NCBI RefSeq assembly: GCF_002846575.1
Contig: NZ_PJND01000007.1
Span: 930,001 to 994,000, forward strand
DNA length: 64,000 nucleotides
Source: Flavobacterium lindanitolerans
Lineage (GTDB): Bacteria > Bacteroidota > Bacteroidia > Flavobacteriales > Flavobacteriaceae
Direction of reading: 5' to 3'
The position numbers were made by a program, and so were the translations under genes. Positions 1-64,000 of the stretch are shown one piece after another (the stretch's first letter is position 1; the number at the start of each line of letters is the position of its first letter). The notes beneath the pieces are model-generated. The model was not told where the DNA came from and did no database searches. It worked only from the letters and a program-made list of their open reading frames with translations.

Positions 1-2864
1 ACGCTAATTGTGTCAATGTAAGTGGCACATTTAACGGTGCAACTCTTAGTGGTGCAGCTCCTGCATGCGCTAACACCAGCAGCCAGGACGTTTGGTACCG
101 TTTTACGGCAACGGAACAGACCATGTCCGTTAACCTGTCCAGGGCGTCAACGAACTCGACAATGTATCTTGCAATGGAACTCTACGAGGACGGTTGCACT
201 GGAAACTTATTCAAGTGTGTGGCATGGACCACGAATGTGTCTACCTATTTCAATAATGACTTTGTTATAGGCAGGACCTATTACGTGCGTGTCCTTAACG
301 CGAGCTCCGACCTTAGTACGCAAGGTTTCAATATCTGCGTCCGTTCTTTCCCAAAACCTGCAAACGACAGTTGTGCTGCGGCAGTACAGCTCACGCCGGG
401 TACTTCCTGCGTGGATACCGTTGGCACTTTTAGCGGATCGCTTTTGAACGGAGCAGCTCCTGCATGCGCTAACACCAGCAGCCAGGACGTTTGGTACCGT
501 TTTACGGCAACGGAACAGACCATGTCCGTTTCCGTTAATAGGGCAACGGCAAACGCTACGATGTATCTTGCGATGGAAATCTACGAGGACGGTTGCACTG
601 GAAACTTATTCAAGTGTGTGGCATGGACCACGAATGTGTCTACCTATTTCAATAATGACTTTGTTATAGGCAGGACCTATTACGTGCGTGTCCTTAACGC
701 GAGTTCTGACCTTAGTACGCTCGGCTTTAATATCTGTGTCCGTTCTTTCCCAAAACCTGCAAATGACAGTTGCGCTGCGGCCACGCAGCTTACGCCTAAT
801 GCTAATTGTGTAGACACCGTTGGCACTTTTAGCGGGTCTATGTTTGACGGACCGGTTTCTTCCTGCGCTAACACCAGCAGCCAGGACGTTTGGTACCGTT
901 TTACGGCAACGGAACAGACCATGTCCGTTTCCGTTAATAGGGCAACGGTAAACGCTACGATGTATTTTGCGATGGAAATCTATGAGGACGGCTGCACGGG
1001 CAACCGTTTCAAGTGTATCGAACCGAGTACCAACGGTGTCGGCTATTTCAATAATGACTTTGTGGTTGGCCGGACGTATTATGTGCGCGTACTGAATCCG
1101 GGTGTTCAGCTGACTACGTTGGCCTTCAATATCTGTGTCCGTTCTTTCCCAAAACCTGCGAACGACAGTTGCGCTACGGCCACACAGCTTACGCCTAATG
1201 CTAATTGTGTAGATACCGTTGGCACTTTTAGCGGGTCTATGTTTGACGGACCGGTTTCTTCCTGTGCGGCCAACAGCAGCCAGGACGTTTGGTACCGTTT
1301 TACGGCAACGGAACAGACCATGTCCGTTTCCGTTAATAGGGCAACGGCAAACGCTACGATGTATTTTGCGATGGAAATCTATGAGGACGGCTGCACGGGC
1401 AACCGTTTCAAGTGTATCGAATCGAGTACGAATGGTGTAGGCTATTTCAATACGGACTTCGTGGTTGGCAGGACGTATTATGTGCGCGTACTGAATCCGG
1501 GTACTCAACTGACTACTTTGGCTTTCAATATCTGTGTCCAGTCTTTCCCAAAACCTGCAAATGACAGTTGTGCCACAGCCATAGAACTTACACCAAATAA
1601 TACCTGCGTAAACGTTTCCGGTACATTCAGGGGAGCCTTATTGGATGGAGCAGTTCCTTCCTGTGCTAACACCAGTAGCCAGGACGTATGGTATAAATTT
1701 ACTGCTACAGGTCAGACGATGACTGTTACGGTGTCAAGAGCAACAACAAATTCAACGATGTATTTCGCCATGGAAATTTATGAGGAAAGCTGTACCGGAA
1801 ATAGGCTTCAGTGTCTTCCATCAGGCACGAATTTTACAACTTTTACGAATAACAATCTTGTTATAGGCAGAACCTATTATGTTCGCGTATTAAATCCTAA
1901 TACAGCTATAACTACGCTTCCTTTTACTATCTGTTTGGTAGGACCGCCTCCGGTAGCTTGTACTCCAGCAGTAACAATTGATGCATCACAGACTTCCATT
2001 TGCCAGGGAACAAGCGTTACTTTTACGGCAACACCTGTTAATGGAGGAACAACGCCTTCTTACCAATGGAAAGTCAATGGCAATAACGTTGGTACAAATA
2101 GCCCAACTTATACAACTACTACACTTGCAAACGGAAGTACTGTTTCTTGTGTAATGGTAAGTAATGCGGCCTGTGCTTCCCCAACTAACGTTACGAGCAA
2201 TACAATTACCATGAATGTTACTGCTCCAACTGTTCCTGCATTTACGCAGATTGCACCGGTTTGTTCCGGTAATACATTCACACTGCCAACAGTTTCCAAT
2301 AACGGAATTGGAGGTGTGTGGAGTCCGGCAATAAACAATACAGCAACCACAACGTATACTTTTACACCTACAACGGGTCAATGTGTTACGACAGCGACGA
2401 TGACAGTTGTTGTTAATTTGGTAAATACTGCAACAACATTACAGGGAAGTACGATAACCGCATCTGCAACGGGAGCTACCTATCAGTGGATTAATTGTGT
2501 GAACAATCAACCTATAAACGGAGCAACCAATGCTTCTTACACGGCAAGTGGAAATGGTTCGTATGCGGTAATCGTGACTCAAAACGGATGCTCCGCAACT
2601 TCAAATTGTGTTCAGATAACGAATTTAGGTGTGGACACATTCATAAAAGACGGATTGAAAATTTATCCGAATCCGGTAACAGACCGTCTGTTTATCCAAT
2701 TGAATGAAGCAACAGATGTTACAATTGCTGATATGACAGGAAAAACAATACAAAAGGAGACTTTAAAGTCTGGAAACAATAGTATTGACGTAAGCTCACT
2801 GGCTTCAGGAATGTATTTTATTCGTTCCGAATCCGGAGCAACTGCAAAGTTTGTGAAGAAATAA
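1..2864 (+). CDS. T9SS-exported tandem-repeat surface/secreted protein (5' end outside window)
   Basis: The reading frame is open from base 3 with no start in the window, so the N-terminus and signal peptide lie to the left. Four full 133-residue repeats follow a partial one; the shared string KPANDSCA recurs with its codons starting near 351, 750, 1149 and 1548, exactly 399 bp apart. Each repeat carries paired cysteines, the string DVWYRFTA and GRTYYVRVLN, and looks like a beta-sandwich module. From about 1950 come Ig/PKD-like segments with spaced cysteines, then a T9SS type A sorting tail (IYPNPVTDRLFI near 2660, ending KFVKK). Such tails direct proteins across the outer membrane by the gliding-associated type IX system, usually with removal of the tail. 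Role is probably adhesion or binding, which is inferred only from architecture. Stops just before a clear terminator. Confidence 0.85.
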   Translation, partial: ANCVNVSGTFNGATLSGAAPACANTSSQDVWYRFTATEQTMSVNLSRASTNSTMYLAMELYEDGCTGNLFKCVAWTTNVSTYFNNDFVIGRTYYVRVLNASSDLSTQGFNICVRSFPKPANDSCAAAVQLTPGTSCVDTVGTFSGSLLNGAAPACANTSSQDVWYRFTATEQTMSVSVNRATANATMYLAMEIYEDGCTGNLFKCVAWTTNVSTYFNNDFVIGRTYYVRVLNASSDLSTLGFNICVRSFPKPANDSCAAATQLTPNANCVDTVGTFSGSMFDGPVSSCANTSSQDVWYRFTATEQTMSVSVNRATVNATMYFAMEIYEDGCTGNRFKCIEPSTNGVGYFNNDFVVGRTYYVRVLNPGVQLTTLAFNICVRSFPKPANDSCATATQLTPNANCVDTVGTFSGSMFDGPVSSCAANSSQDVWYRFTATEQTMSVSVNRATANATMYFAMEIYEDGCTGNRFKCIESSTNGVGYFNTDFVVGRTYYVRVLNPGTQLTTLAFNICVQSFPKPANDSCATAIELTPNNTCVNVSGTFRGALLDGAVPSCANTSSQDVWYKFTATGQTMTVTVSRATTNSTMYFAMEIYEESCTGNRLQCLPSGTNFTTFTNNNLVIGRTYYVRVLNPNTAITTLPFTICLVGPPPVACTPAVTIDASQTSICQGTSVTFTATPVNGGTTPSYQWKVNGNNVGTNSPTYTTTTLANGSTVSCVMVSNAACASPTNVTSNTITMNVTAPTVPAFTQIAPVCSGNTFTLPTVSNNGIGGVWSPAINNTATTTYTFTPTTGQCVTTATMTVVVNLVNTATTLQGSTITASATGATYQWINCVNNQPINGATNASYTASGNGSYAVIVTQNGCSATSNCVQITNLGVDTFIKDGLKIYPNPVTDRLFIQLNEATDVTIADMTGKTIQKETLKSGNNSIDVSSLASGMYFIRSESGATAKFVKK
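351..1946 (+). repeat. Four in-frame 399-bp tandem repeats
   Basis: The string CCAAAACCTG begins at 351, 750, 1149 and 1548, so the period is exactly 399 bp (133 codons). Some blocks are nearly identical at DNA level, for example the stretch around 467-530, 866-929 and 1265-1328, while the fourth unit has drifted. A partial fifth unit precedes position 351. The repeats lie inside the coding frame and duplicate the protein module. Confidence 0.9.
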
Positions 2865-2882
2865 ATGATTTACAATTAGTTT

Positions 2883-2922
2883 AAAAAAGTCCCTTTTCGA
2901 AAGATTAGGGACTTTTAGTTTT
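2883..2922 (+). terminator. Rho-independent terminator after the repeat protein
   Basis: Arms AAAAGTCCCT (2885-2894) and AGGGACTTTT (2907-2916) form a hairpin followed by a T-rich tract, 20 bp after the stop codon. Confidence 0.85.
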
Positions 2923-3025
2923 TAGGATTATTGCAATTAATTGTTAAACTGAAAACCTGTTGCCATAGGGTTGTCACTGGTGTAGTTTTATTTTGTGGAA
3001 TACTAATCAAAAAACGACAGCCAAA

Positions 3026-3649
3026 ATGGAAAAGTTAGATTTAACAAAGAAGTATAAAACCTATTTTGCTTCTAAAACCAAACCTGAAATTGTTGAGATA
3101 GAACCGGCTCAATTTATTTCATTAACCGGCAAGGGCGACCCTTCCGAAAAAAGTTTTTCAGAAAAGATACAGGCGCTTTATACAACTGCCTATACCATCA
3201 AATTTATGTTCAAACAGCAGGGCAAGGATTTTACGGTTTCAAAACTGGAAGGACTGTGGTGGTATGACGAAAGAAAATTTGTAGGGATTACTATGGATGA
3301 AGCACCAAAAGCAATTGCCAGGAGCGAATGGGAATATCGCTTGCTAATACGGATGCCGGAATATGTGTCAGAAAATGATATTGACCAGGCAATTCAGGCG
3401 GCTTTCGCGAAAAAGAAAATGGAACTTGTAAAAGAAATCGAGTTTTTTCGGATGAATGAGGGAAAATCTGTCCAGATGTTGCATGTTGGGCCATTTTCGA
3501 AAGAAATTGAAACACTACAGGAAATGAGAAAAGTTATAGAAGAAAATGGCTTTCAAAAAAATGGACTGCACCACGAAATATACCTGTCAGATTTCAATAA
3601 GACCGAACAGAGCAAACTCAAAACTATTTTAAGGGAACCGGTAAAATAA
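3026..3649 (+). CDS. GyrI-like small-molecule-binding domain protein
   Basis: 207 residues. The fold resembles the GyrI-like/AraC effector-binding family: an N-terminal strand EIVEIEPAQFISLTGKGDP, a central segment with LEGLWWYDE, and a late HVGPFSKEIETL-type segment typical of this fold. The family binds hydrophobic small molecules or acts as a cytoplasmic hydrolase-like protein; no DNA-binding domain is attached here. A longer frame begins with TTG at 2993, but the ATG at 3026 in an A-rich context fits the family N-terminus better. Stands alone between two terminators and convergent to mgtA. Confidence 0.75.
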   Translation: MEKLDLTKKYKTYFASKTKPEIVEIEPAQFISLTGKGDPSEKSFSEKIQALYTTAYTIKFMFKQQGKDFTVSKLEGLWWYDERKFVGITMDEAPKAIARSEWEYRLLIRMPEYVSENDIDQAIQAAFAKKKMELVKEIEFFRMNEGKSVQMLHVGPFSKEIETLQEMRKVIEENGFQKNGLHHEIYLSDFNKTEQSKLKTILREPVK

Positions 3650-3654
3650 AATGC

Positions 3655-3693
3655 AAAACACCAAAAGCCATTTCGATGACTTTTGGTGTTTTT
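3655..3693. terminator. Bidirectional terminator between GyrI-like gene and mgtA
   Basis: Arms AAAACACCAAAAG (3655-3667) and CTTTTGGTGTTTTT (3680-3693) pair. The A-tract on one side and T-tract on the other let it serve both convergent genes. Confidence 0.85.
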
Positions 3694-3709
3694 GCTATAA
3701 ATACCTGTA

Positions 3710-6418
3710 TTAAAGCCAGGAATTGAATTTTTTAATGAACCAGTTTTTTACTAATTGCGTAAGCAGGCAATAGCACGTCAGGATGCCTATAAGCCATGGA
3801 AAATAGCTTAATGGCAGAGGCTGCATTTTTAATGCTGCTGCAAAAGGTGAAAAAGGAATAAGGATGCCTATAACCATAATCAGAGAAGTTAAGGCTACTA
3901 CCGGAGTTGCCGCCCAGCTTTGTATAAAAGGAACCTTTCTTGTACGTATCATGTGTATGATAAGTGTTTGTGAAAGCAGGCCTTCTACAAACCAGCCGCT
4001 TTGGAAAAGCGTCTGATGTTCCGGAATATTGGCCTTAAAAACGAAAAACATAACGGCAAACGTGGCAAAATCGAAGATGGAGCTTATCGGGCCAATAAAA
4101 AGCATAAATCTGGATACGCTACCGGCATCCCATTTTTTGGGTTTCCGGATAAATTCTTCATCCATTTTGTCCCACGGAATCGAAATTTGTGAAATATCAT
4201 AAAGCAGGTTTTGAACCAGCAGGTGTACGGGTAACATAGGCAGGAATGGTAAGAACATACTTGCTCCCAACATACTGAACATATTACCAAAATTACTACT
4301 GGCCGTCATCTTGATGTATTTAATGATATTTCCAAAGGTCCGCCTTCCATAGATTACACCTTTGCGCAATACCATCAAATCTTTTTCGAGCAAAATAATA
4401 TCGGCACTTTCTTTCGTAATGTCCACGGCTGTATCTACACTGATACCCACATCTGATTCTTTTAACGCTGCGGCATCATTAATACCATCACCCATAAAAC
4501 CAACTGTATGTCCTTTGCCCCGCAAGGCTTTTACGACTCTTACTTTTTGCAAAGGATTTAGTTTGGCGAATACAGAAACCGTATCAATTTGCTGTAATAG
4601 TTCATCATCAGTCATTTTTTCCAAATCAATACCGTTGACGACGTGTTGGACAGGAATGCCCACATCATTGCAAATCTTTTTTGCCACGATTTCATTGTCG
4701 CCCGTAAGTACTTTTATGCCTACACCTAATTTCTGCAGGGCTTCAATTGCAGGTTTTGCAGATGGTTTTGCGGGGTCAAGGAAGCCAATAAAACCTGTTA
4801 AGGTAAGCTGGTTCTCATCCTGAACGGAATAGGTGAGAGGATGAGAACTGTCAAATTCACGAATAGCAACCAGCAAAACCCGCAATCCTTCTTCATTCAT
4901 TTTTTTAGAAGTGTTCAATACGGTTTTTCGCATCATATCGTCCATAGGCACGACAGAGTCGTTTTCTATGTGAAGGCTGCGGTCATCTCCGGGGTCAAAA
5001 GCATTCGTGCATAGCTCCAGCATTTCTTCAACGGCTCCTTTGGTAATAAGAAGGTGTTTGCCATTGTGCGTTTTCAATACGACAGACATTCGTCTGCGTT
5101 GAAAATCGAAAGGAATTTCGTCAACTTTAATATATTGTTCTTCTACCTTCAGATAGTCATGCAAATCGGCGTGTTCCAATACGGCTTCATCCATCAGGTT
5201 TTTAAGGCCTGTTTGATGATAGCTGTTGAGATAGGCCCATTTCAGGACTTCATCGTCTTCTATTCCGTAAACATTCAGGTGTTTTTCCAGTACGATTTTA
5301 TCCAATGTCAGGGTTCCGGTTTTGTCTGTACAAAGAATATCCATAGCTCCAATGTTTTGGATGGAGTTCAGACGTTTTACAATTACCTTATGTCTGCTCA
5401 TGGTTACAGCGCCTTTTGCAAGGTTGGCTGTCACTATCATAGGCAGCATTTCAGGTGTGAGACCTACCGCTATGGCAATAGCAAAAAGCAAAGCTTCTGC
5501 CCAATCATTTTTCAGTAATCCGTTGATTAAAAAAATAAGCGGAACCATCACGAGCATAAAGCGGATAAGTAAGAAACTGACCTTGTTAATCCCTTTGTCA
5601 AAGCTGGTTTCGGGACGTTCTCCCACAATAGACCTGCTAATGCTTCCAAAAAAAGTATAGCTGCCGGTGGCAACAACAATTGCTGTAGCAGAACCGCTTA
5701 CTACATTTGTACCCATAAAACAGACATTATTGAGCTCTGTAGGCTGCTTTTTTTCTGCATTCCGTATAGGGAAATGACTTTTTTCAACAGGCAGTGCCTC
5801 GCCTGTAAGCATACTTTCGCTTACAAAAAGGTCTTTGCTCTGTATGATGCGGCAGTCGGCAGGAATCATATCACCGGCAGACAGGTATACAATATCTCCG
5901 GGAACCAATTCACTGATAGGGATTTCTTTTTTACCTGTAAACTTTCTGAATACGGTAGCAGTGGTCTTTACCATACTCTTTAGTTTTTCGGCTGCTGAAT
6001 TGCTTCGGTATTCCTGTACGAAACGTAAAAGAGCACTTACCAGAATCATAACGGAAACTACGATGACAGTTTTGAAATCGCGGTCTTCTACAGACGGCAA
6101 CCAAACATCAATAACAAAGGAAACAACAGCAATGACCAGTAGTATGTAAATAAAAGGATTGGCAAATGCTTTCAATAGCTGCATAAGCCGCTTTGGTGCT
6201 TTCTGGTGCTGTAATTCATTGATTCCGAATTTCAGTCTACGTTCCTCCGCAGTAGTATCTGTTATTCCTTTTTCACTGGTTTCCAGCATGGCATAAACAA
6301 ACTTGTCGTCCTGGCTGGATGCATTTTGCAGTTTAGTGACGGTTCCCATATTCATTCCGTTTGAATTGATTACGGAATGAAGCGGGTTTTTTATCTTCTT
6401 TTTTAAACTTGTCATCAT
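3710..6418 (-). CDS. mgtA: Magnesium-translocating P-type ATPase
   Basis: 902 residues, the usual MgtA/MgtB length. P-type ATPase landmarks in order: actuator TGEALP loop, phosphorylation motif DKTGT with the aspartate at residue 365, nucleotide-binding KGA, hinge TGDN and GDGINDAAALK. Several membrane segments flank these, including the cluster after residue 690. It belongs to type IIIB, which imports Mg2+ into the cytoplasm at ATP expense. It lies 99 bp downstream of mgtC on the same strand and behind a two-component system, matching the mgtC-mgtB arrangement of enterobacteria, so low-magnesium control is likely. No frameshift or missing key residue seen. Confidence 0.93.
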   Translation of the reverse strand: MMTSLKKKIKNPLHSVINSNGMNMGTVTKLQNASSQDDKFVYAMLETSEKGITDTTAEERRLKFGINELQHQKAPKRLMQLLKAFANPFIYILLVIAVVSFVIDVWLPSVEDRDFKTVIVVSVMILVSALLRFVQEYRSNSAAEKLKSMVKTTATVFRKFTGKKEIPISELVPGDIVYLSAGDMIPADCRIIQSKDLFVSESMLTGEALPVEKSHFPIRNAEKKQPTELNNVCFMGTNVVSGSATAIVVATGSYTFFGSISRSIVGERPETSFDKGINKVSFLLIRFMLVMVPLIFLINGLLKNDWAEALLFAIAIAVGLTPEMLPMIVTANLAKGAVTMSRHKVIVKRLNSIQNIGAMDILCTDKTGTLTLDKIVLEKHLNVYGIEDDEVLKWAYLNSYHQTGLKNLMDEAVLEHADLHDYLKVEEQYIKVDEIPFDFQRRRMSVVLKTHNGKHLLITKGAVEEMLELCTNAFDPGDDRSLHIENDSVVPMDDMMRKTVLNTSKKMNEEGLRVLLVAIREFDSSHPLTYSVQDENQLTLTGFIGFLDPAKPSAKPAIEALQKLGVGIKVLTGDNEIVAKKICNDVGIPVQHVVNGIDLEKMTDDELLQQIDTVSVFAKLNPLQKVRVVKALRGKGHTVGFMGDGINDAAALKESDVGISVDTAVDITKESADIILLEKDLMVLRKGVIYGRRTFGNIIKYIKMTASSNFGNMFSMLGASMFLPFLPMLPVHLLVQNLLYDISQISIPWDKMDEEFIRKPKKWDAGSVSRFMLFIGPISSIFDFATFAVMFFVFKANIPEHQTLFQSGWFVEGLLSQTLIIHMIRTRKVPFIQSWAATPVVALTSLIMVIGILIPFSPFAAALKMQPLPLSYFPWLIGILTCYCLLTQLVKNWFIKKFNSWL

Positions 6419-6517
6419 TGGGCTTTTTATTTGTTTGATGAATAAGTATTGTGGTATTGCTAAATATTGAAGTAAAAAAGTTGGGAGAAGGATATCTCTG
6501 CATGGCTGAAACTATTG

Positions 6518-7228
6518 CTATAGGTCTGATTGTGTTCCCGTAATCTCCCAACTTACTTTAATTACTTTTTCCTCGATAGTGAGACGGCTTGCCGTTTTTT
6601 CTATCAGGTTGTCCTGGGGTGTGGCAGATTTAATCTCTGCGGTTATTGTTACCTGGTTTATATCCTCTGTGTCATTACTGGTTAATGATTTTAATAATAG
6701 TTTGTCCTCGTTTCCGAGCATCTGCATCAGCAATACGCGAATCTGATTTTCTACTTCAGTTTTGCATTTAATAGTGAACAGATAGTCCGTTTGTATATTG
6801 TTTGATTTTATGAATGTGAGCAAGCTCAACTTTTGTCCAAGCGGGCGGAGAAGCATATGCGTAAGCATAATCGCAGCCGTAACAATACCTGCCTGTGCAA
6901 ATAATCCCAAACCACAAAGTGAACCTACAGCTGCAGAACACCAAATAGTGGCGGCTGTGTTTAAACCTTGTACGCTCAGACCGTCTTTCATTATTACACC
7001 TGCGCCCAGAAAACCAATACCGGTTACAATTTGCGCCGCAATACGGCTTGGGTCACCCGCCACATCTGTCAGCGAAACCGAAAGCAGGATAAAGGCAGCA
7101 GAACCTAATGACACCAAAGTATTGGTGCGAAGTCCTGCGCTTTTTTGACGCCACTGTCGTTCAATGCCGATGGAGGCGCCAAATACAAGCGCAAATAACA
7201 GGCGTATAGAAAAACTTAAAAGGGTCAT
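6518..7228 (-). CDS. mgtC: MgtC/SapB family membrane protein
   Basis: 236 residues from the ATG at 7228. A longer frame starts at 7288, but the family N-terminus (SIRLLFALVFGASIGIERQW, directly after MTLLSF) begins at this ATG. An MgtC domain with about five membrane helices spans residues 1-140, with GIERQWR, AGLRTNTLV and the glycine-rich ITGIGFLGAGVI-type segment (here VTGIGFLGAGVIMKDG). A C-terminal ACT-like cytosolic domain follows. MgtC proteins affect growth at low magnesium, F1Fo ATPase activity and virulence in other bacteria. Together with mgtA downstream it looks like one operon. Confidence 0.88.
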   Translation of the reverse strand: MTLLSFSIRLLFALVFGASIGIERQWRQKSAGLRTNTLVSLGSAAFILLSVSLTDVAGDPSRIAAQIVTGIGFLGAGVIMKDGLSVQGLNTAATIWCSAAVGSLCGLGLFAQAGIVTAAIMLTHMLLRPLGQKLSLLTFIKSNNIQTDYLFTIKCKTEVENQIRVLLMQMLGNEDKLLLKSLTSNDTEDINQVTITAEIKSATPQDNLIEKTASRLTIEEKVIKVSWEITGTQSDL

Positions 7229-7420
7229 TGGCGTATATTTACTTATCTGCAAGCAAAAAATCAATCCCTCAAACGAAGTCGGGTACAAAAAGAGGTGCCG
7301 CGGCTATTCCGGTTTAAGATGAAAAATCATTGTGCTTTTTGCTGACACAAAAATCTTCATTCTCAATGGAAAGAGCCGTTAGAGAATCAATAGAAAAAAA
7401 TTAGAATTTTATTAGAAAGG

Positions 7421-8785
7421 CTAAATGTGGGCCAGTTCAATCGTAAAGGCAGTTCCGGGATTTTCAGACTTTACGCTGATAGTGCCTTTATGAAGTGTTA
7501 TGATTTTTTGTGTAAGCGAAAGGCCAATGCCGTTTCCGTCGGCATATTTTTTATTTTCGCCTCTATAAAACGGAGTAAAGATATTCTCAATGTCTTTTTT
7601 CGAAATACCAATGCCTTTGTCTGCGAATCGTAACAGGATTTTTCCATCGCCATAAGAAAAAGAAACGGTACTCTGTTTGTCATTTGAAAATTTGCAGCCG
7701 TTTTCAAACAGGTTGGCAAAAGCCACTTTTAAAAGATATTCATTGCCGTTTACAGATATCTGGTCATCATTCTCAAAATCACTTTCAAAGTGGATATCAA
7801 TTCTGTAATCAGGATTTGCCTGCTGTACCTGTAATCGGGCATCCAATAATATTTCATCTATACGGACAGGCTTAAAAGTAATTTCGGATGGGTCGTAACT
7901 CGCTTTTGCCAAATCCAACAGGCTGTTGGAAAGGCGTACCAATTTTTGGGCGTCAGACAGCGCATTGGTTATGGCATTTTTATATTCATTGATAGTGCGG
8001 TCTTTATGGGTTGACAGTTCCAGTTCGGCAATAATGGCCGCAAGTGGCGTTCTTAATTCATGGGAAATATTGGAAACAAAGTGTTTTTGTGCTTCAAAAG
8101 AATTTTCTAATCTGTCAAGCATTTCGTTGAATGTGTTGGCCAGTTCTGAAAGTTCGTCTTTGCTTCCGTTGCTCATTAGGCGCAAGTCAAGATTGGTGGC
8201 AGAAATGTTTGCTGCCTTTTCGGTCATTTCCTTTACAGGGCCAAATGCTTTTTTTGAAAAGAAACGCCCGGCAATGTAGATAAACAGGACAGAAATGATA
8301 AAAACAACAACGATAGTCTTAAACAGATTATTAAGTTTGACATAACCATTTTGGTCATAAGCTGTGGCGGTAACTATATAATAGCTATTCTGAAATTCAT
8401 ACCGAAGCCCGATAACCTGCCAATCCTGCTGGTAAAAGCTGATTTCTCCTTTTTGATTAATTTCATTTATCATCTGCCTGGTTTCTTTCACATAATCAAT
8501 GTCAACAGCATCATGATAAAGCAAATCAAAGGAAGGGTCATAAATAGCAACTTCTACTTCATTTAATATCTTTCGGTTGCTATGGTAGATTTCCTGCAAG
8601 GTTTGTTTGTCAACTCGGGCATTTAAAAAAAGATTGGCTTTGGTAATGGCTTCTTTTTTTAATAAGGAATAAAACTCCTTTTCCCTGTTTTCCTTGGCAG
8701 TAAAATAAATAACCGCAGCAAAGACCAGTAGAATTGTTGCTGTAATTAGGGTGAATAGTAAAGTGAGACGCGTTCTGATTTTCAT
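7421..8785 (-). CDS. Sensor histidine kinase
   Basis: 454 residues. A first membrane helix lies near residues 8-29, a periplasmic sensor of about 120 residues follows, then a second helix near 153-174, a HAMP linker, a HisKA domain with SHELRTP (phospho-acceptor His242) and a HATPase domain with N-box NLFENGCKFS, DKGIGI and GNGIGLSL. Its start codon overlaps the response-regulator stop by one base (TAATG), so the pair is translationally coupled. The signal is unknown; position directly upstream of mgtC-mgtA suggests divalent cations. The periplasmic part has scattered acidic residues but no PhoQ-like acidic cluster that I can recognise. Confidence 0.9.
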   Translation of the reverse strand: MKIRTRLTLLFTLITATILLVFAAVIYFTAKENREKEFYSLLKKEAITKANLFLNARVDKQTLQEIYHSNRKILNEVEVAIYDPSFDLLYHDAVDIDYVKETRQMINEINQKGEISFYQQDWQVIGLRYEFQNSYYIVTATAYDQNGYVKLNNLFKTIVVVFIISVLFIYIAGRFFSKKAFGPVKEMTEKAANISATNLDLRLMSNGSKDELSELANTFNEMLDRLENSFEAQKHFVSNISHELRTPLAAIIAELELSTHKDRTINEYKNAITNALSDAQKLVRLSNSLLDLAKASYDPSEITFKPVRIDEILLDARLQVQQANPDYRIDIHFESDFENDDQISVNGNEYLLKVAFANLFENGCKFSNDKQSTVSFSYGDGKILLRFADKGIGISKKDIENIFTPFYRGENKKYADGNGIGLSLTQKIITLHKGTISVKSENPGTAFTIELAHI

Positions 8786-9465
8786 TATTCTGCCTTCAAA
8801 ATAAATCCCATTCCTGATTTGGTGTGTATGAGTTTCTTTTCAAAATCCCGGTCGATTTTTTTTCTCAGATAATTGATGTAGACATCAATAAAATTGGTGC
8901 CGGTATCAAAATGGGTATCCCATACTTTTTCTGCAATTTCAATACGAGATAACACCCGTTCCGGATTGTGCATCAGATATTCCAAAAGTTTAAATTCTTT
9001 TGGTGTAAGGCTAATTTCCTGTCCGTCCCGTTTCACAATTTTGGTGTGTAGGTTCATTTCAAGGTCAGCAAAACGTATAATAAAACCAACACTGTTTGCG
9101 GTTTTGGTATTGCGTTTTAGCAAAGCCCGGACACGCACCAACAGTTCACGCATTTCAAAAGGCTTGACCAGGTAATCGTCTGCTCCGGCATCAAATCCTT
9201 CTACCTTATCGTCTGTCGTGCCAAGTGCTGTCAACATGATAATGGGAATATCGGGTTTGGTTTCCCGTATTTGCCTGCATACGTCAATTCCATCCATTTT
9301 TGGCAAAATAATATCTGTAATAATCAGCTTGTAGTTATTTTGTAACCCTAGCTTCTTTCCTGAAAGGCCGTCATAGGCTAAAGTAACAGTAAAACCCTGT
9401 TCTTCAAGTCCTCTCTGTATGAGTTCGGCTACCCTTTGGTCGTCTTCTATTACTAAAATTGCCAT
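8785..9465 (-). CDS. OmpR/PhoB-family response regulator
   Basis: 226 residues. The receiver domain has the acidic pair near residues 7-8 (VIEDDQ), phosphorylation site Asp51 (ITDIILPKMDG) and conserved Lys in LVKPFEM. A C-terminal winged helix follows, with LTPKEFKLLEYL and FIDVYINYLRKKID. Phosphorylated by the adjacent kinase, it should bind promoter DNA. It is the first gene of a minus-strand series RR, HK, mgtC, mgtA. A TAGCTTTG promoter element lies about 26 bp upstream of its ATG. Confidence 0.92.
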   Translation of the reverse strand: MAILVIEDDQRVAELIQRGLEEQGFTVTLAYDGLSGKKLGLQNNYKLIITDIILPKMDGIDVCRQIRETKPDIPIIMLTALGTTDDKVEGFDAGADDYLVKPFEMRELLVRVRALLKRNTKTANSVGFIIRFADLEMNLHTKIVKRDGQEISLTPKEFKLLEYLMHNPERVLSRIEIAEKVWDTHFDTGTNFIDVYINYLRKKIDRDFEKKLIHTKSGMGFILKAE

Positions 9466-9490
9466 TTTTGTCTTTTTGGAGTGGATTATA

Positions 9491-9498
9491 CAAAGCTA
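9491..9498 (-). promoter_or_regulatory. TAnnTTTG promoter element for the two-component system
   Basis: Minus-strand TAGCTTTG matches the Bacteroidota -7 consensus. The start codon at 9465 is 25 bases downstream, leaving a leader of about 20 bases. No convincing -33 TTG is visible. Confidence 0.6.
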
Positions 9499-9544
9499 CG
9501 AAATAAGCTGTAAAATAAGCTTTTAAGGCTAAATCGATTGAAAA

Positions 9545-9946
9545 TTAAAAAGACAACTTGTATTTTTCTAATATTTCACTTGCGATTATATCAACCTCGG
9601 CTTCTTTGTCGTGTGGGGTTGCATTTAAGTAAATATTTTTTACTTCGAGTAATATTTTCCGACTAGGTGTAATCTCAGAATGTAATATGAGGCCATGAAG
9701 AATCCAATATTTCCATATTTCATCATTACTTTTCAAAATCGATATCAATTCCTCTTGAATTTCATTAATATAAGGAGAGAAATAATCGGCTATTAACGGA
9801 GCTTGAGGCCAATTCATATCCTGCATCCACTCTAATAATTGTGGAATAAAATCTCTTATTTCAGAAATAGATTTCAGCTTTAAATTATTGATGAAATTTA
9901 AGTCTTCTTTGTTTTTTGGTACTAAGTTTTGGGTGTCCTTATCCAT
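9545..9946 (-). CDS. DUF5071 family protein
   Basis: 133 residues, mostly helical. The pattern LVPKNKEDL near the N-terminus, then LLEWMQDMNWPQAPLIADY and DEIWKYWILHGLI, is what I recognise as DUF5071. The function of this family is not established; it is often found in variable gene neighbourhoods. The start overlaps the stop of the upstream gene by one base, so the two are translationally coupled. AT-rich compared with surrounding core genes. Confidence 0.7.
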   Translation of the reverse strand: MDKDTQNLVPKNKEDLNFINNLKLKSISEIRDFIPQLLEWMQDMNWPQAPLIADYFSPYINEIQEELISILKSNDEIWKYWILHGLILHSEITPSRKILLEVKNIYLNATPHDKEAEVDIIASEILEKYKLSF

Positions 9947-10263
9947 TATATTTTGTCATTATCTTGTAAAATCCAATCACTGCCCAGTTTAAATTCGAGT
10001 AAATGTAAAATTGATGATAGTCTTTTCAAATCATAAGAAAGAGAGACATTTTCTTTATCCAATAATCTTCTAAGGTCATTCCAATCGTCTGACAATTGTC
10101 CGAGCATTAACTCAGGTTTCTCATTAGGATTGTATAGTTGTTTGGACTGAATATCCCAGTAATAATCTTCACTGTCAATTAACATATCATCATTACAATT
10201 TAATTCTATCTCTTTCGAAAGTCTTTCAATAATCCTGATTAATTCGTGTTTTTTAATTATCAT
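9946..10263 (-). CDS. Hypothetical protein coupled to DUF5071 gene
   Basis: 105 residues, acidic and rich in Asp, Glu, Ile and Leu, with no signal peptide or membrane segment. Predicted to be mostly helical with a central segment DSEDYYWDIQ. I do not recognise a family. Its stop overlaps the DUF5071 start by one base. The pair sits between the tRNA-Ala terminator and the response regulator, in an AT-rich islet. Confidence 0.6.
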   Translation of the reverse strand: MIIKKHELIRIIERLSKEIELNCNDDMLIDSEDYYWDIQSKQLYNPNEKPELMLGQLSDDWNDLRRLLDKENVSLSYDLKRLSSILHLLEFKLGSDWILQDNDKI

Positions 10264-10290
10264 TTTATTGTTGAAGATTAATTTTTATGA

Positions 10291-10333
10291 AAATAAAAAA
10301 GGACAAACCAATAAAAATATCGATTTGTCCTAT
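10291..10333 (-). terminator. Terminator of the tRNA-Ala transcript
   Basis: On the minus strand AGGACAAA and TTTGTCCT form a stem with a loop of about 16 bases, followed by a run of six T then ATTTT. Confidence 0.75.
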
Positions 10334-10337
10334 CAGG

Positions 10338-10411
10338 TGGAGAAGATGGGATTCGAACCCACTACCTCTTGGCTGCCAGCCAAGCGCTCTAGCCAAGTGA
10401 GCTACATCCCC
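10338..10411 (-). tRNA. tRNA-Ala (anticodon GGC)
   Basis: 74 bases fold as a cloverleaf on the minus strand. Acceptor GGGGATG pairs with CTTCTCC, including the G3-U70 wobble that is the alanine identity element. The anticodon loop CTGGCAG has GGC at positions 34-36, and the T arm contains GTTCGAAT. The discriminator is A; the next bases read CCT, so the CCA end is not encoded. One T-T mismatch sits at acceptor pair 6-67. Confidence 0.95.
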
Positions 10412-10510
10412 AAAGCATGTGGCAAATTAAGGGAATTAATTTTCAAAAAGCAAATACCTTCCGATGAATTTATTTTGCAAAAGCGTAACTTTACCTGCAA
10501 ATATTTTTTT

Positions 10511-11278
10511 ATGACCACACAAAGATTAAACGGGTCACTATATACCGTTATCGAAAACAAAATAGCAACCGTTGAATTCGGACATCCCGCAAGTAATTCC
10601 TTCCCAAGTGAATTATTACAAAGACTGACAGACGAATTAAACAATTTGAGCAGCAATCCGGACGTAAATCTGATTATTCTAAAAAGCGAAGGCGATGGGG
10701 CATTTTGTGCCGGAGCTTCTTTTGATGAGCTTTTGGCCGTGTCGAACCTTATGGAAGGAACCAGCTTCTTTTCGGGTTTTGCAAACGTAATCAATGCTAT
10801 GCGCAAATGCTCCAAACTGATTGTTGGACGCATTCATGGCAAAGCCGTTGGGGGTGGTGTAGGACTGGCTGCGGCATGCGATTATGCTTTTGCAACAGTA
10901 GACAGCGCTATTAAACTATCAGAACTGGCTATCGGAATCGGGCCTTTTGTGATTGAACCGGCCGTTTCAAGAAAAATAGGTAAGGGCGCTTTAGGCGAAA
11001 TGACTTTGGCAGCACACGAATGGAAAAATGCCTATTGGGCTCAGGAAAAAGGGCTGTACGCCAAAGTTTTTGAAACAAAAGAAGATTTGGATAAAGAGTT
11101 GGAAATTTTTACTTCAAAACTAGCATCCTATAATCCGGAAGCCTTGTCTGAAATGAAAAAAGTACTGTGGGAAGGAACCGAAAATTGGGATACGCTTTTG
11201 TATGAAAGAGCTTCAATTTCAGGGAAGTTGGTTTTGTCAGATTTTAGCAGAAATGCCCTGAACCAATTCAAAAAGTAA
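10511..11278 (+). CDS. Enoyl-CoA hydratase/isomerase family protein
   Basis: 255 residues, normal crotonase length. The reading frame stays open upstream as far as 10268, but that part crosses the tRNA on the other strand, so the ATG at 10511 (MTTQRLNGSLY) is the start. Crotonase features: oxyanion-hole segment GDGAFCAGASFDEL and the glycine-rich GKAVGGGVGLAAACDYA. The substrate cannot be told from sequence; family members hydrate or isomerise acyl-CoA thioesters in fatty-acid or amino-acid breakdown. The usual pair of catalytic glutamates of classical hydratases is not clearly seen. Confidence 0.85.
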   Translation: MTTQRLNGSLYTVIENKIATVEFGHPASNSFPSELLQRLTDELNNLSSNPDVNLIILKSEGDGAFCAGASFDELLAVSNLMEGTSFFSGFANVINAMRKCSKLIVGRIHGKAVGGGVGLAAACDYAFATVDSAIKLSELAIGIGPFVIEPAVSRKIGKGALGEMTLAAHEWKNAYWAQEKGLYAKVFETKEDLDKELEIFTSKLASYNPEALSEMKKVLWEGTENWDTLLYERASISGKLVLSDFSRNALNQFKK

Positions 11279-11279
11279 C

Positions 11280-11287
11280 TAAATTTG
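11280..11287 (+). promoter_or_regulatory. TAnnTTTG promoter element for the QueD-like gene
   Basis: TAAATTTG overlaps the end of the crotonase gene's stop region and lies 15 bases before the ATG at 11303. It suggests the queD-comEB-ctpA run has its own promoter. Confidence 0.55.
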
Positions 11288-11302
11288 CAGAAATAAAAAA
11301 GA

Positions 11303-11752
11303 ATGAGCAAAATCAGAATTACCAAGCAATTTAGTTTCGAAACAGGACATGCATTGTATGGCTATGACGGAAAATGTAAAAATGTGCACGGGCATAGCTA
11401 TAAATTGTCGGTAACAGTAATAGGGACCCCGATTTCAGATACTGCCAACGTGAAATTTGGAATGGTGATTGATTTTTCGGACCTGAAAAAAATAGTCCGC
11501 GAAGAAGTTGTAGATGTTTTTGACCATGCAACCGTTTTTAATAAAAATACGCCCCATGTTGAATTGGCAGAGCAATTAAGAAATAGGGGGCATCATGTGA
11601 TTTTAGTCGGTTATCAGCCAACAAGCGAAAACATGGTGATTGATTTCGCTGAAAAAATCAAAAGCAGATTGCCGGAGAACATAGCCCTGCATTCTTTGAG
11701 ACTACAGGAAACAGAAACATCCTATGCAGAATGGTTTCAAAGCGACAACTAG
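11303..11752 (+). CDS. queD: 6-carboxytetrahydropterin synthase / 6-pyruvoyl-tetrahydropterin synthase family
   Basis: 149 residues. Zinc-binding histidines lie in SFETGHAL and NVHGHSY, a catalytic cysteine in CKNVHGH, then FDHATVFN, PTSENM and a late Glu in ETSYAEW. This combination fits QueD, which makes 6-carboxy-tetrahydropterin from dihydroneopterin triphosphate for queuosine synthesis; the sister PTPS activity is the alternative. Followed after 39 bases by the dCMP deaminase gene. Confidence 0.82.
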   Translation: MSKIRITKQFSFETGHALYGYDGKCKNVHGHSYKLSVTVIGTPISDTANVKFGMVIDFSDLKKIVREEVVDVFDHATVFNKNTPHVELAEQLRNRGHHVILVGYQPTSENMVIDFAEKIKSRLPENIALHSLRLQETETSYAEWFQSDN

Positions 11753-11791
11753 GCTTTGGGGCAATCGCCGTAAAAATTTCTTCGTAAACGT

Positions 11792-12235
11792 ATGAATTTG
11801 AATAAACTAAACAAATATGATAAGGCCTACCTTCGCATAGCAAAAGAATGGAGCCGGTTGTCATATTGCAAAAGAAAACAGGTTGGCGCAATTATTGTGA
11901 AAGACAGGATGATTATCTCTGACGGTTATAACGGAACGCCATCCGGATTTGAAAATTCCTGCGAAGGAGCTGATGGGTTAACGTTGTGGTATGTGCTTCA
12001 TGCAGAGGCCAATGCCATACTAAAAGTTGCCGGTTCGACGCAATCTTGTGAAGGAGCCACTTTGTATATTACATTGTCGCCCTGTAAAGAATGCAGCAAG
12101 CTGATTCATCAGTCGGGAATAAAACGGGTTGTATATCAGGAAGGCTATAAGGATGATTCCGGTATACAATTTTTAAAAGATGCCGGCGTTGAGGTAGTTC
12201 ATATTTCTGAAACCGAAATGAATGAAAAACAATAA
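11792..12235 (+). CDS. Deoxycytidylate (dCMP) deaminase
   Basis: 147 residues. The cytidine-deaminase zinc motif is complete: HAEANAI and SPCKECSKLI, with the GYNGTPSGFENSCE segment diagnostic of dCMP deaminases (ComEB-like). It converts dCMP to dUMP and so feeds thymidylate synthesis. The last 14 bases overlap the start of the CtpA gene, so the two are probably co-translated. Confidence 0.9.
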   Translation: MNLNKLNKYDKAYLRIAKEWSRLSYCKRKQVGAIIVKDRMIISDGYNGTPSGFENSCEGADGLTLWYVLHAEANAILKVAGSTQSCEGATLYITLSPCKECSKLIHQSGIKRVVYQEGYKDDSGIQFLKDAGVEVVHISETEMNEKQ

Positions 12236-13808
12236 AATATATCTACCACTTGTTATTTTTGCTGCCCTGGCAATAGGAGTAGTCTTGGGAGGAATGCTTA
12301 ATTTTCCAACCCAGGGTGTTGCTTTCTCCAAAACCAGCCCCAAAAACAAGCTCAACAAACTTCTCGATTTTATTGACAGGGAATATGTAGACAATGTCAA
12401 TACGGACTCTATTGTCGACCTGACTGTTACCGGAATATTGGATAAATTGGATCCACACTCCGTCTATATTGCCAAGAATGAATTTGAGCAGGTTTCACAA
12501 AGCATGAAAGGTGATTTTGTGGGTATTGGCGTTAATTTTTATATGTATAATGATACGGTAGCGGTCATAAAACCGGTTGAAGGCGGACCTTCAGAAAAAG
12601 CAGGTATCAAATCAGGTGACCGAATTCTTTTCGCAGACAATTACAAGCTTTTTGGTCGTAAGATTACCAATGACACGCTTTTTTCCAAACTAAAAGGAAG
12701 TGTAGGTTCTGATGTGGAGCTTACCATCTACAGAAAAAATGAAAATAAAAAGCTAAAAGTCAAGGTAAGACGTGATGTGATTCCTATCAAAAGTGTAGAC
12801 ATTGCCGTGATGGTCAATCCAAGCGTGGGATATATAAAAATAAACCGTTTCGCAGAAACTACCTATGACGAATTTGAAAGCGGACTTCTTAGTCTTAAAA
12901 AACAAGGAGCAAAAACGCTTATAATTGATGTGCGTGACAATGGCGGAGGTTATCTGGACAAGGCAATTGAAATAGCTGACGATTTTCTCAAAGATAACGC
13001 ACTTATTGTCTTTACCAAAAACAAAAAAGGCAGAGTAGACAAAACCTATGCTACCAACGATGGAAGTTTTGAAACCGGCAAAGTATATATACTGATTAAC
13101 GAAAACAGTGCTTCGGCCAGTGAAATTTTAGCTGGAGCTATTCAGGATAATGACCGCGGACTCATAGTAGGAAGGCGCTCTTTCGGAAAAGGACTGGTAC
13201 AACGTGAAATGCCTTTGGGTGACGGATCGGCTGTAAGATTAACCGTAGCGCGTTATTATACGCCAACAGGACGTTCCATCCAGAAATCTTATGAAAAAGG
13301 GAGTGAAGAATACTTTAAGGAATTTGAAAAACGTTTTGAGTCTGGCGAATTATACAAGTCGGACAGTATAAAAGTAGCCGATACGCTAAAATTCAGGACG
13401 CCAAAAGGACGCATTGTATATGGCGGAGGAGGAATCGTTCCGGATATTTTTGTGCCTCTGGAAGTAGAACACGGCGAAGAAAGCATTGCCTACATGATGC
13501 AATCCGGACTCGTAGGCTATTTTGCTTTTGAAGAGTTGGATAAAAACCGTAATGATTTTAAAAATCTGACCTTTCAGCAATTTTTGACAAAAATGCAACA
13601 GACAGACAGCTATTTCAATACTTTCCAAAAATATTTAATCAAAAACGGAGTGCTTCTCGACCTGAAGCACACCAAAAATCTGGTTAAGCGCTACTTGGCT
13701 GCTGAATTTGCCAGACAATTATACGGAGACGACAAATACTATGAAATTGTATTAAAAGAAGATGCCATGATTAAGGCCGTTCTGGAAAACAAACAAGAAA
13801 TAAAATAA
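12222..13808 (+). CDS. C-terminal processing peptidase (S41 family)
   Basis: 528 residues. A hydrophobic N-terminal segment (about residues 7-27) anchors or exports the protein. A PDZ domain lies about residues 85-165. The S41 core has DVRDNGGGYLD, ENSASASEILAGA (residues 294 on) with the nucleophilic serine, and SFGKGLVQ with the general-base Lys323. These periplasmic Ser/Lys proteases trim C-termini or degrade envelope proteins. The ATG overlaps the preceding deaminase gene by 14 bases; a strong terminator follows. Confidence 0.9.
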   Translation: MKNNKIYLPLVIFAALAIGVVLGGMLNFPTQGVAFSKTSPKNKLNKLLDFIDREYVDNVNTDSIVDLTVTGILDKLDPHSVYIAKNEFEQVSQSMKGDFVGIGVNFYMYNDTVAVIKPVEGGPSEKAGIKSGDRILFADNYKLFGRKITNDTLFSKLKGSVGSDVELTIYRKNENKKLKVKVRRDVIPIKSVDIAVMVNPSVGYIKINRFAETTYDEFESGLLSLKKQGAKTLIIDVRDNGGGYLDKAIEIADDFLKDNALIVFTKNKKGRVDKTYATNDGSFETGKVYILINENSASASEILAGAIQDNDRGLIVGRRSFGKGLVQREMPLGDGSAVRLTVARYYTPTGRSIQKSYEKGSEEYFKEFEKRFESGELYKSDSIKVADTLKFRTPKGRIVYGGGGIVPDIFVPLEVEHGEESIAYMMQSGLVGYFAFEELDKNRNDFKNLTFQQFLTKMQQTDSYFNTFQKYLIKNGVLLDLKHTKNLVKRYLAAEFARQLYGDDKYYEIVLKEDAMIKAVLENKQEIK

Positions 13809-13842
13809 AAAAAGCATCCTTTTCGGGATGCTTTTTTTATTT
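13807..13842 (+). terminator. Terminator after ctpA-like gene
   Basis: AAAAGCATCC and GGGATGCTTTTT arms flank a short TTTTC loop, with a long T run. Directly follows the stop codon. Confidence 0.88.
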
Positions 13843-13876
13843 TATGTAAAACTTCTTTTCGTACAAAAAGGCAAAA

Positions 13877-13910
13877 CCTTAGCGCCTCAGCACCTCAGTA
13901 ACTTAGCGAC
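13877..13910. repeat. Degenerate arm of the dispersed TTTGCG-type repeat
   Basis: The stretch reads as a series of TTAGCG/CTCAG units like those in the three better copies at 26219, 52994 and 58073, but only one arm is present. Confidence 0.45.
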
Positions 13911-13921
13911 TATTTCAAGAA

Positions 13922-14530
13922 TTATTTTCTGATGCTATCGTGTACTTGCGAATGCGTACCATTATTCCATAAAGTCAAAATGTCCGTAGCAACTGAAGCG
14001 CCGCTTCCTGCTGCGATTGACAATTGGCTTCTCAAGCCTGCCAATGTTCCGGCCACGTAAATTCCGTCAGCAACGAAATGGTCTTCATTTTTTAGCTGGA
14101 TTCTGTTTTTTTCTGCAATCGCTTTTTTGTGAGGAATTACATATTCCATCAATCCTTCGATGGCGAAAGTGTTAGTAGCGTTGATCGCCACTACAATGAT
14201 TTTGGTTTGATAAGAACCTTTATTGGTTACAACCGTAAAGTTAGGGTAGGCTCCTTCAATTTTCATGACCTTTTCGTTTTCAATTTGCTGGACATGTGGG
14301 TAAAGAGAAGCAAGCTGTTCTTTGCTTTCCTCCAACAGTTCCGAGCCTAATTTTCCTGCAGGAATTCCATAGGCATTATTGAAAACGGCATCCTGAAGAT
14401 TAGAAGCTTTCTGGTGTGTAAAAATTCCAATTTTCTTGTCGGCAGCAAAAGCTTTGTTTTGAGCAGACCCTAAAACAAGGGCACAGGACATTCCTGAAAC
14501 GCCTCCGCCAATAATTAAAACGTCAAACAT
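13922..14530 (-). CDS. Small FAD-dependent oxidoreductase
   Basis: 202 residues. The N-terminal Rossmann motif IIGGGVSGMSCAL binds FAD, and the C-terminal GIYVAGTLAGLRSQLSIAAG segment is the second FAD-contact region of thioredoxin-reductase-like flavoproteins. The NAD(P)H-binding domain normally inserted between them and the CxxC redox pair are absent, making it about 100 residues shorter than thioredoxin reductase. Its electron donor is therefore unclear. The 66-aa membrane protein gene ends 4 bases upstream. Confidence 0.75.
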   Translation of the reverse strand: MFDVLIIGGGVSGMSCALVLGSAQNKAFAADKKIGIFTHQKASNLQDAVFNNAYGIPAGKLGSELLEESKEQLASLYPHVQQIENEKVMKIEGAYPNFTVVTNKGSYQTKIIVVAINATNTFAIEGLMEYVIPHKKAIAEKNRIQLKNEDHFVADGIYVAGTLAGLRSQLSIAAGSGASVATDILTLWNNGTHSQVHDSIRK

Positions 14531-14534
14531 GGTC

Positions 14535-14735
14535 TTATTTGTCTTTTGTTTTTTCTTCGATCATTTTTGACATTCTGAAAATCAGAAGAATGAAAATGGC
14601 GCAGAATGAAGCGGCAATTCCTATCAATCCAACAACACTGTCTCCTTCGAATAAGTGGTCGAAGTCTAAAATAGTAATGTTGAAAATGATTAATGCTAAC
14701 GCAAGGAAGATTAATATGTAAGTGAAAATTTTCAT
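14535..14735 (-). CDS. Small two-helix membrane protein
   Basis: 66 residues with two hydrophobic helices (about residues 3-24 and 35-54) joined by an acidic loop (DFDHLFEGDS), and a basic tail. No named domain. It sits in a three-gene minus-strand run between marC and the flavoprotein gene with only a 4-base gap to the latter, which supports it being real. Confidence 0.65.
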   Translation of the reverse strand: MKIFTYILIFLALALIIFNITILDFDHLFEGDSVVGLIGIAASFCAIFILLIFRMSKMIEEKTKDK

Positions 14736-14785
14736 TATAAGAAGGGGTTCTCTGATTATGAATGGTGAAATTAATAAAATCTATG

Positions 14786-15361
14786 TTAGATAAAAAGCCC
14801 TTTAACATTGGCGCCAAATAATTTAACAGCAATGGCCAGCAGAATAACGCCAAATATCTTTCGGATGACACTTAGCCCGTTATCTCCAAGCAGCTTTTCT
14901 ATCTTGGAAGACGACTTCAGGACGGCAAAAACTACAATGATATTAATGATTATGGCGAATATGATGTTGATTTTTTCGTACTCTGCTCTCAAAGACAGGA
15001 TCGTGGTCATGGTTCCGGCACCTGCAATCAATGGAAAAGCAATTGGAACAATAGAAGCTGTACTTGGGTTGTCTTCTTTATAAAGACGGATTCCTAAAAT
15101 CATTTCCAGAGCAAGGAAAAACAAGACAAAAGAACCGGCAACGGCAAACGAACTGGCGTTAATGCCGATTAACTTTAGGATTTCTTCGCCCACAAAAAGA
15201 AAAGCAATCATAATGACACAGGCAACAATAGAAGCTTTTTCAGACTGGATGTGTCCTACCTTTGAGCGTAAATCGACAATAATAGGTATGCTACCAACGA
15301 TGTCGATAACGGCAAACAAAACCATACTGGCCGTAAAAATTTCTCTCCAATCGAATCCCAT
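14786..15361 (-). CDS. MarC family integral membrane protein
   Basis: 191 residues from the ATG at 15361 (MGFDWREIFTASM). The frame extends to 15385, but a TAATTTTG promoter element covers 15383-15390, so translation should begin at 15361. Six membrane helices; family landmarks are FAVIDIVGSIPI, FAVAGSFVLFF and PIAFPLIAGAGTMTTI. MarC (UPF0056) proteins are of unsettled function; the old link to multiple antibiotic resistance was withdrawn. Confidence 0.87.
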   Translation of the reverse strand: MGFDWREIFTASMVLFAVIDIVGSIPIIVDLRSKVGHIQSEKASIVACVIMIAFLFVGEEILKLIGINASSFAVAGSFVLFFLALEMILGIRLYKEDNPSTASIVPIAFPLIAGAGTMTTILSLRAEYEKINIIFAIIINIIVVFAVLKSSSKIEKLLGDNGLSVIRKIFGVILLAIAVKLFGANVKGLFI

Positions 15362-15382
15362 AACGATGCTTTTTTGAAGCTG

Positions 15383-15390
15383 CAAAATTA
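15383..15390 (-). promoter_or_regulatory. TAnnTTTG promoter element for marC run
   Basis: Minus-strand TAATTTTG, 21 bases before the ATG at 15361. It favours the shorter MarC start. Confidence 0.5.
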
Positions 15391-15528
15391 TTTCATTAAA
15401 AATGAAAAATCATTAATGATTCGTTAATTTTTTAATGATTTTTTTTTAATTAAGTTATTGAAAATAAGCTAATTGTTTCTGTAAAGCCGGAAATTCAAAA
15501 ATTAACACGCTATTTCACATTTGAAAAC

Positions 15529-15536
15529 TATCTTTG
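15529..15536 (+). promoter_or_regulatory. TAnnTTTG element immediately before DUF3109 start
   Basis: TATCTTTG is followed by CAGC and then the ATG at 15541. With a -7 element this close, transcription would begin at or next to the A of the start codon, giving a leaderless message. Confidence 0.5.
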
Positions 15537-15540
15537 CAGC

Positions 15541-16110
15541 ATGTTTCAACTAGGAAAAACAATTGTCTCAGAAGACATTTTAGAAAAAGAATTTGTTTGC
15601 AACCTTTCAGCTTGCAAGGGGGCTTGTTGTGTAGATGGTGATGCGGGTGCTCCTTTAAATGAAGAAGAGACAAAAATCCTGGAAGCAATCTATCCAAAAG
15701 TAAAGCCGTTCCTTCGTAAAGAAGGGATTGATGCCATTGAAGCGCAGGGCACCTGGATAAAAGGAACAGATGGCGATTTGGAAACGCCACTGATTGACAA
15801 TAAGGATTGCGCTTATGTAATTTTTGACGGGAAAACTGCACTTTGCGGTATCGAACAAGCCTATAATCAAGGTATTGTAGATTGGAAAAAACCGGTATCT
15901 TGTCATTTGTATCCAATACGTATTAAAGATTTTACGGAATTTGCAGCAGTAAACTATGACAGATGGGAGATTTGTGACGACGCCTGTTCCTTAGGTAAAG
16001 AACTTGAAGTGCCGGTGTATAAATTTGTAAAAGAAGCGCTCATTCGTCGTTTTGGAGAAGACTGGTATGCCGAACTTGAAAAGGTGGCTCAGGAACTTAA
16101 AAATCAATAA
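15541..16110 (+). CDS. DUF3109 family cysteine-rich protein
   Basis: 189 residues with a metal-site-like cysteine set: [11 protein letters not shown] near residue 20, then CAYVIF, CGIEQAY, SCHLYPI and CDDACSLG. The pattern fits DUF3109, related to the YkgJ-type metal-chelating cluster proteins. No signal peptide. Biochemical role not established. Probably transcribed from its own promoter at 15529. Confidence 0.85.
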
Positions 16111-16269
16111 ACTTTTTATTTCAAAATTTTAATTTTCTTCGACTCTAAATTCCTTTGTTTTATGGGAGTTAGCGTTGTTTTTTAATTTGTAAATAACTGA
16201 TTTACAGTTTTTTAAATAAATCTAAAAAAGTAAGAATTAATTTACCTCTTGTTAAAAACTATGTCCAAT

Positions 16270-16278
16270 TGTGGATAA
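16270..16278 (-). promoter_or_regulatory. Perfect DnaA-box-like 9-mer upstream of nrdB
   Basis: The plus strand reads TGTGGATAA, so the minus strand has TTATCCACA, the strong DnaA-box sequence of other bacteria. It overlaps the probable promoter element at 16276-16283. DnaA control of ribonucleotide reductase genes is known in Escherichia coli. A single site may be chance. Confidence 0.4.
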
Positions 16279-16283
16279 GTTTG
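16276..16283 (+). promoter_or_regulatory. TAnnTTTG promoter element for nrdB-nrdA
   Basis: TAAGTTTG lies 88 bases before the nrdB ATG. A TTG at 16249 is the nearest -33 candidate but its spacing is a few bases too long. The rest of the 16111-16371 gap is AT-rich with no other recognised signal. Confidence 0.45.
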
Positions 16284-16371
16284 GCTTTCATTTACGAATA
16301 CAAATGACAATCTTTGTAGTGTCAAGAAATCAAAGAATAAATTCCGATAACACAATAAAAGTCAAGATAGT

Positions 16372-17361
16372 ATGGCAGCGATAGAACCAATTTTACAAGA
16401 GAACAAAGACCGTTTCGTGATTTTCCCTATAAAACACCATGATATTTGGGAGTGGTATAAGAAAATGGAAGCAAGTTTTTGGACTGCCGAAGAAATTGAT
16501 TTGCACCAGGATTTATCAGACTGGAACAATAAGCTGAATAATGATGAGAAATATTTTATCAAACATATTTTAGCTTTTTTTGCTGCATCAGACGGTATTG
16601 TGAATGAAAATCTGGCAGAGAATTTTGTAAACGAAGTTCAGTATCCGGAAGCTAAATTTTTCTACGGATTCCAAATCATGATGGAGAATATCCACAGCGA
16701 AACCTATTCTCTTTTGATTGATACGTATGTAAAAGATGAAGCAGAAAAAGATCAGCTTTTCCACGCTTTGGAAGTATTTCCGGCAATTAAGAAAAAAGCA
16801 GACTGGGCTTTAAAATGGATTGAATCGGATTCATTTGCTGAAAGACTGATTGCTTTTGCAGCCGTAGAAGGAATCTTTTTCTCAGGAGCATTCTGTTCTA
16901 TCTATTGGTTGAAAAAACGTGGATTGATGCCGGGTCTTACTTTTTCAAATGAATTGATTTCACGTGATGAAGGCGTACATTGTGATTTTGCAGTGCATTT
17001 GCACAACCACCACCTCGTTAACAAAGTTTCAAAAACCAGAATTACAGAAATCCTGGTACAGGCTCTTGATATTGAAAGAGAATTTATAACAGAATCTCTT
17101 CCGGTGAGCTTAATTGGAATGAACGCAAACTTAATGACACAATACTTAGAATTTGTAACCGACAGATTATTAGTAGAATTAGGATGTGCAAGAGTGTATA
17201 ACTCTGCGAATCCGTTTGATTTTATGGATATGATCTCTTTGCAGGGTAAAACAAATTTCTTCGAAAAAAGAGTTTCAGAATATCAGAAAGCTGGAGTTTT
17301 AAACAGCGGAACAGGAAACGACAGCGAATCGCAAAAAATTAGTTTCGACGCCGATTTCTAG
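16372..17361 (+). CDS. nrdB: Class I ribonucleotide reductase, beta subunit
   Basis: 329 residues. The diiron/tyrosyl-radical motifs are present: the [14 protein letters not shown] and [11 protein letters not shown] segment (with the radical-site tyrosine), then [11 protein letters not shown] and DEGVHCDFA. NrdB generates the radical used by NrdA to reduce ribonucleoside diphosphates to deoxy forms. It precedes nrdA on the same strand, 190 bp apart. The order beta before alpha is the reverse of Escherichia coli. Confidence 0.95.
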
Positions 17362-17551
17362 ATTTTTTTAGAAGCCAGACACCCCTTTTGTCTTTTAAAC
17401 CATTTCCTGATAATACAGAATTGTTTTTCTTTCTATAGATGGAAAGAAAAGGATTTCTTTGGTATCAGTACTATTCCCGCTTTTGCGGATTGTTTTAATC
17501 TTTTTAATAATCCCGAATGGTCTTCCATTCCCTAACCAAATTTGTAAACTT

Positions 17552-19945
17552 ATGTATGTAGTTAAAAGAGACGGTCACAGAGAGCCGGTAATGTTTGATA
17601 AGATTACGGATAGAATTAAAAAATTATGCTACGGCTTGAACGATCTTGTAGATCCGGTAAAAGTAGCAATGCGCGTTATTGAGGGGTTGTATGATGGTGT
17701 TACAACTTCAGAGTTGGACAATCTTGCAGCAGAAACCGCAGCAGCAATGACAATTGCCCATCCGGATTATGCCCAGTTGGCAGCAAGGATAGCAATTTCA
17801 AACCTTCACAAGAATACCAAAAAATCGTTCTCAGAAACGATGAAAGAAATGTATTTCTATGTGAATCCAAGAACCAATCAGGAATCTCCGCTTCTTTCAG
17901 AAGAAGTATACAATGTGATTCAGGAAAATGCGGCTTTTTTGGATTCCCATGTAATTTACAATAGAGATTTCAACTACGATTATTTCGGATTTAAGACGTT
18001 GGAGCGTTCGTATCTGCTAAAAATAAACGGAAAAATTGTGGAAAGGCCACAACACATGTTGATGCGTGTTGCAGTTGGAATCCATTTGAATGACCTGGAT
18101 GCAGTATTGGAAACTTATGACCTGATGTCCAAGAAGTTCTTTACGCATGCAACGCCAACGTTATTCAATGCAGGAACTCCAAAACCGCAAATGTCTTCCT
18201 GCTTCCTTTTGGCAATGCAGGACGATAGTATCGACGGAATTTACGATACGCTAAAACAAACAGCCAAAATTTCACAATCGGCTGGAGGAATCGGGCTTTC
18301 AATCCATAATGTTCGTGCCACGGGTTCCTATATCCGCGGAACAAACGGAACGTCAAACGGAATTGTTCCGATGTTGCGTGTTTTCAATGATACCGCCCGT
18401 TATGTAGACCAGGGAGGAGGAAAACGCAAAGGAAGTTTTGCTATCTATATCGAAACATGGCACGCTGATATTTTTGATTTCCTTGACCTGAAGAAAAACC
18501 ATGGAAAAGAAGAAATGCGTGCGCGTGATTTATTCTTTGCCATGTGGACTTCGGACTTGTTCATGAAACGTGTTCAGGAAGATTCTACATGGACGTTGAT
18601 GTGTCCAAACGAATGTCCGGGACTTTACGACGTATATGGTGAAGAATTTGAAGCGCTGTATACTTCTTACGAAGAACAGGGCAGAGGAAGAAAAACCATT
18701 AAGGCAAGAGAACTATGGGAAAAAATTCTGGAATCTCAAATCGAAACCGGAACGCCATACATGCTGTATAAAGATGCGGCAAACCGCAAATCAAACCAGA
18801 AAAACCTGGGAACAATCCGCTCTTCTAACCTGTGTACAGAAATCATGGAGTACACTTCTAAAGATGAAATTGCGGTATGTAACCTGGCTTCTATCTCATT
18901 GCCAATGTTTGTGGAAAACGGACAGTTCAACCATGAGTTACTTTTCAACGTAACAAAACGTGTGACAAGAAACCTGAACAAGGTCATTGACAGAAACTAT
19001 TATCCGGTTCCGGAAGCAGAAAATTCAAATATGCGTCACCGTCCGGTTGGATTAGGGGTTCAGGGTCTGGCAGATGCCTTCATTCTTTTGAGAATGCCTT
19101 TTACTTCGGATGAAGCTAAAAAATTAAACCAGGAAATTTTCGAAACGCTATACTTTGCTGCCGTTACGGCTTCGATGGAAATGGCAAAAGAAGAAGGAGC
19201 TTATTCTACTTTTGAAGGTTCGCCTATTTCACAGGGAGAATTCCAATACAATCTTTGGGGATTAAAAGACGAAGACTTGTCTGGTCGTTGGGATTGGGCA
19301 TCTTTAAGAAAAGAAGTAATGGAAAATGGGGTGAGAAACTCATTGCTTGTAGCTCCTATGCCAACAGCTTCTACATCTCAGATTCTTGGAAACAACGAAG
19401 CTTTTGAGCCTTATACTTCAAATATTTATACAAGACGAGTGCTTTCAGGAGAATTTATCGTGGTAAACAAGCACCTGTTAGAAGATTTAGTAGAATTGGG
19501 TCTTTGGAATGAAGACCTGAAACAGGAAATCATGCGTCATAACGGGTCAATCCAAAACATTGATATCATTCCGCAGGATTTGAAAGAACTATATAAGACT
19601 GTTTGGGAAATGTCAATGAAAGACATCATCGATATGTCACGCCAAAGAGGTTATTTTATTGACCAGTCACAGTCGTTAAACCTGTTCATGCAGGATGCGA
19701 ATTTTGCCAAACTGACTTCAATGCACTTCTATGCATGGCAGTCCGGATTAAAAACAGGAATGTACTATCTGAGAACCAAGTCGGCAGTAGACGCAATTAA
19801 GTTTACACTTAACAATGATAAAAAAGCAGAACCTGTAGCGGTAGAAACTGTGGCAGAACCGGCAATTGCTGTTGACGAATTCCGTGCTATGCTGGAGCGT
19901 TCCAAAAATGCAGAACCAGACGATTGCGAAATGTGCGGTTCTTAA
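17552..19945 (+). CDS. nrdA: Class I ribonucleotide reductase, alpha subunit
   Basis: 797 residues from the ATG at 17552 ([18 protein letters not shown]). The frame is open from 17459, but that extension is unlike any NrdA. An N-terminal ATP-cone is followed by the catalytic barrel with [23 protein letters not shown] and [11 protein letters not shown]. The C-terminal DDCEMCGS carries the mobile cysteine pair reduced by thioredoxin. Acts with NrdB; followed by a terminator. Confidence 0.95.
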
Positions 19946-19963
19946 TAATAAACGTAATATCTA

Positions 19964-19998
19964 TAAAAAACAGCCGTCAAATGATGGCTGTTTTTTTA
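19964..19998 (+). terminator. Terminator after nrdA
   Basis: AAAAACAGCC and GGCTGTTTTTTT form the stem around a nine-base centre, 20 bp after the stop. Confidence 0.8.
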
Positions 19999-20019
19999 TA
20001 CCAATAGTTTTAGTCTTAG

Positions 20020-20027
20020 TATATTTG
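20020..20027 (+). promoter_or_regulatory. TAnnTTTG promoter element deciding the TTG start of the AAA ATPase
   Basis: TATATTTG ends 19 bases before the TTG at 20047. With a start site near 20032 the leader is about 15 bases and contains no ATG, which supports TTG as the real initiator. Confidence 0.55.
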
Positions 20028-20046
20028 CTTACAAAATCAGAATAGC

Positions 20047-20751
20047 TTGAGCACACTATATTTCAGAGATAGGGAAAATGTAAATTTAGAAGATGTTGTC
20101 TTTGAAGCTTCTGTTGCCGGACAGGTGGAGCAGTTTTTGAAAGAACACCGTTTTTCAGAAATCCTTCATCAGTATGAACTTCCTGTCGCCAATAAAATTT
20201 TTCTTTATGGCAAGACCGGTTGTGGCAAGACCATGACAGCCAAAGCGATTGCAAAAGAACTGGACAAAAAGATTTTTATCGTAAACCTGTCAACAATAGT
20301 GTCTTCCAAATTAGGAGAAACGGCAAAGAACATCAATAACATTTTTAAGGAAGCCAATTACGAGAATTCCGTATTGTTTTTTGATGAGTTTGATTCTTTG
20401 GGACAAGTCAGGGATTATGATAATAAAGACAGCAGCGAAATGAAACGCGTCGTAAATGCCCTGTTGCAACTTATAGATAATTTTCCAAGAAACGCGATAT
20501 TGATTGCCGCAACCAATCAGATTCAAATGATTGATGAGGCGCTGTTGCGACGTTTTGAACTTAAACTGGAATTTATATCACCATCAGAACAGGTTTTGGA
20601 TGGCTATTATGATAAATTGCTGGCGCGCTATCCTGTGAAATATCAACATGTGGAAAGGAAATACGGTATCTCTTTTTCTGAAGCAAAAGATTTTGTTTTC
20701 AGGCAGGTGAAAAACAATATTATCCTTGACGAAATGGCAAAACTGTCATAA
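20047..20751 (+). CDS. Small AAA-family ATPase (TTG start)
   Basis: 234 residues: a single AAA module without extra domains. Walker A is GKTGCGKT near residues 55-62, Walker B LFFDEFDS, sensor-1 AATNQ and an arginine-finger region EALLRRFEL. No ATG exists between the upstream in-frame stop (20017) and the TTG. Family members remodel protein complexes, and the partner here is unknown. Followed by a 74-aa protein, an RDD membrane protein and dGTPase on the same strand with short gaps, perhaps one operon. Confidence 0.8.
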   Translation: MSTLYFRDRENVNLEDVVFEASVAGQVEQFLKEHRFSEILHQYELPVANKIFLYGKTGCGKTMTAKAIAKELDKKIFIVNLSTIVSSKLGETAKNINNIFKEANYENSVLFFDEFDSLGQVRDYDNKDSSEMKRVVNALLQLIDNFPRNAILIAATNQIQMIDEALLRRFELKLEFISPSEQVLDGYYDKLLARYPVKYQHVERKYGISFSEAKDFVFRQVKNNIILDEMAKLS

Positions 20752-20784
20752 AACAAACTAATTATTTACTTTAATCATAAACCA

Positions 20785-21009
20785 ATGTCAAAACAAAAAA
20801 AAGGAGTTTATACCGGAATCATAGAAAAAGATGAAAACGGAAATTATTTCTGCGGTCCTTACCTTCTGGATTACCAATATACTGAAGCCAATTTTAAGAT
20901 TGGGGATGAAGTAAATATCAAATCGGTAATTGAAAATCCGAGCGATAAGACCCATAACCAATACCCAAAGAAATCCAAGAATTTCTTTTTGGCAAACCTG
21001 AAAGAATAA
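20785..21009 (+). CDS. Hypothetical 74-aa protein
   Basis: Small soluble protein, lysine-rich, with a beta-rich segment GVYTGIIEKDENGNYFCGPY. No recognised family. It lies 33 bases after the AAA ATPase and 13 before the RDD gene, and its ATG follows an A-rich run, so it is probably a real member of the run. Confidence 0.6.
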   Translation: MSKQKKGVYTGIIEKDENGNYFCGPYLLDYQYTEANFKIGDEVNIKSVIENPSDKTHNQYPKKSKNFFLANLKE

Positions 21010-21022
21010 TTTTAAAAAACAA

Positions 21023-21541
21023 ATGGATTATAGAACTTCAAGGCAGTTTAAGCTGGATAAAGATTTGAACGTAAGTCTGGGTACCCGACTTGCAAATTAT
21101 TTGATAGACTATGTGTGTGTAATAGTGCTCATGTTTGCTATCCTGATAGGGTTGATGATATTTGCGGCTATTATTGGAAGTCAGGAACTTCTTGACCGTA
21201 TCGGGAATATGAATAAGATAGAAGAATATGGTGTGGCAATTGTGTCCATACTGCTTTATTACAATATATTCGAAATCTTTTTTTCAAGAACCATCGGGAA
21301 ATTTATTACCAAAACAGTAGTTGTCAATATAAATGGTGAAAAACCCGATACTCAGGAAATATTAGTGCGCTCACTTTGCAGGCTTATCCCTTTTGAAACT
21401 TTTTCTTTTTTGGGTGCGCCAAACAAAGGCTGGCATGACAGTATTTCCAAAACCTATGTTGTTAATAAAGAACTATTAGAAAAGAAAAAAGAACTGTTTT
21501 ATTCTGTTGATGAAATAGGAAATAATACCAACGAATTATGA
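21023..21541 (+). CDS. RDD family membrane protein
   Basis: 172 residues with an RDD-type domain: the first helix follows GTRLANYLIDY (the R and D of the family motif), a second helix near YGVAIVSILLYY, then FFSRTIGKFITKT and a late WHDSISKTYVV. RDD proteins are poorly characterised; some are linked to ion transport. The stop TGA overlaps the next ATG (ATGA), so it is coupled to the dGTPase gene. Confidence 0.82.
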   Translation: MDYRTSRQFKLDKDLNVSLGTRLANYLIDYVCVIVLMFAILIGLMIFAAIIGSQELLDRIGNMNKIEEYGVAIVSILLYYNIFEIFFSRTIGKFITKTVVVNINGEKPDTQEILVRSLCRLIPFETFSFLGAPNKGWHDSISKTYVVNKELLEKKKELFYSVDEIGNNTNEL

Positions 21542-22887
21542 TGAACTGGGAACAGCTTTTGTCTTTAAAAAAGCAAGGCGATAAAGGGAAAAGATTGCGA
21601 AAAGAACAGGACGATACACGTCTTGGCTTTGAAGTCGATTATGACAGGATTATATTTTCTTCCGCTTTTAGAAGTCTTCAGGATAAGACACAGGTAATCC
21701 CACTTTCCAAAACAGATTTTGTTCACACAAGGCTCACACATAGTCTTGAAGTTTCTGTTGTTGGCCGTTCCATCGGAAGATTGGTTGGGAAACAGATTAT
21801 TGAAAAATACCCGCATTTGAGAGAAGTTCACGGCTATCAGCCAAACGATTTCGGGGCAATTGTTGCGGCAGCTTCTCTGGCTCATGATATAGGAAATCCG
21901 CCGTTTGGGCATTCGGGAGAAAAAGCCATAGGCGAGTATTTTAAGACCGGAAACGGAAAACAGTTCCAAGGCCAGCTTTCTGAAAAAGAATGGCAGGATT
22001 TAATCGATTTTGAAGGTAATGCCAACGGTTTTTCATTATTGACGGCTTCGCGACCGGGTATTGACGGCGGTCTCAGGATTTCATATGCTACTTTGGGTGC
22101 TTTTATGAAATACCCAAAAGAATCACTTCCTAAGAAACCGACAAGCCATATTTCGGATAAGAAATACGGCTTTTTCCAAACCGATAAGGAGTTTTTCAAA
22201 GAAGTTGCGGAAGAGTTGGGTATGATACCTAACAAATCAGGAAATGACATTGGTTATGAAAGACATCCGTTAGCCTTTTTAGTCGAAGCGGCTGACGATA
22301 TCTGCTATACGATTATCGACTTCGAAGACGGAATCAATTTGGGCCTGGTTTCGGAAGATTTTGCACTGGAATACCTTATCAATCTGGTAAAAGACAGCAT
22401 CGATACCAAAAAATTCAATTCCTTAATTACTAAAGAAGACAGGATAAGCTACCTGAGAGCATTGGCCATTGGCAGTTTGATTAGTGATGTCGTAAAAGTA
22501 TTCATTGAAAATGAAGAACTGATACTTCAGGGTAAATTTCATCATGCCTTGACGGAAAAGAGCAAATATGTAGCCCAGATGAATGACATCATCAAATTGA
22601 GCATAAAAAACATCTACCAAAGCCGCGAAGTCATCGAAAAGGAATTGGTAGGCTATCAGATTATCCAGACTTTACTGGACAAATTTATTACGGCATTTAA
22701 CAACCAGTTTCATGGAGAAGCGTCGAATTATGACCGACTATTGCTGAAAATGCTTCCGGAAAAATTCCATGATGAGAAAAATGACCTTTACAAAAGGTTA
22801 TTGCACATTTGCCATTACGTATCACTTCTGACTGATGGGAATGCATTGGAATTATTTAATACGATAAACGGGCGTAAGAAACTGTAA
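21538..22887 (+). CDS. dgt: dGTP triphosphohydrolase
   Basis: 449 residues. HD-domain landmarks are TRLTHSLEVS, SLAHDIGNPPFGHSGE and a distal VEAADDICYTIID. The enzyme cleaves dGTP to deoxyguanosine and triphosphate and tunes dNTP pools. Either of two adjacent ATGs (21538 or 21541) may be used. Coupled to the RDD gene by a 4-base overlap; ends 5 bases from the convergent DUF3078 gene with no terminator between them. Confidence 0.92.
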   Translation: MMNWEQLLSLKKQGDKGKRLRKEQDDTRLGFEVDYDRIIFSSAFRSLQDKTQVIPLSKTDFVHTRLTHSLEVSVVGRSIGRLVGKQIIEKYPHLREVHGYQPNDFGAIVAAASLAHDIGNPPFGHSGEKAIGEYFKTGNGKQFQGQLSEKEWQDLIDFEGNANGFSLLTASRPGIDGGLRISYATLGAFMKYPKESLPKKPTSHISDKKYGFFQTDKEFFKEVAEELGMIPNKSGNDIGYERHPLAFLVEAADDICYTIIDFEDGINLGLVSEDFALEYLINLVKDSIDTKKFNSLITKEDRISYLRALAIGSLISDVVKVFIENEELILQGKFHHALTEKSKYVAQMNDIIKLSIKNIYQSREVIEKELVGYQIIQTLLDKFITAFNNQFHGEASNYDRLLLKMLPEKFHDEKNDLYKRLLHICHYVSLLTDGNALELFNTINGRKKL

Positions 22888-22892
22888 TAAGC

Positions 22893-23867
22893 CTAGAAGC
22901 TGTAAATCAAGCCCACACCAAGCATCTGCTTGAACTGTACTTTTGGTCCTACGGTAACCTGCTGGCCATTGATTTCTTCTTTAGCCTTGATGTCGTGGTC
23001 GTAAATCAGGTGGGTGTTGATATTGGCACGCACATATTTGTTGACAATAAAATCCAGTTGGACCTGCCAGTCAACGTCTATGTTCCCAAAATTGTTGATA
23101 TAATCCGTGTAGAGATTCAGCTTGTTTTCTAAGTTGATGTTTTTGAACAGTTCCTTCTTATAGCCGCTGGTAAAAAGGAAACCGAGTTCCGTTCGAGAAT
23201 TCTTACCATCTTCAATCTTTTCTCCGGTAACGGCATCATAAACCGCCTTCTGAACCCCAAAGGCTCCCTGGTCTGCCAGTCGTTGGTCTAAAACCAAAGT
23301 GTTCTTTAAAGTAAGAGGAGAAATGTAAAGCTGCAGGTTATATTTCTTATTGTTGTATTCAGCTCCGACCCCTAAAAAGGTGTAGGCTGTTGCAAATGGC
23401 TTGGAAATTGCCTTCTCAGTATTCGGATAGGCATAACCGCTGGTAAACTGCGTGTTAAAATTAAACTTCGCACTATGAAACCAGTTGGAAGTAGTATCTT
23501 TTCTATAACCAAAAGTAGAGTTGAACTGGAAAGCATCGTCTGTTTTTCTCAATTCCACACCATCCTGCTTGCTTACCCCGTAACGTACGATTAATTCGTT
23601 AAGCCATTTTAGGTTACCATTCTCGTATTTTCGTGTAAATGTACCTTTTAATAGTCCGGAAATAGCACTGTTTCCCCCGGCACTCCAATTGACAAATGCA
23701 ATTTCGTTTAAGTCAAATCCAACCACATTTTTCTTTTCCCAATGGGTAACAACTTTTTTAACAATAGCCGAATCTAGTTTTTTGGATTGAATAGTATCTA
23801 CAGATTGGGCAAAAGACGATACAGAAAAAAATAAGAATAACCCTAAGGCTAAAGGAGATAATCTCAT
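22893..23867 (-). CDS. DUF3078 family outer-membrane-like protein
   Basis: 324 residues from the ATG at 23867, which gives a clean signal peptide (MRLSPLALGLFLFF, then SVSSFAQ). An ATG three codons earlier (23876) is also possible. The mature part is beta-rich with WSAGGNSAISGL near its start and a final aromatic residue (LGVGLIYSF), as in outer-membrane barrels. DUF3078 proteins of Bacteroidota have no proven function. It lies downstream of dxs on the same strand. Confidence 0.8.
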   Translation of the reverse strand: MRLSPLALGLFLFFSVSSFAQSVDTIQSKKLDSAIVKKVVTHWEKKNVVGFDLNEIAFVNWSAGGNSAISGLLKGTFTRKYENGNLKWLNELIVRYGVSKQDGVELRKTDDAFQFNSTFGYRKDTTSNWFHSAKFNFNTQFTSGYAYPNTEKAISKPFATAYTFLGVGAEYNNKKYNLQLYISPLTLKNTLVLDQRLADQGAFGVQKAVYDAVTGEKIEDGKNSRTELGFLFTSGYKKELFKNINLENKLNLYTDYINNFGNIDVDWQVQLDFIVNKYVRANINTHLIYDHDIKAKEEINGQQVTVGPKVQFKQMLGVGLIYSF

Positions 23868-23901
23868 AACAGGCATATTAAATTTTAGGACAGTGCAAAA
23901 G

Positions 23902-25680
23902 TCAATAATTTCGACAGGTTTCAAAAATTATTTGCAAGTTTTTTGCATCTATTTTGCTATAACGTTGTAGTTCGCCAATACTTCCGTGCTCGATGAATTC
24001 ATCCGGAATTCCTAAAGTCTTTATCCTTTTGGTATAATTGTTTTGAGCTGCAAATTCTGTTATAGCGCTACCGAAACCTCCTTTTGCCGCTCCGTCCTCT
24101 AAAGTAATAATAACGTCATATTTCTTAAAAATTGTATGAAGCATGGTTTCATCTAACGGTTTTACAAACGGAAAATCATAATGCGAAAAGTCTTTTGGAC
24201 CGTCAATATTGGCTAAAGCGGGAATAACGTTGTTGCCAATGAATCCGGTAGAAAGAATAGCAATTCTATTGCCTTCTTTTAAAAGCCGGGCTTTCCCTAT
24301 CTCAATCTTTTCGAAAGGTTTTTTCCAGTCGACAATCACTCCTCGGCCTCTTGGATACCGGATAGCAATAGGATGTTCCAGTCCAAGTTGTGCGGTATAT
24401 AACATGTTCCGAAAAGCGGTTTCATTCATAGGCGCATAAATAATCATATTTGGAATACATCTCAAATAGGCTAAGTCAAAAACGCCATGATGGGTAGCGC
24501 CGTCTTCGCCAACCAATCCCGCGCGGTCAAGACAAAAAATCACCGGAAGATTCTGTAAGGCTACATCATGAATCACCTGGTCATAGGCCCGTTGCAAAAA
24601 TGTAGAATAAATAGTGCAATATACAATCATGCCCTGTGTTGCCATTCCGGCGGCCAGAGTCACTGCATGCTGTTCTGCAATTCCTACGTCAAAGGCACGT
24701 TTTGGAAAGGCATCCATCATAAATTTTAAGGAACTTCCGGTTGGCATTGCAGGTGTAATTCCTACAATCTTTTCATTTTTTTCGGCCAGTTCCAATAGCG
24801 TCAGTCCAAAAACATCCTGAAATTTTGGAGGCAGATTTTCTTCTGATTTTGAAATAATTTCTCCGGTGAGCTTGTCAAATTTACCGGGTGCATGATATTT
24901 TACCTGGTCTTTTTCGGCCTGTTCCAGTCCTTTTCCTTTTGTGGTGATGATATGGAGAAATTTTGGGCCTTTTATACTTTTTAGCCGTTTTAATTCTTTG
25001 ATAACAGCAGCAATGTCATGACCGTCAATCGGACCCGAATAATCAAAATTCAGTGATTTTATCATGTTATTCTGTCTCGGGTTTTTTCCGTCTTTTACAG
25101 CGGTTAGATAGTTTTTTAAAGCACCTACGCTAGGGTCAATTCCTATAGCATTGTCATTGAGTATGACCAATAGGTTGGCATCTGTCATACCGGCATGATT
25201 TAATCCTTCAAAAGCCATTCCTGAAGCAATAGAAGCGTCTCCTACAACGGCAATATGGTGTTTTTCAAAATCACCGTTAAGATTCGAGGCAATTGCCATT
25301 CCCAATGCAGCAGAAATTGCGGTAGAAGAATGTCCTGTGCCAAAAGTATCATACGGACTTTCGCTCCTTTTTGGAAATCCGGAAATACCGCCCCATTGTC
25401 TGTTAGTGTCAAAATTATCTTTTCTGCCGGTAAGGATTTTATGTCCGTATGCCTGATGACCCACATCCCATACCAATAAATCATCGGGCGTGTTGAAAAC
25501 ATAATGAAGGGCAATTGTCAATTCAATTACGCCCAAACTGGCACCCAAATGGCCTTCTTTGACAGAAACAATATCAATAATGAAATCGCGAAGTTCGCCC
25601 GCCAAAACTGGCAATTCAGCTTCAGTTAGTTTCCTCAGGTCTTCAGGAGAATTTATATTTCGAAGGATAGTATAGCTCAT
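23902..25680 (-). CDS. dxs: 1-deoxy-D-xylulose-5-phosphate synthase
   Basis: 592 residues from the ATG at 25680 (MSYTILRNINSPEDL). A longer frame reaches 25896 but overlaps tadA and lacks family similarity. Thiamine-diphosphate features include GHQAYGHKILTGR, GDASIASGMAFEGLNHAG and IGIDPSVGAL; the transketolase pyrimidine-binding domain has DVGIAEQHAVTLAAGMA. It makes DXP from pyruvate and glyceraldehyde 3-phosphate for the MEP isoprenoid pathway. Promoter element at 25696. Confidence 0.95.
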   Translation of the reverse strand: MSYTILRNINSPEDLRKLTEAELPVLAGELRDFIIDIVSVKEGHLGASLGVIELTIALHYVFNTPDDLLVWDVGHQAYGHKILTGRKDNFDTNRQWGGISGFPKRSESPYDTFGTGHSSTAISAALGMAIASNLNGDFEKHHIAVVGDASIASGMAFEGLNHAGMTDANLLVILNDNAIGIDPSVGALKNYLTAVKDGKNPRQNNMIKSLNFDYSGPIDGHDIAAVIKELKRLKSIKGPKFLHIITTKGKGLEQAEKDQVKYHAPGKFDKLTGEIISKSEENLPPKFQDVFGLTLLELAEKNEKIVGITPAMPTGSSLKFMMDAFPKRAFDVGIAEQHAVTLAAGMATQGMIVYCTIYSTFLQRAYDQVIHDVALQNLPVIFCLDRAGLVGEDGATHHGVFDLAYLRCIPNMIIYAPMNETAFRNMLYTAQLGLEHPIAIRYPRGRGVIVDWKKPFEKIEIGKARLLKEGNRIAILSTGFIGNNVIPALANIDGPKDFSHYDFPFVKPLDETMLHTIFKKYDVIITLEDGAAKGGFGSAITEFAAQNNYTKRIKTLGIPDEFIEHGSIGELQRYSKIDAKNLQIIFETCRNY

Positions 25681-25695
25681 TTCCGGATTAAAAAT

Positions 25696-25703
25696 CAAAT
25701 TTA
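25696..25703 (-). promoter_or_regulatory. TAnnTTTG promoter element for dxs
   Basis: Minus-strand TAAATTTG, 15 bases before the dxs ATG at 25680; the leader would be about 10 bases. It confirms the short dxs start. Confidence 0.6.
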
Positions 25704-25716
25704 CGATATTGTTTTC

Positions 25717-25724
25717 TATTTTTG
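25717..25724 (+). promoter_or_regulatory. TAnnTTTG element immediately before tadA
   Basis: TATTTTTG followed by GGTT and the ATG at 25729. The four-base gap is the same as for the DUF3109 gene and predicts a leaderless tadA message. It lies 14 bases from the divergent dxs element, so the two promoters almost touch. Confidence 0.5.
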
Positions 25725-25728
25725 GGTT

Positions 25729-26172
25729 ATGGAAAACAGCAACACCGACGAATATTTCATGAAAAAGGCCCTGCAGGAAGCAGAAGTCGCTTTTGAAAAA
25801 GGAGAAATCCCTGTTGGGGCTGTTATTGTTGTTGAAAATCGCATCATTGCCAGAAGCCATAACCTTACGGAAATGCTGAACGATGTAACGGCACATGCCG
25901 AAATGCAGTCGATTACGGCGGCAGCCAATTTCTTGGGAGGGAAATATCTTAAAAACTGCACATTATATGTTACCTTAGAACCATGCCAGATGTGTGCCGG
26001 AGCTTTGTATTGGAGCCAGATTTCCAGAATTGTTTTTGGAGCGAGAGATGAACAGAGAGGATACATGGCTTTAGGGACAAAGCTGCATCCAAAAACTGTT
26101 GTAGAATACGGTGTTTTAGAAGAAGAAGCTTCCAGTTTGATGAAGCGTTTTTTTCTGGAAAAACGCAAATAA
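25729..26172 (+). CDS. tadA: tRNA-specific adenosine deaminase
   Basis: 147 residues. Zinc deaminase motifs: TAHAEMQ with the catalytic Glu, and EPCQMCAGAL. The GARDEQRGYMALG region is typical of TadA rather than other deaminases. TadA converts A34 to inosine in tRNA-Arg(ACG). Divergent from dxs with a 48-bp intergenic region. Confidence 0.93.
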   Translation: MENSNTDEYFMKKALQEAEVAFEKGEIPVGAVIVVENRIIARSHNLTEMLNDVTAHAEMQSITAAANFLGGKYLKNCTLYVTLEPCQMCAGALYWSQISRIVFGARDEQRGYMALGTKLHPKTVVEYGVLEEEASSLMKRFFLEKRK

Positions 26173-26496
26173 AATGTAATGGCTATCGGGAAGTTTACAT
26201 CAGATAATGCTCAACATGAACTTTGCGGCTCTGCGGCTTTGTGTGAAATAGTAGCTCGCAAAGGCGCTAAGTCGCAAAACAAGGAAAATATAAACTTATT
26301 GAAATTGGTTTGATATAAGGTTTTAAATAATCAATTAAAATTTCTTTCCCCCAAAGAAAAAGTTAGGCATGATTTTTTCTTGTTAAAAATTTAAAAATTA
26401 ATCCTATATTTATTACAATAAAGACATGGCTTATTCAGTTATGCTGAAAATGTCACAAAGGACAAAACCTACGTTCAACTTCAAATCAATCATTCT
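26173..26496. other. 324-bp gap between tadA and the macroglobulin gene
   Basis: Holds one copy of the dispersed palindromic repeat (26219-26280) and then AT-rich sequence. A near-consensus TATATTTA around 26405-26412 may be the promoter of the macroglobulin gene. No ORF worth calling was seen. Confidence 0.6.
26219..26280. repeat. Dispersed TTTGCG/CGCAAA palindromic repeat, copy 2
   Basis: Left arm CTTTGCGGCTCTGCGGC, centre GTGTGAAATAGTAGCT, right arm CGCAAAGGCGC. Same layout as the copies at 52994 and 58073. Confidence 0.7.
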
Positions 26497-29400
26497 ATGA
26501 GAACTGGAGAACTAATACTATTGGTTTCGGTGTTTTTTTTATTAAATGCATGTAGAAAATCTTCGCCTGAAGATTTTGATTCGGATTTTTCGCTTTTTCG
26601 CGATTATGTTACCAGCTTCTCGTCGGGAACGATTTCCGCCAATTCTGATATTCAGGTGGGTCTGGCATTTTCAAAGGCAGAATGGAAACCCAACCAGGAA
26701 TTGGATGAAGATATTTTTGATATTTCTCCAAGTGTTGACGGTAAAGTGGTCGTATTGCCAAATAACATCCTGGCATTCCAACCAAAGAAAAAACTAAAAC
26801 AGGGTGAACAATACCAGGTTACGCTCCATTTGGATAAGTTGATTGAAGTTCCGAAAGAATTGTCCGATTTTAATTTTACGGTTAAAACAATCGAACAGGA
26901 TTTCAAAGTTGAAGTCCAGGATTTACAGTCGTATACAAAAGACACCCAATTCCTGAACATGATACTGAAATCTGCAGATAATATGGATTTGGCAACAGCA
27001 AAAAAACTGGTGTCTGCTACGCAGAACGGTAAAGAATTGCCAATAAAATTTAATGAAAAAGGCAGTTCTCCAACAGAGTTTTCTTTTGTTATTGACCAGA
27101 TACAAAGAGGTGAAGATGATAGTAAAGTCCTAATCAAATGGGATGGCGACCCGGCGGATATCAACCAAAAGGGAGAAAAGGAATTTACGATTCCGGGCAA
27201 AAATAATTTTACCATTGTAGATGTAAGAATTGGAGATGAAAACAACCAGTCTGTCCGAATCAATTTTTCAGACCCGCTAAAAAAAGACCAGAATTTTAGT
27301 GGTTTGGTAGCTCTTGAAACAGTAGGTAATCTTCGTTATGCGGTAGATGGAAATGTATTGAAAGCCTTTTCAGATGTGGCCCTTGATGGTAAATTGCTGC
27401 TGGAGGTTTTTCAGGGAATTGAAAATACAGACGGCTATAAAATGAAAAAAGGCTATGCCGCAAAAATTACTTTTGAACAAATCAAACCGGAAGTAAGATT
27501 TGTGAAAAGCGGTACAATTTTGCCAAGTTCTCACAACCTGAAAGTAAATTTCGAAGCTGCCAATCTGAAAAAAGTGGATGTAAAAGTATACCGTATTTTT
27601 GAAAACAACGTACTCCAGTTTTTACAGGATAATGAACTGAATGGCAACTATGATTTGAGAAAAGTAGCACTTCCAATTGCCAAAAAAACTTTAGAACTAA
27701 CCACAAACAAGCTTGCCAATTATAAAAAGTGGAACAGCTATTCTCTGGATTTGTCGACCTTAATCAAACCGGAGCAAGGAGCTATTTACCGTGTAGAATT
27801 TACCATCAAAAGGTCTTATTCTCTGTATACCTGCGATACTCCTGCGGAAGAAGAGCCGGTTGCTGAAGAAGATGAGGAACCGGAAGATTTTTCCAGCTAC
27901 GATTCTTTTGATTACGACTACTATGATTATGATTATAATTGGAATGAAAGGGATAACCCTTGCCATAAATCGTATTATTCCAACAATAAGGTAGCTACAA
28001 ATATATTGGCTACAGATTTGGGTGTTATTGCAAAACGAGGCGAAAACGGCTCCTATTTCTTCGCTGTCAATAATATCGTAACTACAGAACCGGTTTCAGG
28101 TGCAACAGTAGAATTGTATAATTACCAAAAACAAAAACTGGTATCAGAAACTACTGATGGTGATGGTATAGTGAATTTTAGTACCGATAAAAAAGCATTT
28201 TTTGCCATAATCAAAAAAGACAAAAACACTACCTACGTCAAACTGGATGATGGAAACTCACAATCAGTGAGTAATTTTAATGTAGACGGAGAAGCACTCC
28301 AAAAAGGACTGAAAGGATTTATTTATGGAGAGCGGGGCGTGTGGCGTCCTGGCGATACAATCTATTTGTCGTTCATTCTCAATGATAAATCAAGCAGATT
28401 GCCTAATACGCATCCAATTAAATTAAAACTATCTGACCCGAATGGAAAGGTAGTTTATCAGAAAGTTCAGAAATATACAGATAAGAATCATTACAAATTC
28501 GCTTTCAAAACACAGCCAAATGCGCCAACAGGAAACTACGAAGCGGTTGTTTCTGTGGGTGGAGCCCGTTTCTATAAAGCCGTAAAAATTGAAACCATTA
28601 AGCCAAACCGATTGAAAATCAAAAATGGGTTTGATGGAAAAATGCTGTCGGCTTTCCATAAAAATGATGCCAGGGTTGATGTAGCCTGGTTGCATGGAGC
28701 CGTTGCAAAAGATTTGAAACTCGAAATGCAGGCGAAATTTACGCAGCAAAAAACTACATTCAAGAATTATAGTAAATATGTTTTTGACGACCCGGCACGT
28801 AAATTTTCTACGGAAGAAGTAAATATTTATTCAGGAAAAATTGACGAAACCGGAAAAGCCAATGTCAGCATCCAGCCAAGATTACAGTCGCAGGCACCGG
28901 GAATGCTAAAAGCATCGTTTATTACTAAAGTGTATGAAAACGGAGGTGACTTTAGTACAGATGTTATCTCGGCAACTTATTCGCCTTTCCAAACTTATGT
29001 GGGTGTAAAAACTCCGGAACCAAACAAATACGGAATGCTTGAAACCGGAAAAAGCAATGCATTTGATGTAGTAACGGTTGATGAAAACGGAAGACCAAAA
29101 GCGGTTAGAAATCTGGAAGTAAGAGTCTACAAAGTAGATTGGCGCTGGTGGTGGGACGCTTCAGATGATTTGTCAAATTACAGCAGTTCCACAACAAATA
29201 CTCCGTTCTATTCTCAGGTATTGAATACAGACGGTTCCGGTAAGGCCCGATTCCAGTTTAAGACAACCGACGATGAATGGGGGCGCTATCTTGTGCGGGT
29301 AACAGACCCTAACGGAGGACATTCTTCTGGTGAAACTGTAATGATTGATTGGCCAATCTGGTCCGGAAAAACAAGAAATACCAACGGTGCAGAAGCAAAA

Positions 29401-31992
29401 ATGCTGGTATTCTCGGCAGACAAGGAAAAATACAATGTTGGAGAAAAAGCTATCGTTTCTTTCCCGTCAAGTGAAGGTGGACGTGCCCTGATTTCACTTG
29501 AAAGTGGTGCGCAGGTAGTCCAGACATTATGGGCAGAAAGCAAAAAAGGGGAAACACAGGTTGAAATACCGATTACCTCGAAGATGGCGCCTAATGTGTA
29601 TATCCATATCACATTACTGCAACCCCATGCTTCTACAAAAAATGACTCGCCAATTCGTCTGTACGGAATTATCCCGATTGAAGTGGTCGATAAAAATACG
29701 GTTCTGGAACCACAGATAGCCATGCCGGAAGTTTTAAAACCGGAGCAGAAAACGACAATAAAAGTAAGTGAGAAGAATGGAAAGGCAATGACGTACACTA
29801 TAGCAATTGTTGATGAAGGATTGCTGGACCTTACCCGATTCAAGACTCCAAATGCATGGAACAGTTTCTATTCAAGAGAAGCCCTTGGTGTGAAAACGTG
29901 GGATATTTATGATGAAGTTATAGGAGCCTATGGTGGTAAGGTAAATCAGATTTTCAGTATTGGAGGTGATGAGGATTTAGGTGGTGGACAGGCTAAAAAA
30001 GCCAACCGATTTAAACCGGTTGTAATCTATCTCGGGCCTTATTCGTTGTCAAAAGGGCAAACAAAATCTCATGAAATTACACTTCCAAAATATGTAGGTT
30101 CGGTAAGGACAATGGTGGTGGCAGGTGATACCCAAACCAGTGCTTATGGAAGTGTGGAGAAAACAACTCCGGTCAGAAATCCGCTGATGATATTGGCATC
30201 ATTGCCAAGAAAAGTTTCTCCGGGAGAGAAGGTAACCTTGCCGGTTACGGTTTTTGCAATGGAAAAGCATGTTAAAAATGTTACCCTACAATTGAAAACC
30301 AATAATGGCTTCCGTGTCATTGGAAACTCAAAACAGACCTTGTCGTTTGCACAGCCAGACGAAAAAATAGCCTATTTTGATTTAAATGTTGGCGATTTGA
30401 CAGGAATCGGAAAAGTTACGGTAGTAGCGACTTCCGGAAAAGAAAAAGCCAGCTTTGATGTAGAACTGGATATCCTGAATCCGAATCCGGTAACGCAGGA
30501 TTATAAAGAACTGATATTGGAACCAAACAGTTCCGGAACCATCAACTGGGATGCCTTTGGAGTAGCCGGAACAAATACGGCTAAACTGGAAGTTTCGGCA
30601 TTCCCTTCAATGGATTTTAACAAGCGATTGGATTACTTAATCCAATATCCGCACGGATGTCTGGAGCAGACCACATCAAGCGTATTCCCACAATTGTATT
30701 TGGGCGATATTGCTGATTTGGATACGGCCAGAAAATCCAAAATCCAAAAGAATATTACGGCCGGAATCCAAAAACTGGCGCAATTCCAGTTAGCGAATGG
30801 AGGATTTGCTTATTGGCAAGGCAATCAGACTCCGGACGATTGGAGTACGACCTATGTTGGGCATTTCCTGATTGAAGCAGAGAGAAAAGGCTATGCGCTT
30901 CCTGCCAACCTGAAAAAGCAATGGCTTGCCTATCAGTCAAAAACGGCAAAACAATGGCGCTACAACGAAGGCTACCGTAATGATTTTGCACAATCCTATA
31001 GATTGTATGTATTGGCTTTGGCGGGTAATCCGGATTTGTCGTCGATGAACAGGCTTAGAGAAACTTCAGGAATTACGAACGATACCAAACTAAGGCTTGC
31101 GGCTACGTATGCATTGGCCGGACAGAAAAATGTAGGAATGACATTGCTTGGACAGAGCAAAGTAGACGAAGATTCAATGTATGGTTACTACTATTATTAT
31201 GGTTCCAGCGAAAGAAACCGAGCCATGGCTTTGGAGACTTTACTGTTGTTAGGAAGAAAAACAGAAGCCTTTACTATGGCAACGAAATTGGCAAAAGAAA
31301 TGTCTTCCAACCGATGGATGTCAACACAAACTACTGCTTATTGCTTATATGCGATGTCGAAATTCGCACAGCAGAACGGAACGAAGGGAATTGATGTAAG
31401 CTTTACCAGCAGAGGCAAATCGGAAACGATTAAAACGGCAAAAGCATTTGCTGACAGAAGCCTGCAGGTAACCGGAAGTGGCAATTCGGTTACGGTTAAA
31501 AATAATAAAAATACGACACTTTACATAAAAGTGATTACGAGCGGCATCCTGCCTATCGGACAGGAACAGACAGAACAGAGAGGCTTGTCTACAGATATTA
31601 CTTTCCGTGACCGAAAAGGAAATGCCATCAATGTTGCTTCACTGGCACAAGGAACGGAATTTGTAGCAGAAGTTACGGTTTCCAATACTAAAGGCGAAAC
31701 GGTTGAAAATGTTGCCCTGACGCAGATTATTCCATCGGGTTGGGAAATTGTAAATACGCGTTTCACGGATTATGGAAGTTTTGCGGACAACAAGGTAGAT
31801 TATACGGATATTCGTGACGACCGTACGAATTTTTATTTTACGCTCAAGTCAAATGAAACCAAAACCTTCAGGATTCTGCTGAATGCATCCTACCTCGGGA
31901 AATATTATTTGCCGGGAGTACAATGTGAAGCAATGTATGACAATTCCTATTATGCCAGAACGCAGGGACAGTGGGTTAATGTCGTGAAATAA
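26497..31992 (+). CDS. Alpha-2-macroglobulin family lipoprotein with thioester motif
   Basis: 1831 residues. A lipoprotein signal peptide ends at LLNAC, so it is anchored in the periplasm or at a membrane. Macroglobulin beta-domains fill the first two thirds. An unusual stretch of Asp and Tyr residues around 465-490 (DYDYYDYDYN) is probably a linker. The thioester-domain motif GCLEQ has Cys1388 and Gln1391, which can form the covalent protease-trapping thioester. Bacterial relatives (YfhM type) protect the envelope from host or rival proteases. pbpC follows after 48 bases, the conserved pairing of this family. Confidence 0.93.
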   Translation: MRTGELILLVSVFFLLNACRKSSPEDFDSDFSLFRDYVTSFSSGTISANSDIQVGLAFSKAEWKPNQELDEDIFDISPSVDGKVVVLPNNILAFQPKKKLKQGEQYQVTLHLDKLIEVPKELSDFNFTVKTIEQDFKVEVQDLQSYTKDTQFLNMILKSADNMDLATAKKLVSATQNGKELPIKFNEKGSSPTEFSFVIDQIQRGEDDSKVLIKWDGDPADINQKGEKEFTIPGKNNFTIVDVRIGDENNQSVRINFSDPLKKDQNFSGLVALETVGNLRYAVDGNVLKAFSDVALDGKLLLEVFQGIENTDGYKMKKGYAAKITFEQIKPEVRFVKSGTILPSSHNLKVNFEAANLKKVDVKVYRIFENNVLQFLQDNELNGNYDLRKVALPIAKKTLELTTNKLANYKKWNSYSLDLSTLIKPEQGAIYRVEFTIKRSYSLYTCDTPAEEEPVAEEDEEPEDFSSYDSFDYDYYDYDYNWNERDNPCHKSYYSNNKVATNILATDLGVIAKRGENGSYFFAVNNIVTTEPVSGATVELYNYQKQKLVSETTDGDGIVNFSTDKKAFFAIIKKDKNTTYVKLDDGNSQSVSNFNVDGEALQKGLKGFIYGERGVWRPGDTIYLSFILNDKSSRLPNTHPIKLKLSDPNGKVVYQKVQKYTDKNHYKFAFKTQPNAPTGNYEAVVSVGGARFYKAVKIETIKPNRLKIKNGFDGKMLSAFHKNDARVDVAWLHGAVAKDLKLEMQAKFTQQKTTFKNYSKYVFDDPARKFSTEEVNIYSGKIDETGKANVSIQPRLQSQAPGMLKASFITKVYENGGDFSTDVISATYSPFQTYVGVKTPEPNKYGMLETGKSNAFDVVTVDENGRPKAVRNLEVRVYKVDWRWWWDASDDLSNYSSSTTNTPFYSQVLNTDGSGKARFQFKTTDDEWGRYLVRVTDPNGGHSSGETVMIDWPIWSGKTRNTNGAEAKMLVFSADKEKYNVGEKAIVSFPSSEGGRALISLESGAQVVQTLWAESKKGETQVEIPITSKMAPNVYIHITLLQPHASTKNDSPIRLYGIIPIEVVDKNTVLEPQIAMPEVLKPEQKTTIKVSEKNGKAMTYTIAIVDEGLLDLTRFKTPNAWNSFYSREALGVKTWDIYDEVIGAYGGKVNQIFSIGGDEDLGGGQAKKANRFKPVVIYLGPYSLSKGQTKSHEITLPKYVGSVRTMVVAGDTQTSAYGSVEKTTPVRNPLMILASLPRKVSPGEKVTLPVTVFAMEKHVKNVTLQLKTNNGFRVIGNSKQTLSFAQPDEKIAYFDLNVGDLTGIGKVTVVATSGKEKASFDVELDILNPNPVTQDYKELILEPNSSGTINWDAFGVAGTNTAKLEVSAFPSMDFNKRLDYLIQYPHGCLEQTTSSVFPQLYLGDIADLDTARKSKIQKNITAGIQKLAQFQLANGGFAYWQGNQTPDDWSTTYVGHFLIEAERKGYALPANLKKQWLAYQSKTAKQWRYNEGYRNDFAQSYRLYVLALAGNPDLSSMNRLRETSGITNDTKLRLAATYALAGQKNVGMTLLGQSKVDEDSMYGYYYYYGSSERNRAMALETLLLLGRKTEAFTMATKLAKEMSSNRWMSTQTTAYCLYAMSKFAQQNGTKGIDVSFTSRGKSETIKTAKAFADRSLQVTGSGNSVTVKNNKNTTLYIKVITSGILPIGQEQTEQRGLSTDITFRDRKGNAINVASLAQGTEFVAEVTVSNTKGETVENVALTQIIPSGWEIVNTRFTDYGSFADNKVDYTDIRDDRTNFYFTLKSNETKTFRILLNASYLGKYYLPGVQCEAMYDNSYYARTQGQWVNVVK

Positions 31993-32040
31993 CACCTTGA
32001 AAGGAAAGTCTTCTGTGAAGAAGCCTAATTGGAGTAGGAA

Positions 32041-34416
32041 TTGAAAAGTAAGATAAAAGCGTTTTTTAAACGCATATTGGATAGGATAAAACGCAATCCG
32101 AAGAAATCTGTTTTCTTCGGGTTGCTTTTTATTGTCTACTATTTTTGCCTGCCGAGAACACTTTTTGAGCAGCCTTATTCTACCGTAATTGAAAGTGAAG
32201 AAGGCGAGCTTTTAGGTGCTAAAATTGCCCGTGACGGACAATGGCGGTTTCCGGCACAGGATTCCATACCTGAAAAATTCAAAAAATGTATCGTCTATTT
32301 TGAAGATGAACATTTTTACCAACATCCCGGATTCAACCCGATTGCGATGGTCAAAGCCGCAAAACAAAATCACGATGCGGGTAGGGTAGTTCGTGGCGGA
32401 AGTACGTTGACACAACAGGTTATCCGACTTTCAAGAGGTGAAAAGAAAAGAAACTATTTCGAAAAGCTGGTCGAGTTGGTATTGGCAACCCGTTTGGAAT
32501 TTCGCTATTCCAAAGAAAAAATATTAGAATTGTATGCCGCCCACGCTCCCTATGGAGGAAATGTTGTAGGTCTGGAAATGGCTTCCTGGCGTTATTTTGG
32601 AGTACAGCCGCATCAATTATCCTGGGCCGAAACGGCAACATTGGCGGTACTTCCCAACGCGCCCAGTCTGATTTATCCGGGTAAAAACCAACAAAAACTT
32701 CTGAATAAGCGTAATGGTTTGCTAAAAAAATTATATCAGGAAAAAATAATCGATAAAACTACCTATGAGCTTTCCGTATTGGAAGAGTTGCCTCAAAAGC
32801 CTTATGACTTGCCCCAAATAGCGCCGCATTTGCTTCAAAATGTTGCCAGAAGACAAGAAGGCACAAGAGTAAAGACAACGGTCAAATTTGCACTTCAAAA
32901 TCGCGTGAACCAAATCGCCACGCAATATTATAATCAATACAGACAGTCGGAAATTTATAACCTGGCCATCATTGTTGTAGATGTCGAAACAAGAAATATC
33001 CTGAGTTATGTAGGTAATTCTCCAACAGACAAAGACCATCAAAAAGATGTTGACATTATTACGGCTCCAAGAAGTACAGGTAGTATATTAAAACCCTTGC
33101 TCTATGCTTCGATGCTTGATGCAGGAGAAATACTTCCTAATACTCTGGTTCCGGATATTCCAACACAAATTGCGGGTTATAGCCCTAAAAACTTCGATTT
33201 GACTTATGACGGAGCTGTTCCGGCACATCGAGCCCTGTCGCGTTCGTTGAATATTCCTTCAGTACTGATGCTTAAAGACCATGGCGTTTATCGTTTTTAC
33301 GACCAATTACAGCAGTTAAAGTTGCGGGACATCAACAAGCATCCAAACCATTACGGACTTTCACTCATTCTTGGTGGAGCAGAAAGCAATCTTTGGGATT
33401 TGACGAAAACCTATGCCGGACTTACATCTACTTTAAATTACTTTACGACGCATTCGGCAAAATACCGTACGGATGAATTCAAGGAACTGAACTGGTTGCA
33501 CGGAGCAAAATTGGATTTCGGAAAGGAATCTTATGATAAGAAAAACTTAGGGGCGGCGTCTATCTGGCTGACGTATAACGCCATGAAAGAAGTCAACCGT
33601 CCGGAAGGTGATGAAGCCTGGAAATTCTATGACTCATCACTGGAAGTGGCCTGGAAAACAGGAACCAGTTTTGGCAACCGCGACGGATGGGCCATCGGGA
33701 CAAATTCAAGATATGTAGTAGGAGTGTGGGTTGGAAATGCTTCCGGTGAAGGACGTCCTTCTTTGACCGGAGTAGGAAGTGCGGCGCCTGTTTTGTTTGA
33801 TGTGTTCAATCTTTTGCCCAGAAAAAAATGGTTTACGACTCCGTATGATGATTTGGAAGAAGCCGAAGTTTGCCAGTTGAGCGGCCATATTGCAGGCGAA
33901 TATTGCCCTAAAATCAAACAGTGGATTCCGCTAAAAAGCAAACAGACCACGGTTTGTCCTTATCATAAACTGATACATCTCGATGCTTCGGGAGAATATC
34001 AGGTAAACAGCAATTGTGAAGAAGTAGACCGGATGGTAGCAAAACCCTGGTTTGTATTGCCTCCGGTTATGGAATTGTATTATAAGACCAAGCACATCAA
34101 TTATGTTCCACTGCCTCCGTTTAGGCCAGATTGTCTCGGAGCTTCTTCTTATTCAATGGATTTTATTTACCCAAAAGAGAATGGCAAAGTCTATCTTACC
34201 AAAAATTTTAACGGAGAAATCCAGCCCTTTATCATAAAAGTGGCCCATTCCGACCAAAAGGCAAAACTATTCTGGTATCTGAATGATAAGTTTTTAGGTA
34301 CAACACAAACTTTTCATGAGATGTCTGTAGAAGCAAAAACCGGAAAATATTACATTACGGTAACAGATGAAGCCGGAAATGAAATCAGCAGGAGGATTGA
34401 AATTGTAAAAGAATAA
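32041..34416 (+). CDS. pbpC: Penicillin-binding protein 1C (TTG start)
   Basis: 791 residues. A membrane anchor lies near residues 24-40. The transglycosylase domain has EDEHFYQHPGF, RGGSTLTQQV and KEKILELYA. The transpeptidase has SxxK at Ser348-Lys351, SRSLN and KTG at Lys539. A C-terminal BiPBP-type beta domain follows. The frame has no ATG near the N-terminus, so TTG at 32041 is the likely start. Polymerises and crosslinks peptidoglycan; its partner upstream is the macroglobulin. Confidence 0.93.
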   Translation: MKSKIKAFFKRILDRIKRNPKKSVFFGLLFIVYYFCLPRTLFEQPYSTVIESEEGELLGAKIARDGQWRFPAQDSIPEKFKKCIVYFEDEHFYQHPGFNPIAMVKAAKQNHDAGRVVRGGSTLTQQVIRLSRGEKKRNYFEKLVELVLATRLEFRYSKEKILELYAAHAPYGGNVVGLEMASWRYFGVQPHQLSWAETATLAVLPNAPSLIYPGKNQQKLLNKRNGLLKKLYQEKIIDKTTYELSVLEELPQKPYDLPQIAPHLLQNVARRQEGTRVKTTVKFALQNRVNQIATQYYNQYRQSEIYNLAIIVVDVETRNILSYVGNSPTDKDHQKDVDIITAPRSTGSILKPLLYASMLDAGEILPNTLVPDIPTQIAGYSPKNFDLTYDGAVPAHRALSRSLNIPSVLMLKDHGVYRFYDQLQQLKLRDINKHPNHYGLSLILGGAESNLWDLTKTYAGLTSTLNYFTTHSAKYRTDEFKELNWLHGAKLDFGKESYDKKNLGAASIWLTYNAMKEVNRPEGDEAWKFYDSSLEVAWKTGTSFGNRDGWAIGTNSRYVVGVWVGNASGEGRPSLTGVGSAAPVLFDVFNLLPRKKWFTTPYDDLEEAEVCQLSGHIAGEYCPKIKQWIPLKSKQTTVCPYHKLIHLDASGEYQVNSNCEEVDRMVAKPWFVLPPVMELYYKTKHINYVPLPPFRPDCLGASSYSMDFIYPKENGKVYLTKNFNGEIQPFIIKVAHSDQKAKLFWYLNDKFLGTTQTFHEMSVEAKTGKYYITVTDEAGNEISRRIEIVKE

Positions 34417-34433
34417 GGAAATTACGGAAAATA

Positions 34434-34464
34434 AGAAGCCAATCATTATGATTGGCTTTTTTAC
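34434..34464 (+). terminator. Terminator after pbpC
   Basis: AAGCCAATCA and TGATTGGCTT arms with a three-base loop and a T run. Confidence 0.85.
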
Positions 34465-34482
34465 TCATAGTATGGCTTACTG

Positions 34483-34914
34483 TTATTTTGTCTTCACTGC
34501 ATATACAGTACCATCTTCGGCAATAGCTTTATCAATAATATAAAGATATTTTTTGCCTCCATAAGAACAGAAAACCTGTATTTTTCGGTCAAGAAACTGG
34601 TACAATATGATTTCGAAATTGCCATTAGCATTTTGAAATGAATAAATAGTAGCCAGATCATACAGGTCAGTGTGTTTGTCATCATAACCTGTTTTGTAAA
34701 TAGTAAATTTTTCTGCTGGAGTTCCTTTGAGTTCAAAGTCTACCGTAGTCAAACCAAAGAAAAATAGTCCTTCAGCCTTTTCCTCAGTACCTCTGATGTA
34801 ATCTCCTTTGCTGTCAACTGTTACAGGAAAACGACTTGAAAAAGCGAATTTGTAATCTTGCGAAAAAGCCGCAATTGAAAATAAAAATATAAAACTATAA
34901 ATCATTTTGTTCAT
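34483..34914 (-). CDS. Secreted hypothetical protein
   Basis: 143 residues with a short signal peptide (MIYSFIFLFSIAAFSQ). The mature part is beta-rich: DYKFAFSSRFP, then a paired set of strands and a final IIDKAIAEDGTVYAV. No recognised family. It follows the Imm11-like cluster on the same strand after a hairpin and may be unrelated to it. Confidence 0.65.
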   Translation of the reverse strand: MNKMIYSFIFLFSIAAFSQDYKFAFSSRFPVTVDSKGDYIRGTEEKAEGLFFFGLTTVDFELKGTPAEKFTIYKTGYDDKHTDLYDLATIYSFQNANGNFEIILYQFLDRKIQVFCSYGGKKYLYIIDKAIAEDGTVYAVKTK

Positions 34915-34983
34915 AATTATTTCTGCTAAGGATGCAGTTCCCTTTTGGTTAATAAAATTTTGGTAGTATTCTTTAGAGAAAAA

Positions 34984-35010
34984 TAAGGCATTCCGAATAG
35001 GGATGCCTTA
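34984..35010 (-). terminator. Hairpin after Imm11-like copy 1
   Basis: AAGGCATTCC and GGGATGCCTT pair. The same hairpin plus the following ATTAAATTATACAAATTC is repeated after each of the three Imm11-like genes (also near 35726 and 36463), showing that gene and hairpin were duplicated together. Confidence 0.7.
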
Positions 35011-35017
35011 CATTAAA

Positions 35018-35713
35018 TTATACAAATTCCAACTGGATTGAATTGTTATAATTCACTTCTAATCCAGTGATTTTACAGTCAAACAGAAAGTCTATTAATC
35101 GTTCAGAATAGAAATCGCCTCCGGCGGCTTGTATTGGGATTATATCTTTGCCATAATACTTTTTTGGGATGGCTATTTTTTCAAAACTATTAATTGGATT
35201 TGTTTTGATAAACTGAGAATATTCATCAAAATTTTCAATTGAATGATATTTTTCATTTTTCAAAACCTTACGACCAGTAAAAATTATCGATTTATTAAAA
35301 TTAATCTCCTGTAAAGTTACTTTCTTGAAATAAACAAGGTAAAATTTCGTGTTCAAATTAATGATTTCAAATTCAAATTCTTTAAAATCAATTGTTTTAA
35401 AGCCTTTTATTATTTCAAAATATTTTTCACTAAAAACATAAGTAAGAAAAGTATATTCTGGCGCATACCCCATAATATCCGTTACTTTGGCATTCTTTAG
35501 CAAATTTCCTTTAATAAGAGGAGGGTTCAACAATTTTATTTCATCTTGATTTTTCCAAAAATCCTTATTGTTATAATTGAAGAAATTTTTGAAAGCTAAG
35601 TAGTTACCATTATCGGTTTCCATATGGTTTTCATTAATATTTATTTGATATATACCATTTTTCACTCCAATAACTCTCGGCTCACAAGACAAAATTATTT
35701 CATAATATTTCAT
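35018..35713 (-). CDS. Imm11-like (DUF1629-type) immunity protein, copy 1
   Basis: 231 residues from the ATG at 35713 (MKYYEIILS), matching the other two copies; the frame to 35737 reads through the inter-copy hairpin and is rejected. Features shared with copies 2 and 3: an N-terminal GVKNGIYQI strand, a central LLKNAKVTDVMGYAPE, YSEKYFEIIKGFK-type helix and a C-terminal FLFDCKITGLEV. The layout resembles the Imm11 family that neutralises polymorphic toxins; the assignment is by pattern and context. Probably cytosolic. Confidence 0.6.
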   Translation of the reverse strand: MKYYEIILSCEPRVIGVKNGIYQININENHMETDNGNYLAFKNFFNYNNKDFWKNQDEIKLLNPPLIKGNLLKNAKVTDIMGYAPEYTFLTYVFSEKYFEIIKGFKTIDFKEFEFEIINLNTKFYLVYFKKVTLQEINFNKSIIFTGRKVLKNEKYHSIENFDEYSQFIKTNPINSFEKIAIPKKYYGKDIIPIQAAGGDFYSERLIDFLFDCKITGLEVNYNNSIQLEFV

Positions 35714-35724
35714 AGGTAAAGAAA

Positions 35725-35750
35725 TAAGGCATCCCATTAGGAATGCCTTG
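35725..35750 (-). repeat. Inter-copy hairpin between Imm11-like copies 2 and 1
   Basis: AAGGCATCCC and AGGAATGCCTT pair around a short loop. It is the second copy of the hairpin unit at 34984 and may also end transcripts of copy 2. Confidence 0.65.
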
Positions 35751-35757
35751 AATTAAA

Positions 35758-36450
35758 TTATACAAATTCTAACTGAACAGAATTGTTATAACCAACCTGT
35801 AAGCCCGTAATCCCGCAATCTAACAAGAAATCAACTAGCTTTTCAGAATAAAAATTGTTGGAAATAGCTTGAACAGATATAATATCTTTTCCAAAATGTT
35901 CTTTGTCAATAGCTATTTTTTCAAATGTGGCTAAAGGGTTGGAATTTAAGAATTGAACATATTCTTTACTATCAGATATACTATGATGCTTAACATTATT
36001 TAAAGCCTTATGACCTGTAATAACAGATGATTTTTCAAAATCAATTTTTTCATTCGAAATTGTCTCAATAAATAACAAAAAATACTTTGACGGGACATCA
36101 TTCATTTTAAAATCAAATGTTTGATGGACTCCGATATCAAAAGTTTTTATAATATCTATAAATTTTTGACTGTAAACATTATCTAAAAAACGAAAACTAG
36201 GTGCATAACCCATGACATCAGTTATTTTAGCATTTTTTAGCATTTTCCCATAAATTGTTGGTGGATTTAAGGTATACAGTTTATCCTGGGATTTCCAAAA
36301 ATCACTGTTTTTACTTGAGAAAAATGATTTAAATTCTTCATAAGAAGGACTATGGCCGATTGCTTTTTCATCTATTTCCAACTGGTATACACCATGTTTT
36401 ACCCCGATGACTTTAGGTTCAAAAGACCTATTAACTTCATAATATTTCAT
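35758..36450 (-). CDS. Imm11-like immunity protein, copy 2
   Basis: 230 residues beginning MKYYEVNRSFEPKVIGVKH. Same framework as copies 1 and 3 but the most divergent at the 3' end (LLDCGITGLQVGYNN instead of LFDCKITGLEVNYNN). No signal peptide. Tandem paralogs of immunity proteins typically cover related toxin variants. Confidence 0.6.
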   Translation of the reverse strand: MKYYEVNRSFEPKVIGVKHGVYQLEIDEKAIGHSPSYEEFKSFFSSKNSDFWKSQDKLYTLNPPTIYGKMLKNAKITDVMGYAPSFRFLDNVYSQKFIDIIKTFDIGVHQTFDFKMNDVPSKYFLLFIETISNEKIDFEKSSVITGHKALNNVKHHSISDSKEYVQFLNSNPLATFEKIAIDKEHFGKDIISVQAISNNFYSEKLVDFLLDCGITGLQVGYNNSVQLEFV

Positions 36451-36461
36451 AGGTAAAGAAA

Positions 36462-36487
36462 TAAAGCATCCCTATTAGGAATGCCTT
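36462..36487 (-). repeat. Inter-copy hairpin between Imm11-like copies 3 and 2
   Basis: AAAGCATCCCTA and TTAGGAATGCCTT pair with one weak position. Third copy of the hairpin unit. Confidence 0.6.
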
Positions 36488-36495
36488 ACATTAAA

Positions 36496-37182
36496 TTATA
36501 CAAATTCCAACTGGATTGAATTGTTATAATTCACTTCTAATCCAGTAATTTTACAATCAAACAAAAAATCGATAAGCTTTTCGGAATAAAATAATAATGA
36601 TGTTGGTTGTATTGAAATAATATTCAACTCTGCATGTTTTTTTGAAATACATATTTTTTCGAATTTAGCAAGAGGATTTTGTTGTTTAAACTCCCAATAT
36701 TCATCATAACTAAAAAAATTAAAATATTCTACGTTATTAAGTGCTTTGTGTCCAGTATAAATTGAAGAATGTTCGAAATTTATATCTCTTGATAAAATAG
36801 TTTCAAAAAACAGCATGAAATATTTTTCTTCTACATTTTCAATATCAACTTCAAATGTATTATAGTTGCCAATATTAAATGATTTTATAATGTCTATAAA
36901 TTTCCTGCTGTACACTAAATTAAGAAAGGAAATATTCTGTGTGTATCCCATGACGTCAGTAACATTTGCGTTCTTTAGCAATTTTGCATTTATTGCAGGT
37001 GACATAATGTTTTTTATTTCATTTTGTTGCTGCCAAAAATCTGTATTACTGCTCTTAAAGAATTTAAGTAATTCGTCATATCTGCTATCTTTTTCCAATA
37101 GTGGCAAGCCAATATCTATCTGATATAGTCCATTCTTTACGCCGGTAACATCAACATCTAAATCAACTTGGTAGTATTTCAT
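36496..37182 (-). CDS. Imm11-like immunity protein, copy 3
   Basis: 228 residues beginning MKYYQVDLDVDVTGVKNGL. Its last 20 residues equal those of copy 1 although the rest differs, which suggests gene conversion or duplication of the 3' end together with the hairpin. First Imm11-like gene to be transcribed, downstream of a hairpin at 37221. Confidence 0.6.
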   Translation of the reverse strand: MKYYQVDLDVDVTGVKNGLYQIDIGLPLLEKDSRYDELLKFFKSSNTDFWQQQNEIKNIMSPAINAKLLKNANVTDVMGYTQNISFLNLVYSRKFIDIIKSFNIGNYNTFEVDIENVEEKYFMLFFETILSRDINFEHSSIYTGHKALNNVEYFNFFSYDEYWEFKQQNPLAKFEKICISKKHAELNIISIQPTSLLFYSEKLIDFLFDCKITGLEVNYNNSIQLEFV

Positions 37183-37220
37183 AAATTAAAATCGTTTAAA
37201 ATAGGTATTAAGAGTGTAGA

Positions 37221-37256
37221 AAACACAGAAGTCAAGATTTTGAACTTCTGTGTTTA
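37221..37256 (-). terminator. Hairpin between the second DUF4304 gene and Imm11-like copy 3
   Basis: AAACACAGAAGT (37221-37232) and ACTTCTGTGTTT (37244-37255) pair, with T-rich sequence after it on the minus strand. Confidence 0.75.
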
Positions 37257-37272
37257 ACTTGAATAAAAATAG

Positions 37273-37754
37273 TTACCAATCTGTACTCAGATTAAAATGT
37301 TTCAATACGTGTGGAGGTATTGTATGTATGAACTCACGTCTTTTAAGGACTTGTAACAAATCATTTTCCGTCTGTATTGATTTAATTCAGGTACTATCTT
37401 TTTATTAATTACTTCAAATAATTTGATGAGTCGATCTGCTGTATCAATATCACTTTCGAGATCAAGCAAACCTTGTATCATAGCTTGCTCTTCTTTGTCG
37501 ATTGACCCTAACTGATTATCGATATGAACTTTTCTATTATTAAGAGGTAGACTATTTATTACATAATTATAATGTAAATAGTAAACATTTCCATATTGTG
37601 ACTTCTGAAGATTAATAATCTTATTAATCTCATTACCGTTCAAAACCCAACTATTTCCTTTCCTTTTAAAACCCAATGGAAGGAATATATTGTTTAATAG
37701 GTTTAATAATTCAGTTTTTTTCCATTTTAATATGTATCTAATACTGTTTTCCAT
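37273..37754 (-). pseudogene. Second DUF4304-type immunity gene, frameshifted at both ends
   Basis: The middle of the frame (37302-37754, 150 residues as read) is a clear paralog of the gene at 37902. At the N-terminus the ATG at 37723-37725 matches the paralog's start, but a run of seven A (plus-strand T, 37715-37721) puts it out of frame; with six A the product would begin MEKTELLNLLNNIF, aligning with MEKKDLERILSEIL. The only in-frame ATG is at 37754, inside the toxin remnant. At the C-terminus the paralogous string (LKRREF, later VLKHFNLSTDW with a stop at 37273) lies in another frame, so the read frame ends differently at 37302. Either a decaying gene or two read errors. A partly working product is possible. 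Confidence 0.7.
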
Positions 37755-37846
37755 ATTGTGCCGGGATATTCTGCCTCGAACGTAGCCATATATTTTGATA
37801 ATTGCTTTTCGTCTGCTTTCATTGCACGAGCATTAAAAGGCTTCAG
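37727..37846 (-). pseudogene. Orphan C-terminal toxin-tip fragment
   Basis: On the minus strand 39 codons plus stop encode the last part of the nuclease tip of the RHS protein: it begins LKPFNARAMKADEKQLSKY and ends GTIWKTVLDTY. 33 of 39 residues equal the C-terminus of the full-length protein ending at 38361. There is no start codon or PD/E catalytic part. It sits directly in front of the second DUF4304 gene, as the full tip sits in front of the first, so it is a displaced toxin-immunity module. Confidence 0.85.
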
Positions 37847-37861
37847 TTTTGGATTTTTGAA

Positions 37862-37897
37862 TATTACAGAAGCCACTTTTAAATGGCTTCTGTAATG
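37862..37897 (-). terminator. Hairpin after the first DUF4304 gene
   Basis: Perfect arms ATTACAGAAGCCA and TGGCTTCTGTAAT around a loop of about eight bases, 5 bases beyond the immunity stop codon. The T tract is weak, so termination may be partial. Confidence 0.6.
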
Positions 37898-37901
37898 AAA
37901 C

Positions 37902-38351
37902 CTAATCTATCGGTAAATTGAAATGTTTTTTCACCGACAATGTAATATCATTTAAATGTGGTCTCCTTTTTAATTCTTCCAAAATATCCGACTCATTATT
38001 AATACTTATGATATTAAGCATTAAATTTTCATACAATAAATCTTTTAATCTAATTTCTCGCTCACTATCAATTATTTGATATTCCAAGTCTAGCATATTT
38101 ATAATTTCCTCATTAGTGCTTTTATTTGATGCTCCGAGTCTATTATAAATATGTCTTTTAAGATTTCCTAATGGAATAGCATTAATAATATATCCATAAT
38201 TGATGTAGAATCTATTGCTATATTGAGACTTTTGCAAATCAATTATTTTAGTAATTTCATTATTATTTAAAGTCCAATAGCTGCCCTTTTTTTTAAAATC
38301 AGCTGGTTTCAAGATTTCGCTAAGAATTCTCTCAAGATCTTTCTTTTCCAT
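37902..38351 (-). CDS. DUF4304 immunity-type protein
   Basis: 149 residues. The pattern FKKKGSYWTLNNNEITKII, then LQKSQYSNRFYINYGYII, is characteristic of DUF4304, a family common next to polymorphic toxins. It begins 9 bases after the toxin stop codon on the same strand, as a cognate immunity gene should. No signal peptide, so it would protect the cytosol, in keeping with a nuclease toxin. Cognacy is inferred. Confidence 0.75.
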   Translation of the reverse strand: MEKKDLERILSEILKPADFKKKGSYWTLNNNEITKIIDLQKSQYSNRFYINYGYIINAIPLGNLKRHIYNRLGASNKSTNEEIINMLDLEYQIIDSEREIRLKDLLYENLMLNIISINNESDILEELKRRPHLNDITLSVKKHFNLPID

Positions 38352-38360
38352 TATTATAAA

Positions 38361-41300
38361 TTAATATGTATCTAATACTGTTTTCCATATTGTGCCAGGA
38401 TACGCTGCTTCAAAGGCGGCCTTGTATTTGGCTAATTGTTTTTCACCTGCTTTCATGGCCCTTGGATTAAAAGGTTTGAGCTCGTAAATGGTTCTGTTTA
38501 CCATGTCAACAAAATCAGGTCGGATTCCTGGAATTTCTCTAAACTCTTTGATTCCAAGACCCGCAGCTTCTTCCGCAACCTTATAAGCCTTGTGCATTTC
38601 CTGTCCCATCTTAAGGGAAGACTTGGTATATTTGGTGAGTTTTCCGAGGTCACCAATATAAGGAACTATTCCCACTGCTGCAATCATTGCATTAGTGTTT
38701 TGTCCTCGTGCTAAGTAACCAATGGCATTAAGCCCGTCGACAATACCTGTAGGGTCTAAGACACCTATAAGGTCCATACTGGTTTGAAAGTCATCCCATC
38801 GTTTTTCACGCAGTTCCTTGAAATGATATTCATATAAGCCGCTTTTTCTGTACACCCAGTCCTGCATGATGTATTGCGCACCGAATGTGCCCCATGAAAG
38901 ACCGGCACTGTTTCCGTAAACTTCTACTTCAGGAAGGTTTATGGAGATCGTAAAGTCATGTATCTTGGCTTTTTTTATCTTTAATTGGGCAGAATTTCCA
39001 CTAAGCAATGCGTTAATGAATTTGTAGATATCTTTCGCTTCATCACCGTTGGCTTCAAAGCCCCAACCATAATTGTAAACGTCTGCTCCGCTAGGGTCAG
39101 ACCAGTAGGCAGGATTATTGTCATGACCGTTGTAGGGCGACCTTTCATAGTGCACCACAGGGTCAATTCCAGTCCAGCGTCCTATGGCAGGGTCGTAGTC
39201 CCTTGAAGGCATATCGAAAAGGTTTAGATTAAATTCTTCCTGAAACTCCTGCCCGTTGAATTTGTAATTGTATACGTAAGGGATGGGACAGGCTGGGCAA
39301 AATTCTATCAGGCCACCAATTTCCCTGTCATACATCCTTTTGGTCATGTTATAGTTCTTGTGTGATAGGCCTAAAGAGTAGTAGTTATTTTCCTCCATGA
39401 TGGCTACCTGCTGTGTAGCCGGGTTCATAGTATAGCTTAGCCTGATGTTGCCCAGGTGGTCTGTGTAATTGTACACATAGTTGAACGTGGCAGGCCTTGA
39501 ACCACCGGCAGCGGAGTATTTTACATATCCTTCAGTAGTGGCTATGGCTTCCAATATGCCATTTACGTAATCAAAACCGTCAAGATATTCTATCACCTTG
39601 ACTGGACGGGGAACTTCTGTAACCGTCTTTTTGAGCTTTTCCCCTAAAGCATTATACGTATATTCGATGGTAGCTCCCGTTGCAGCCCCCCAATTGAAAT
39701 AAATCTTTAGGGGCTGGTTGAGATGATTGTAGATAATTTTCTCTATAAGTTTGTTCTGGTCGGATTTTATATTACCGTTGATGTCATAGCTGTAATCATC
39801 TGCATTGTCATTGAACCCATCGCCGTCATCCATGAAGCCTGCGGGCTTTCCGGTATAATCTGTTACCTTGGAAATACGGTTTGAATTGGGTTCGTAAGCA
39901 TATTCCAGGTCATCAATCATCATTGCCGTAACCACATCATCAAATTCGCCATAACGTTCCAGTTTCCTGATATTGCCGTTTTTGTCATACTCCTGGCTTT
40001 CCTTATAGGAATTTGGTGCCGATACGCTTTCTGGTTTATGATAGGAAGTAGACGTAAGGCGGCCCATACTGTCGAACTGATAGGCATGCCTGCGCAGGAT
40101 GTTGTCGTTTGCCGTTCTCCAATAGGTTTCTGATATGTTACCGTTGAACTGTGCCTGAGTTGCCTGTGGGTTATCATACACGATTTTGAAGGCAAAAAGG
40201 TCCGCAGGCTCGCCCGGTTGTGTCAGGGAAGCGACTTTGTTGATTTCCTTGAGCCAGCCTCTTACGGTATAGGAATAGTCAATTTTCTGCAACGGAGAAC
40301 CTCCCGTCAGGTCGGTTCCGCCAGTCCTTTTTGAAATAAGCTGACCCAGTTCGTCATAGCTGTTCATGGTTAATAATTCAGTTGCCCTGCTGCCAATTTT
40401 ATGTGTATGGGTGAGTAGGCGGTCCTGGTCGCTATAGGTAAAGTCTTCCCTTATGCTTATGGCACTGCTTGAAGCAGTCCGCTTATGCTCCAGAACGGTG
40501 TACAATGTTTTGCCCGAAAAGTCGAATTTGGCATCTTGTTGGGTGTATCCTCCCAGGTAGTTGGACGACCATGTGCGGATAGCCCTTGCTTTATAATCGT
40601 ACAATATATAAGCTAGTTCGCCCGCGGTTGCAGTGGTAGTTTCAATCACCCTTATCCACGAACCGGTTGGAAGCCCCTTTGGCTTGACCGACAGGTTGTA
40701 GAATACGGGCTGACCTTCAATGTTAGGGAAGCTGGTTGGTGCTCCAGGGAAATCGTAATCATCGTAGTAATTGACAGAAAGGATATGGCATGCCGGACCA
40801 GTCGGCCATGTCTGGTTGGAGTAGCGGAATGTCACGCCATTTACGTTGCTGTCTGTAGCCGTTTTATTCTCATTGAGGTTTGCGATTTGGGTATCGCGCG
40901 CCATCTGTAGAGTGTTCCTGTTACCTGAAGTGACGCGGGCCTGCATCCATCCGGTGTAGGCTACTCGACCATACACATCATATTTGGAAAACAGCCAACC
41001 TATATTATTGGGCTCGACACTGTTGCTAAATGGGGAAAAGGCAGGTCCGGTGGCAATCGGCCTATCTAAGTTGTCATAGATGATAAACTCCCATGTCTTA
41101 CCAGGTTCTTTCTTCTCAACTAGCCTGTTACGGCCGTCATAGCGATATTGGTAGCAGAGCCCCTCCAAATCGGCTGTTGAACCGCTGCCGTCTGACATTG
41201 GGGGCAATACGAAGGTTAGATTTCCGAATTGGTCATAAACATAATAGGTGTCATGCCAGCTTTCCGTATGTATCCCGTTTACAGTTGATGTGCCGTACTT

Positions 41301-42032
41301 GCGTTTCAGGATTACCTGTCCTTTCTTATTCTTGTATTCTTGTACCGTATTGTCATTTCCGGAAGTCCAGTTCTCGTCTTTCATCAGGTACTTGTAAAGC
41401 GTGCCTTCGGTGTAGAAGCCGTCTTGTGTCAGAGTGGCAGGATAATATCCTCCGCTAGGGGTTCCTGCAACAGCTTTGTATACCTTTATTTGATCAGCCG
41501 TGCTATTTGTGAGGTATTCCATCCTTACCGTATGATCGCTATCGGCAGGAGTTGAGGGAAGAATCCATTTGCTTCCGGGTGAAGCCTGTTTCGCTACTCT
41601 TCCAAAAGGGGAGGTCTCAAATTGCTTTTCAGAATATGGGTTTCCTGTAGCTTCAAAATCAGGATTTCCAGTTCTTGCCATTGTTGGCGAAGCATAAAAG
41701 GAAAGGCTTTCGGTAGCTGCATTGGCATCATACTGTTTCGTGGCCGAAGTACTTACATAGGGCAAGAATCCTTTTGACTGGCGTCCCGAAGCGTCGTATT
41801 CGATATGGGTCACTATATCCTTACCGGTGTTTGATTGCATGTATGCCCGGTGCTGTATGGGTCTTCCTAACTTGTCAAAGTAGGAGAAATTCTGGATAGC
41901 CTGCGAAACGGAAGGGTCCGCTACTGAGGTAGCAGTTTCCGTCTTGTAAATGATGGTCTTTATATGGCTCTGTTCCTGTGCCTGTCCTATGGTAGACAGC
42001 AGGAGTATTATGATTATTGCTATTTTTTTCAT
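38361..42032 (-). CDS. DUF6443/RHS-repeat polymorphic toxin with PD-(D/E)XK-like nuclease tip
   Basis: 1223 residues. Signal peptide (MKKIAIIIILLLSTIGQAQ), DUF6443 region about residues 40-160, YD/RHS repeats through the middle, and the RHS-core signature ending in DPSGAD at residue 984. The 239-residue variable tail contains a pretoxin-like segment (LDPTGIVDGLNAIGYLARGQ) and then RPDFVD, YELK and QLAKY: Pro1172-Asp1173, Glu1184-x-Lys1186 and Gln1199/Tyr1203, the layout of a PD-(D/E)XK nuclease. The toxin is probably a DNase or RNase released from the RHS shell. The gene starts 6 bases after the upstream RHS gene and is followed by its immunity gene. Confidence 0.85.
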   Translation of the reverse strand: MKKIAIIIILLLSTIGQAQEQSHIKTIIYKTETATSVADPSVSQAIQNFSYFDKLGRPIQHRAYMQSNTGKDIVTHIEYDASGRQSKGFLPYVSTSATKQYDANAATESLSFYASPTMARTGNPDFEATGNPYSEKQFETSPFGRVAKQASPGSKWILPSTPADSDHTVRMEYLTNSTADQIKVYKAVAGTPSGGYYPATLTQDGFYTEGTLYKYLMKDENWTSGNDNTVQEYKNKKGQVILKRKYGTSTVNGIHTESWHDTYYVYDQFGNLTFVLPPMSDGSGSTADLEGLCYQYRYDGRNRLVEKKEPGKTWEFIIYDNLDRPIATGPAFSPFSNSVEPNNIGWLFSKYDVYGRVAYTGWMQARVTSGNRNTLQMARDTQIANLNENKTATDSNVNGVTFRYSNQTWPTGPACHILSVNYYDDYDFPGAPTSFPNIEGQPVFYNLSVKPKGLPTGSWIRVIETTTATAGELAYILYDYKARAIRTWSSNYLGGYTQQDAKFDFSGKTLYTVLEHKRTASSSAISIREDFTYSDQDRLLTHTHKIGSRATELLTMNSYDELGQLISKRTGGTDLTGGSPLQKIDYSYTVRGWLKEINKVASLTQPGEPADLFAFKIVYDNPQATQAQFNGNISETYWRTANDNILRRHAYQFDSMGRLTSTSYHKPESVSAPNSYKESQEYDKNGNIRKLERYGEFDDVVTAMMIDDLEYAYEPNSNRISKVTDYTGKPAGFMDDGDGFNDNADDYSYDINGNIKSDQNKLIEKIIYNHLNQPLKIYFNWGAATGATIEYTYNALGEKLKKTVTEVPRPVKVIEYLDGFDYVNGILEAIATTEGYVKYSAAGGSRPATFNYVYNYTDHLGNIRLSYTMNPATQQVAIMEENNYYSLGLSHKNYNMTKRMYDREIGGLIEFCPACPIPYVYNYKFNGQEFQEEFNLNLFDMPSRDYDPAIGRWTGIDPVVHYERSPYNGHDNNPAYWSDPSGADVYNYGWGFEANGDEAKDIYKFINALLSGNSAQLKIKKAKIHDFTISINLPEVEVYGNSAGLSWGTFGAQYIMQDWVYRKSGLYEYHFKELREKRWDDFQTSMDLIGVLDPTGIVDGLNAIGYLARGQNTNAMIAAVGIVPYIGDLGKLTKYTKSSLKMGQEMHKAYKVAEEAAGLGIKEFREIPGIRPDFVDMVNRTIYELKPFNPRAMKAGEKQLAKYKAAFEAAYPGTIWKTVLDTY

Positions 42033-42038
42033 TTTGGC

Positions 42039-44960
42039 CTAGTTTTGGTTTGTCAGTTTATAGCTGGTTTCTGAAATCAGCTTCCCGTTTCTGTCCCTTA
42101 TCGCCTTGGTTCTTCCGAAGGAATCATATTCGTACGAAATCCTGTCGCCTTTTGGGTCAGTCACGGTTGAGATGCCAATAAGTGGTTTGTAGGTATAGGT
42201 GGTAGGCATCGCATTGGCAAGTATCGTACTATTTCGTAGCAGATCGAGTTTCTGCAATACTGTAGTTTCATTTCCGCTGTCTGTAGCCGTTTGTATATCG
42301 GTGATTAGACTAGCAGTTATAGCTGTATAGGGCATATTCTCTATCTGTGCTACCAAGACCGTTTTATTATAGCCCCAGATATAGCTCGTCTTTTTTCCGT
42401 TAGGCTGTTCGCTCTGCAGCAGGTTGCCATATTCGTCATAGAGATTGTACCTCATTTCTACAATTTCCTGCTCGCCTGCTTTTGAATAAGAAAGCTCGGA
42501 TGGGAGCCATGCAGTATTTCCCGACCAGTTGTTTGAGTGCTTTGTCCATTTTGTGGCCACAAGGCTGCCGTTGTAGTAATCCTCACTCTTTTCGAGCAGT
42601 GCAAATTTGTACTCGTTCAGAGGTAGGCCCATCGTATTGTAATAGTAGACGCTCTTGATTGCCTCTCCTGCGGAGTTGGTAGTCTCTTCCGATTCAAGGC
42701 TACGGTTGGCATCGCGGTGGTACTTGTATTGCGTTGTCTGGGTAATAGGGGCGGAACCTGTGGAATATACGGTTACGGTCTCACTTTCGGTCCTTACCTT
42801 GGCAGTACGGTCAACGACAGTCCTGTCCATGTAATAATTCTGCCAACGTGTACCGTCATAAAAACGGTAGGTATAGTCTGTGTTCTTGACAAGGACGTTG
42901 TTTCTGTCATAGTCTTTCCTGTTTTTGAGCAGGCCTCTCCTGAAATCCTGAGATAGGCTGATATGGCCATCGTAATCGAGGTCCATTCCAGGGTAATCGG
43001 CCGATGTGGTAAAGGTATATTGCGATTTCCCGTTGTTTCCGCTATCGGTTACCGTTACGTTTCGGTAACTTACGAACTCAAGATGCCCGTATGATTCCCT
43101 AAAGTTGTGCCTGTCACTGGAAACCAGGTTGCCACTGCTACGATTCGGTTCATCAAACAGATTGTAATCATACCGCGTTTCCTTTACTGGCGTATATTCA
43201 GGATATCCGTAATAATCTTTCTTCCTAAAATAATCGGCAGGTACGTCGGCATCAAAGTGGGCAATCCTCTTGATACGTATCCCCCCGCCGTATTTCCATT
43301 TTTTCAGGTCTGGGTTCCTTCGTATAGAATGTATAACTCTGGTTGCAGTCATTGGAATATTGCTTTGAGAAATATGGCCAAGCTGAATGGTGTAGGTTCC
43401 AGGATTAAGGGTATAGCTTCTACCGTAGCCGAAGTTTTCGGGATTGTACGTCCTGTAAAAGGGAAACTGTTTTTCTGTTTGAGGCAGTTGTTGTCCTGCT
43501 ATTGTGATTGAAGGAGTTACCCAAGTATTGCTCAGTTCGCTGAAATATGGGTCCTCACGTATGAAGATGCACACCTCCTTTGGAGCGCCGCTGATAGTGA
43601 AGAAGGAATGGTTCGATATCCTGCCGTTGTAAAGTTCTTCCACAATATGGTTGTACGGATAGGTAGTTTCTCCCCCGTAGTAGGTATAATAGCTTTCAGG
43701 GTCTTCAACGTGGCCCCCACCTGGAACGGAATTTTCAGAAATTGAGCTTCCTTTGAAGTACGAGTAAGTGTTTGATTCGTATTCATACAAGACGGTTCCT
43801 CCCGTAGGGAGCAGGATTTTCTCAAGCACTCCCTTGGTGCAGAACTTTGGATTCACCGCGTAGTCTACGAGTACTTGAAGGTCCTCGTGCTGTTCTGAAC
43901 GGATAAATGTCGGGTATCCGTAGGGGTCGATTCCAAAAATACCATAGTCTGTACTGTAATCCCCGTAGGTTCCGTCGCTGTAGCTGAAATGGTACTCATC
44001 TCCTTTTGTTTGTGCCGCATCGCGAAAGGTCAGCTTGTCCCATTGTCTGAGGTCGATTCGTTTTAGAATATTCGAGTTGAGGTCTGTTAACGTAATTTCG
44101 TCCAGGGTTGCCGACACAGAATTTGCCGAGCTAGCTCCAAAAGTATGGGAAAAGTTTATTTTTCCTAAACCTTCGGATTGGATGGAGGTCAGCTTGTTAA
44201 TGGTTGAGTATTCGCGCATTGCTACGGTTTGCCGTTCCAAGGTACTCAATTCATTGTAGGCAAAGGTGAGCAGTTTCTTACCATTGCTGTCATAGACGGC
44301 CGAAAGGTTGAAACTCTTTGGTACGTTTTTGGTAATGGAGCCTGGGTTAATATATCCGAGAGTTCTGTCAACCACATCGAAGACATATTTATAATTATTA
44401 GAATCATAAATAGTAAAGGAATTTACCCTGAAAGTCGAAGGTTCGTAATCAAGTGTTACCTTAAGTGTTTCTCCCTTTCCCGAATAAAGGGAAGGGACGA
44501 GATTGTTGTTGGCATCCGTAATAAGATAGAAGATTCCTGAATGTCCCATAAAATTGAACTGGTAGCGGTCACTGTAATATCTAGTCTCGGTGGCAGTCTC
44601 TTCACTTACGTAACTGTACCAGGCATTTTCAATAGTCCTTACGATGCTGCCACCCCTGTTAATTGACCAGCCAGGCTGTCTGATGTCGTCATGCACTGCA
44701 CCGTCTGCAGCTATACTTGTTGGATGATAGGATATTTCCATATTTACACCAATATCCTTACTACGAGTAGGTAAGGATAGCAAGGGTATGCTAATATCAG
44801 GCACGCCAGTAGAAAGATTAACAGGAACGTTATCGAATCTGAAAACGCTAGCGGCTGTGTTTGCGATTGAGCCTTGACCATATTCCGTGGTCATTGGCTG
44901 TACTTGTGCATCCACTAGCAAATTTGTGGCTAGAAATATGATTGTTAATAATTTTCTCAT
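42039..44960 (-). CDS. Secreted RHS/YD-repeat protein, toxin partner
   Basis: 973 residues with a signal peptide (MRKLLTIIFLATNLLVDAQ). An N-terminal region with STGVPDISIPLL and ISYHPTSIAADG, then long beta-rich repeats and a C-terminal YD-repeat part (YDEYGNLLQSEQPNGKKTS, ISYEYDSFGRTKAIRD). It lacks the RHS-core signature and any toxin tail. Placed 10 bases after the T9SS protein gene and 6 before the toxin gene, so it is likely a shell or export partner of that toxin, as split RHS/Tc-type genes often are. The role is inferred from architecture. Confidence 0.75.
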   Translation of the reverse strand: MRKLLTIIFLATNLLVDAQVQPMTTEYGQGSIANTAASVFRFDNVPVNLSTGVPDISIPLLSLPTRSKDIGVNMEISYHPTSIAADGAVHDDIRQPGWSINRGGSIVRTIENAWYSYVSEETATETRYYSDRYQFNFMGHSGIFYLITDANNNLVPSLYSGKGETLKVTLDYEPSTFRVNSFTIYDSNNYKYVFDVVDRTLGYINPGSITKNVPKSFNLSAVYDSNGKKLLTFAYNELSTLERQTVAMREYSTINKLTSIQSEGLGKINFSHTFGASSANSVSATLDEITLTDLNSNILKRIDLRQWDKLTFRDAAQTKGDEYHFSYSDGTYGDYSTDYGIFGIDPYGYPTFIRSEQHEDLQVLVDYAVNPKFCTKGVLEKILLPTGGTVLYEYESNTYSYFKGSSISENSVPGGGHVEDPESYYTYYGGETTYPYNHIVEELYNGRISNHSFFTISGAPKEVCIFIREDPYFSELSNTWVTPSITIAGQQLPQTEKQFPFYRTYNPENFGYGRSYTLNPGTYTIQLGHISQSNIPMTATRVIHSIRRNPDLKKWKYGGGIRIKRIAHFDADVPADYFRKKDYYGYPEYTPVKETRYDYNLFDEPNRSSGNLVSSDRHNFRESYGHLEFVSYRNVTVTDSGNNGKSQYTFTTSADYPGMDLDYDGHISLSQDFRRGLLKNRKDYDRNNVLVKNTDYTYRFYDGTRWQNYYMDRTVVDRTAKVRTESETVTVYSTGSAPITQTTQYKYHRDANRSLESEETTNSAGEAIKSVYYYNTMGLPLNEYKFALLEKSEDYYNGSLVATKWTKHSNNWSGNTAWLPSELSYSKAGEQEIVEMRYNLYDEYGNLLQSEQPNGKKTSYIWGYNKTVLVAQIENMPYTAITASLITDIQTATDSGNETTVLQKLDLLRNSTILANAMPTTYTYKPLIGISTVTDPKGDRISYEYDSFGRTKAIRDRNGKLISETSYKLTNQN

Positions 44961-44970
44961 AATGAAATCT

Positions 44971-46590
44971 TTATTGTTTGTTGCTTGCCTTCACAACTTT
45001 TACGGAGTCGTTCTGTATATTGGTACGTATCTCAATGATGTAGATTCCTTCAGGCATTCCCCCAAGGTCAACGGGAACGGTACGGTCGGTAATTTCAAAA
45101 TGCTGTAACTGCCTTCCCGATAGGTCATAAACGGTAGCCGTTCCCTTTTGGAATTCGTAGCCCACAAGAACGTTGGTATAGTGCAGGGTAGGGTTTGGAT
45201 AGGCTTCAATCGGGTTTTTCTTTTCTTCCTTCTTGCGCTTGTCCTTTAGCTTTACGACCCAGAAATCGTTGCGGCCCTGTCCCGAATAACGGTCGCGCGA
45301 AGGTGCGCCCATTGAAGTACCGGCAAGTATATAGCCGCCGTCACGGGTTTCTATTACTTTTCGTAGAATGTCCTCACCATTGCTGCCAACGGTCTGCGTC
45401 CACTGTTCCTCGCCTTTTTCATCTATTTTGATGGCAATATAATCGTTGATTCCTTCCCGGTCTTTTTTATTGGTTACGTGCTTCTCGCTCTGTGCGTGTC
45501 CGCCCAGAAGCAGCGAGCCGTCCCTGTTTTCTTCTATGGAGGTGAGCAGGTCGGTCTGCCCGATGTCGTAGGTCTTCTGCCATAGAATTTCACCAGACGG
45601 GTCTATTTTCAGTAACCAGAAGTCGGTTCCCTTTCCGTTGGATGCATTTTTGTTGCCTGTAGTTGCGGAAGAAGAACTTCCTGCCAAAAGAAAATTGTTG
45701 TCCTTTGTTTGCAGTAGAGCCTGTAGCTGGTCATCACCATCGCCACCATAGGCTTTCTGCCATTTCAGTTCTCCTTTTTGGTCAAGTTTAATGACCCAAT
45801 AATCTGACATGCCGTAGCACTTCTCGGACTTGTTTCCGGATTCCGGCGAGTTAGATGAACCGCCTAATAAATAACCTCCATCGCGCATCTGCACTGCGCT
45901 TCGGAGCTGGTCGGCATAAATGCCGCCATAGGTCTTTTGCCACTCAATTTTTCCTTCCGAATCGAGCTTTACTGCCCAATAATCAAGATTCCCAAATCCC
46001 GCTTCCGATTTTCCGAACGGGTCAGGCTGGCCTGCGGTGAGTTTTGCGCTTTTGGCAGAGCTGGAAGTCCCCGCAATTAGGTAGCCGCCGTCTGAAGTTG
46101 GCACAACGCTCTGCAGCAGTTCCTGCCCGGAGCCGCCTATGGTGCGTTGCCACTGTTCGCCTCCCCTGGCGTTGAGCTTGATAATCCAGAAGTCTTCCTT
46201 TCCAAAGCCTTCGTCTTTTTTGTAGTCTCCCTTTGGCGAGTCGGAGGTACCCGCAAGAATGAAACCGCCGTCGCGTGTGAGCCTTACGGACTGAAGCAGG
46301 TCTGCTCCTGAACCGCCGAAAGATTTCTGCCAATCCAACTCGCCTTTTTCGTCCATCTTCCAGAGGAAGTAGTCGAGGTCGCCGTTACCATCATCAGTCT
46401 TGTTTCCCGTTTTTTTTGAAAGTGAGCTTCCCGCGAGGATGAAGCCGTAGTCGGGGGTAGGCTGGGCGTCGAACAGGTAGTCAGAATGTTTCCCGCCATA
46501 AGATTTCTCCCAGAGGATGTCTTGCGCTTGCAAAACACCTCCAAATAGCATTGCACAGGGCAATGCTAAGCAAAGTTTTGTTTTTTGCAT
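44971..46590 (-). CDS. T9SS-exported propeller-like repeat protein
   Basis: 539 residues: signal peptide ending VLQAQ, about seven repeats of 60-70 residues with the pattern WQKxxGG, then D-LxSVxxTxDGGxxLAG and a DYW/DFW-KL segment, then a T9SS type A tail (IEAYPNPTLHYTNVLVGYEF, ending VVKASNKQ). The repeats suggest a beta-propeller or similar surface fold. First gene of the toxin locus operon, transcribed with the two RHS genes. Its export by T9SS suggests that the toxin is displayed through the outer membrane by the same route, which is inference. Confidence 0.8.
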   Translation of the reverse strand: MQKTKLCLALPCAMLFGGVLQAQDILWEKSYGGKHSDYLFDAQPTPDYGFILAGSSLSKKTGNKTDDGNGDLDYFLWKMDEKGELDWQKSFGGSGADLLQSVRLTRDGGFILAGTSDSPKGDYKKDEGFGKEDFWIIKLNARGGEQWQRTIGGSGQELLQSVVPTSDGGYLIAGTSSSAKSAKLTAGQPDPFGKSEAGFGNLDYWAVKLDSEGKIEWQKTYGGIYADQLRSAVQMRDGGYLLGGSSNSPESGNKSEKCYGMSDYWVIKLDQKGELKWQKAYGGDGDDQLQALLQTKDNNFLLAGSSSSATTGNKNASNGKGTDFWLLKIDPSGEILWQKTYDIGQTDLLTSIEENRDGSLLLGGHAQSEKHVTNKKDREGINDYIAIKIDEKGEEQWTQTVGSNGEDILRKVIETRDGGYILAGTSMGAPSRDRYSGQGRNDFWVVKLKDKRKKEEKKNPIEAYPNPTLHYTNVLVGYEFQKGTATVYDLSGRQLQHFEITDRTVPVDLGGMPEGIYIIEIRTNIQNDSVKVVKASNKQ

Positions 46591-46929
46591 AGTAAAAAAA
46601 ATTAATTCAATCTCTGGTATTCCGTCAGGTTAATATGGACAGTGAAATTATAAAACTTTTAATTGCTTTTTACTTGCAGTTTAGCAAGTTATTAACAATT
46701 TAACTTTTTGTTATAAATATATTTGTAGATATTATATTTTTATTGTAATACTCATTATTAATAAAAAGTTAGGTTTTCGAAAAGGCCGGTTATTGTGAAT
46801 AACCAGAAGGATGATGGTTAATAGGAAAGGTGTGTGTTTAGTAAGTGTCCGGGTCAATGTGTAATCAGTATTTTGTCAATGTTAAAAACAAAAAAAAACC
46901 GCCAATCTCGCGAGAGGCGGTTCTTTTAT
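46591..46929. other. 339-bp gap upstream of the toxin operon and downstream of rng
   Basis: AT-rich. Contains the rng terminator (46884-46925) and, between it and 46590, the expected promoter of the toxin operon, but no minus-strand TAnnTTTG was found. A plus-strand TATATTTG at 46718-46725 has no gene to serve. No ORF worth calling. Confidence 0.6.
46884..46925 (-). terminator. Terminator of rng
   Basis: On the minus strand AACCGCC and GGCGGTT pair, with an inner TCTCGCGAGA palindrome, followed by a run of T. Confidence 0.88.
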
Positions 46930-48474
46930 CTAATCTTTAATTTCATTTCCATTTTTATCATAGAAATGATATTCTAAAAACGTGTAAGCGTCACGAGGTA
47001 TTATTTTCACCCATTTTTTATGTTCAAAAAACCATTTTGAACGTAATGATGGAAAACCTTTAGTAAGGTATGCTGCCACAAAAGGGTGTGCATTCAGCAC
47101 GATTTTTTTGTGGGCTTTCAATAGTCGTTCGACATCTGAAGTAATTTTATCTACAATCGAGATCGGAGCATCAATTTCCCCATGTTCATTGTTAGGGTCT
47201 TCTTCTCTGGTCTTAATATTCACTTCAGGTCGTACTCTTTGCCGTGTAATCTGGATCAAACCAAATTTACTAGGCGGCAAGATTTTGTGTTTGGCTTTAT
47301 CATCGCTCATTTCTTCTCTCAGGAAATCGAAAAGGACTTTACGATTTTCCGGATTAGACATATCAATAAAATCGACAACAATGATGCCGCCCATATCTCG
47401 CAGGCGGAGCTGTCGTGCCACTTCAGCAGCGGCGATGAGGTTTACTTCTAAGGCTGTATCTTCTTGATTGGAAGCTTTGTTTGAACGGTTTCCGCTGTTG
47501 ACGTCTATAACGTGCAAAGCTTCAGTGTGTTCAATAATCAGGTAAGCTCCTTTGCTCATGGATACTGTTTTTCCGAAGGAAGTTTTGATTTGTCTCTCTA
47601 TGTTATATTTTTCGAAGATAGGCGTGTCTTTGGATTGATAAAACTTTACTATTGATTGTTTTGAAGGGGCAATTTCTTGCAGATAATCCTTCGTTTCATT
47701 GTACAACTCTTCGTCATCTATATGAATTCCCGTGAAGGTATCATTGAATACGTCCCGTAAGATCGAGGAAGCCCTGTTGAGCTCTCCTAATACTTTAGAC
47801 GGATGATGAGCAGTTGGTAATTTTTTGCACATTGCAGTCCATCTGCTGAGCAGATTCTGCAAATCTTTGTCTAGTTCGGCTACTTTTTTGCCTTCTGCTA
47901 CTGTTCTCACAATAACACCAAATCCTTTTGGACGGATTGACTGTACGAGTCGTTTAAGACGATCTTTTTCTTCTTTGGATTCTATTTTTTGCGATATAGA
48001 AACTCTGTCAGAAAAAGGAACGAGAACAATAAATCGGCCGGCAAGAGAAAGCTCTGAGCTAATTCTCGGACCTTTGGTCGATATAGGTTCTTTGACAACT
48101 TGTACTAAAATGGACTGGTTGGCACTGATTACATCAGTAATAACTCCGTCCTTATCAATCTCTTTTTCAAAAGGAAAGCTTTTTAGGGAGAAATCTTTTA
48201 ATTTACCTGCGCTTACAAGTTTTATGAATTTCAACTGAGAAGTCAGATTAGGACCCAAATCGTGATAATGTAAAAAGGCATCTTTTTCAAAGCCTACATT
48301 TACAAAAGCAGCATTTAGTCCCGCAACGGGTTTTCTGATTTTGGCAATAAAAATATCGCCTACCTGAAAGTTGCTTTTTTCTTCTTCTTTGTGTAATTCA
48401 ATTAGTTTTCCATCTTTTAATAAGGCAAAATCTACGGCATCCGAACCAGATCTGATGATCAGTTCTTTATTCAC
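46930..48474 (-). CDS. rng: Ribonuclease G/E family endoribonuclease (GTG start)
   Basis: 514 residues, the short RNase G form. It has an S1-like N-terminal domain (NFQVGDIFIAKIRKPVAGLNAAF), a catalytic region with HVIDVNSGNR and GGIIVVDFIDM, whose aspartates bind metal, and an RVRPEV segment. RNase G/E enzymes cut single-stranded RNA in 16S rRNA maturation and mRNA decay. The start is GTG at 48474; no ATG lies just upstream. Confidence 0.92.
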   Translation of the reverse strand: MNKELIIRSGSDAVDFALLKDGKLIELHKEEEKSNFQVGDIFIAKIRKPVAGLNAAFVNVGFEKDAFLHYHDLGPNLTSQLKFIKLVSAGKLKDFSLKSFPFEKEIDKDGVITDVISANQSILVQVVKEPISTKGPRISSELSLAGRFIVLVPFSDRVSISQKIESKEEKDRLKRLVQSIRPKGFGVIVRTVAEGKKVAELDKDLQNLLSRWTAMCKKLPTAHHPSKVLGELNRASSILRDVFNDTFTGIHIDDEELYNETKDYLQEIAPSKQSIVKFYQSKDTPIFEKYNIERQIKTSFGKTVSMSKGAYLIIEHTEALHVIDVNSGNRSNKASNQEDTALEVNLIAAAEVARQLRLRDMGGIIVVDFIDMSNPENRKVLFDFLREEMSDDKAKHKILPPSKFGLIQITRQRVRPEVNIKTREEDPNNEHGEIDAPISIVDKITSDVERLLKAHKKIVLNAHPFVAAYLTKGFPSLRSKWFFEHKKWVKIIPRDAYTFLEYHFYDKNGNEIKD

Positions 48475-48532
48475 ACTGTAAATTTTTATCTGTTTTTTCA
48501 GAAAATAGAAGATAGAGAAAAGAGTGTAGATT

Positions 48533-48567
48533 TAAAATCTAAAATCTAAAGTCTAAAGCCTAAAATC
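48533..48567 (+). repeat. Five-copy heptamer tandem repeat
   Basis: Five consecutive 7-mers: TAAAATC, TAAAATC, TAAAGTC, TAAAGCC, TAAAATC. They lie between the rng start and the small basic gene. Function unknown. Confidence 0.8.
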
Positions 48568-48727
48568 TTATCTACAGATGGATTAAACAATAATTTAACA
48601 GGTATTGTACCCGGAGAAAATAGAGTCACAAAAGAAAAAATCAAAGGCATAACAGCGCCTCATTTTTTATTCTTTCTTCAATAATTCTATTTTCAAATTT
48701 CAATGAACTATAAATATTCTTAAAAAA

Positions 48728-48755
48728 GAAAAAAGTAGTCAGACTACTTTTTCTT
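48728..48755 (-). terminator. Terminator overlapping the stop of the 30-aa gene
   Basis: AAAAAGTAGT and ACTACTTTTT pair around CAG/CTG on the minus strand, with the first arm containing the TAG stop codon itself. Confidence 0.8.
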
Positions 48756-48836
48756 CTTATGACGGTTAGCTCTCGCTCTCTTTTTACGTTTGTGAGTCGC
48801 TACCTTATGTCTTTTTCTTTTTTTACCACTTGGCAT
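48744..48836 (-). CDS. Very small basic AURKAIP1/COX24-like protein
   Basis: 30 residues, starting MPSGKKRKRHKVATHKRKKR and ending in four lysines. More than half the residues are Lys or Arg, as in ribosome-associated proteins. I recognise the family as the mitochondrial mS38 (AURKAIP1/COX24)-like domain that Bacteroidota conserve; a ribosomal role is inferred from that. It lies 26 bases downstream of hup on the same strand, ends inside a terminator stem and falls below common ORF length limits. Confidence 0.8.
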   Translation of the reverse strand: MPSGKKRKRHKVATHKRKKRARANRHKKKK

Positions 48837-48862
48837 ATTTTGAAAATTTAGTGATTAATAAA

Positions 48863-49159
48863 TTAGTTTACTTTAGCTTCGGTATTCGTTTTAACTCCTT
48901 CAACAAAAACTTTTGCCGGTTTGAATGCAGGAATATTGTGTGCAGGAATTTTAATTGTAGTGTTTTTAGAGATATTTCTACCTGTTTTTTCAGCTCTTGT
49001 TTTGATGATGAAACTACCAAAACCTCTTAAGTAAACATTATCACCCGTTTCCAAAGAGTTTTTTACTTCGTCCATAAAAGATTCAACTGTTGCTTGAACA
49101 TCTCCTTTTTCAAGACCTAATTTTTCTGAAATTTTCGCAACGATATCTGCTTTCGTCAT
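48863..49159 (-). CDS. hup: HU family DNA-binding protein
   Basis: 98 residues, with the HU-fold core MTKADIVAKISEKLGLEKGD, a GFGSFIIKTRAEKTGRNI beta-arm region and IPAHNIPAFKPAK. A charged tail of about eight residues follows. Bends and compacts DNA. Divergent from mutY with a promoter element for each gene in the 133-bp gap. Confidence 0.92.
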   Translation of the reverse strand: MTKADIVAKISEKLGLEKGDVQATVESFMDEVKNSLETGDNVYLRGFGSFIIKTRAEKTGRNISKNTTIKIPAHNIPAFKPAKVFVEGVKTNTEAKVN

Positions 49160-49201
49160 TTTCTTTCTATTTTAAATTTATTGTGTAAAATTTTGAGGTT
49201 G

Positions 49202-49209
49202 CAAATATA
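49202..49209 (-). promoter_or_regulatory. TAnnTTTG promoter element for hup
   Basis: Minus-strand TATATTTG, with a TTG 21 bases upstream on that strand, close to the usual -33 distance. The ATG at 49159 follows after about 43 bases. Confidence 0.65.
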
Positions 49210-49267
49210 TGAATTAAAAAAACAATATTTCAACCATAAACGATTAAAATTTAATAACATAAACTTT

Positions 49268-49275
49268 TACTTTTG
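49268..49275 (+). promoter_or_regulatory. TAnnTTTG promoter element for mutY
   Basis: TACTTTTG ends 17 bases before the mutY ATG at 49293. Forms a divergent promoter pair with hup. Confidence 0.55.
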
Positions 49276-49292
49276 CTAACCAATTTTATCTG

Positions 49293-50333
49293 ATGGAATT
49301 TTCTAACTTATTAATCCAATGGTATTTACAAAATAAACGCGATTTACCCTGGCGAAATACGGTCAATCCGTACCATATTTGGCTGTCAGAAATTATGCTC
49401 CAGCAGACGCGTGTGGCGCAGGGTTTGCCTTATTTTTTGTCATTTACCAGTTCATTTCCAACCGTTTTAGATTTGGCAAATGCTGACGAGGAGCAGGTGT
49501 TGAAGCTTTGGCAGGGTTTGGGCTATTATTCAAGAGCCAGAAACCTTCACAATACGGCGAAATTGGTAGCATTTGAAAGGGGCGGTGTTTTTCCGGATAA
49601 TTATAAAGAACTGTTACAGCTAAAAGGAGTAGGTGAATATACTGCTGCGGCCATTGCTTCTTTTTCCTATAATGAAGTGGTTCCGGTGGTTGATGGAAAT
49701 GTTTTTCGCGTACTGTCGCGATATTTTGACATTGAAACGGATATTGCTTCCAGTGGAGCCAAAAAGGAATTTACAGAGTTGGCAAGCGAACTCATTCCAC
49801 ACGACAATCCTGCTTTGTTCAATCAGGCCATTATGGAGTTTGGGGCGCTGCAATGCGTACCTAAAAATCCGGATTGTGGAACATGTGTGCTGAATTCGGG
49901 CTGTCTGGCACTGCAAAAGAATAAAGTAAACGAACTTCCCGTCAAGTTGAAGAAGACAAAAGTGCGCAATCGCTATTTTAACTATCTTGTTTTTTCAGAT
50001 GACAACCAGAATCATATTGTAAGAAAACGAACCGAAAAAGGAATCTGGCATAACCTGTATGAATTCCCATTAATCGAGACGGCAGCTGAAGTCGATTTTG
50101 ATACGATTTCAAAATTAATTTTTGAAGAATATGGTTCAAAGTTTGAAATTTTTTCAATAAAGCCGTTAAAAAATGACGTTATTTTGCATAAATTATCACA
50201 TCAGCATTTGCATATTCGCTTTTTTCGGGTGTCTGTTCAAGGCGAGGTGGAAAATGCAATGTCTTATGAATCAATGATTTCATTGCCGTTTCCAATTGTA
50301 ATTTATAATTTTATAGAAAAAGATTTGCCATAA
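49293..50333 (+). CDS. mutY: A/G-specific adenine glycosylase
   Basis: 346 residues. The helix-hairpin-helix region has LKGVGEYTAAAIASF followed by VPVVDGNVFRVLSR with the catalytic Asp. Fe-S cluster cysteines are spaced C-x6-C-x2-C-x5-C (CVPKNPDCGTCVLNSGC), and a C-terminal NUDIX-like domain recognises 8-oxoG. It removes adenine opposite 8-oxoguanine. Followed by ssb and gldD, a flavobacterial arrangement. Confidence 0.95.
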   Translation: MEFSNLLIQWYLQNKRDLPWRNTVNPYHIWLSEIMLQQTRVAQGLPYFLSFTSSFPTVLDLANADEEQVLKLWQGLGYYSRARNLHNTAKLVAFERGGVFPDNYKELLQLKGVGEYTAAAIASFSYNEVVPVVDGNVFRVLSRYFDIETDIASSGAKKEFTELASELIPHDNPALFNQAIMEFGALQCVPKNPDCGTCVLNSGCLALQKNKVNELPVKLKKTKVRNRYFNYLVFSDDNQNHIVRKRTEKGIWHNLYEFPLIETAAEVDFDTISKLIFEEYGSKFEIFSIKPLKNDVILHKLSHQHLHIRFFRVSVQGEVENAMSYESMISLPFPIVIYNFIEKDLP

Positions 50334-50357
50334 TTTATAAGGTTTATCAGAAATTAT

Positions 50358-50365
50358 TATATTTG
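50358..50365 (+). promoter_or_regulatory. TAnnTTTG promoter element for ssb
   Basis: TATATTTG, 25 bases before the ssb ATG at 50391, in the 57-bp gap after mutY. Confidence 0.55.
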
Positions 50366-50390
50366 AAGGTTTACTAACTCCCCACGAAAA

Positions 50391-50816
50391 ATGAATGGTA
50401 CGCTAAATAAAGTGATTTTAATTGGGCACCTAGGCGATGATGTCAAGATGCACTATTTTGAAGGTGGTAACTGCATTGGCAGATTTCCACTGGCTACGAA
50501 TGAAATTTATATTAACAAGCAGACAAACGAAAAGATTGCTTCTACGGAATGGCACAATCTTGTTGTCCGGAATAAAGCAGCCGAAATCTGTGAAAAATAT
50601 CTGTCAAAAGGCGACAAGATATATGTTGAAGGAAGGATAAAATCCCGTCAATGGCAAACAGAAGAAGGTGTTACAAAATATACTACCGAAATCCAGGTGA
50701 CAGAATTTACTTTCCTGACAACGAAAAAAGATATTGAAGCTGGTAAGCAAGGGTCATCGGTTGATGTAAAATCTGCCAATTTTGATTCTAACTCACCTGA
50801 AGAAGATTTGTACTAA
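50391..50816 (+). CDS. ssb: Single-stranded DNA-binding protein
   Basis: 141 residues. The OB fold runs from the N-terminus (NKVILIGHLGDDV, FPLATNE, TEWHNLVV, YVEGRIKSRQW). An acidic tip (SPEEDLY) is like the protein-interaction tail of SSB. Stops 2 bases before gldD. Confidence 0.93.
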   Translation: MNGTLNKVILIGHLGDDVKMHYFEGGNCIGRFPLATNEIYINKQTNEKIASTEWHNLVVRNKAAEICEKYLSKGDKIYVEGRIKSRQWQTEEGVTKYTTEIQVTEFTFLTTKKDIEAGKQGSSVDVKSANFDSNSPEEDLY

Positions 50817-50818
50817 TA

Positions 50819-51382
50819 ATGTTTAGAAAAAGTATAGGCCTTTTTATTTCCGGATGTATTCTTGCTTCTGTATGGGGTTGCCAGAACGACACAGTTCCAA
50901 AACCGGCAGGACAATTAAGACTGGAATATCCAAAAGCCCAATATGTACACTTTGAAAATAATTGCCCTTATACGTTTGATATAAACGAAGACGCAATTAT
51001 TTCGCAAAAAGGAGATTGCGATTTTACAATCAGCTATCCAAAAATGAAAGCCACAATTTATCTGACTTATAAACCTGTTAAGAATGATATTGAGGCACAT
51101 TTAAGAGATGCCCAAAATCTGACTTACAAGCATACTATTAAGGCAGATGATATTGTGGAACAGCCTTTCGTGAATGAAAAGAGCAAGGTTTACGGTATGT
51201 TCTACAGGGTTGGCGGTAATGCGGCAACCAATGCCCAGTTTTATGCTACAGACAGCCTGAGGCATTTTGTTACCGGTTCTGTATATTTTTATGCGAAACC
51301 CAATTTTGACTCAATTATGCCGGCTTCAAGCTATGTCAAAAATGATATGCAGGTATTGATGGAAACATTAAAATGGAAATAA
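50819..51382 (+). CDS. gldD: Gliding motility lipoprotein GldD
   Basis: 187 residues. Lipoprotein signal ending SVWGCQND; the family segment PKPAGQLRLEYPKAQY follows. GldD is required for gliding and T9SS function in Flavobacterium johnsoniae and lies in the envelope. In that species gldE is, as I recall, next to gldD, whereas here ssb is 2 bases upstream and no gldE is present. Confidence 0.9.
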   Translation: MFRKSIGLFISGCILASVWGCQNDTVPKPAGQLRLEYPKAQYVHFENNCPYTFDINEDAIISQKGDCDFTISYPKMKATIYLTYKPVKNDIEAHLRDAQNLTYKHTIKADDIVEQPFVNEKSKVYGMFYRVGGNAATNAQFYATDSLRHFVTGSVYFYAKPNFDSIMPASSYVKNDMQVLMETLKWK

Positions 51383-51416
51383 AAAAAGAGAACCAATTTG
51401 GTTCTCTTTTTTGTTT
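51381..51416. terminator. Bidirectional terminator between gldD and the HMA lipoprotein gene
   Basis: AAAAGAGAACCAA and TTGGTTCTCTTTT arms with A and T tracts on both sides of two convergent genes. Confidence 0.85.
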
Positions 51417-51436
51417 TATCTTGTTTTGAAGAAGCA

Positions 51437-51985
51437 TTAAGCGCTTTTTGCTTTTTTCTCATCTGTACCACAAGATTTCTTACCTGAACAGCATCCGCCT
51501 GCTTTTGCATCTTTAGCTTTATCATCGTGGCAAGAAGCTTTCTTGTCGTCTTTTTTCTTTTTCTCTTTTTCCTTTTCTTTCTCTTTGTAAAGCATTGCTT
51601 TGTCAGCAGATGATTTTACATTAGAAACTTTGTAAGTGGTTCCGCCTGCAACAGCTTCTACTGTTTCAACTAATGTTTCAGGAGTTTGTTTTGCAGCATC
51701 ATAAGCTACGGTAGCTGTTTTCTTTTCGAAATCAACTTTGGCTTCCTGTACGCCGTCCAGGCTGGCTAATTTTTTCTCAATGGTTTTTGCGCATCCAACA
51801 GCACATGACATTCCGTCGATTTGGAAACTTGCGGTTTGAAAGTTTTCAGCAGTTGGTTTCGTTGCAGTCGTGTCTGTAGCAGTTTCTGTCGGTTCTCCGG
51901 TTTCTGTTGCTTTTGGCTCGTTTTTGCAGCTTACGAATAACATTCCTGAAAGCGCAAGGATAAGTAATGATTTTGAAAAATTCAT
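51437..51985 (-). CDS. Lipoprotein with heavy-metal-associated domain and Cys-rich tail
   Basis: 182 residues. Lipoprotein signal ending LFVSCKNE, then a Thr/Glu-rich linker and an HMA fold with the metal site MSCAVGCAKTIEKK. The C-terminal part is a long charged stretch of Lys, Glu and Asp followed by three Cys-bearing motifs (SCHDDK, GGCCSGK, KSCGTD) that may hold extra metal. Probably binds copper or another soft metal at the envelope. A TAATTTTG element is placed at 52037. Confidence 0.82.
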   Translation of the reverse strand: MNFSKSLLILALSGMLFVSCKNEPKATETGEPTETATDTTATKPTAENFQTASFQIDGMSCAVGCAKTIEKKLASLDGVQEAKVDFEKKTATVAYDAAKQTPETLVETVEAVAGGTTYKVSNVKSSADKAMLYKEKEKEKEKKKKDDKKASCHDDKAKDAKAGGCCSGKKSCGTDEKKAKSA

Positions 51986-52036
51986 AATGTTGTATTTAAA
52001 TTTGAATTAACAATCCCTTTGAATTTTAAAGGTTTA

Positions 52037-52044
52037 CAAAATTA
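52037..52044 (-). promoter_or_regulatory. TAnnTTTG promoter element for the HMA lipoprotein
   Basis: Minus-strand TAATTTTG, 51 bases before the ATG at 51985. Confidence 0.5.
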
Positions 52045-52105
52045 ATAAAAAAAGAAACGGGAAATTCGTTAAAATGACAGAATTTTGGACTGTAAAAAAT
52101 GAGTT

Positions 52106-52972
52106 ATGAAAGCAGTGCAGTCCAAATGGATTTTCTTATTCTTCCTTTCCTTGATTTGGGGGAGTTCCTTTATTCTGATAAAAAAAGGTTTGGTGGGGCT
52201 TACGCCATTTCAGCTGGGCTCGTTGCGGATGATTTTTGCGGCTGTTTTTCTTTTGGCAATAGGCTTTAAAAGCCTTAAAAATATCAAGCAACACCAATGG
52301 AAATATATTGCACTGACGGCAATGATGGGGACTTTTTTTCCGGCATTTCTTTTTTCGATTGCCCAAACACAAATTGACAGTTCTATCAGTGCTGTTTTAA
52401 ATTCACTCACGCCTTTGGCGGCATTGGTTTTAGGGGCGTTGGTTTTTGGACTGAACTTTCAGAGAAGACAGATTTTTGGTGTGACGATTGGCTTGTTTGG
52501 GAGTGTTTTGTTGATTTTGAGCGGAGCTGTAAACCATCCCGGACAGAATTACTGGTTTGCGACCCTGGCTGTCTGTGGTGCTATTTGTTATGCTGTGAAT
52601 GTCAACCTGATTAAAAAATATCTTTCGGATGTAAACCCTTTGAGTATAACGGTAGGCAATTTCGCCGTTTTATTGGTTCCGGCTCTTATTATTCTGTTTA
52701 CTACAAATTTTCATGAAGTGGCCCATTTGCCAAATGTAAAAACGTCGATGCTGTTTATAAGTGTCCTGGCCGTATTTGGAACCTGTGTGGCGAATGTGTT
52801 GTATTTTAAACTGATACAGATTTCTTCCCCGATTTTTGCTTCATCCGTAACCTATATGTTGCCAATTGTGGCTTGCTTTTGGGGTATTCTGGATGGCGAA
52901 AGCCTTACTCTGGTTCAGGCTTTAGGTGCTTTCATTGTGCTGATTGGGATTTATCTGTCTGCTAAAAAATAA
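52106..52972 (+). CDS. EamA family drug/metabolite transporter
   Basis: 288 residues with ten membrane helices in two EamA repeats: SLIWGSSFILIKKGL near the start and the second half from NYWFATLAVCGAICYAVNVN on. Exporters of this superfamily move amino acids or metabolites. Substrate unknown. Followed by a copy of the dispersed repeat. Confidence 0.87.
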   Translation: MKAVQSKWIFLFFLSLIWGSSFILIKKGLVGLTPFQLGSLRMIFAAVFLLAIGFKSLKNIKQHQWKYIALTAMMGTFFPAFLFSIAQTQIDSSISAVLNSLTPLAALVLGALVFGLNFQRRQIFGVTIGLFGSVLLILSGAVNHPGQNYWFATLAVCGAICYAVNVNLIKKYLSDVNPLSITVGNFAVLLVPALIILFTTNFHEVAHLPNVKTSMLFISVLAVFGTCVANVLYFKLIQISSPIFASSVTYMLPIVACFWGILDGESLTLVQALGAFIVLIGIYLSAKK

Positions 52973-52993
52973 ACTCGCAACTCTATTTTATTT

Positions 52994-53060
52994 TAAGCTT
53001 TGCGTCTTTGCGACTTTGCGTGAAACAGTTGCTCGCAAAGCCGCAGAGCCGCCAAGTTTA
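52994..53060. repeat. Dispersed TTTGCG/CGCAAA palindromic repeat, copy 3
   Basis: Left arm with CTTTGCG/ACTTTGCG repeats, centre TGAAACAGTTGCT, right arm CGCAAAGCCGCAGAGCCGCC. Confidence 0.75.
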
Positions 53061-53116
53061 TAATACTTCTGCATGAAAATATTTCGTGTTTCTCTTTTGG
53101 ATGAAATTTACCGCAT

Positions 53117-53152
53117 AAAAAAAGACTGCCATTGTTGACAGTCTTTTTAATT
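53117..53152 (-). terminator. Terminator after the M16 pair
   Basis: AAAAAGACTG and CAGTCTTTTT arms with a loop of ten bases and a T tract on the minus strand. Confidence 0.8.
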
Positions 53153-53168
53153 TTATGTTTGATTCGGA

Positions 53169-55211
53169 TTATTTGAAATCTGCATCAGAAACACCTTCGT
53201 TGATTTTTACATCAGAAGCTGTTAATTCGATTTCGATACCCACGTTTAATGTAGTTTTGAAAGGAACTTTTACGCCTTTTACATCTTTGTAGTCAGAGAA
53301 AGAAACTACCTGAGTCATTTGCTGTCCCTGCATTTCCTCAGTGTTTGCTTCTGCCAGTTTCAATCCAGTAGTTACATCATAGTAAAGCGTCTTTTTACCG
53401 TCTTTGATAGCATATGCCTCTTTTCCGTCAATAGACTCGATTCCGGATAAAGTGATTCCAGGTTTTGTAGCCAAAGTCAATTCCGGGAAAGGAAGAGAAT
53501 AGAATTTTGCGTTAGCAATTTTATCTGCGCTGTAGTCTTCTTTTTGACCTTGAGCCGACTCATATCCTTTAGTTCCGTCAAAAACTTCTTTGCTTAATGT
53601 TTGGCCCATACCTTTAACTTCGTCAACTTTTTTTCCGGCTGCAGAAGATTTTCTTGTCATGGTAACATCAATTCCCTGAACTTTTCCGTTTAATGTAGAA
53701 AATACAGTTTTTACTGACTTCGCATTTTTGTCTCCACCAATTGCTTTGATGTAGTTGTCAAATACAGTTTTTGCTGTTACACCGGCAGGAACCGCTTTTT
53801 TAGCAACAGGCTTATCCACCTGGTTTCCGAATTTGTCGAAATAGAACATCGGGATTCCAAGTTTTTCAAGACCCGGCAATACGTCACTTCCTTTACCTGT
53901 AATGATAACTCTTGTATTGTCAGCTAGGAAATACTTGTTTGCTACTCTCATGATATCATCAGCAGTTACTGCGTTGATGTTCTTGATGTAGTTTTCGTAG
54001 AAATCAGCAGGAAGGTTCTGTGTTTTGGTCAATAAAGCATAACGGGCAACAGTTCCCGGTTTTTGGATTTGCATTACGAAGTTTCCAATGTATCCAGCCT
54101 TTACGTTTTTCAACATGTCCGGAGCTACTTTTTCAGTTCTGATTCTTTTCAATTCTTTGAAGAATTCAACTACAGCACTATCAGTCACGGCATTTCTAAC
54201 CTGAGTGTTAGACTTGAATTTTCCAACATATTTGTCACCTCTAATGTTTGAACGGGCACCATATGTCCATCCGTGAGCTTCTCTCAGGTTCATGTTTAGG
54301 TAGCTGTTGAAGTCACCACCAATAATTTGATTAGCCAAAAGAACAGCGAAATAATCTTTATCAGTCATCTTTAGGTTAGAAACGTTAACCAAAGAAATTT
54401 CAGACTGAACAGCGTTTGGCATGTCCACAAAGTTAATCTGTGTGTATTGAACATCTTTTGGGTCAGCATAAGTGATTACCGGAGCGGTAGCTTTTTTCCA
54501 TGAACCAAAATATTTCTCAACAGCCTTTTTAACGTCTTTGAATTTTACATCACCTGTAATAACAAGGTAAGCGTTAGCAGGAACAAAGTAAGTAGTATAG
54601 TTCATGATGGCATCATTCAAAGTAACTTTGTTGATGCTTTCTTCAGTAAGATATTCTCCGTTTGGATGATTTTTTCCGAAAACCAATACATCTTCAACAC
54701 GTGAAGCTACAGCCTGAACGCTTTTCTCCTGAGTTTTTAAGCCTTCAATCAGTTTTGTTTTTTCTTTGTCAAGTTCTTCCTGAGTGAAAACAGAGTTTAA
54801 AGCTCCGTCAGCCATCAATTCAAGAATTCTGTCAGAATATTTTGAAAGACCTGAAGCATAAGCTCCGTTAGCGCTAAATCCGATGTTAGCCCCAAGGAAA
54901 TCAATTTCTTCGTTGAAAGCATCTTTTGACATCTTTTTAGTACCGCTTCCAATTAATGCGCTGGTAATTTCAGCAACACCTTTTTTATCGCCTTCTGCGT
55001 AAGGAGCATTGTCTAATGTCAGATTGTAGGAAACTCTTGGAAGTTTATGGTTTTCAACAACCATTACTTTCAGTCCGTTTTTTAATTCAAAGGTTTCAGG
55101 CTTCCCGATATTGATAACCGGAGCAGGACCTGGTTTTGGCTGTGGTCTGTCTTGTGCTTGCATAATTACTGTTAAGAACAAGCTTGATAAAATGAATATT
55201 GTCTTTTTCAT
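53169..55211 (-). CDS. M16 family peptidase, probably non-catalytic partner
   Basis: 680 residues with signal peptide (ending VIMQAQ). Two M16 lobes are present, but where active members have HxxEH this one reads GVAEITSALIGSGTKK, so the zinc ligands are missing. A C-terminal addition of about 210 residues (from near VFDNYIKAIGGDKNAKSV) resembles the lipoprotein-sorting (LolA/LppX-like) fold. The active M16 gene lies 10 bases upstream, as for paired alpha/beta processing peptidase subunits. Periplasmic. Confidence 0.85.
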   Translation of the reverse strand: MKKTIFILSSLFLTVIMQAQDRPQPKPGPAPVINIGKPETFELKNGLKVMVVENHKLPRVSYNLTLDNAPYAEGDKKGVAEITSALIGSGTKKMSKDAFNEEIDFLGANIGFSANGAYASGLSKYSDRILELMADGALNSVFTQEELDKEKTKLIEGLKTQEKSVQAVASRVEDVLVFGKNHPNGEYLTEESINKVTLNDAIMNYTTYFVPANAYLVITGDVKFKDVKKAVEKYFGSWKKATAPVITYADPKDVQYTQINFVDMPNAVQSEISLVNVSNLKMTDKDYFAVLLANQIIGGDFNSYLNMNLREAHGWTYGARSNIRGDKYVGKFKSNTQVRNAVTDSAVVEFFKELKRIRTEKVAPDMLKNVKAGYIGNFVMQIQKPGTVARYALLTKTQNLPADFYENYIKNINAVTADDIMRVANKYFLADNTRVIITGKGSDVLPGLEKLGIPMFYFDKFGNQVDKPVAKKAVPAGVTAKTVFDNYIKAIGGDKNAKSVKTVFSTLNGKVQGIDVTMTRKSSAAGKKVDEVKGMGQTLSKEVFDGTKGYESAQGQKEDYSADKIANAKFYSLPFPELTLATKPGITLSGIESIDGKEAYAIKDGKKTLYYDVTTGLKLAEANTEEMQGQQMTQVVSFSDYKDVKGVKVPFKTTLNVGIEIELTASDVKINEGVSDADFK

Positions 55212-55221
55212 GATGTATATC

Positions 55222-56550
55222 TTAGTTTTGAGCTTTGTCTTTTGCTGGTACGTAATCCAAAATCAATCTTTGGTTCGGGTTCAGGTATTTTTTTGCAATA
55301 TCTCTGATTTCCTCACGAGTGATAGAGCGATAGATTTCAATTTCGGTGTTGATAAGGTTGATATCGCCGTACAGCATGTAATATGTAGCCAGGTTTTCTG
55401 CAATTCCTTCTACTGAAGCATTGCTGTTTACATATTGGTTCTCAAATTTATTCTGTAATTTCTGGAAATCTTTCTCAGAAATTAATTCTGTTTGAAGCTT
55501 AGTAACTTCTTCGTCGATTTCTTTTGTAAGTGCATCAAGAGAAGTATCTCCCATTGGCAAACCATAGATGAAGTAAACGCCGTAGTCTTCCTGGCTGTAG
55601 TTAAAAGCGCCAATTTCTAAAGCCATTTTCTTCTGGTCAACGATTTTTTTGTAAAGTCTTGAACTCTTTCCATCGCTAAGGATAGAAGAAATCATATCCA
55701 AAACTTTTGCATCACGGGTTTTCATTGAAGGCGTTCTGTATGCCGTTACCAACATCGGAATCTGGATGTTTGGGTCTTCATAAGTAGCCTTAATGGTTTG
55801 AGTGATTGGGTCTTCAGTAAAAGTCTGTTTTGTAAGGTCTGTTTTTCCTTTTGGAATTGACCCGAAATATTGTTTTACCCATTTGATGGTTTTGTCGTAC
55901 TCAATATCACCTGCTACAACAAGAACTGCGTTGTTAGGAACGTAGAACTTTTTGTTGAATGCCTGGAATTCTTCCAGAGTTGCAGCATCTAAATGTTCCA
56001 TAGAACCAATTGGAGCCCAACGGTAAGGGTGTTTTTTGAACATGTTTTGTTTTACGGCAGTAATAAGATTTCCGTAAGGCTGGTTGTCTACACGTAATCT
56101 TTTTTCTTCCTTAACAACTTCGTTTTGCGTATCAACTCCAATCTGGTTGATTACAGGGTGCATTAATCTTTCAGATTCCATCCATAAACCTAATTCAAGG
56201 CTGTTAGAAGGGAAGATTTCATAGTAGTAAGTCCTGTCATCTGAAGTATTTGCGTTATTGGTTCCTCCGTTTCCGGAAACAATTTTGAACCATTCTCCAC
56301 GACCTATATTTTTTGTTCCTTCAAATAAAAGGTGTTCAAAAAAGTGAGCAAAACCAGTTCTTTCCGGATTTTCGTCTTTGGCTCCAACGTGATACATTAC
56401 CGAAGTAATTACAACTGGAGCTGATTTGTCTTGATGCAAGATCACATGAAGACCATTTTCTAGTGTATATTCTTCAAAAGCTACTTTTTGAGCTGAAGCA
56501 ACACTCCCGAGCATGAGAACTGAACCCAAAGCCATTAATGATTTTTTCAT
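55222..56550 (-). CDS. M16 family zinc peptidase, active subunit
   Basis: 442 residues from the ATG at 56550 (MKKSLMALGSVLMLGSVASA signal peptide). The HxxEH zinc motif is present as HFFEH at residues 69-73, with the distal glutamate in NEVVKEEKR. It cleaves peptides or proteins in the periplasm together with the inactive subunit downstream. A minus-strand TACATTTG at 56613-56620 is the likely promoter element. Confidence 0.88.
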   Translation of the reverse strand: MKKSLMALGSVLMLGSVASAQKVAFEEYTLENGLHVILHQDKSAPVVITSVMYHVGAKDENPERTGFAHFFEHLLFEGTKNIGRGEWFKIVSGNGGTNNANTSDDRTYYYEIFPSNSLELGLWMESERLMHPVINQIGVDTQNEVVKEEKRLRVDNQPYGNLITAVKQNMFKKHPYRWAPIGSMEHLDAATLEEFQAFNKKFYVPNNAVLVVAGDIEYDKTIKWVKQYFGSIPKGKTDLTKQTFTEDPITQTIKATYEDPNIQIPMLVTAYRTPSMKTRDAKVLDMISSILSDGKSSRLYKKIVDQKKMALEIGAFNYSQEDYGVYFIYGLPMGDTSLDALTKEIDEEVTKLQTELISEKDFQKLQNKFENQYVNSNASVEGIAENLATYYMLYGDINLINTEIEIYRSITREEIRDIAKKYLNPNQRLILDYVPAKDKAQN

Positions 56551-56612
56551 AACGATTAATAAATTTGTTATTGATTTTGACATTAGTATGCCAAATATGT
56601 GTTTTGTTACGC

Positions 56613-56620
56613 CAAATGTA
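56613..56620 (-). promoter_or_regulatory. TAnnTTTG promoter element for the M16 pair
   Basis: Minus-strand TACATTTG, 62 bases before the ATG at 56550. Confidence 0.5.
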
Positions 56621-56747
56621 GTTTTTTTTTAAGATTTATTCATGTAAATATAACTTTTTAACGGCTGAATGTTTTTACTTTTCGGAATGTTCTTTCCCGG
56701 GGTTAAAATGCTGTCTCTTTGAAGGTTGAATTTTTTTATAAGAACAA

Positions 56748-56777
56748 TTGCAGGATTAATATTTAATCGTATATTTG
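56748..56777 (+). promoter_or_regulatory. Promoter of rplU-rpmA with both elements
   Basis: TTG at 56748-56750 and TATATTTG at 56770-56777, separated by 19 bases: the best promoter match in the window. The leader to the rplU ATG at 56809 is about 27 bases. Confidence 0.8.
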
Positions 56778-56808
56778 CAACCTTAAAATTTAACTAAACA
56801 TTATTGTT

Positions 56809-57231
56809 ATGTACGCAATCGTAGAGATAGCAGGGCAACAATTCAAAGTAAGCAAAGACTTAAAGGTTTATGTTCACCGTTTAGCTAACAAAGAAGGAGA
56901 TGCAGTTTCTTTTGCAAAAGTTCTTTTGTTGGATGATAACGGAACAATCACTTTAGGCGCCCCGGCTGTAGAAGGTGCTTCAGTAGAAGCCAAAGTGTTA
57001 CAACACTTAAAAGGAGACAAAGTAATCGTTTTCAAAAAGAAAAGAAGAAAAGGTTACAAAAAGAAAAACGGACACCGTCAATATTTGACTCAAATCCAAA
57101 TTTCCGGAATTACTGTTTCAGGTGCTAAAAAAGCTGCTGCTAAGAAAGAAGCTGCTCCTGCAACTGAAGAAGCGGTAGAAGCTCCAAAGAAAAAAGTAGC
57201 TAAGGCTAAAAAAGAAGATACTCAAGAATAA
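56809..57231 (+). CDS. rplU: 50S ribosomal protein bL21
   Basis: 140 residues. Core landmarks: MYAIVEIAGQQFKVSKDL, DKVIVFKKKRRKGYKKKNGH and RQYLTQIQISGI. A lysine/alanine-rich C-terminal extension of about 35 residues goes beyond the usual 103-residue length. First gene of the rplU-rpmA pair. Confidence 0.96.
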   Translation: MYAIVEIAGQQFKVSKDLKVYVHRLANKEGDAVSFAKVLLLDDNGTITLGAPAVEGASVEAKVLQHLKGDKVIVFKKKRRKGYKKKNGHRQYLTQIQISGITVSGAKKAAAKKEAAPATEEAVEAPKKKVAKAKKEDTQE

Positions 57232-57254
57232 TTAACATTTAAAACCAGTACGTC

Positions 57255-57515
57255 ATGGCTCATAAGAAAGGTGTCGGTAGTTCCAAGAATGGTAGAGAAT
57301 CAGAATCGAAACGTTTAGGTGTTAAGATTTATGGTGGTCAAGCTGCTATTGCTGGAAACATCATCGTTAGACAAAGAGGTTCTAAGCACAACCCGGGAGA
57401 AAACGTTTACATGGGTAAAGATCATACTTTACATGCAAAAGTTGACGGAGTTGTTAAGTTCCAGAAAAAATCTGATAACAAATCTTTCGTTTCTGTTGTT
57501 CCGTTTGAAGCATAA
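57255..57515 (+). CDS. rpmA: 50S ribosomal protein bL27
   Basis: 86 residues, starting [20 protein letters not shown] with no cleavable N-terminal leader, then [20 protein letters not shown]. Sits 23 bases after rplU. Confidence 0.96.
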
Positions 57516-57536
57516 GAAAACCAAGATTTTTAGATA

Positions 57537-57571
57537 CAAAAAGCCCATTCGAAAGAATGGGCTTTTTTGTT
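57537..57571 (+). terminator. Terminator after rpmA
   Basis: AAAAAGCCCATTC and GAATGGGCTTTTTT arms with a GAAA loop. Confidence 0.9.
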
Positions 57572-57961
57572 TTATTTGATTTTTGCTTTTTCTAAGGTTT
57601 CATTATAACCTTCCTTCATGTCTTCTTTGGCTTTTTGTGCTCCTTCTTTGATATCTTCAGAAGTTTCTTTTATGCCATCTTTGGTTGCTTCCCAGGCACT
57701 TTTTGCTTTGTCAACCGCAATCTGGGCTAATCTTTCGGCTTCCTTGTCGCCTTTTGCCTTAGCTTCTGCTAATTTTTTTTCAGCCTCGTCCAGATTGGCT
57801 TTCGCCTTTTCACTTAATTCTAGGTTCAGGCCGCTTTTCGTTGTCGTGGTGGTCACGGTCGTTTTTCCGTCTTCAGTTGTTGTTGTAACTGTTTCTTCTT
57901 TCTTGCAGGATGTAGCGAGAAACATACCGCCTATCGCCATCGTAAAAATTACTTTTTTCAT
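57572..57961 (-). CDS. Lipoprotein with amphipathic helical repeats
   Basis: 129 residues. Lipoprotein signal ending LATSCKKE, a Thr-rich linker, then a long amphipathic helix rich in Lys, Glu and Ala (KAKANLDEAEKKLAEAKAKG, SEDIKEGAQKAKEDMKEGY) resembling LEA/YtxH-type stress proteins. Role in the envelope is unknown. Confidence 0.75.
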   Translation of the reverse strand: MKKVIFTMAIGGMFLATSCKKEETVTTTTEDGKTTVTTTTTKSGLNLELSEKAKANLDEAEKKLAEAKAKGDKEAERLAQIAVDKAKSAWEATKDGIKETSEDIKEGAQKAKEDMKEGYNETLEKAKIK

Positions 57962-58072
57962 GAGGTTGTTATTTAGTTCTTATAAAAATAACAAAAAAGA
58001 AGAATATACAACATTAAGTAGGGTTGATTATCGAGAATCTATATTAAAATCTATTCCGATAGGCACTTAATA

Positions 58073-58139
58073 CTTTACGTCTCTGCGCCTTTGCGTGAAA
58101 ATAGTTGCTCGCAAAGGCGCAGAGTCGCAGAGATTGTAA
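58073..58139. repeat. Dispersed TTTGCG/CGCAAA palindromic repeat, copy 4
   Basis: Most complete copy: CTCTGCGCCTTTGCG, centre TGAAAATAGTTGCT, CGCAAAGGCGCAGAG, then CGCAGAG. Lies between the lipoprotein gene and tssF. Confidence 0.8.
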
Positions 58140-58198
58140 AGGGAGAGAACTCCTGTTTTGCGTCTTCTTTCATTTGATATAAACTTCCGGATTGGAAT

Positions 58199-60046
58199 TT
58201 AAGAATAGATAATTCGGAAAGGAACAATGTTGATGGCCCGGTTTTCAATCATCAATTTTAAATCTTCACTTAGGAAATACCATTCTTCCTCATTATAATA
58301 TTCTTTGTCCTTTCTTTCGAGATAGATGTCAATAGTGGGAGTATAGCCCACATTGCTGTCCAGGCTGGTCTGAATACCATTTTTTACTTCCACTTTTGTA
58401 ATAGCATCACCAAAATGATTTTTGCAGAGAATGATAATGTCCTGACGTGTTACCACTCTCTGGTTAGAAACCAGGTTTTCACGATAGGCATAGATTTTCT
58501 CCGAATTGGAAAGTTCGTCTTTTCCGCCCTGGGTTGTAGACAGAAACATAATGTTGTCTCTTTCAAAATCGGAACCTTTATGGGCGACCAATCTTGAAAA
58601 GGTATTAATCTTGTTGGCGCTTTCGCCATTGGTTGTCCAATATTTGGCGAATAAGGTTCCTTTGTTGGAATTGCTGGTAGTATTGAGTATTAAATACGGG
58701 TTATTGATATTTTGCATACCTACCTGTGACATCTTATTTCTGAAACGTGAAATAATCTGGTTGATTTCTTTCAGGTTATTGTCTGTAAAATCATGTCCGA
58801 GTCTGGAAAATGCCGCGGCTTCATCCCGAATCAGGTCAATGAGATAGTTTATTTCTTCCGTCGCATTTCTTTCGTCAAAACGGGCAATGCCTCCAAAACG
58901 CAGGTAGGCATAGTCGTTGTCGCCCTTTTCATCATCGTTTTTGATAACGTCAAACTCGTTGTTCTTGTCATCAGTAACCGAGAAAAGCTCAAGAAAAAAC
59001 TCGTTGTTCAGGTTCAGCGGATAAATATTCAGGAGGTTTTTGATATTTCCCTGTACCTCATTCAGTTTTTTATTGATGACAGGAAAACAATTGTTGGCGC
59101 AAAAGATTTCAGAAAGAATATCTTTCCCGATAACATTAGGAAACTCAATACGAATCCAAATCAGTTTTTCGTCAGCCAGAACTTTTAATTCTTCAGCAGG
59201 AATAAAACTACTCAATTCTGAAGGCAAGGAATAGTTATTATCAATATTGATAATGTCTTTTATAGTGATAAAATTCTTGCGGAAATAGTCGTTTGCGTGT
59301 TCCTGTGTCCGTTCAATATGATAGAATTCTTCCTGAATGAGTTCACCGTAATTGTTGGAATAATTTTCATCGTTGTTGTATCCCTGCACAGTCTGCAACA
59401 AATGGTCGTTCAAATACCATTTGGCACGTGGCAGGAAATGGAAAAAGGTATTCCTGTTGTGGATATTTTTCAGATAAAAATAAAACATCAGGTCTTTGAT
59501 GATTCCGTCGCCCTGGTGTTTTAGTCCAAGCCAGATGGTTCCGTGAGGTGCCGGCTTAATGTAATTATTACTGCTGACCGTTTCCCGGAACTGTTCTTTC
59601 ACAATCTGCTGTACTCCGCTTGGAAGGATTACATAGTTGAGTTTATTGCGGTTCAATTTTACAGGCTTTGTTGGCCCGAAAAAATAGTTTTTGATTATGT
59701 TTTCTGTCGGATTGTACGGATTTGCCTCTTTTTTCTGGAAGTAAAACTGATGATGGTCATTTAGTATCACTTCATTTTCTACAGGATAGGCCCTCACAAT
59801 GGCTCTTGCCGGTGTTGCTTTAGCCGATGCTGTTGGTGTAAGGATATCGACCAGCCGTTCTGTAATCCTTCTTCGGCTGGAATAGATTTCGTTGGAAATT
59901 TTTTCCAATTCTTTGGCGCATACATCAAAAAGCAAATTGACAATAGGGTCAAAGACATTTTCCAGTTCCACGTCAGAATAGCCCCATTGTTTGGCGGCAC
60001 GTTTGAGTAGTCGGTCTTTAATCTGATCTTTTGATAATGAATTCAT
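58199..60046 (-). CDS. tssF: Type VI secretion baseplate protein TssF
   Basis: 615 residues. Features of TssF: N-terminal SNEIYSSRRRITERLVDILTP, central beta domains, and LVAHKGSDFERDNIMFLSTTQGG plus TRQDIIILCKNHFGDAIT near the end. With TssE and others it builds the T6SS baseplate. Last gene of the cluster in this window; no tssG follows. Confidence 0.85.
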   Translation of the reverse strand: MNSLSKDQIKDRLLKRAAKQWGYSDVELENVFDPIVNLLFDVCAKELEKISNEIYSSRRRITERLVDILTPTASAKATPARAIVRAYPVENEVILNDHHQFYFQKKEANPYNPTENIIKNYFFGPTKPVKLNRNKLNYVILPSGVQQIVKEQFRETVSSNNYIKPAPHGTIWLGLKHQGDGIIKDLMFYFYLKNIHNRNTFFHFLPRAKWYLNDHLLQTVQGYNNDENYSNNYGELIQEEFYHIERTQEHANDYFRKNFITIKDIINIDNNYSLPSELSSFIPAEELKVLADEKLIWIRIEFPNVIGKDILSEIFCANNCFPVINKKLNEVQGNIKNLLNIYPLNLNNEFFLELFSVTDDKNNEFDVIKNDDEKGDNDYAYLRFGGIARFDERNATEEINYLIDLIRDEAAAFSRLGHDFTDNNLKEINQIISRFRNKMSQVGMQNINNPYLILNTTSNSNKGTLFAKYWTTNGESANKINTFSRLVAHKGSDFERDNIMFLSTTQGGKDELSNSEKIYAYRENLVSNQRVVTRQDIIILCKNHFGDAITKVEVKNGIQTSLDSNVGYTPTIDIYLERKDKEYYNEEEWYFLSEDLKLMIENRAINIVPFRIIYS

Positions 60047-60057
60047 TGATGATGCTT

Positions 60058-60489
60058 TTATTTAAATGAAAATGGCGCTAGAAAATAAGAACTCTTGTAA
60101 TAATAAGGCTGGTTTGTTTTTTTGATTACTCCGTAAACCACAATGTCAAGACGTTTTTTGACGCGAATATTGGTTTCGTAGCTTACCGTATCTTCACTTA
60201 CGCCAAGCGTTACATCGGTAACTGTCAGTCGCTTTTCATATTTTTTCACCTTTTCATGTACAGATTCTTTAATCATGTCTTTGAGCTGGTTGGCATTAGA
60301 CAACAGGTTAAAATCGGTTTCCCAGATAATGGTGCCAAAATCGTCATCATATTTATATTCTCCGAAAATCGTAGTGATTATCAGGGAAATATACTGTGCT
60401 AAAGATTCTTCGATAGTGACTTTCCTTATATCTTCACCGCTTGACAGCCGCTTAAAATCAATTGGAATCTTGTAGTATAGGTCTTTCAT
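60058..60489 (-). CDS. tssE: Type VI secretion baseplate protein TssE (gp25-like)
   Basis: 143 residues with a GPW/gp25 fold: SLAQYISLIITTIFGEYKYD and DDDFGTIIWET. Its first 32 bases overlap the end of tssH (60458-60489). 11 bases separate it from tssF. Confidence 0.85.
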   Translation of the reverse strand: MKDLYYKIPIDFKRLSSGEDIRKVTIEESLAQYISLIITTIFGEYKYDDDFGTIIWETDFNLLSNANQLKDMIKESVHEKVKKYEKRLTVTDVTLGVSEDTVSYETNIRVKKRLDIVVYGVIKKTNQPYYYKSSYFLAPFSFK

Positions 60490-62914
60490 GTTCTATCGTA
60501 AATTTAATGGCTCCTTCTTCATTTAATGTGACTTTCAACGAATCGCCTTTTTTGATTTCGTTGGAAATAATCATGCGTGACAATGGCCTTTTTAACTGAT
60601 TGCGGATAGTTCCTTTGATTGGTCGTGCGCCATATTCCGGCGTGAAACCCATCAGGGCAATCTGTTCTTTGTCTTTTTCGTCTATATGCAGCGTGATGTC
60701 CAGCTTTTCCAGAAGCTGCAAAAGTTCTTTCTTTAAATGGATATCAAAAATTCTCGAAACACTTTTTCTGCTGATTGGTGCAAATGGGATGATTTCCGTA
60801 AGACGTCCTAAAAACTCGGGCCTGAAATAGCCTGTCATCAATTGAATAAGGTCGTTTGATTTTGGGATGATGTCTTTTTCAAATGATTTTACAATAAAAT
60901 CAGAACCAATATTTGAGGTAAAAAGAATCACCGAGTTTGAAAAATCACCTTCCTTGCCTAAACGGTCATGGAGTTTTCCTTCATCCAGTATTTGTAGAAA
61001 TACGTCAAAAACTGATTTATGGGCCTTTTCAATTTCGTCGAATAATACAATGGAATATGGTTTTTGCCTGATTTTGTTAACAAGAAGTCCGCCTTCTTCA
61101 TAGCCTACATATCCCGGAGGTGCCCCGTATAAAAGTGCTGCAGAATGTTCTTCTTTAAACTCTGACATGTCCAACCGGATAATGGCATTCTCGTCACCAA
61201 AAAGGAAGTCAGCCAATGATTTTGCCAATTCTGTTTTTCCGGTTCCTGTTGGTCCCAAAAAGAAAAAGGAACCTATTGGCTGTCCTGGTTTTGTGAGTCC
61301 GGAACGGGATTCCAGTATGGCATCAGAAACTACTTTCACGGCATGGTCCTGACCAATAACTCTCTTTTTTAGGGTATTTTCTATATCGAGTAATCGTTCG
61401 CGTTCATCAGATTTTACTTTTCCTGCCGGGATTCCGGTAATACCCGAAACCACGTGCGACAGGTGTGATGGGGAAACAATGTTTTCTTCTTCATTCAAGC
61501 GCTCCAGGCTTTCTAAAAGACTTTCCAGATGCGCTATTTTCTTATCGCTGGCAACAGAAGAGAAATTGTCCTCGTCTTCGCTGAAAAGCTTACCGGTTTT
61601 ATTTTGGATATCAGAATGAAGCCAAAGCATCTTTTCTTCTTTTTCAATTTCCTCAATACTATCATTGATGGCCGAAAGCTGTTTTTTCAATTCCGGCAGT
61701 TCTTTTTTGATAGTTTCTTTGGCCACTTTTAAAGATGACATGGTTCTGTCAATCAAATCCAGGGCAGAATCCGGAAGCGATTTTTCCTTCAGATAGCGTT
61801 TTGAAAGTCGGATAGATTCTTTAAGTCCTTCTTCATCAATGCTAAAATCATGATGTGTCTGGTAATGCGAAATCACATTTTTAATCATTCGTAAGGCCAA
61901 TTCCTGATTAGGCTCGTGGATTTCCAAAGTTTCAAAACGTCTGGAAAGGGCATCATCCTTACCAAGCGATTTTCTGAATTTTTCTGTAGTTGTGGCTCCA
62001 ATAAAAGTAATGTAGCCTTTAGAAAGTTCAGATTTTATAATGCTGCCAATACCATTGCCCTGATTGGAATCAAACAGTTCGTGGATATCGTCTATAAAAA
62101 GTATCGGCTTTTCATAGCCCTTTACTTCATTGAAGATTTTCTGTAAACGGTCTTCTACTTCGCCTTTGTAGGAAGCACCGGCGAATAAAGGCCCGATATT
62201 GATTTCAAAAACCGAAGCATTATTAAAGGCTGCCAAAATAGACTTGTCTCCAATTTTATGGCAAAAGCCTTCAATTAGTGTCGATTTCCCGACACCGGAT
62301 TCTCCGATAACGATAACGTGTGGTTTCAGTTTTCGGTTTAATATTTCTGTAATGGTCTTTAGTTCTTCATCACGTCCAATCATCGGGATAGATTGCTTTG
62401 ACTTCAGATGTTTTATTTTGTCCGTACAGTATTTGTCTAAGGTAGAGCTTCCTGTTGGGGCGATTTTTGTTTTTTCAGAATTGTTTTGTGGTGTTGCAGT
62501 TCCTGAATCAAACATTGATGATAAATCAGCAGGGGTCAAAGGCAATGACTTTAGCTGGTCGTGTGAAAATCCCACGCCGGGAGTTACCAGTGCTTTTAGG
62601 ATGGGAACAAAGCTGGTTTCGTCACCCGTCTTCTTTGCAATATCTTCGGCTTCTGTCAGCACGGCATTCATACCGCTGTCCGGAGCCGGGTCATCGCTTG
62701 GTTTAGAAGATTTTGGATACTCGCTGATTCGGATATCGGCCCATTCATCCAAATAAAACACGTCTATTCCTTTGGCATCCAACTCACGCATGAAATTGAA
62801 TTGCGGATTCAAAAGCGCCTTTAGCAAATGAGCAGGAGCATACTTTTGGTTGAAATTATCCTTCGCATATTGTTTTGCAATATGAATTGCCTGCAAAATA
62901 TCTTCTGTGACCAT
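60458..62914 (-). CDS. tssH: Type VI secretion ATPase TssH (ClpV)
   Basis: 818 residues. A Clp N-domain, two AAA modules (Walker A GESGVGKSTLIEG and GPTGTGKTELAKS) and a coiled middle domain. The second module has LFDEIEKAH and GAPPGYVGYEEGG. It disassembles the contracted TssB/TssC sheath for re-use. Flanked by tssE and tssO, so it is the T6SS paralog rather than ClpB. Confidence 0.9.
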   Translation of the reverse strand: MVTEDILQAIHIAKQYAKDNFNQKYAPAHLLKALLNPQFNFMRELDAKGIDVFYLDEWADIRISEYPKSSKPSDDPAPDSGMNAVLTEAEDIAKKTGDETSFVPILKALVTPGVGFSHDQLKSLPLTPADLSSMFDSGTATPQNNSEKTKIAPTGSSTLDKYCTDKIKHLKSKQSIPMIGRDEELKTITEILNRKLKPHVIVIGESGVGKSTLIEGFCHKIGDKSILAAFNNASVFEINIGPLFAGASYKGEVEDRLQKIFNEVKGYEKPILFIDDIHELFDSNQGNGIGSIIKSELSKGYITFIGATTTEKFRKSLGKDDALSRRFETLEIHEPNQELALRMIKNVISHYQTHHDFSIDEEGLKESIRLSKRYLKEKSLPDSALDLIDRTMSSLKVAKETIKKELPELKKQLSAINDSIEEIEKEEKMLWLHSDIQNKTGKLFSEDEDNFSSVASDKKIAHLESLLESLERLNEEENIVSPSHLSHVVSGITGIPAGKVKSDERERLLDIENTLKKRVIGQDHAVKVVSDAILESRSGLTKPGQPIGSFFFLGPTGTGKTELAKSLADFLFGDENAIIRLDMSEFKEEHSAALLYGAPPGYVGYEEGGLLVNKIRQKPYSIVLFDEIEKAHKSVFDVFLQILDEGKLHDRLGKEGDFSNSVILFTSNIGSDFIVKSFEKDIIPKSNDLIQLMTGYFRPEFLGRLTEIIPFAPISRKSVSRIFDIHLKKELLQLLEKLDITLHIDEKDKEQIALMGFTPEYGARPIKGTIRNQLKRPLSRMIISNEIKKGDSLKVTLNEEGAIKFTIEHERPILQDSN

Positions 62915-62925
62915 GATTTTCTGAT

Positions 62926-63441
62926 TTAGTTCGTCCTTCTGTTCAATTGCTGCGTTAATCTCAGGTCGCGGAGCAATTCCTTATTCTCTTCTTCGTATTC
63001 TTTTAATTGCTTGTTGAGCAGGTCAATTTCCTTTTTAGAATCATTGACTTGCAACAACAGTTTCTTTGTTTTAACCAAATCGTTAATCGTCAGAATGACA
63101 TTGTCATATAGTTTTAGCCCCTGGTCAGAATCGGCAGGGATTTTTTCTTTCAAGTCTACCAATTCAAAGCTGATGTTCTGTTCAATGAACTGGAAGCTTT
63201 CAGGAGCCTTGTCTAATGAGTCAATCAAAACGCCAATGTGTTCCAACCTGTCAGAGAATTGTTTCTGAAAGTTAAACTCGGTCATGATTTTGTCATTTTC
63301 GCTTTTGAGGACCTCATTTTCTTTCAAAGGCAGCTTGTAATTGAAAAATATCGCAAAAAACAATACTCCTGTCGTGATGATAAACATCAATAGGAACAGG
63401 AGGAAAGCGGAAGTTCGTTCTTTTCTATTTAAAATATCCAT
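62926..63441 (-). CDS. tssO: Type VI secretion protein TssO (subtype iii)
   Basis: 171 residues with one membrane helix (about residues 14-33) and a long coiled coil beyond it (DSKKEIDLLNKQLKEYEEEN). TssO is one of the components special to the Bacteroidota T6SS. Identity rests on length, topology and position between tssH and tssK. Confidence 0.7.
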   Translation of the reverse strand: MDILNRKERTSAFLLFLLMFIITTGVLFFAIFFNYKLPLKENEVLKSENDKIMTEFNFQKQFSDRLEHIGVLIDSLDKAPESFQFIEQNISFELVDLKEKIPADSDQGLKLYDNVILTINDLVKTKKLLLQVNDSKKEIDLLNKQLKEYEEENKELLRDLRLTQQLNRRTN

Positions 63442-63465
63442 GTTTGGTGTCGATTTTGGGTTGGT

Positions 63466-64000
63466 TTATTCTGCTAAAAAGGTTGGCGATGAATTAGGAG
63501 AATTATTGTCTTTGTCGCTATTGCCAAAGAAACTTGGCTTTTCGTTTCTGACAATGTTTTCGTTGACAAAGATTCCAGTATCGCGTTTTTTGCCGATATA
63601 ATCGAGCTGGTTTAAAATAGTAAACAGATAGTCGATTTTTGAAATAAAAGTATTGACCTGGTTTACGGTTGGCTCAATATCATAAGCTTTGTATTTGGTG
63701 TTTATAGTTTCAGAAAACAGCCTTTCATAGTCGCCACTGGAGATTTCTGTCCATTCCGAGAAATAGTTGAAAAGCATTTCTTTTCCGTCTCCCGAAAAAG
63801 AATCAAAGCTGTTTTTGATGATTCGCGCCAGACTGACCGTGTTTTCCAATACTTCCATCGGTTTCATGGAGAAATTCACCCATTTGCTTCTTGTGATGTT
63901 TTGGGCCACATAACTCAAAATCTTTTCGCAGGCTTCAAAAACCATATTGGCAATCAGGTTTTCATCTTCTGTACTGTTCCTGAACCTGATTTTTTGGGAA
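63466..64000 (-). CDS. tssK: Probable TssK baseplate protein, C-terminal part (truncated by window)
   Basis: The frame is open to the window edge; about 177 residues are visible. The C-terminal domain reads KWVNFSMKPMEVLENTVSLA, LFNYFSEWTEI and KIDYLFTILNQLDYIGKKRD, which fits TssK's receptor domain. It then ends with a polar tail. The rest lies to the right. Confidence 0.65.
   Translation of the reverse strand, partial: SQKIRFRNSTEDENLIANMVFEACEKILSYVAQNITRSKWVNFSMKPMEVLENTVSLARIIKNSFDSFSGDGKEMLFNYFSEWTEISSGDYERLFSETINTKYKAYDIEPTVNQVNTFISKIDYLFTILNQLDYIGKKRDTGIFVNENIVRNEKPSFFGNSDKDNNSPNSSPTFLAE

Follow-up and report, generated by a model that had tools for sequence, protein, structure and literature searches.

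A putative T9SS-linked, split-shell RHS polymorphic toxin cassette in Flavobacterium lindanitolerans

The genome of Flavobacterium lindanitolerans (3.72 Mb) codes for a three-gene cassette that we read, with slightly more confidence than doubt, as a T9SS-linked RHS polymorphic toxin whose shell is split over two proteins (RHS-B and RHS-C), a third, T9SS-tailed protein (the partner) being the likely shell carrier or surface anchor. Within the RHS polymorphic toxins, what is most likely new here is that a Tc-like RHS shell, split in two, is combined with a propeller-like partner that has a T9SS tail. The cassette lies in the window analyzed here, a stretch of 64,000 nucleotides (contig positions 930001 to 994000), and it is not a chance arrangement, as the host genome holds two further complete copies and dozens more are found elsewhere.

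The genes are all on the minus strand, in the order partner, RHS-B, RHS-C, DUF4304 gene 1, DUF4304 gene 2, three paralogues of about 230 aa, and a small protein of secreted type (Table 1). The spacing is 10 bp between partner and RHS-B, 6 bp between RHS-B and RHS-C, and 9 bp between RHS-C and DUF4304 gene 1, and the open reading frames lie where the initial annotation, which described a minus-strand operon with tiny gaps, had placed them.

Table 1. Features of the cassette and the genes downstream of it (positions in the window).
Feature	Position	Strand	Basis
Partner, 539 aa: Sec-type signal, seven D[YF]xxxK-type repeats (propeller-like), T9SS type A C-terminal domain	44971..46590	-	Family profiles, motif reading
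T9SS type A sorting domain of partner, residues 464-534	44989..45201	-	TIGR04183, 39.7 bits (cut-off 23)
RHS-B, 973 aa: Sec-type signal, no toxin; SpvB-like N-terminus and TcB-like half shell in predicted model	42039..44960	-	Domain scan, model
RHS-C, 1223 aa: DUF6443-RHS, Sec-type signal, toxin tail; second half shell in predicted model	38361..42032	-	Domain scan, profile, model
DUF6443 domain of RHS-C, residues 25-161	41550..41960	-	PF20041, 122.9 bits
Variable tail of RHS-C, residues 985-1223	38361..39080	-	Conservation drop; tails at 8% mean column identity
Tox-REase-9 domain of RHS-C, residues 1135-1223; PDF...ELK stretch at residue 1172	38364..38630	-	PF15650, 92.3 bits; pattern
DUF4304 gene 1, most likely cognate immunity gene	37902..38351	-	PF14137, 45.7 bits
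Remnant of older toxin end, 120 bp	37730..37849	-	Sequence comparison, 81.7% identity to RHS-C toxin 3' end
DUF4304 gene 2, likely immunity gene of displaced toxin	37302..37754	-	PF14137, 40.4 bits; 43% identical to gene 1
Paralogue 1 of 3, 228 aa, immunity-type by position only	36496..37182	-	No family over cut-off
Paralogue 2 of 3, 230 aa	35758..36450	-	53% identical to paralogue 1
Paralogue 3 of 3, 239 aa	35018..35737	-	50-51% identical to the other two paralogues
Small protein, 143 aa, signal-like N-terminus	34483..34914	-	83% identical copy downstream of RHS-C in L078

By its features, the partner is a T9SS type A substrate, combining a Sec-type signal and a type A C-terminal domain (CTD) with the presence of SprA in the genome. 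Its tail also exceeded the cut-off of PF18962 (31.7 bits; cut-off, 27), and the seven repeat motifs follow each other at about 60 residues, so the T9SS-tailed repeat protein of the initial annotation stands. Compared with PDB chains, the partner profile (A1) matched a CylK chain (7fh8) at 89 bits, in a region that we take to be the CylK propeller, as well as chains of T9SS CTDs, and the partner is probably a seven-blade propeller. A LipL53-type identity was rejected, as its score (65.8 bits) is far below the cut-off of 400. The host genome also contains an unlinked partner paralogue that scores 150 bits.

RHS/YD repeats and the RHS core domain were found in the cassette (PF05593, TIGR01643, and TIGR03696), with the core of RHS-C at 43.3 bits in TIGR03696 (cut-off, 32.5). 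RHS-B matched RHS repeats alone and no toxin family in the family profile scans, in agreement with its first description as an RHS protein without toxin. In the same scans, neither RHS-B nor RHS-C matched a T9SS tail model, or a PAAR or VgrG family. Read by eye, the N-termini of the partner and of both RHS proteins are Sec-type signals, and a crude signal-peptide rule was passed by most relatives in the fetched loci (69 of 74 RHS-B, 57 of 60 RHS-C, and 60 of 79 partners), which bears out the Sec signals previously noted in both RHS proteins.

Searched against the PDB with phmmer, RHS-B and RHS-C had no informative match; the top PDB match of the RHS-C profile was the TcC subunit YenC2, at 43 bits. 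In the predicted models, each of the two proteins has a half-shell fold, and together they cover consecutive parts of the TcB-TcC and Rhs shells, which makes it most likely that RHS-B and RHS-C form one split cocoon. Against YenB, 613 residues of the RHS-B model aligned across 21-1264, which leaves about 630 YenB residues in this range without a counterpart. RHS-C matches TcC chains from model residue 196 onward (about residue 220 of the protein), and the residues that precede this point map upstream in the fused chain. The whole-chain Foldseek superpositions on 6h6g were poor (TMq 0.41 and rmsd 22.9 for RHS-B, TMq 0.44 and rmsd 8.7 for RHS-C), so the models agree with the shells in fold and order but not in exact shape. 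The lowest conservation in RHS-B is at residues 401-550, a region also modelled at low confidence.

The initial annotation took the three genes for a unit, suggested looking for their order in other genomes, and let its reading depend on their staying together in relatives, where they do stay together. Among the best 80 of 566 candidate loci from named public genomes, a sample that leaves more distant partners outside, RHS-B is the next gene downstream of the partner on the same strand in 76, and RHS-C lies within 8 kb in 64. Fourteen of the 16 loci without RHS-C have less than 260 bases of contig left, and in two (L119 and L135) 1.2 and 1.4 kb of sequence follow without an RHS-C match. In one locus outside these 76, the single such case among the 80 (L079, from F. 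endophyticum), RHS-B and RHS-C are fused as one open reading frame of 2334 aa with DUF6443 in mid-protein; frames of 2209 and 2414 aa, considered as further fusions, each proved to be two open reading frames. RHS-B is divergent in L127, L169, and L119, and in the first two of these the gene after the partner is RHS-C. After the divergent RHS-B, L169 (3616-7776) and L119 (1949-6004, minus strand) code for a second large propeller-type protein, which in L169 contains SBBP repeats, Ig domains, and a CHU_C (type B) T9SS signal.

The two further cassettes of the host genome (L046 and L047) have the same gene order, with partners 87% and 73% identical to that of the window and matched RHS-C stretches 41-49% identical. 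The L046 tail is a Tox-URI2, and the L047 tail had no Pfam match at the threshold used, with an Imm26 gene downstream. Downstream of the second cassette there is an orphan RHS tip with a different tail (L046:3325-4431, minus strand), probably a displaced toxin module. In the named records among the best 80 of 566, close partners are found mostly in Flavobacterium, and a partner with an adjoining RHS-B also in Mucilaginibacter, Moheibacter, and one Pedobacter contig; two loci from MAGs labelled Limnohabitans and Rhizobium were taken for misbinned contigs. The cassette on the contig labelled Pedobacter sp. ASV17 (L078), with a partner 91% and an RHS-C 77% identical to those of the window and RHS-B split in two open reading frames, points to recent transfer or contamination. 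RHS-B proteins of 1375-2196 aa also exist; in L133 (RHS-B gene at 11595-18182) the extra part contains 14 DUF5977 repeats, and other long RHS-B genes, e.g., those of L102, L103, L111, L120, and L123, are perhaps similar.

In a panel of 100 genomes, partner and RHS-B occur together in 18, the partner alone in one (G028, at a contig end), RHS-B alone in two (G006 and G060), and neither in 79. Weak partner matches of 143-230 bits in G009, G016, and G040, near the 150 bits of the unlinked paralogue, were left out of the 19 partner-bearing genomes. Counted by hand, the partner adjoins RHS-B at 40 of the 50 judgeable RHS-B loci (53 in total), a count that takes in partners truncated at the ends of contigs (G064:C4, G052:C33, G052:C132, and G096:C162), a short 300-aa partner frame in G088 (near 191598), and a partner divergent from RHS-B in G057, and that leaves out three loci at contig edges (G064:C5, G052:C25, and G096:C71). 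The other 10 loci, without an adjoining partner, are in G006 (five), G060 (three), and G033:C14 (two), and they are the main result against a strict need for the partner. Some partner-less RHS pairs in G006 adjoin arrays of proteins of 210-410 aa, several with coiled-coil-like ends (L162:10649-17639; L158:456-4064, minus strand), possibly another type of accompanying protein; the two array proteins scanned matched no Pfam family over its cut-off.

These partner-less pairs, together with the lack of a T9SS tail on the RHS proteins themselves, would fit an explanation in which the partner acts separately, as a T9SS surface protein (a receptor, anchor, or activator), and the shell exits through OMVs, lysis, or an unknown exporter. 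The second T9SS-tailed propeller-type protein of L169, with its SBBP repeats and CHU_C signal, agrees with this too, as it indicates that an RHS pair can have more than one such protein. We nevertheless regard this explanation as rather unlikely, as adjacency to the partner is near-constant among the best 80 of 566 loci and the partner is kept beside the RHS genes even in the rearranged L119, L127, and L169.

The DPSG motif of RHS-C ends at residue 982, and there the column identity among 43 RHS-C rows drops from 0.65 to 0.10-0.18, so the DUF6443-RHS protein with a 239-residue variable tail was correctly delimited from the start. Its description as a nuclease toxin also agrees with our results, as the tail ends in Tox-REase-9, a nuclease-family domain, and the PDF...ELK stretch fits the restriction-endonuclease fold given in Pfam; we regard it as a predicted nuclease. 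Among 247 genomes of the phylum, Tox-REase-9 was found in one other, also as an RHS tip, and there too a DUF4304 gene comes next, after 10 bp, with 54% identity to DUF4304 gene 1. As the toxin thus has a similar DUF4304 gene directly downstream in both loci, genomics points to DUF4304 gene 1 as, most likely, the cognate immunity gene. The remnant between the two DUF4304 genes is likely the trace of an earlier toxin tip, since displaced, that had an immunity gene of its own, a general pattern at Rhs loci. Of the immunity-type genes proposed initially, the two DUF4304 genes hold up, while the three paralogues and the small protein at 34483-34914 match no family over its cut-off. The paralogues had no match in the loci compared, none of the relatives of paralogue 1 (64 proteins listed, query included) has a Pfam domain, and it is by position that they are candidate immunity genes.

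The tail is exchangeable and polymorphic across cassettes. A set of 57 tails (54 from the best 80 of 566 loci and three from the host genome) has a mean column identity of 8%, versus 31% for the 43 RHS-C rows, and matches 24 Pfam families (E <= 0.01), mostly with one tail per family. These include nuclease types (REase-9, URI2, GIY-YIG, HNH, and NucA/NucB) as well as peptidases, lipases, an amidase, CdiA_C, Tlde1, and Ntox24, and some are no known toxins. Among the three cassette proteins, RHS-B has diverged most (mean distance 0.73, compared with 0.47 for RHS-C and 0.39 for the partner). Over 50 loci, Mantel correlations were 0.83 for partner and RHS-C, 0.47 for partner and RHS-B, and 0.51 for RHS-B and RHS-C, values obtained with no species-tree control and for this reason not used as proof of contact; with RHS-C held fixed, the distances of partner and RHS-B are weakly correlated (partial r 0.11).

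The peptidase or lipase families among the tails, the predicted half shells that match TcB-TcC folds, and YenC2 as the best PDB match of the RHS-C profile could also suggest a Tc (ABC) toxin that has no A component of its own, would borrow TcA from elsewhere, and would act on a eukaryotic target. The TcA_TcB_BD domain (PF18276) was matched in two of the 100 panel genomes (G004 and G008), and both carry the partner. However, PF18276 had no match in the host genome or in 17 of the 19 partner-bearing panel genomes, an immunity-type gene accompanies the toxin, and the cassette has a T9SS-tailed protein in place of TcA, and we find a Tc toxin of this kind very improbable.

Export by the T9SS through the tailed partner appears to be the best reading of these data. 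SprA, the T9SS component searched for, is present in the host genome and over its cut-off in 94 of the 100 panel genomes, and it was matched in all 19 partner-bearing ones (in G011 as two pieces, each with an internal stop). According to the available excerpt of one study, T9SS CTDs bind inside the SprA pore together with PorV (PMC10994853). RHS-B and RHS-C do not qualify as type A substrates, as they have no T9SS C-terminal domain of their own, and the simplest reading would be that the partner gives the shell its T9SS signal or anchors it at the surface. One difficulty may be the size of the cocoon relative to the translocon, and among the literature matches listed we found no precedent for CTD-less or piggyback T9SS export.

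The chief competitor to T9SS export is delivery of the RHS proteins by a T6SS, as the window contains a partial T6SS cluster (58199-63441, minus strand) and TssC is overrepresented in partner-bearing genomes (8 of 19, versus 4 of the 81 others; Fisher P about 1e-4). The cluster comprises a TssF-like gene (19.9 bits, under the cut-off), a gp25/TssE-like gene, a ClpV-like AAA gene, and TssO; TssC is encoded some 5 kb outside the window. Both RHS proteins, though, have Sec-type signals by eye and no PAAR or VgrG match, and 11 of the 19 partner-bearing panel genomes had no TssC match, so that we consider this route very improbable. The initial annotation saw an export and display cassette for a nuclease toxin in a T9SS species, and its unit, nuclease-family domain, and SprA of the exporter are all there; the part about export and display is weakened by the tail-less RHS proteins, the 10 partner-less loci out of 50, and the T6SS cluster nearby.

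With T9SS export as the preferred reading, RHS-B and RHS-C would reach the periplasm via Sec and assemble there to one cocoon, the counterpart of a TcB-TcC or single-chain Rhs shell divided between two proteins, which would enclose the variable toxin tail. The propeller-like partner, with the only T9SS signal of the set, would most likely bind this shell and carry it over the outer membrane via SprA/PorV, or keep it on the surface. From the surface the nuclease tail would get to a neighbouring cell, presumably bacterial, while DUF4304 would shield the producer and its kin. A bolder version, which we offer tentatively and with more doubt than belief, is that of a Tc-like cocoon in two proteins whose docking propeller is now a separate T9SS-tailed carrier, the signal-less shell riding through SprA on the tail of the partner and the fast-evolving face of RHS-B choosing the target cell.

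The T9SS is a widespread outer-membrane exporter of Bacteroidota, and that it arms these bacteria against neighbours has been suggested since 2020-2021, according to excerpts of two reports (PMC7073777, PMC8125069). The cassette points to a likely carrier protein, to the two half-containers, and to what they enclose; as it recurs with such varied tails, a few gene deletions could put the idea to the test. If the shell does travel without a signal of its own, T9SS export would have a piggyback mode.

In the open-licence literature of PubMed Central, judged mostly from lists of matches, we recognised no experiment on the cassette or account of a split shell, and no paper on DUF6443 was found there; the word Rhs is absent from the available main text of two T9SS reviews (PMC11205867, PMC10202324). 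The initial claim of a less described route is fair, although the Rhs-T9SS neighbourhood had already been noted for Apibacter. In that work, as far as its excerpt goes, the majority of rhs genes adjoin genes with T9SS type A sorting domains and are probably not T6SS effectors (mSystems 2021, PMC8125069). As here, the RHS genes adjoin type A-tailed genes in Bacteroidota and code for N-terminal SpvB/TcdB-type domains instead of PAAR, but the excerpted account covers Apibacter only, without a split two-protein shell, propeller partner, or fusion gene. The excerpt of a 2025 report on A. raozihei names three RHS genes as T9SS effector genes, and 27 RHS genes were more highly expressed in one of two strains (PMC12645872). 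TANFOR toxins, also from Bacteroidota, mostly have a signal peptide and are enriched in T9SS-tailed neighbours, and the excerpted source proposes them as T9SS substrates (PMC7073777); the carrier here differs in being an RHS shell in two proteins, and no TANFOR family was among the domain matches of the locus proteins, in profile libraries whose coverage of TANFOR is uncertain.

The T6SS Rhs effectors (RhsA, RhsP, Tre23, and Tse5) share with the cassette the RHS shell fold, but theirs is a single-chain shell, while that of the cassette is most likely split, with Sec-type signals and without a PAAR match. They carry, as the cassette does, a C-terminal polymorphic toxin and an adjacent immunity gene. 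The Tc toxins (YenB/YenC2 and TcdB2/TccC3) resemble it in that two proteins together map on one RHS shell, the first with an SpvB-like N-terminus and the second with the toxin at its C-terminus. The cassette differs from them in having no TcA match in the host genome and in its split point, the start of RHS-C mapping upstream of TcC in the fused chain. In Tc toxins the propeller is built into the B subunit. The cassette has a T9SS-tailed, propeller-like protein as a separate gene, along with Sec-type signals and immunity-type genes.
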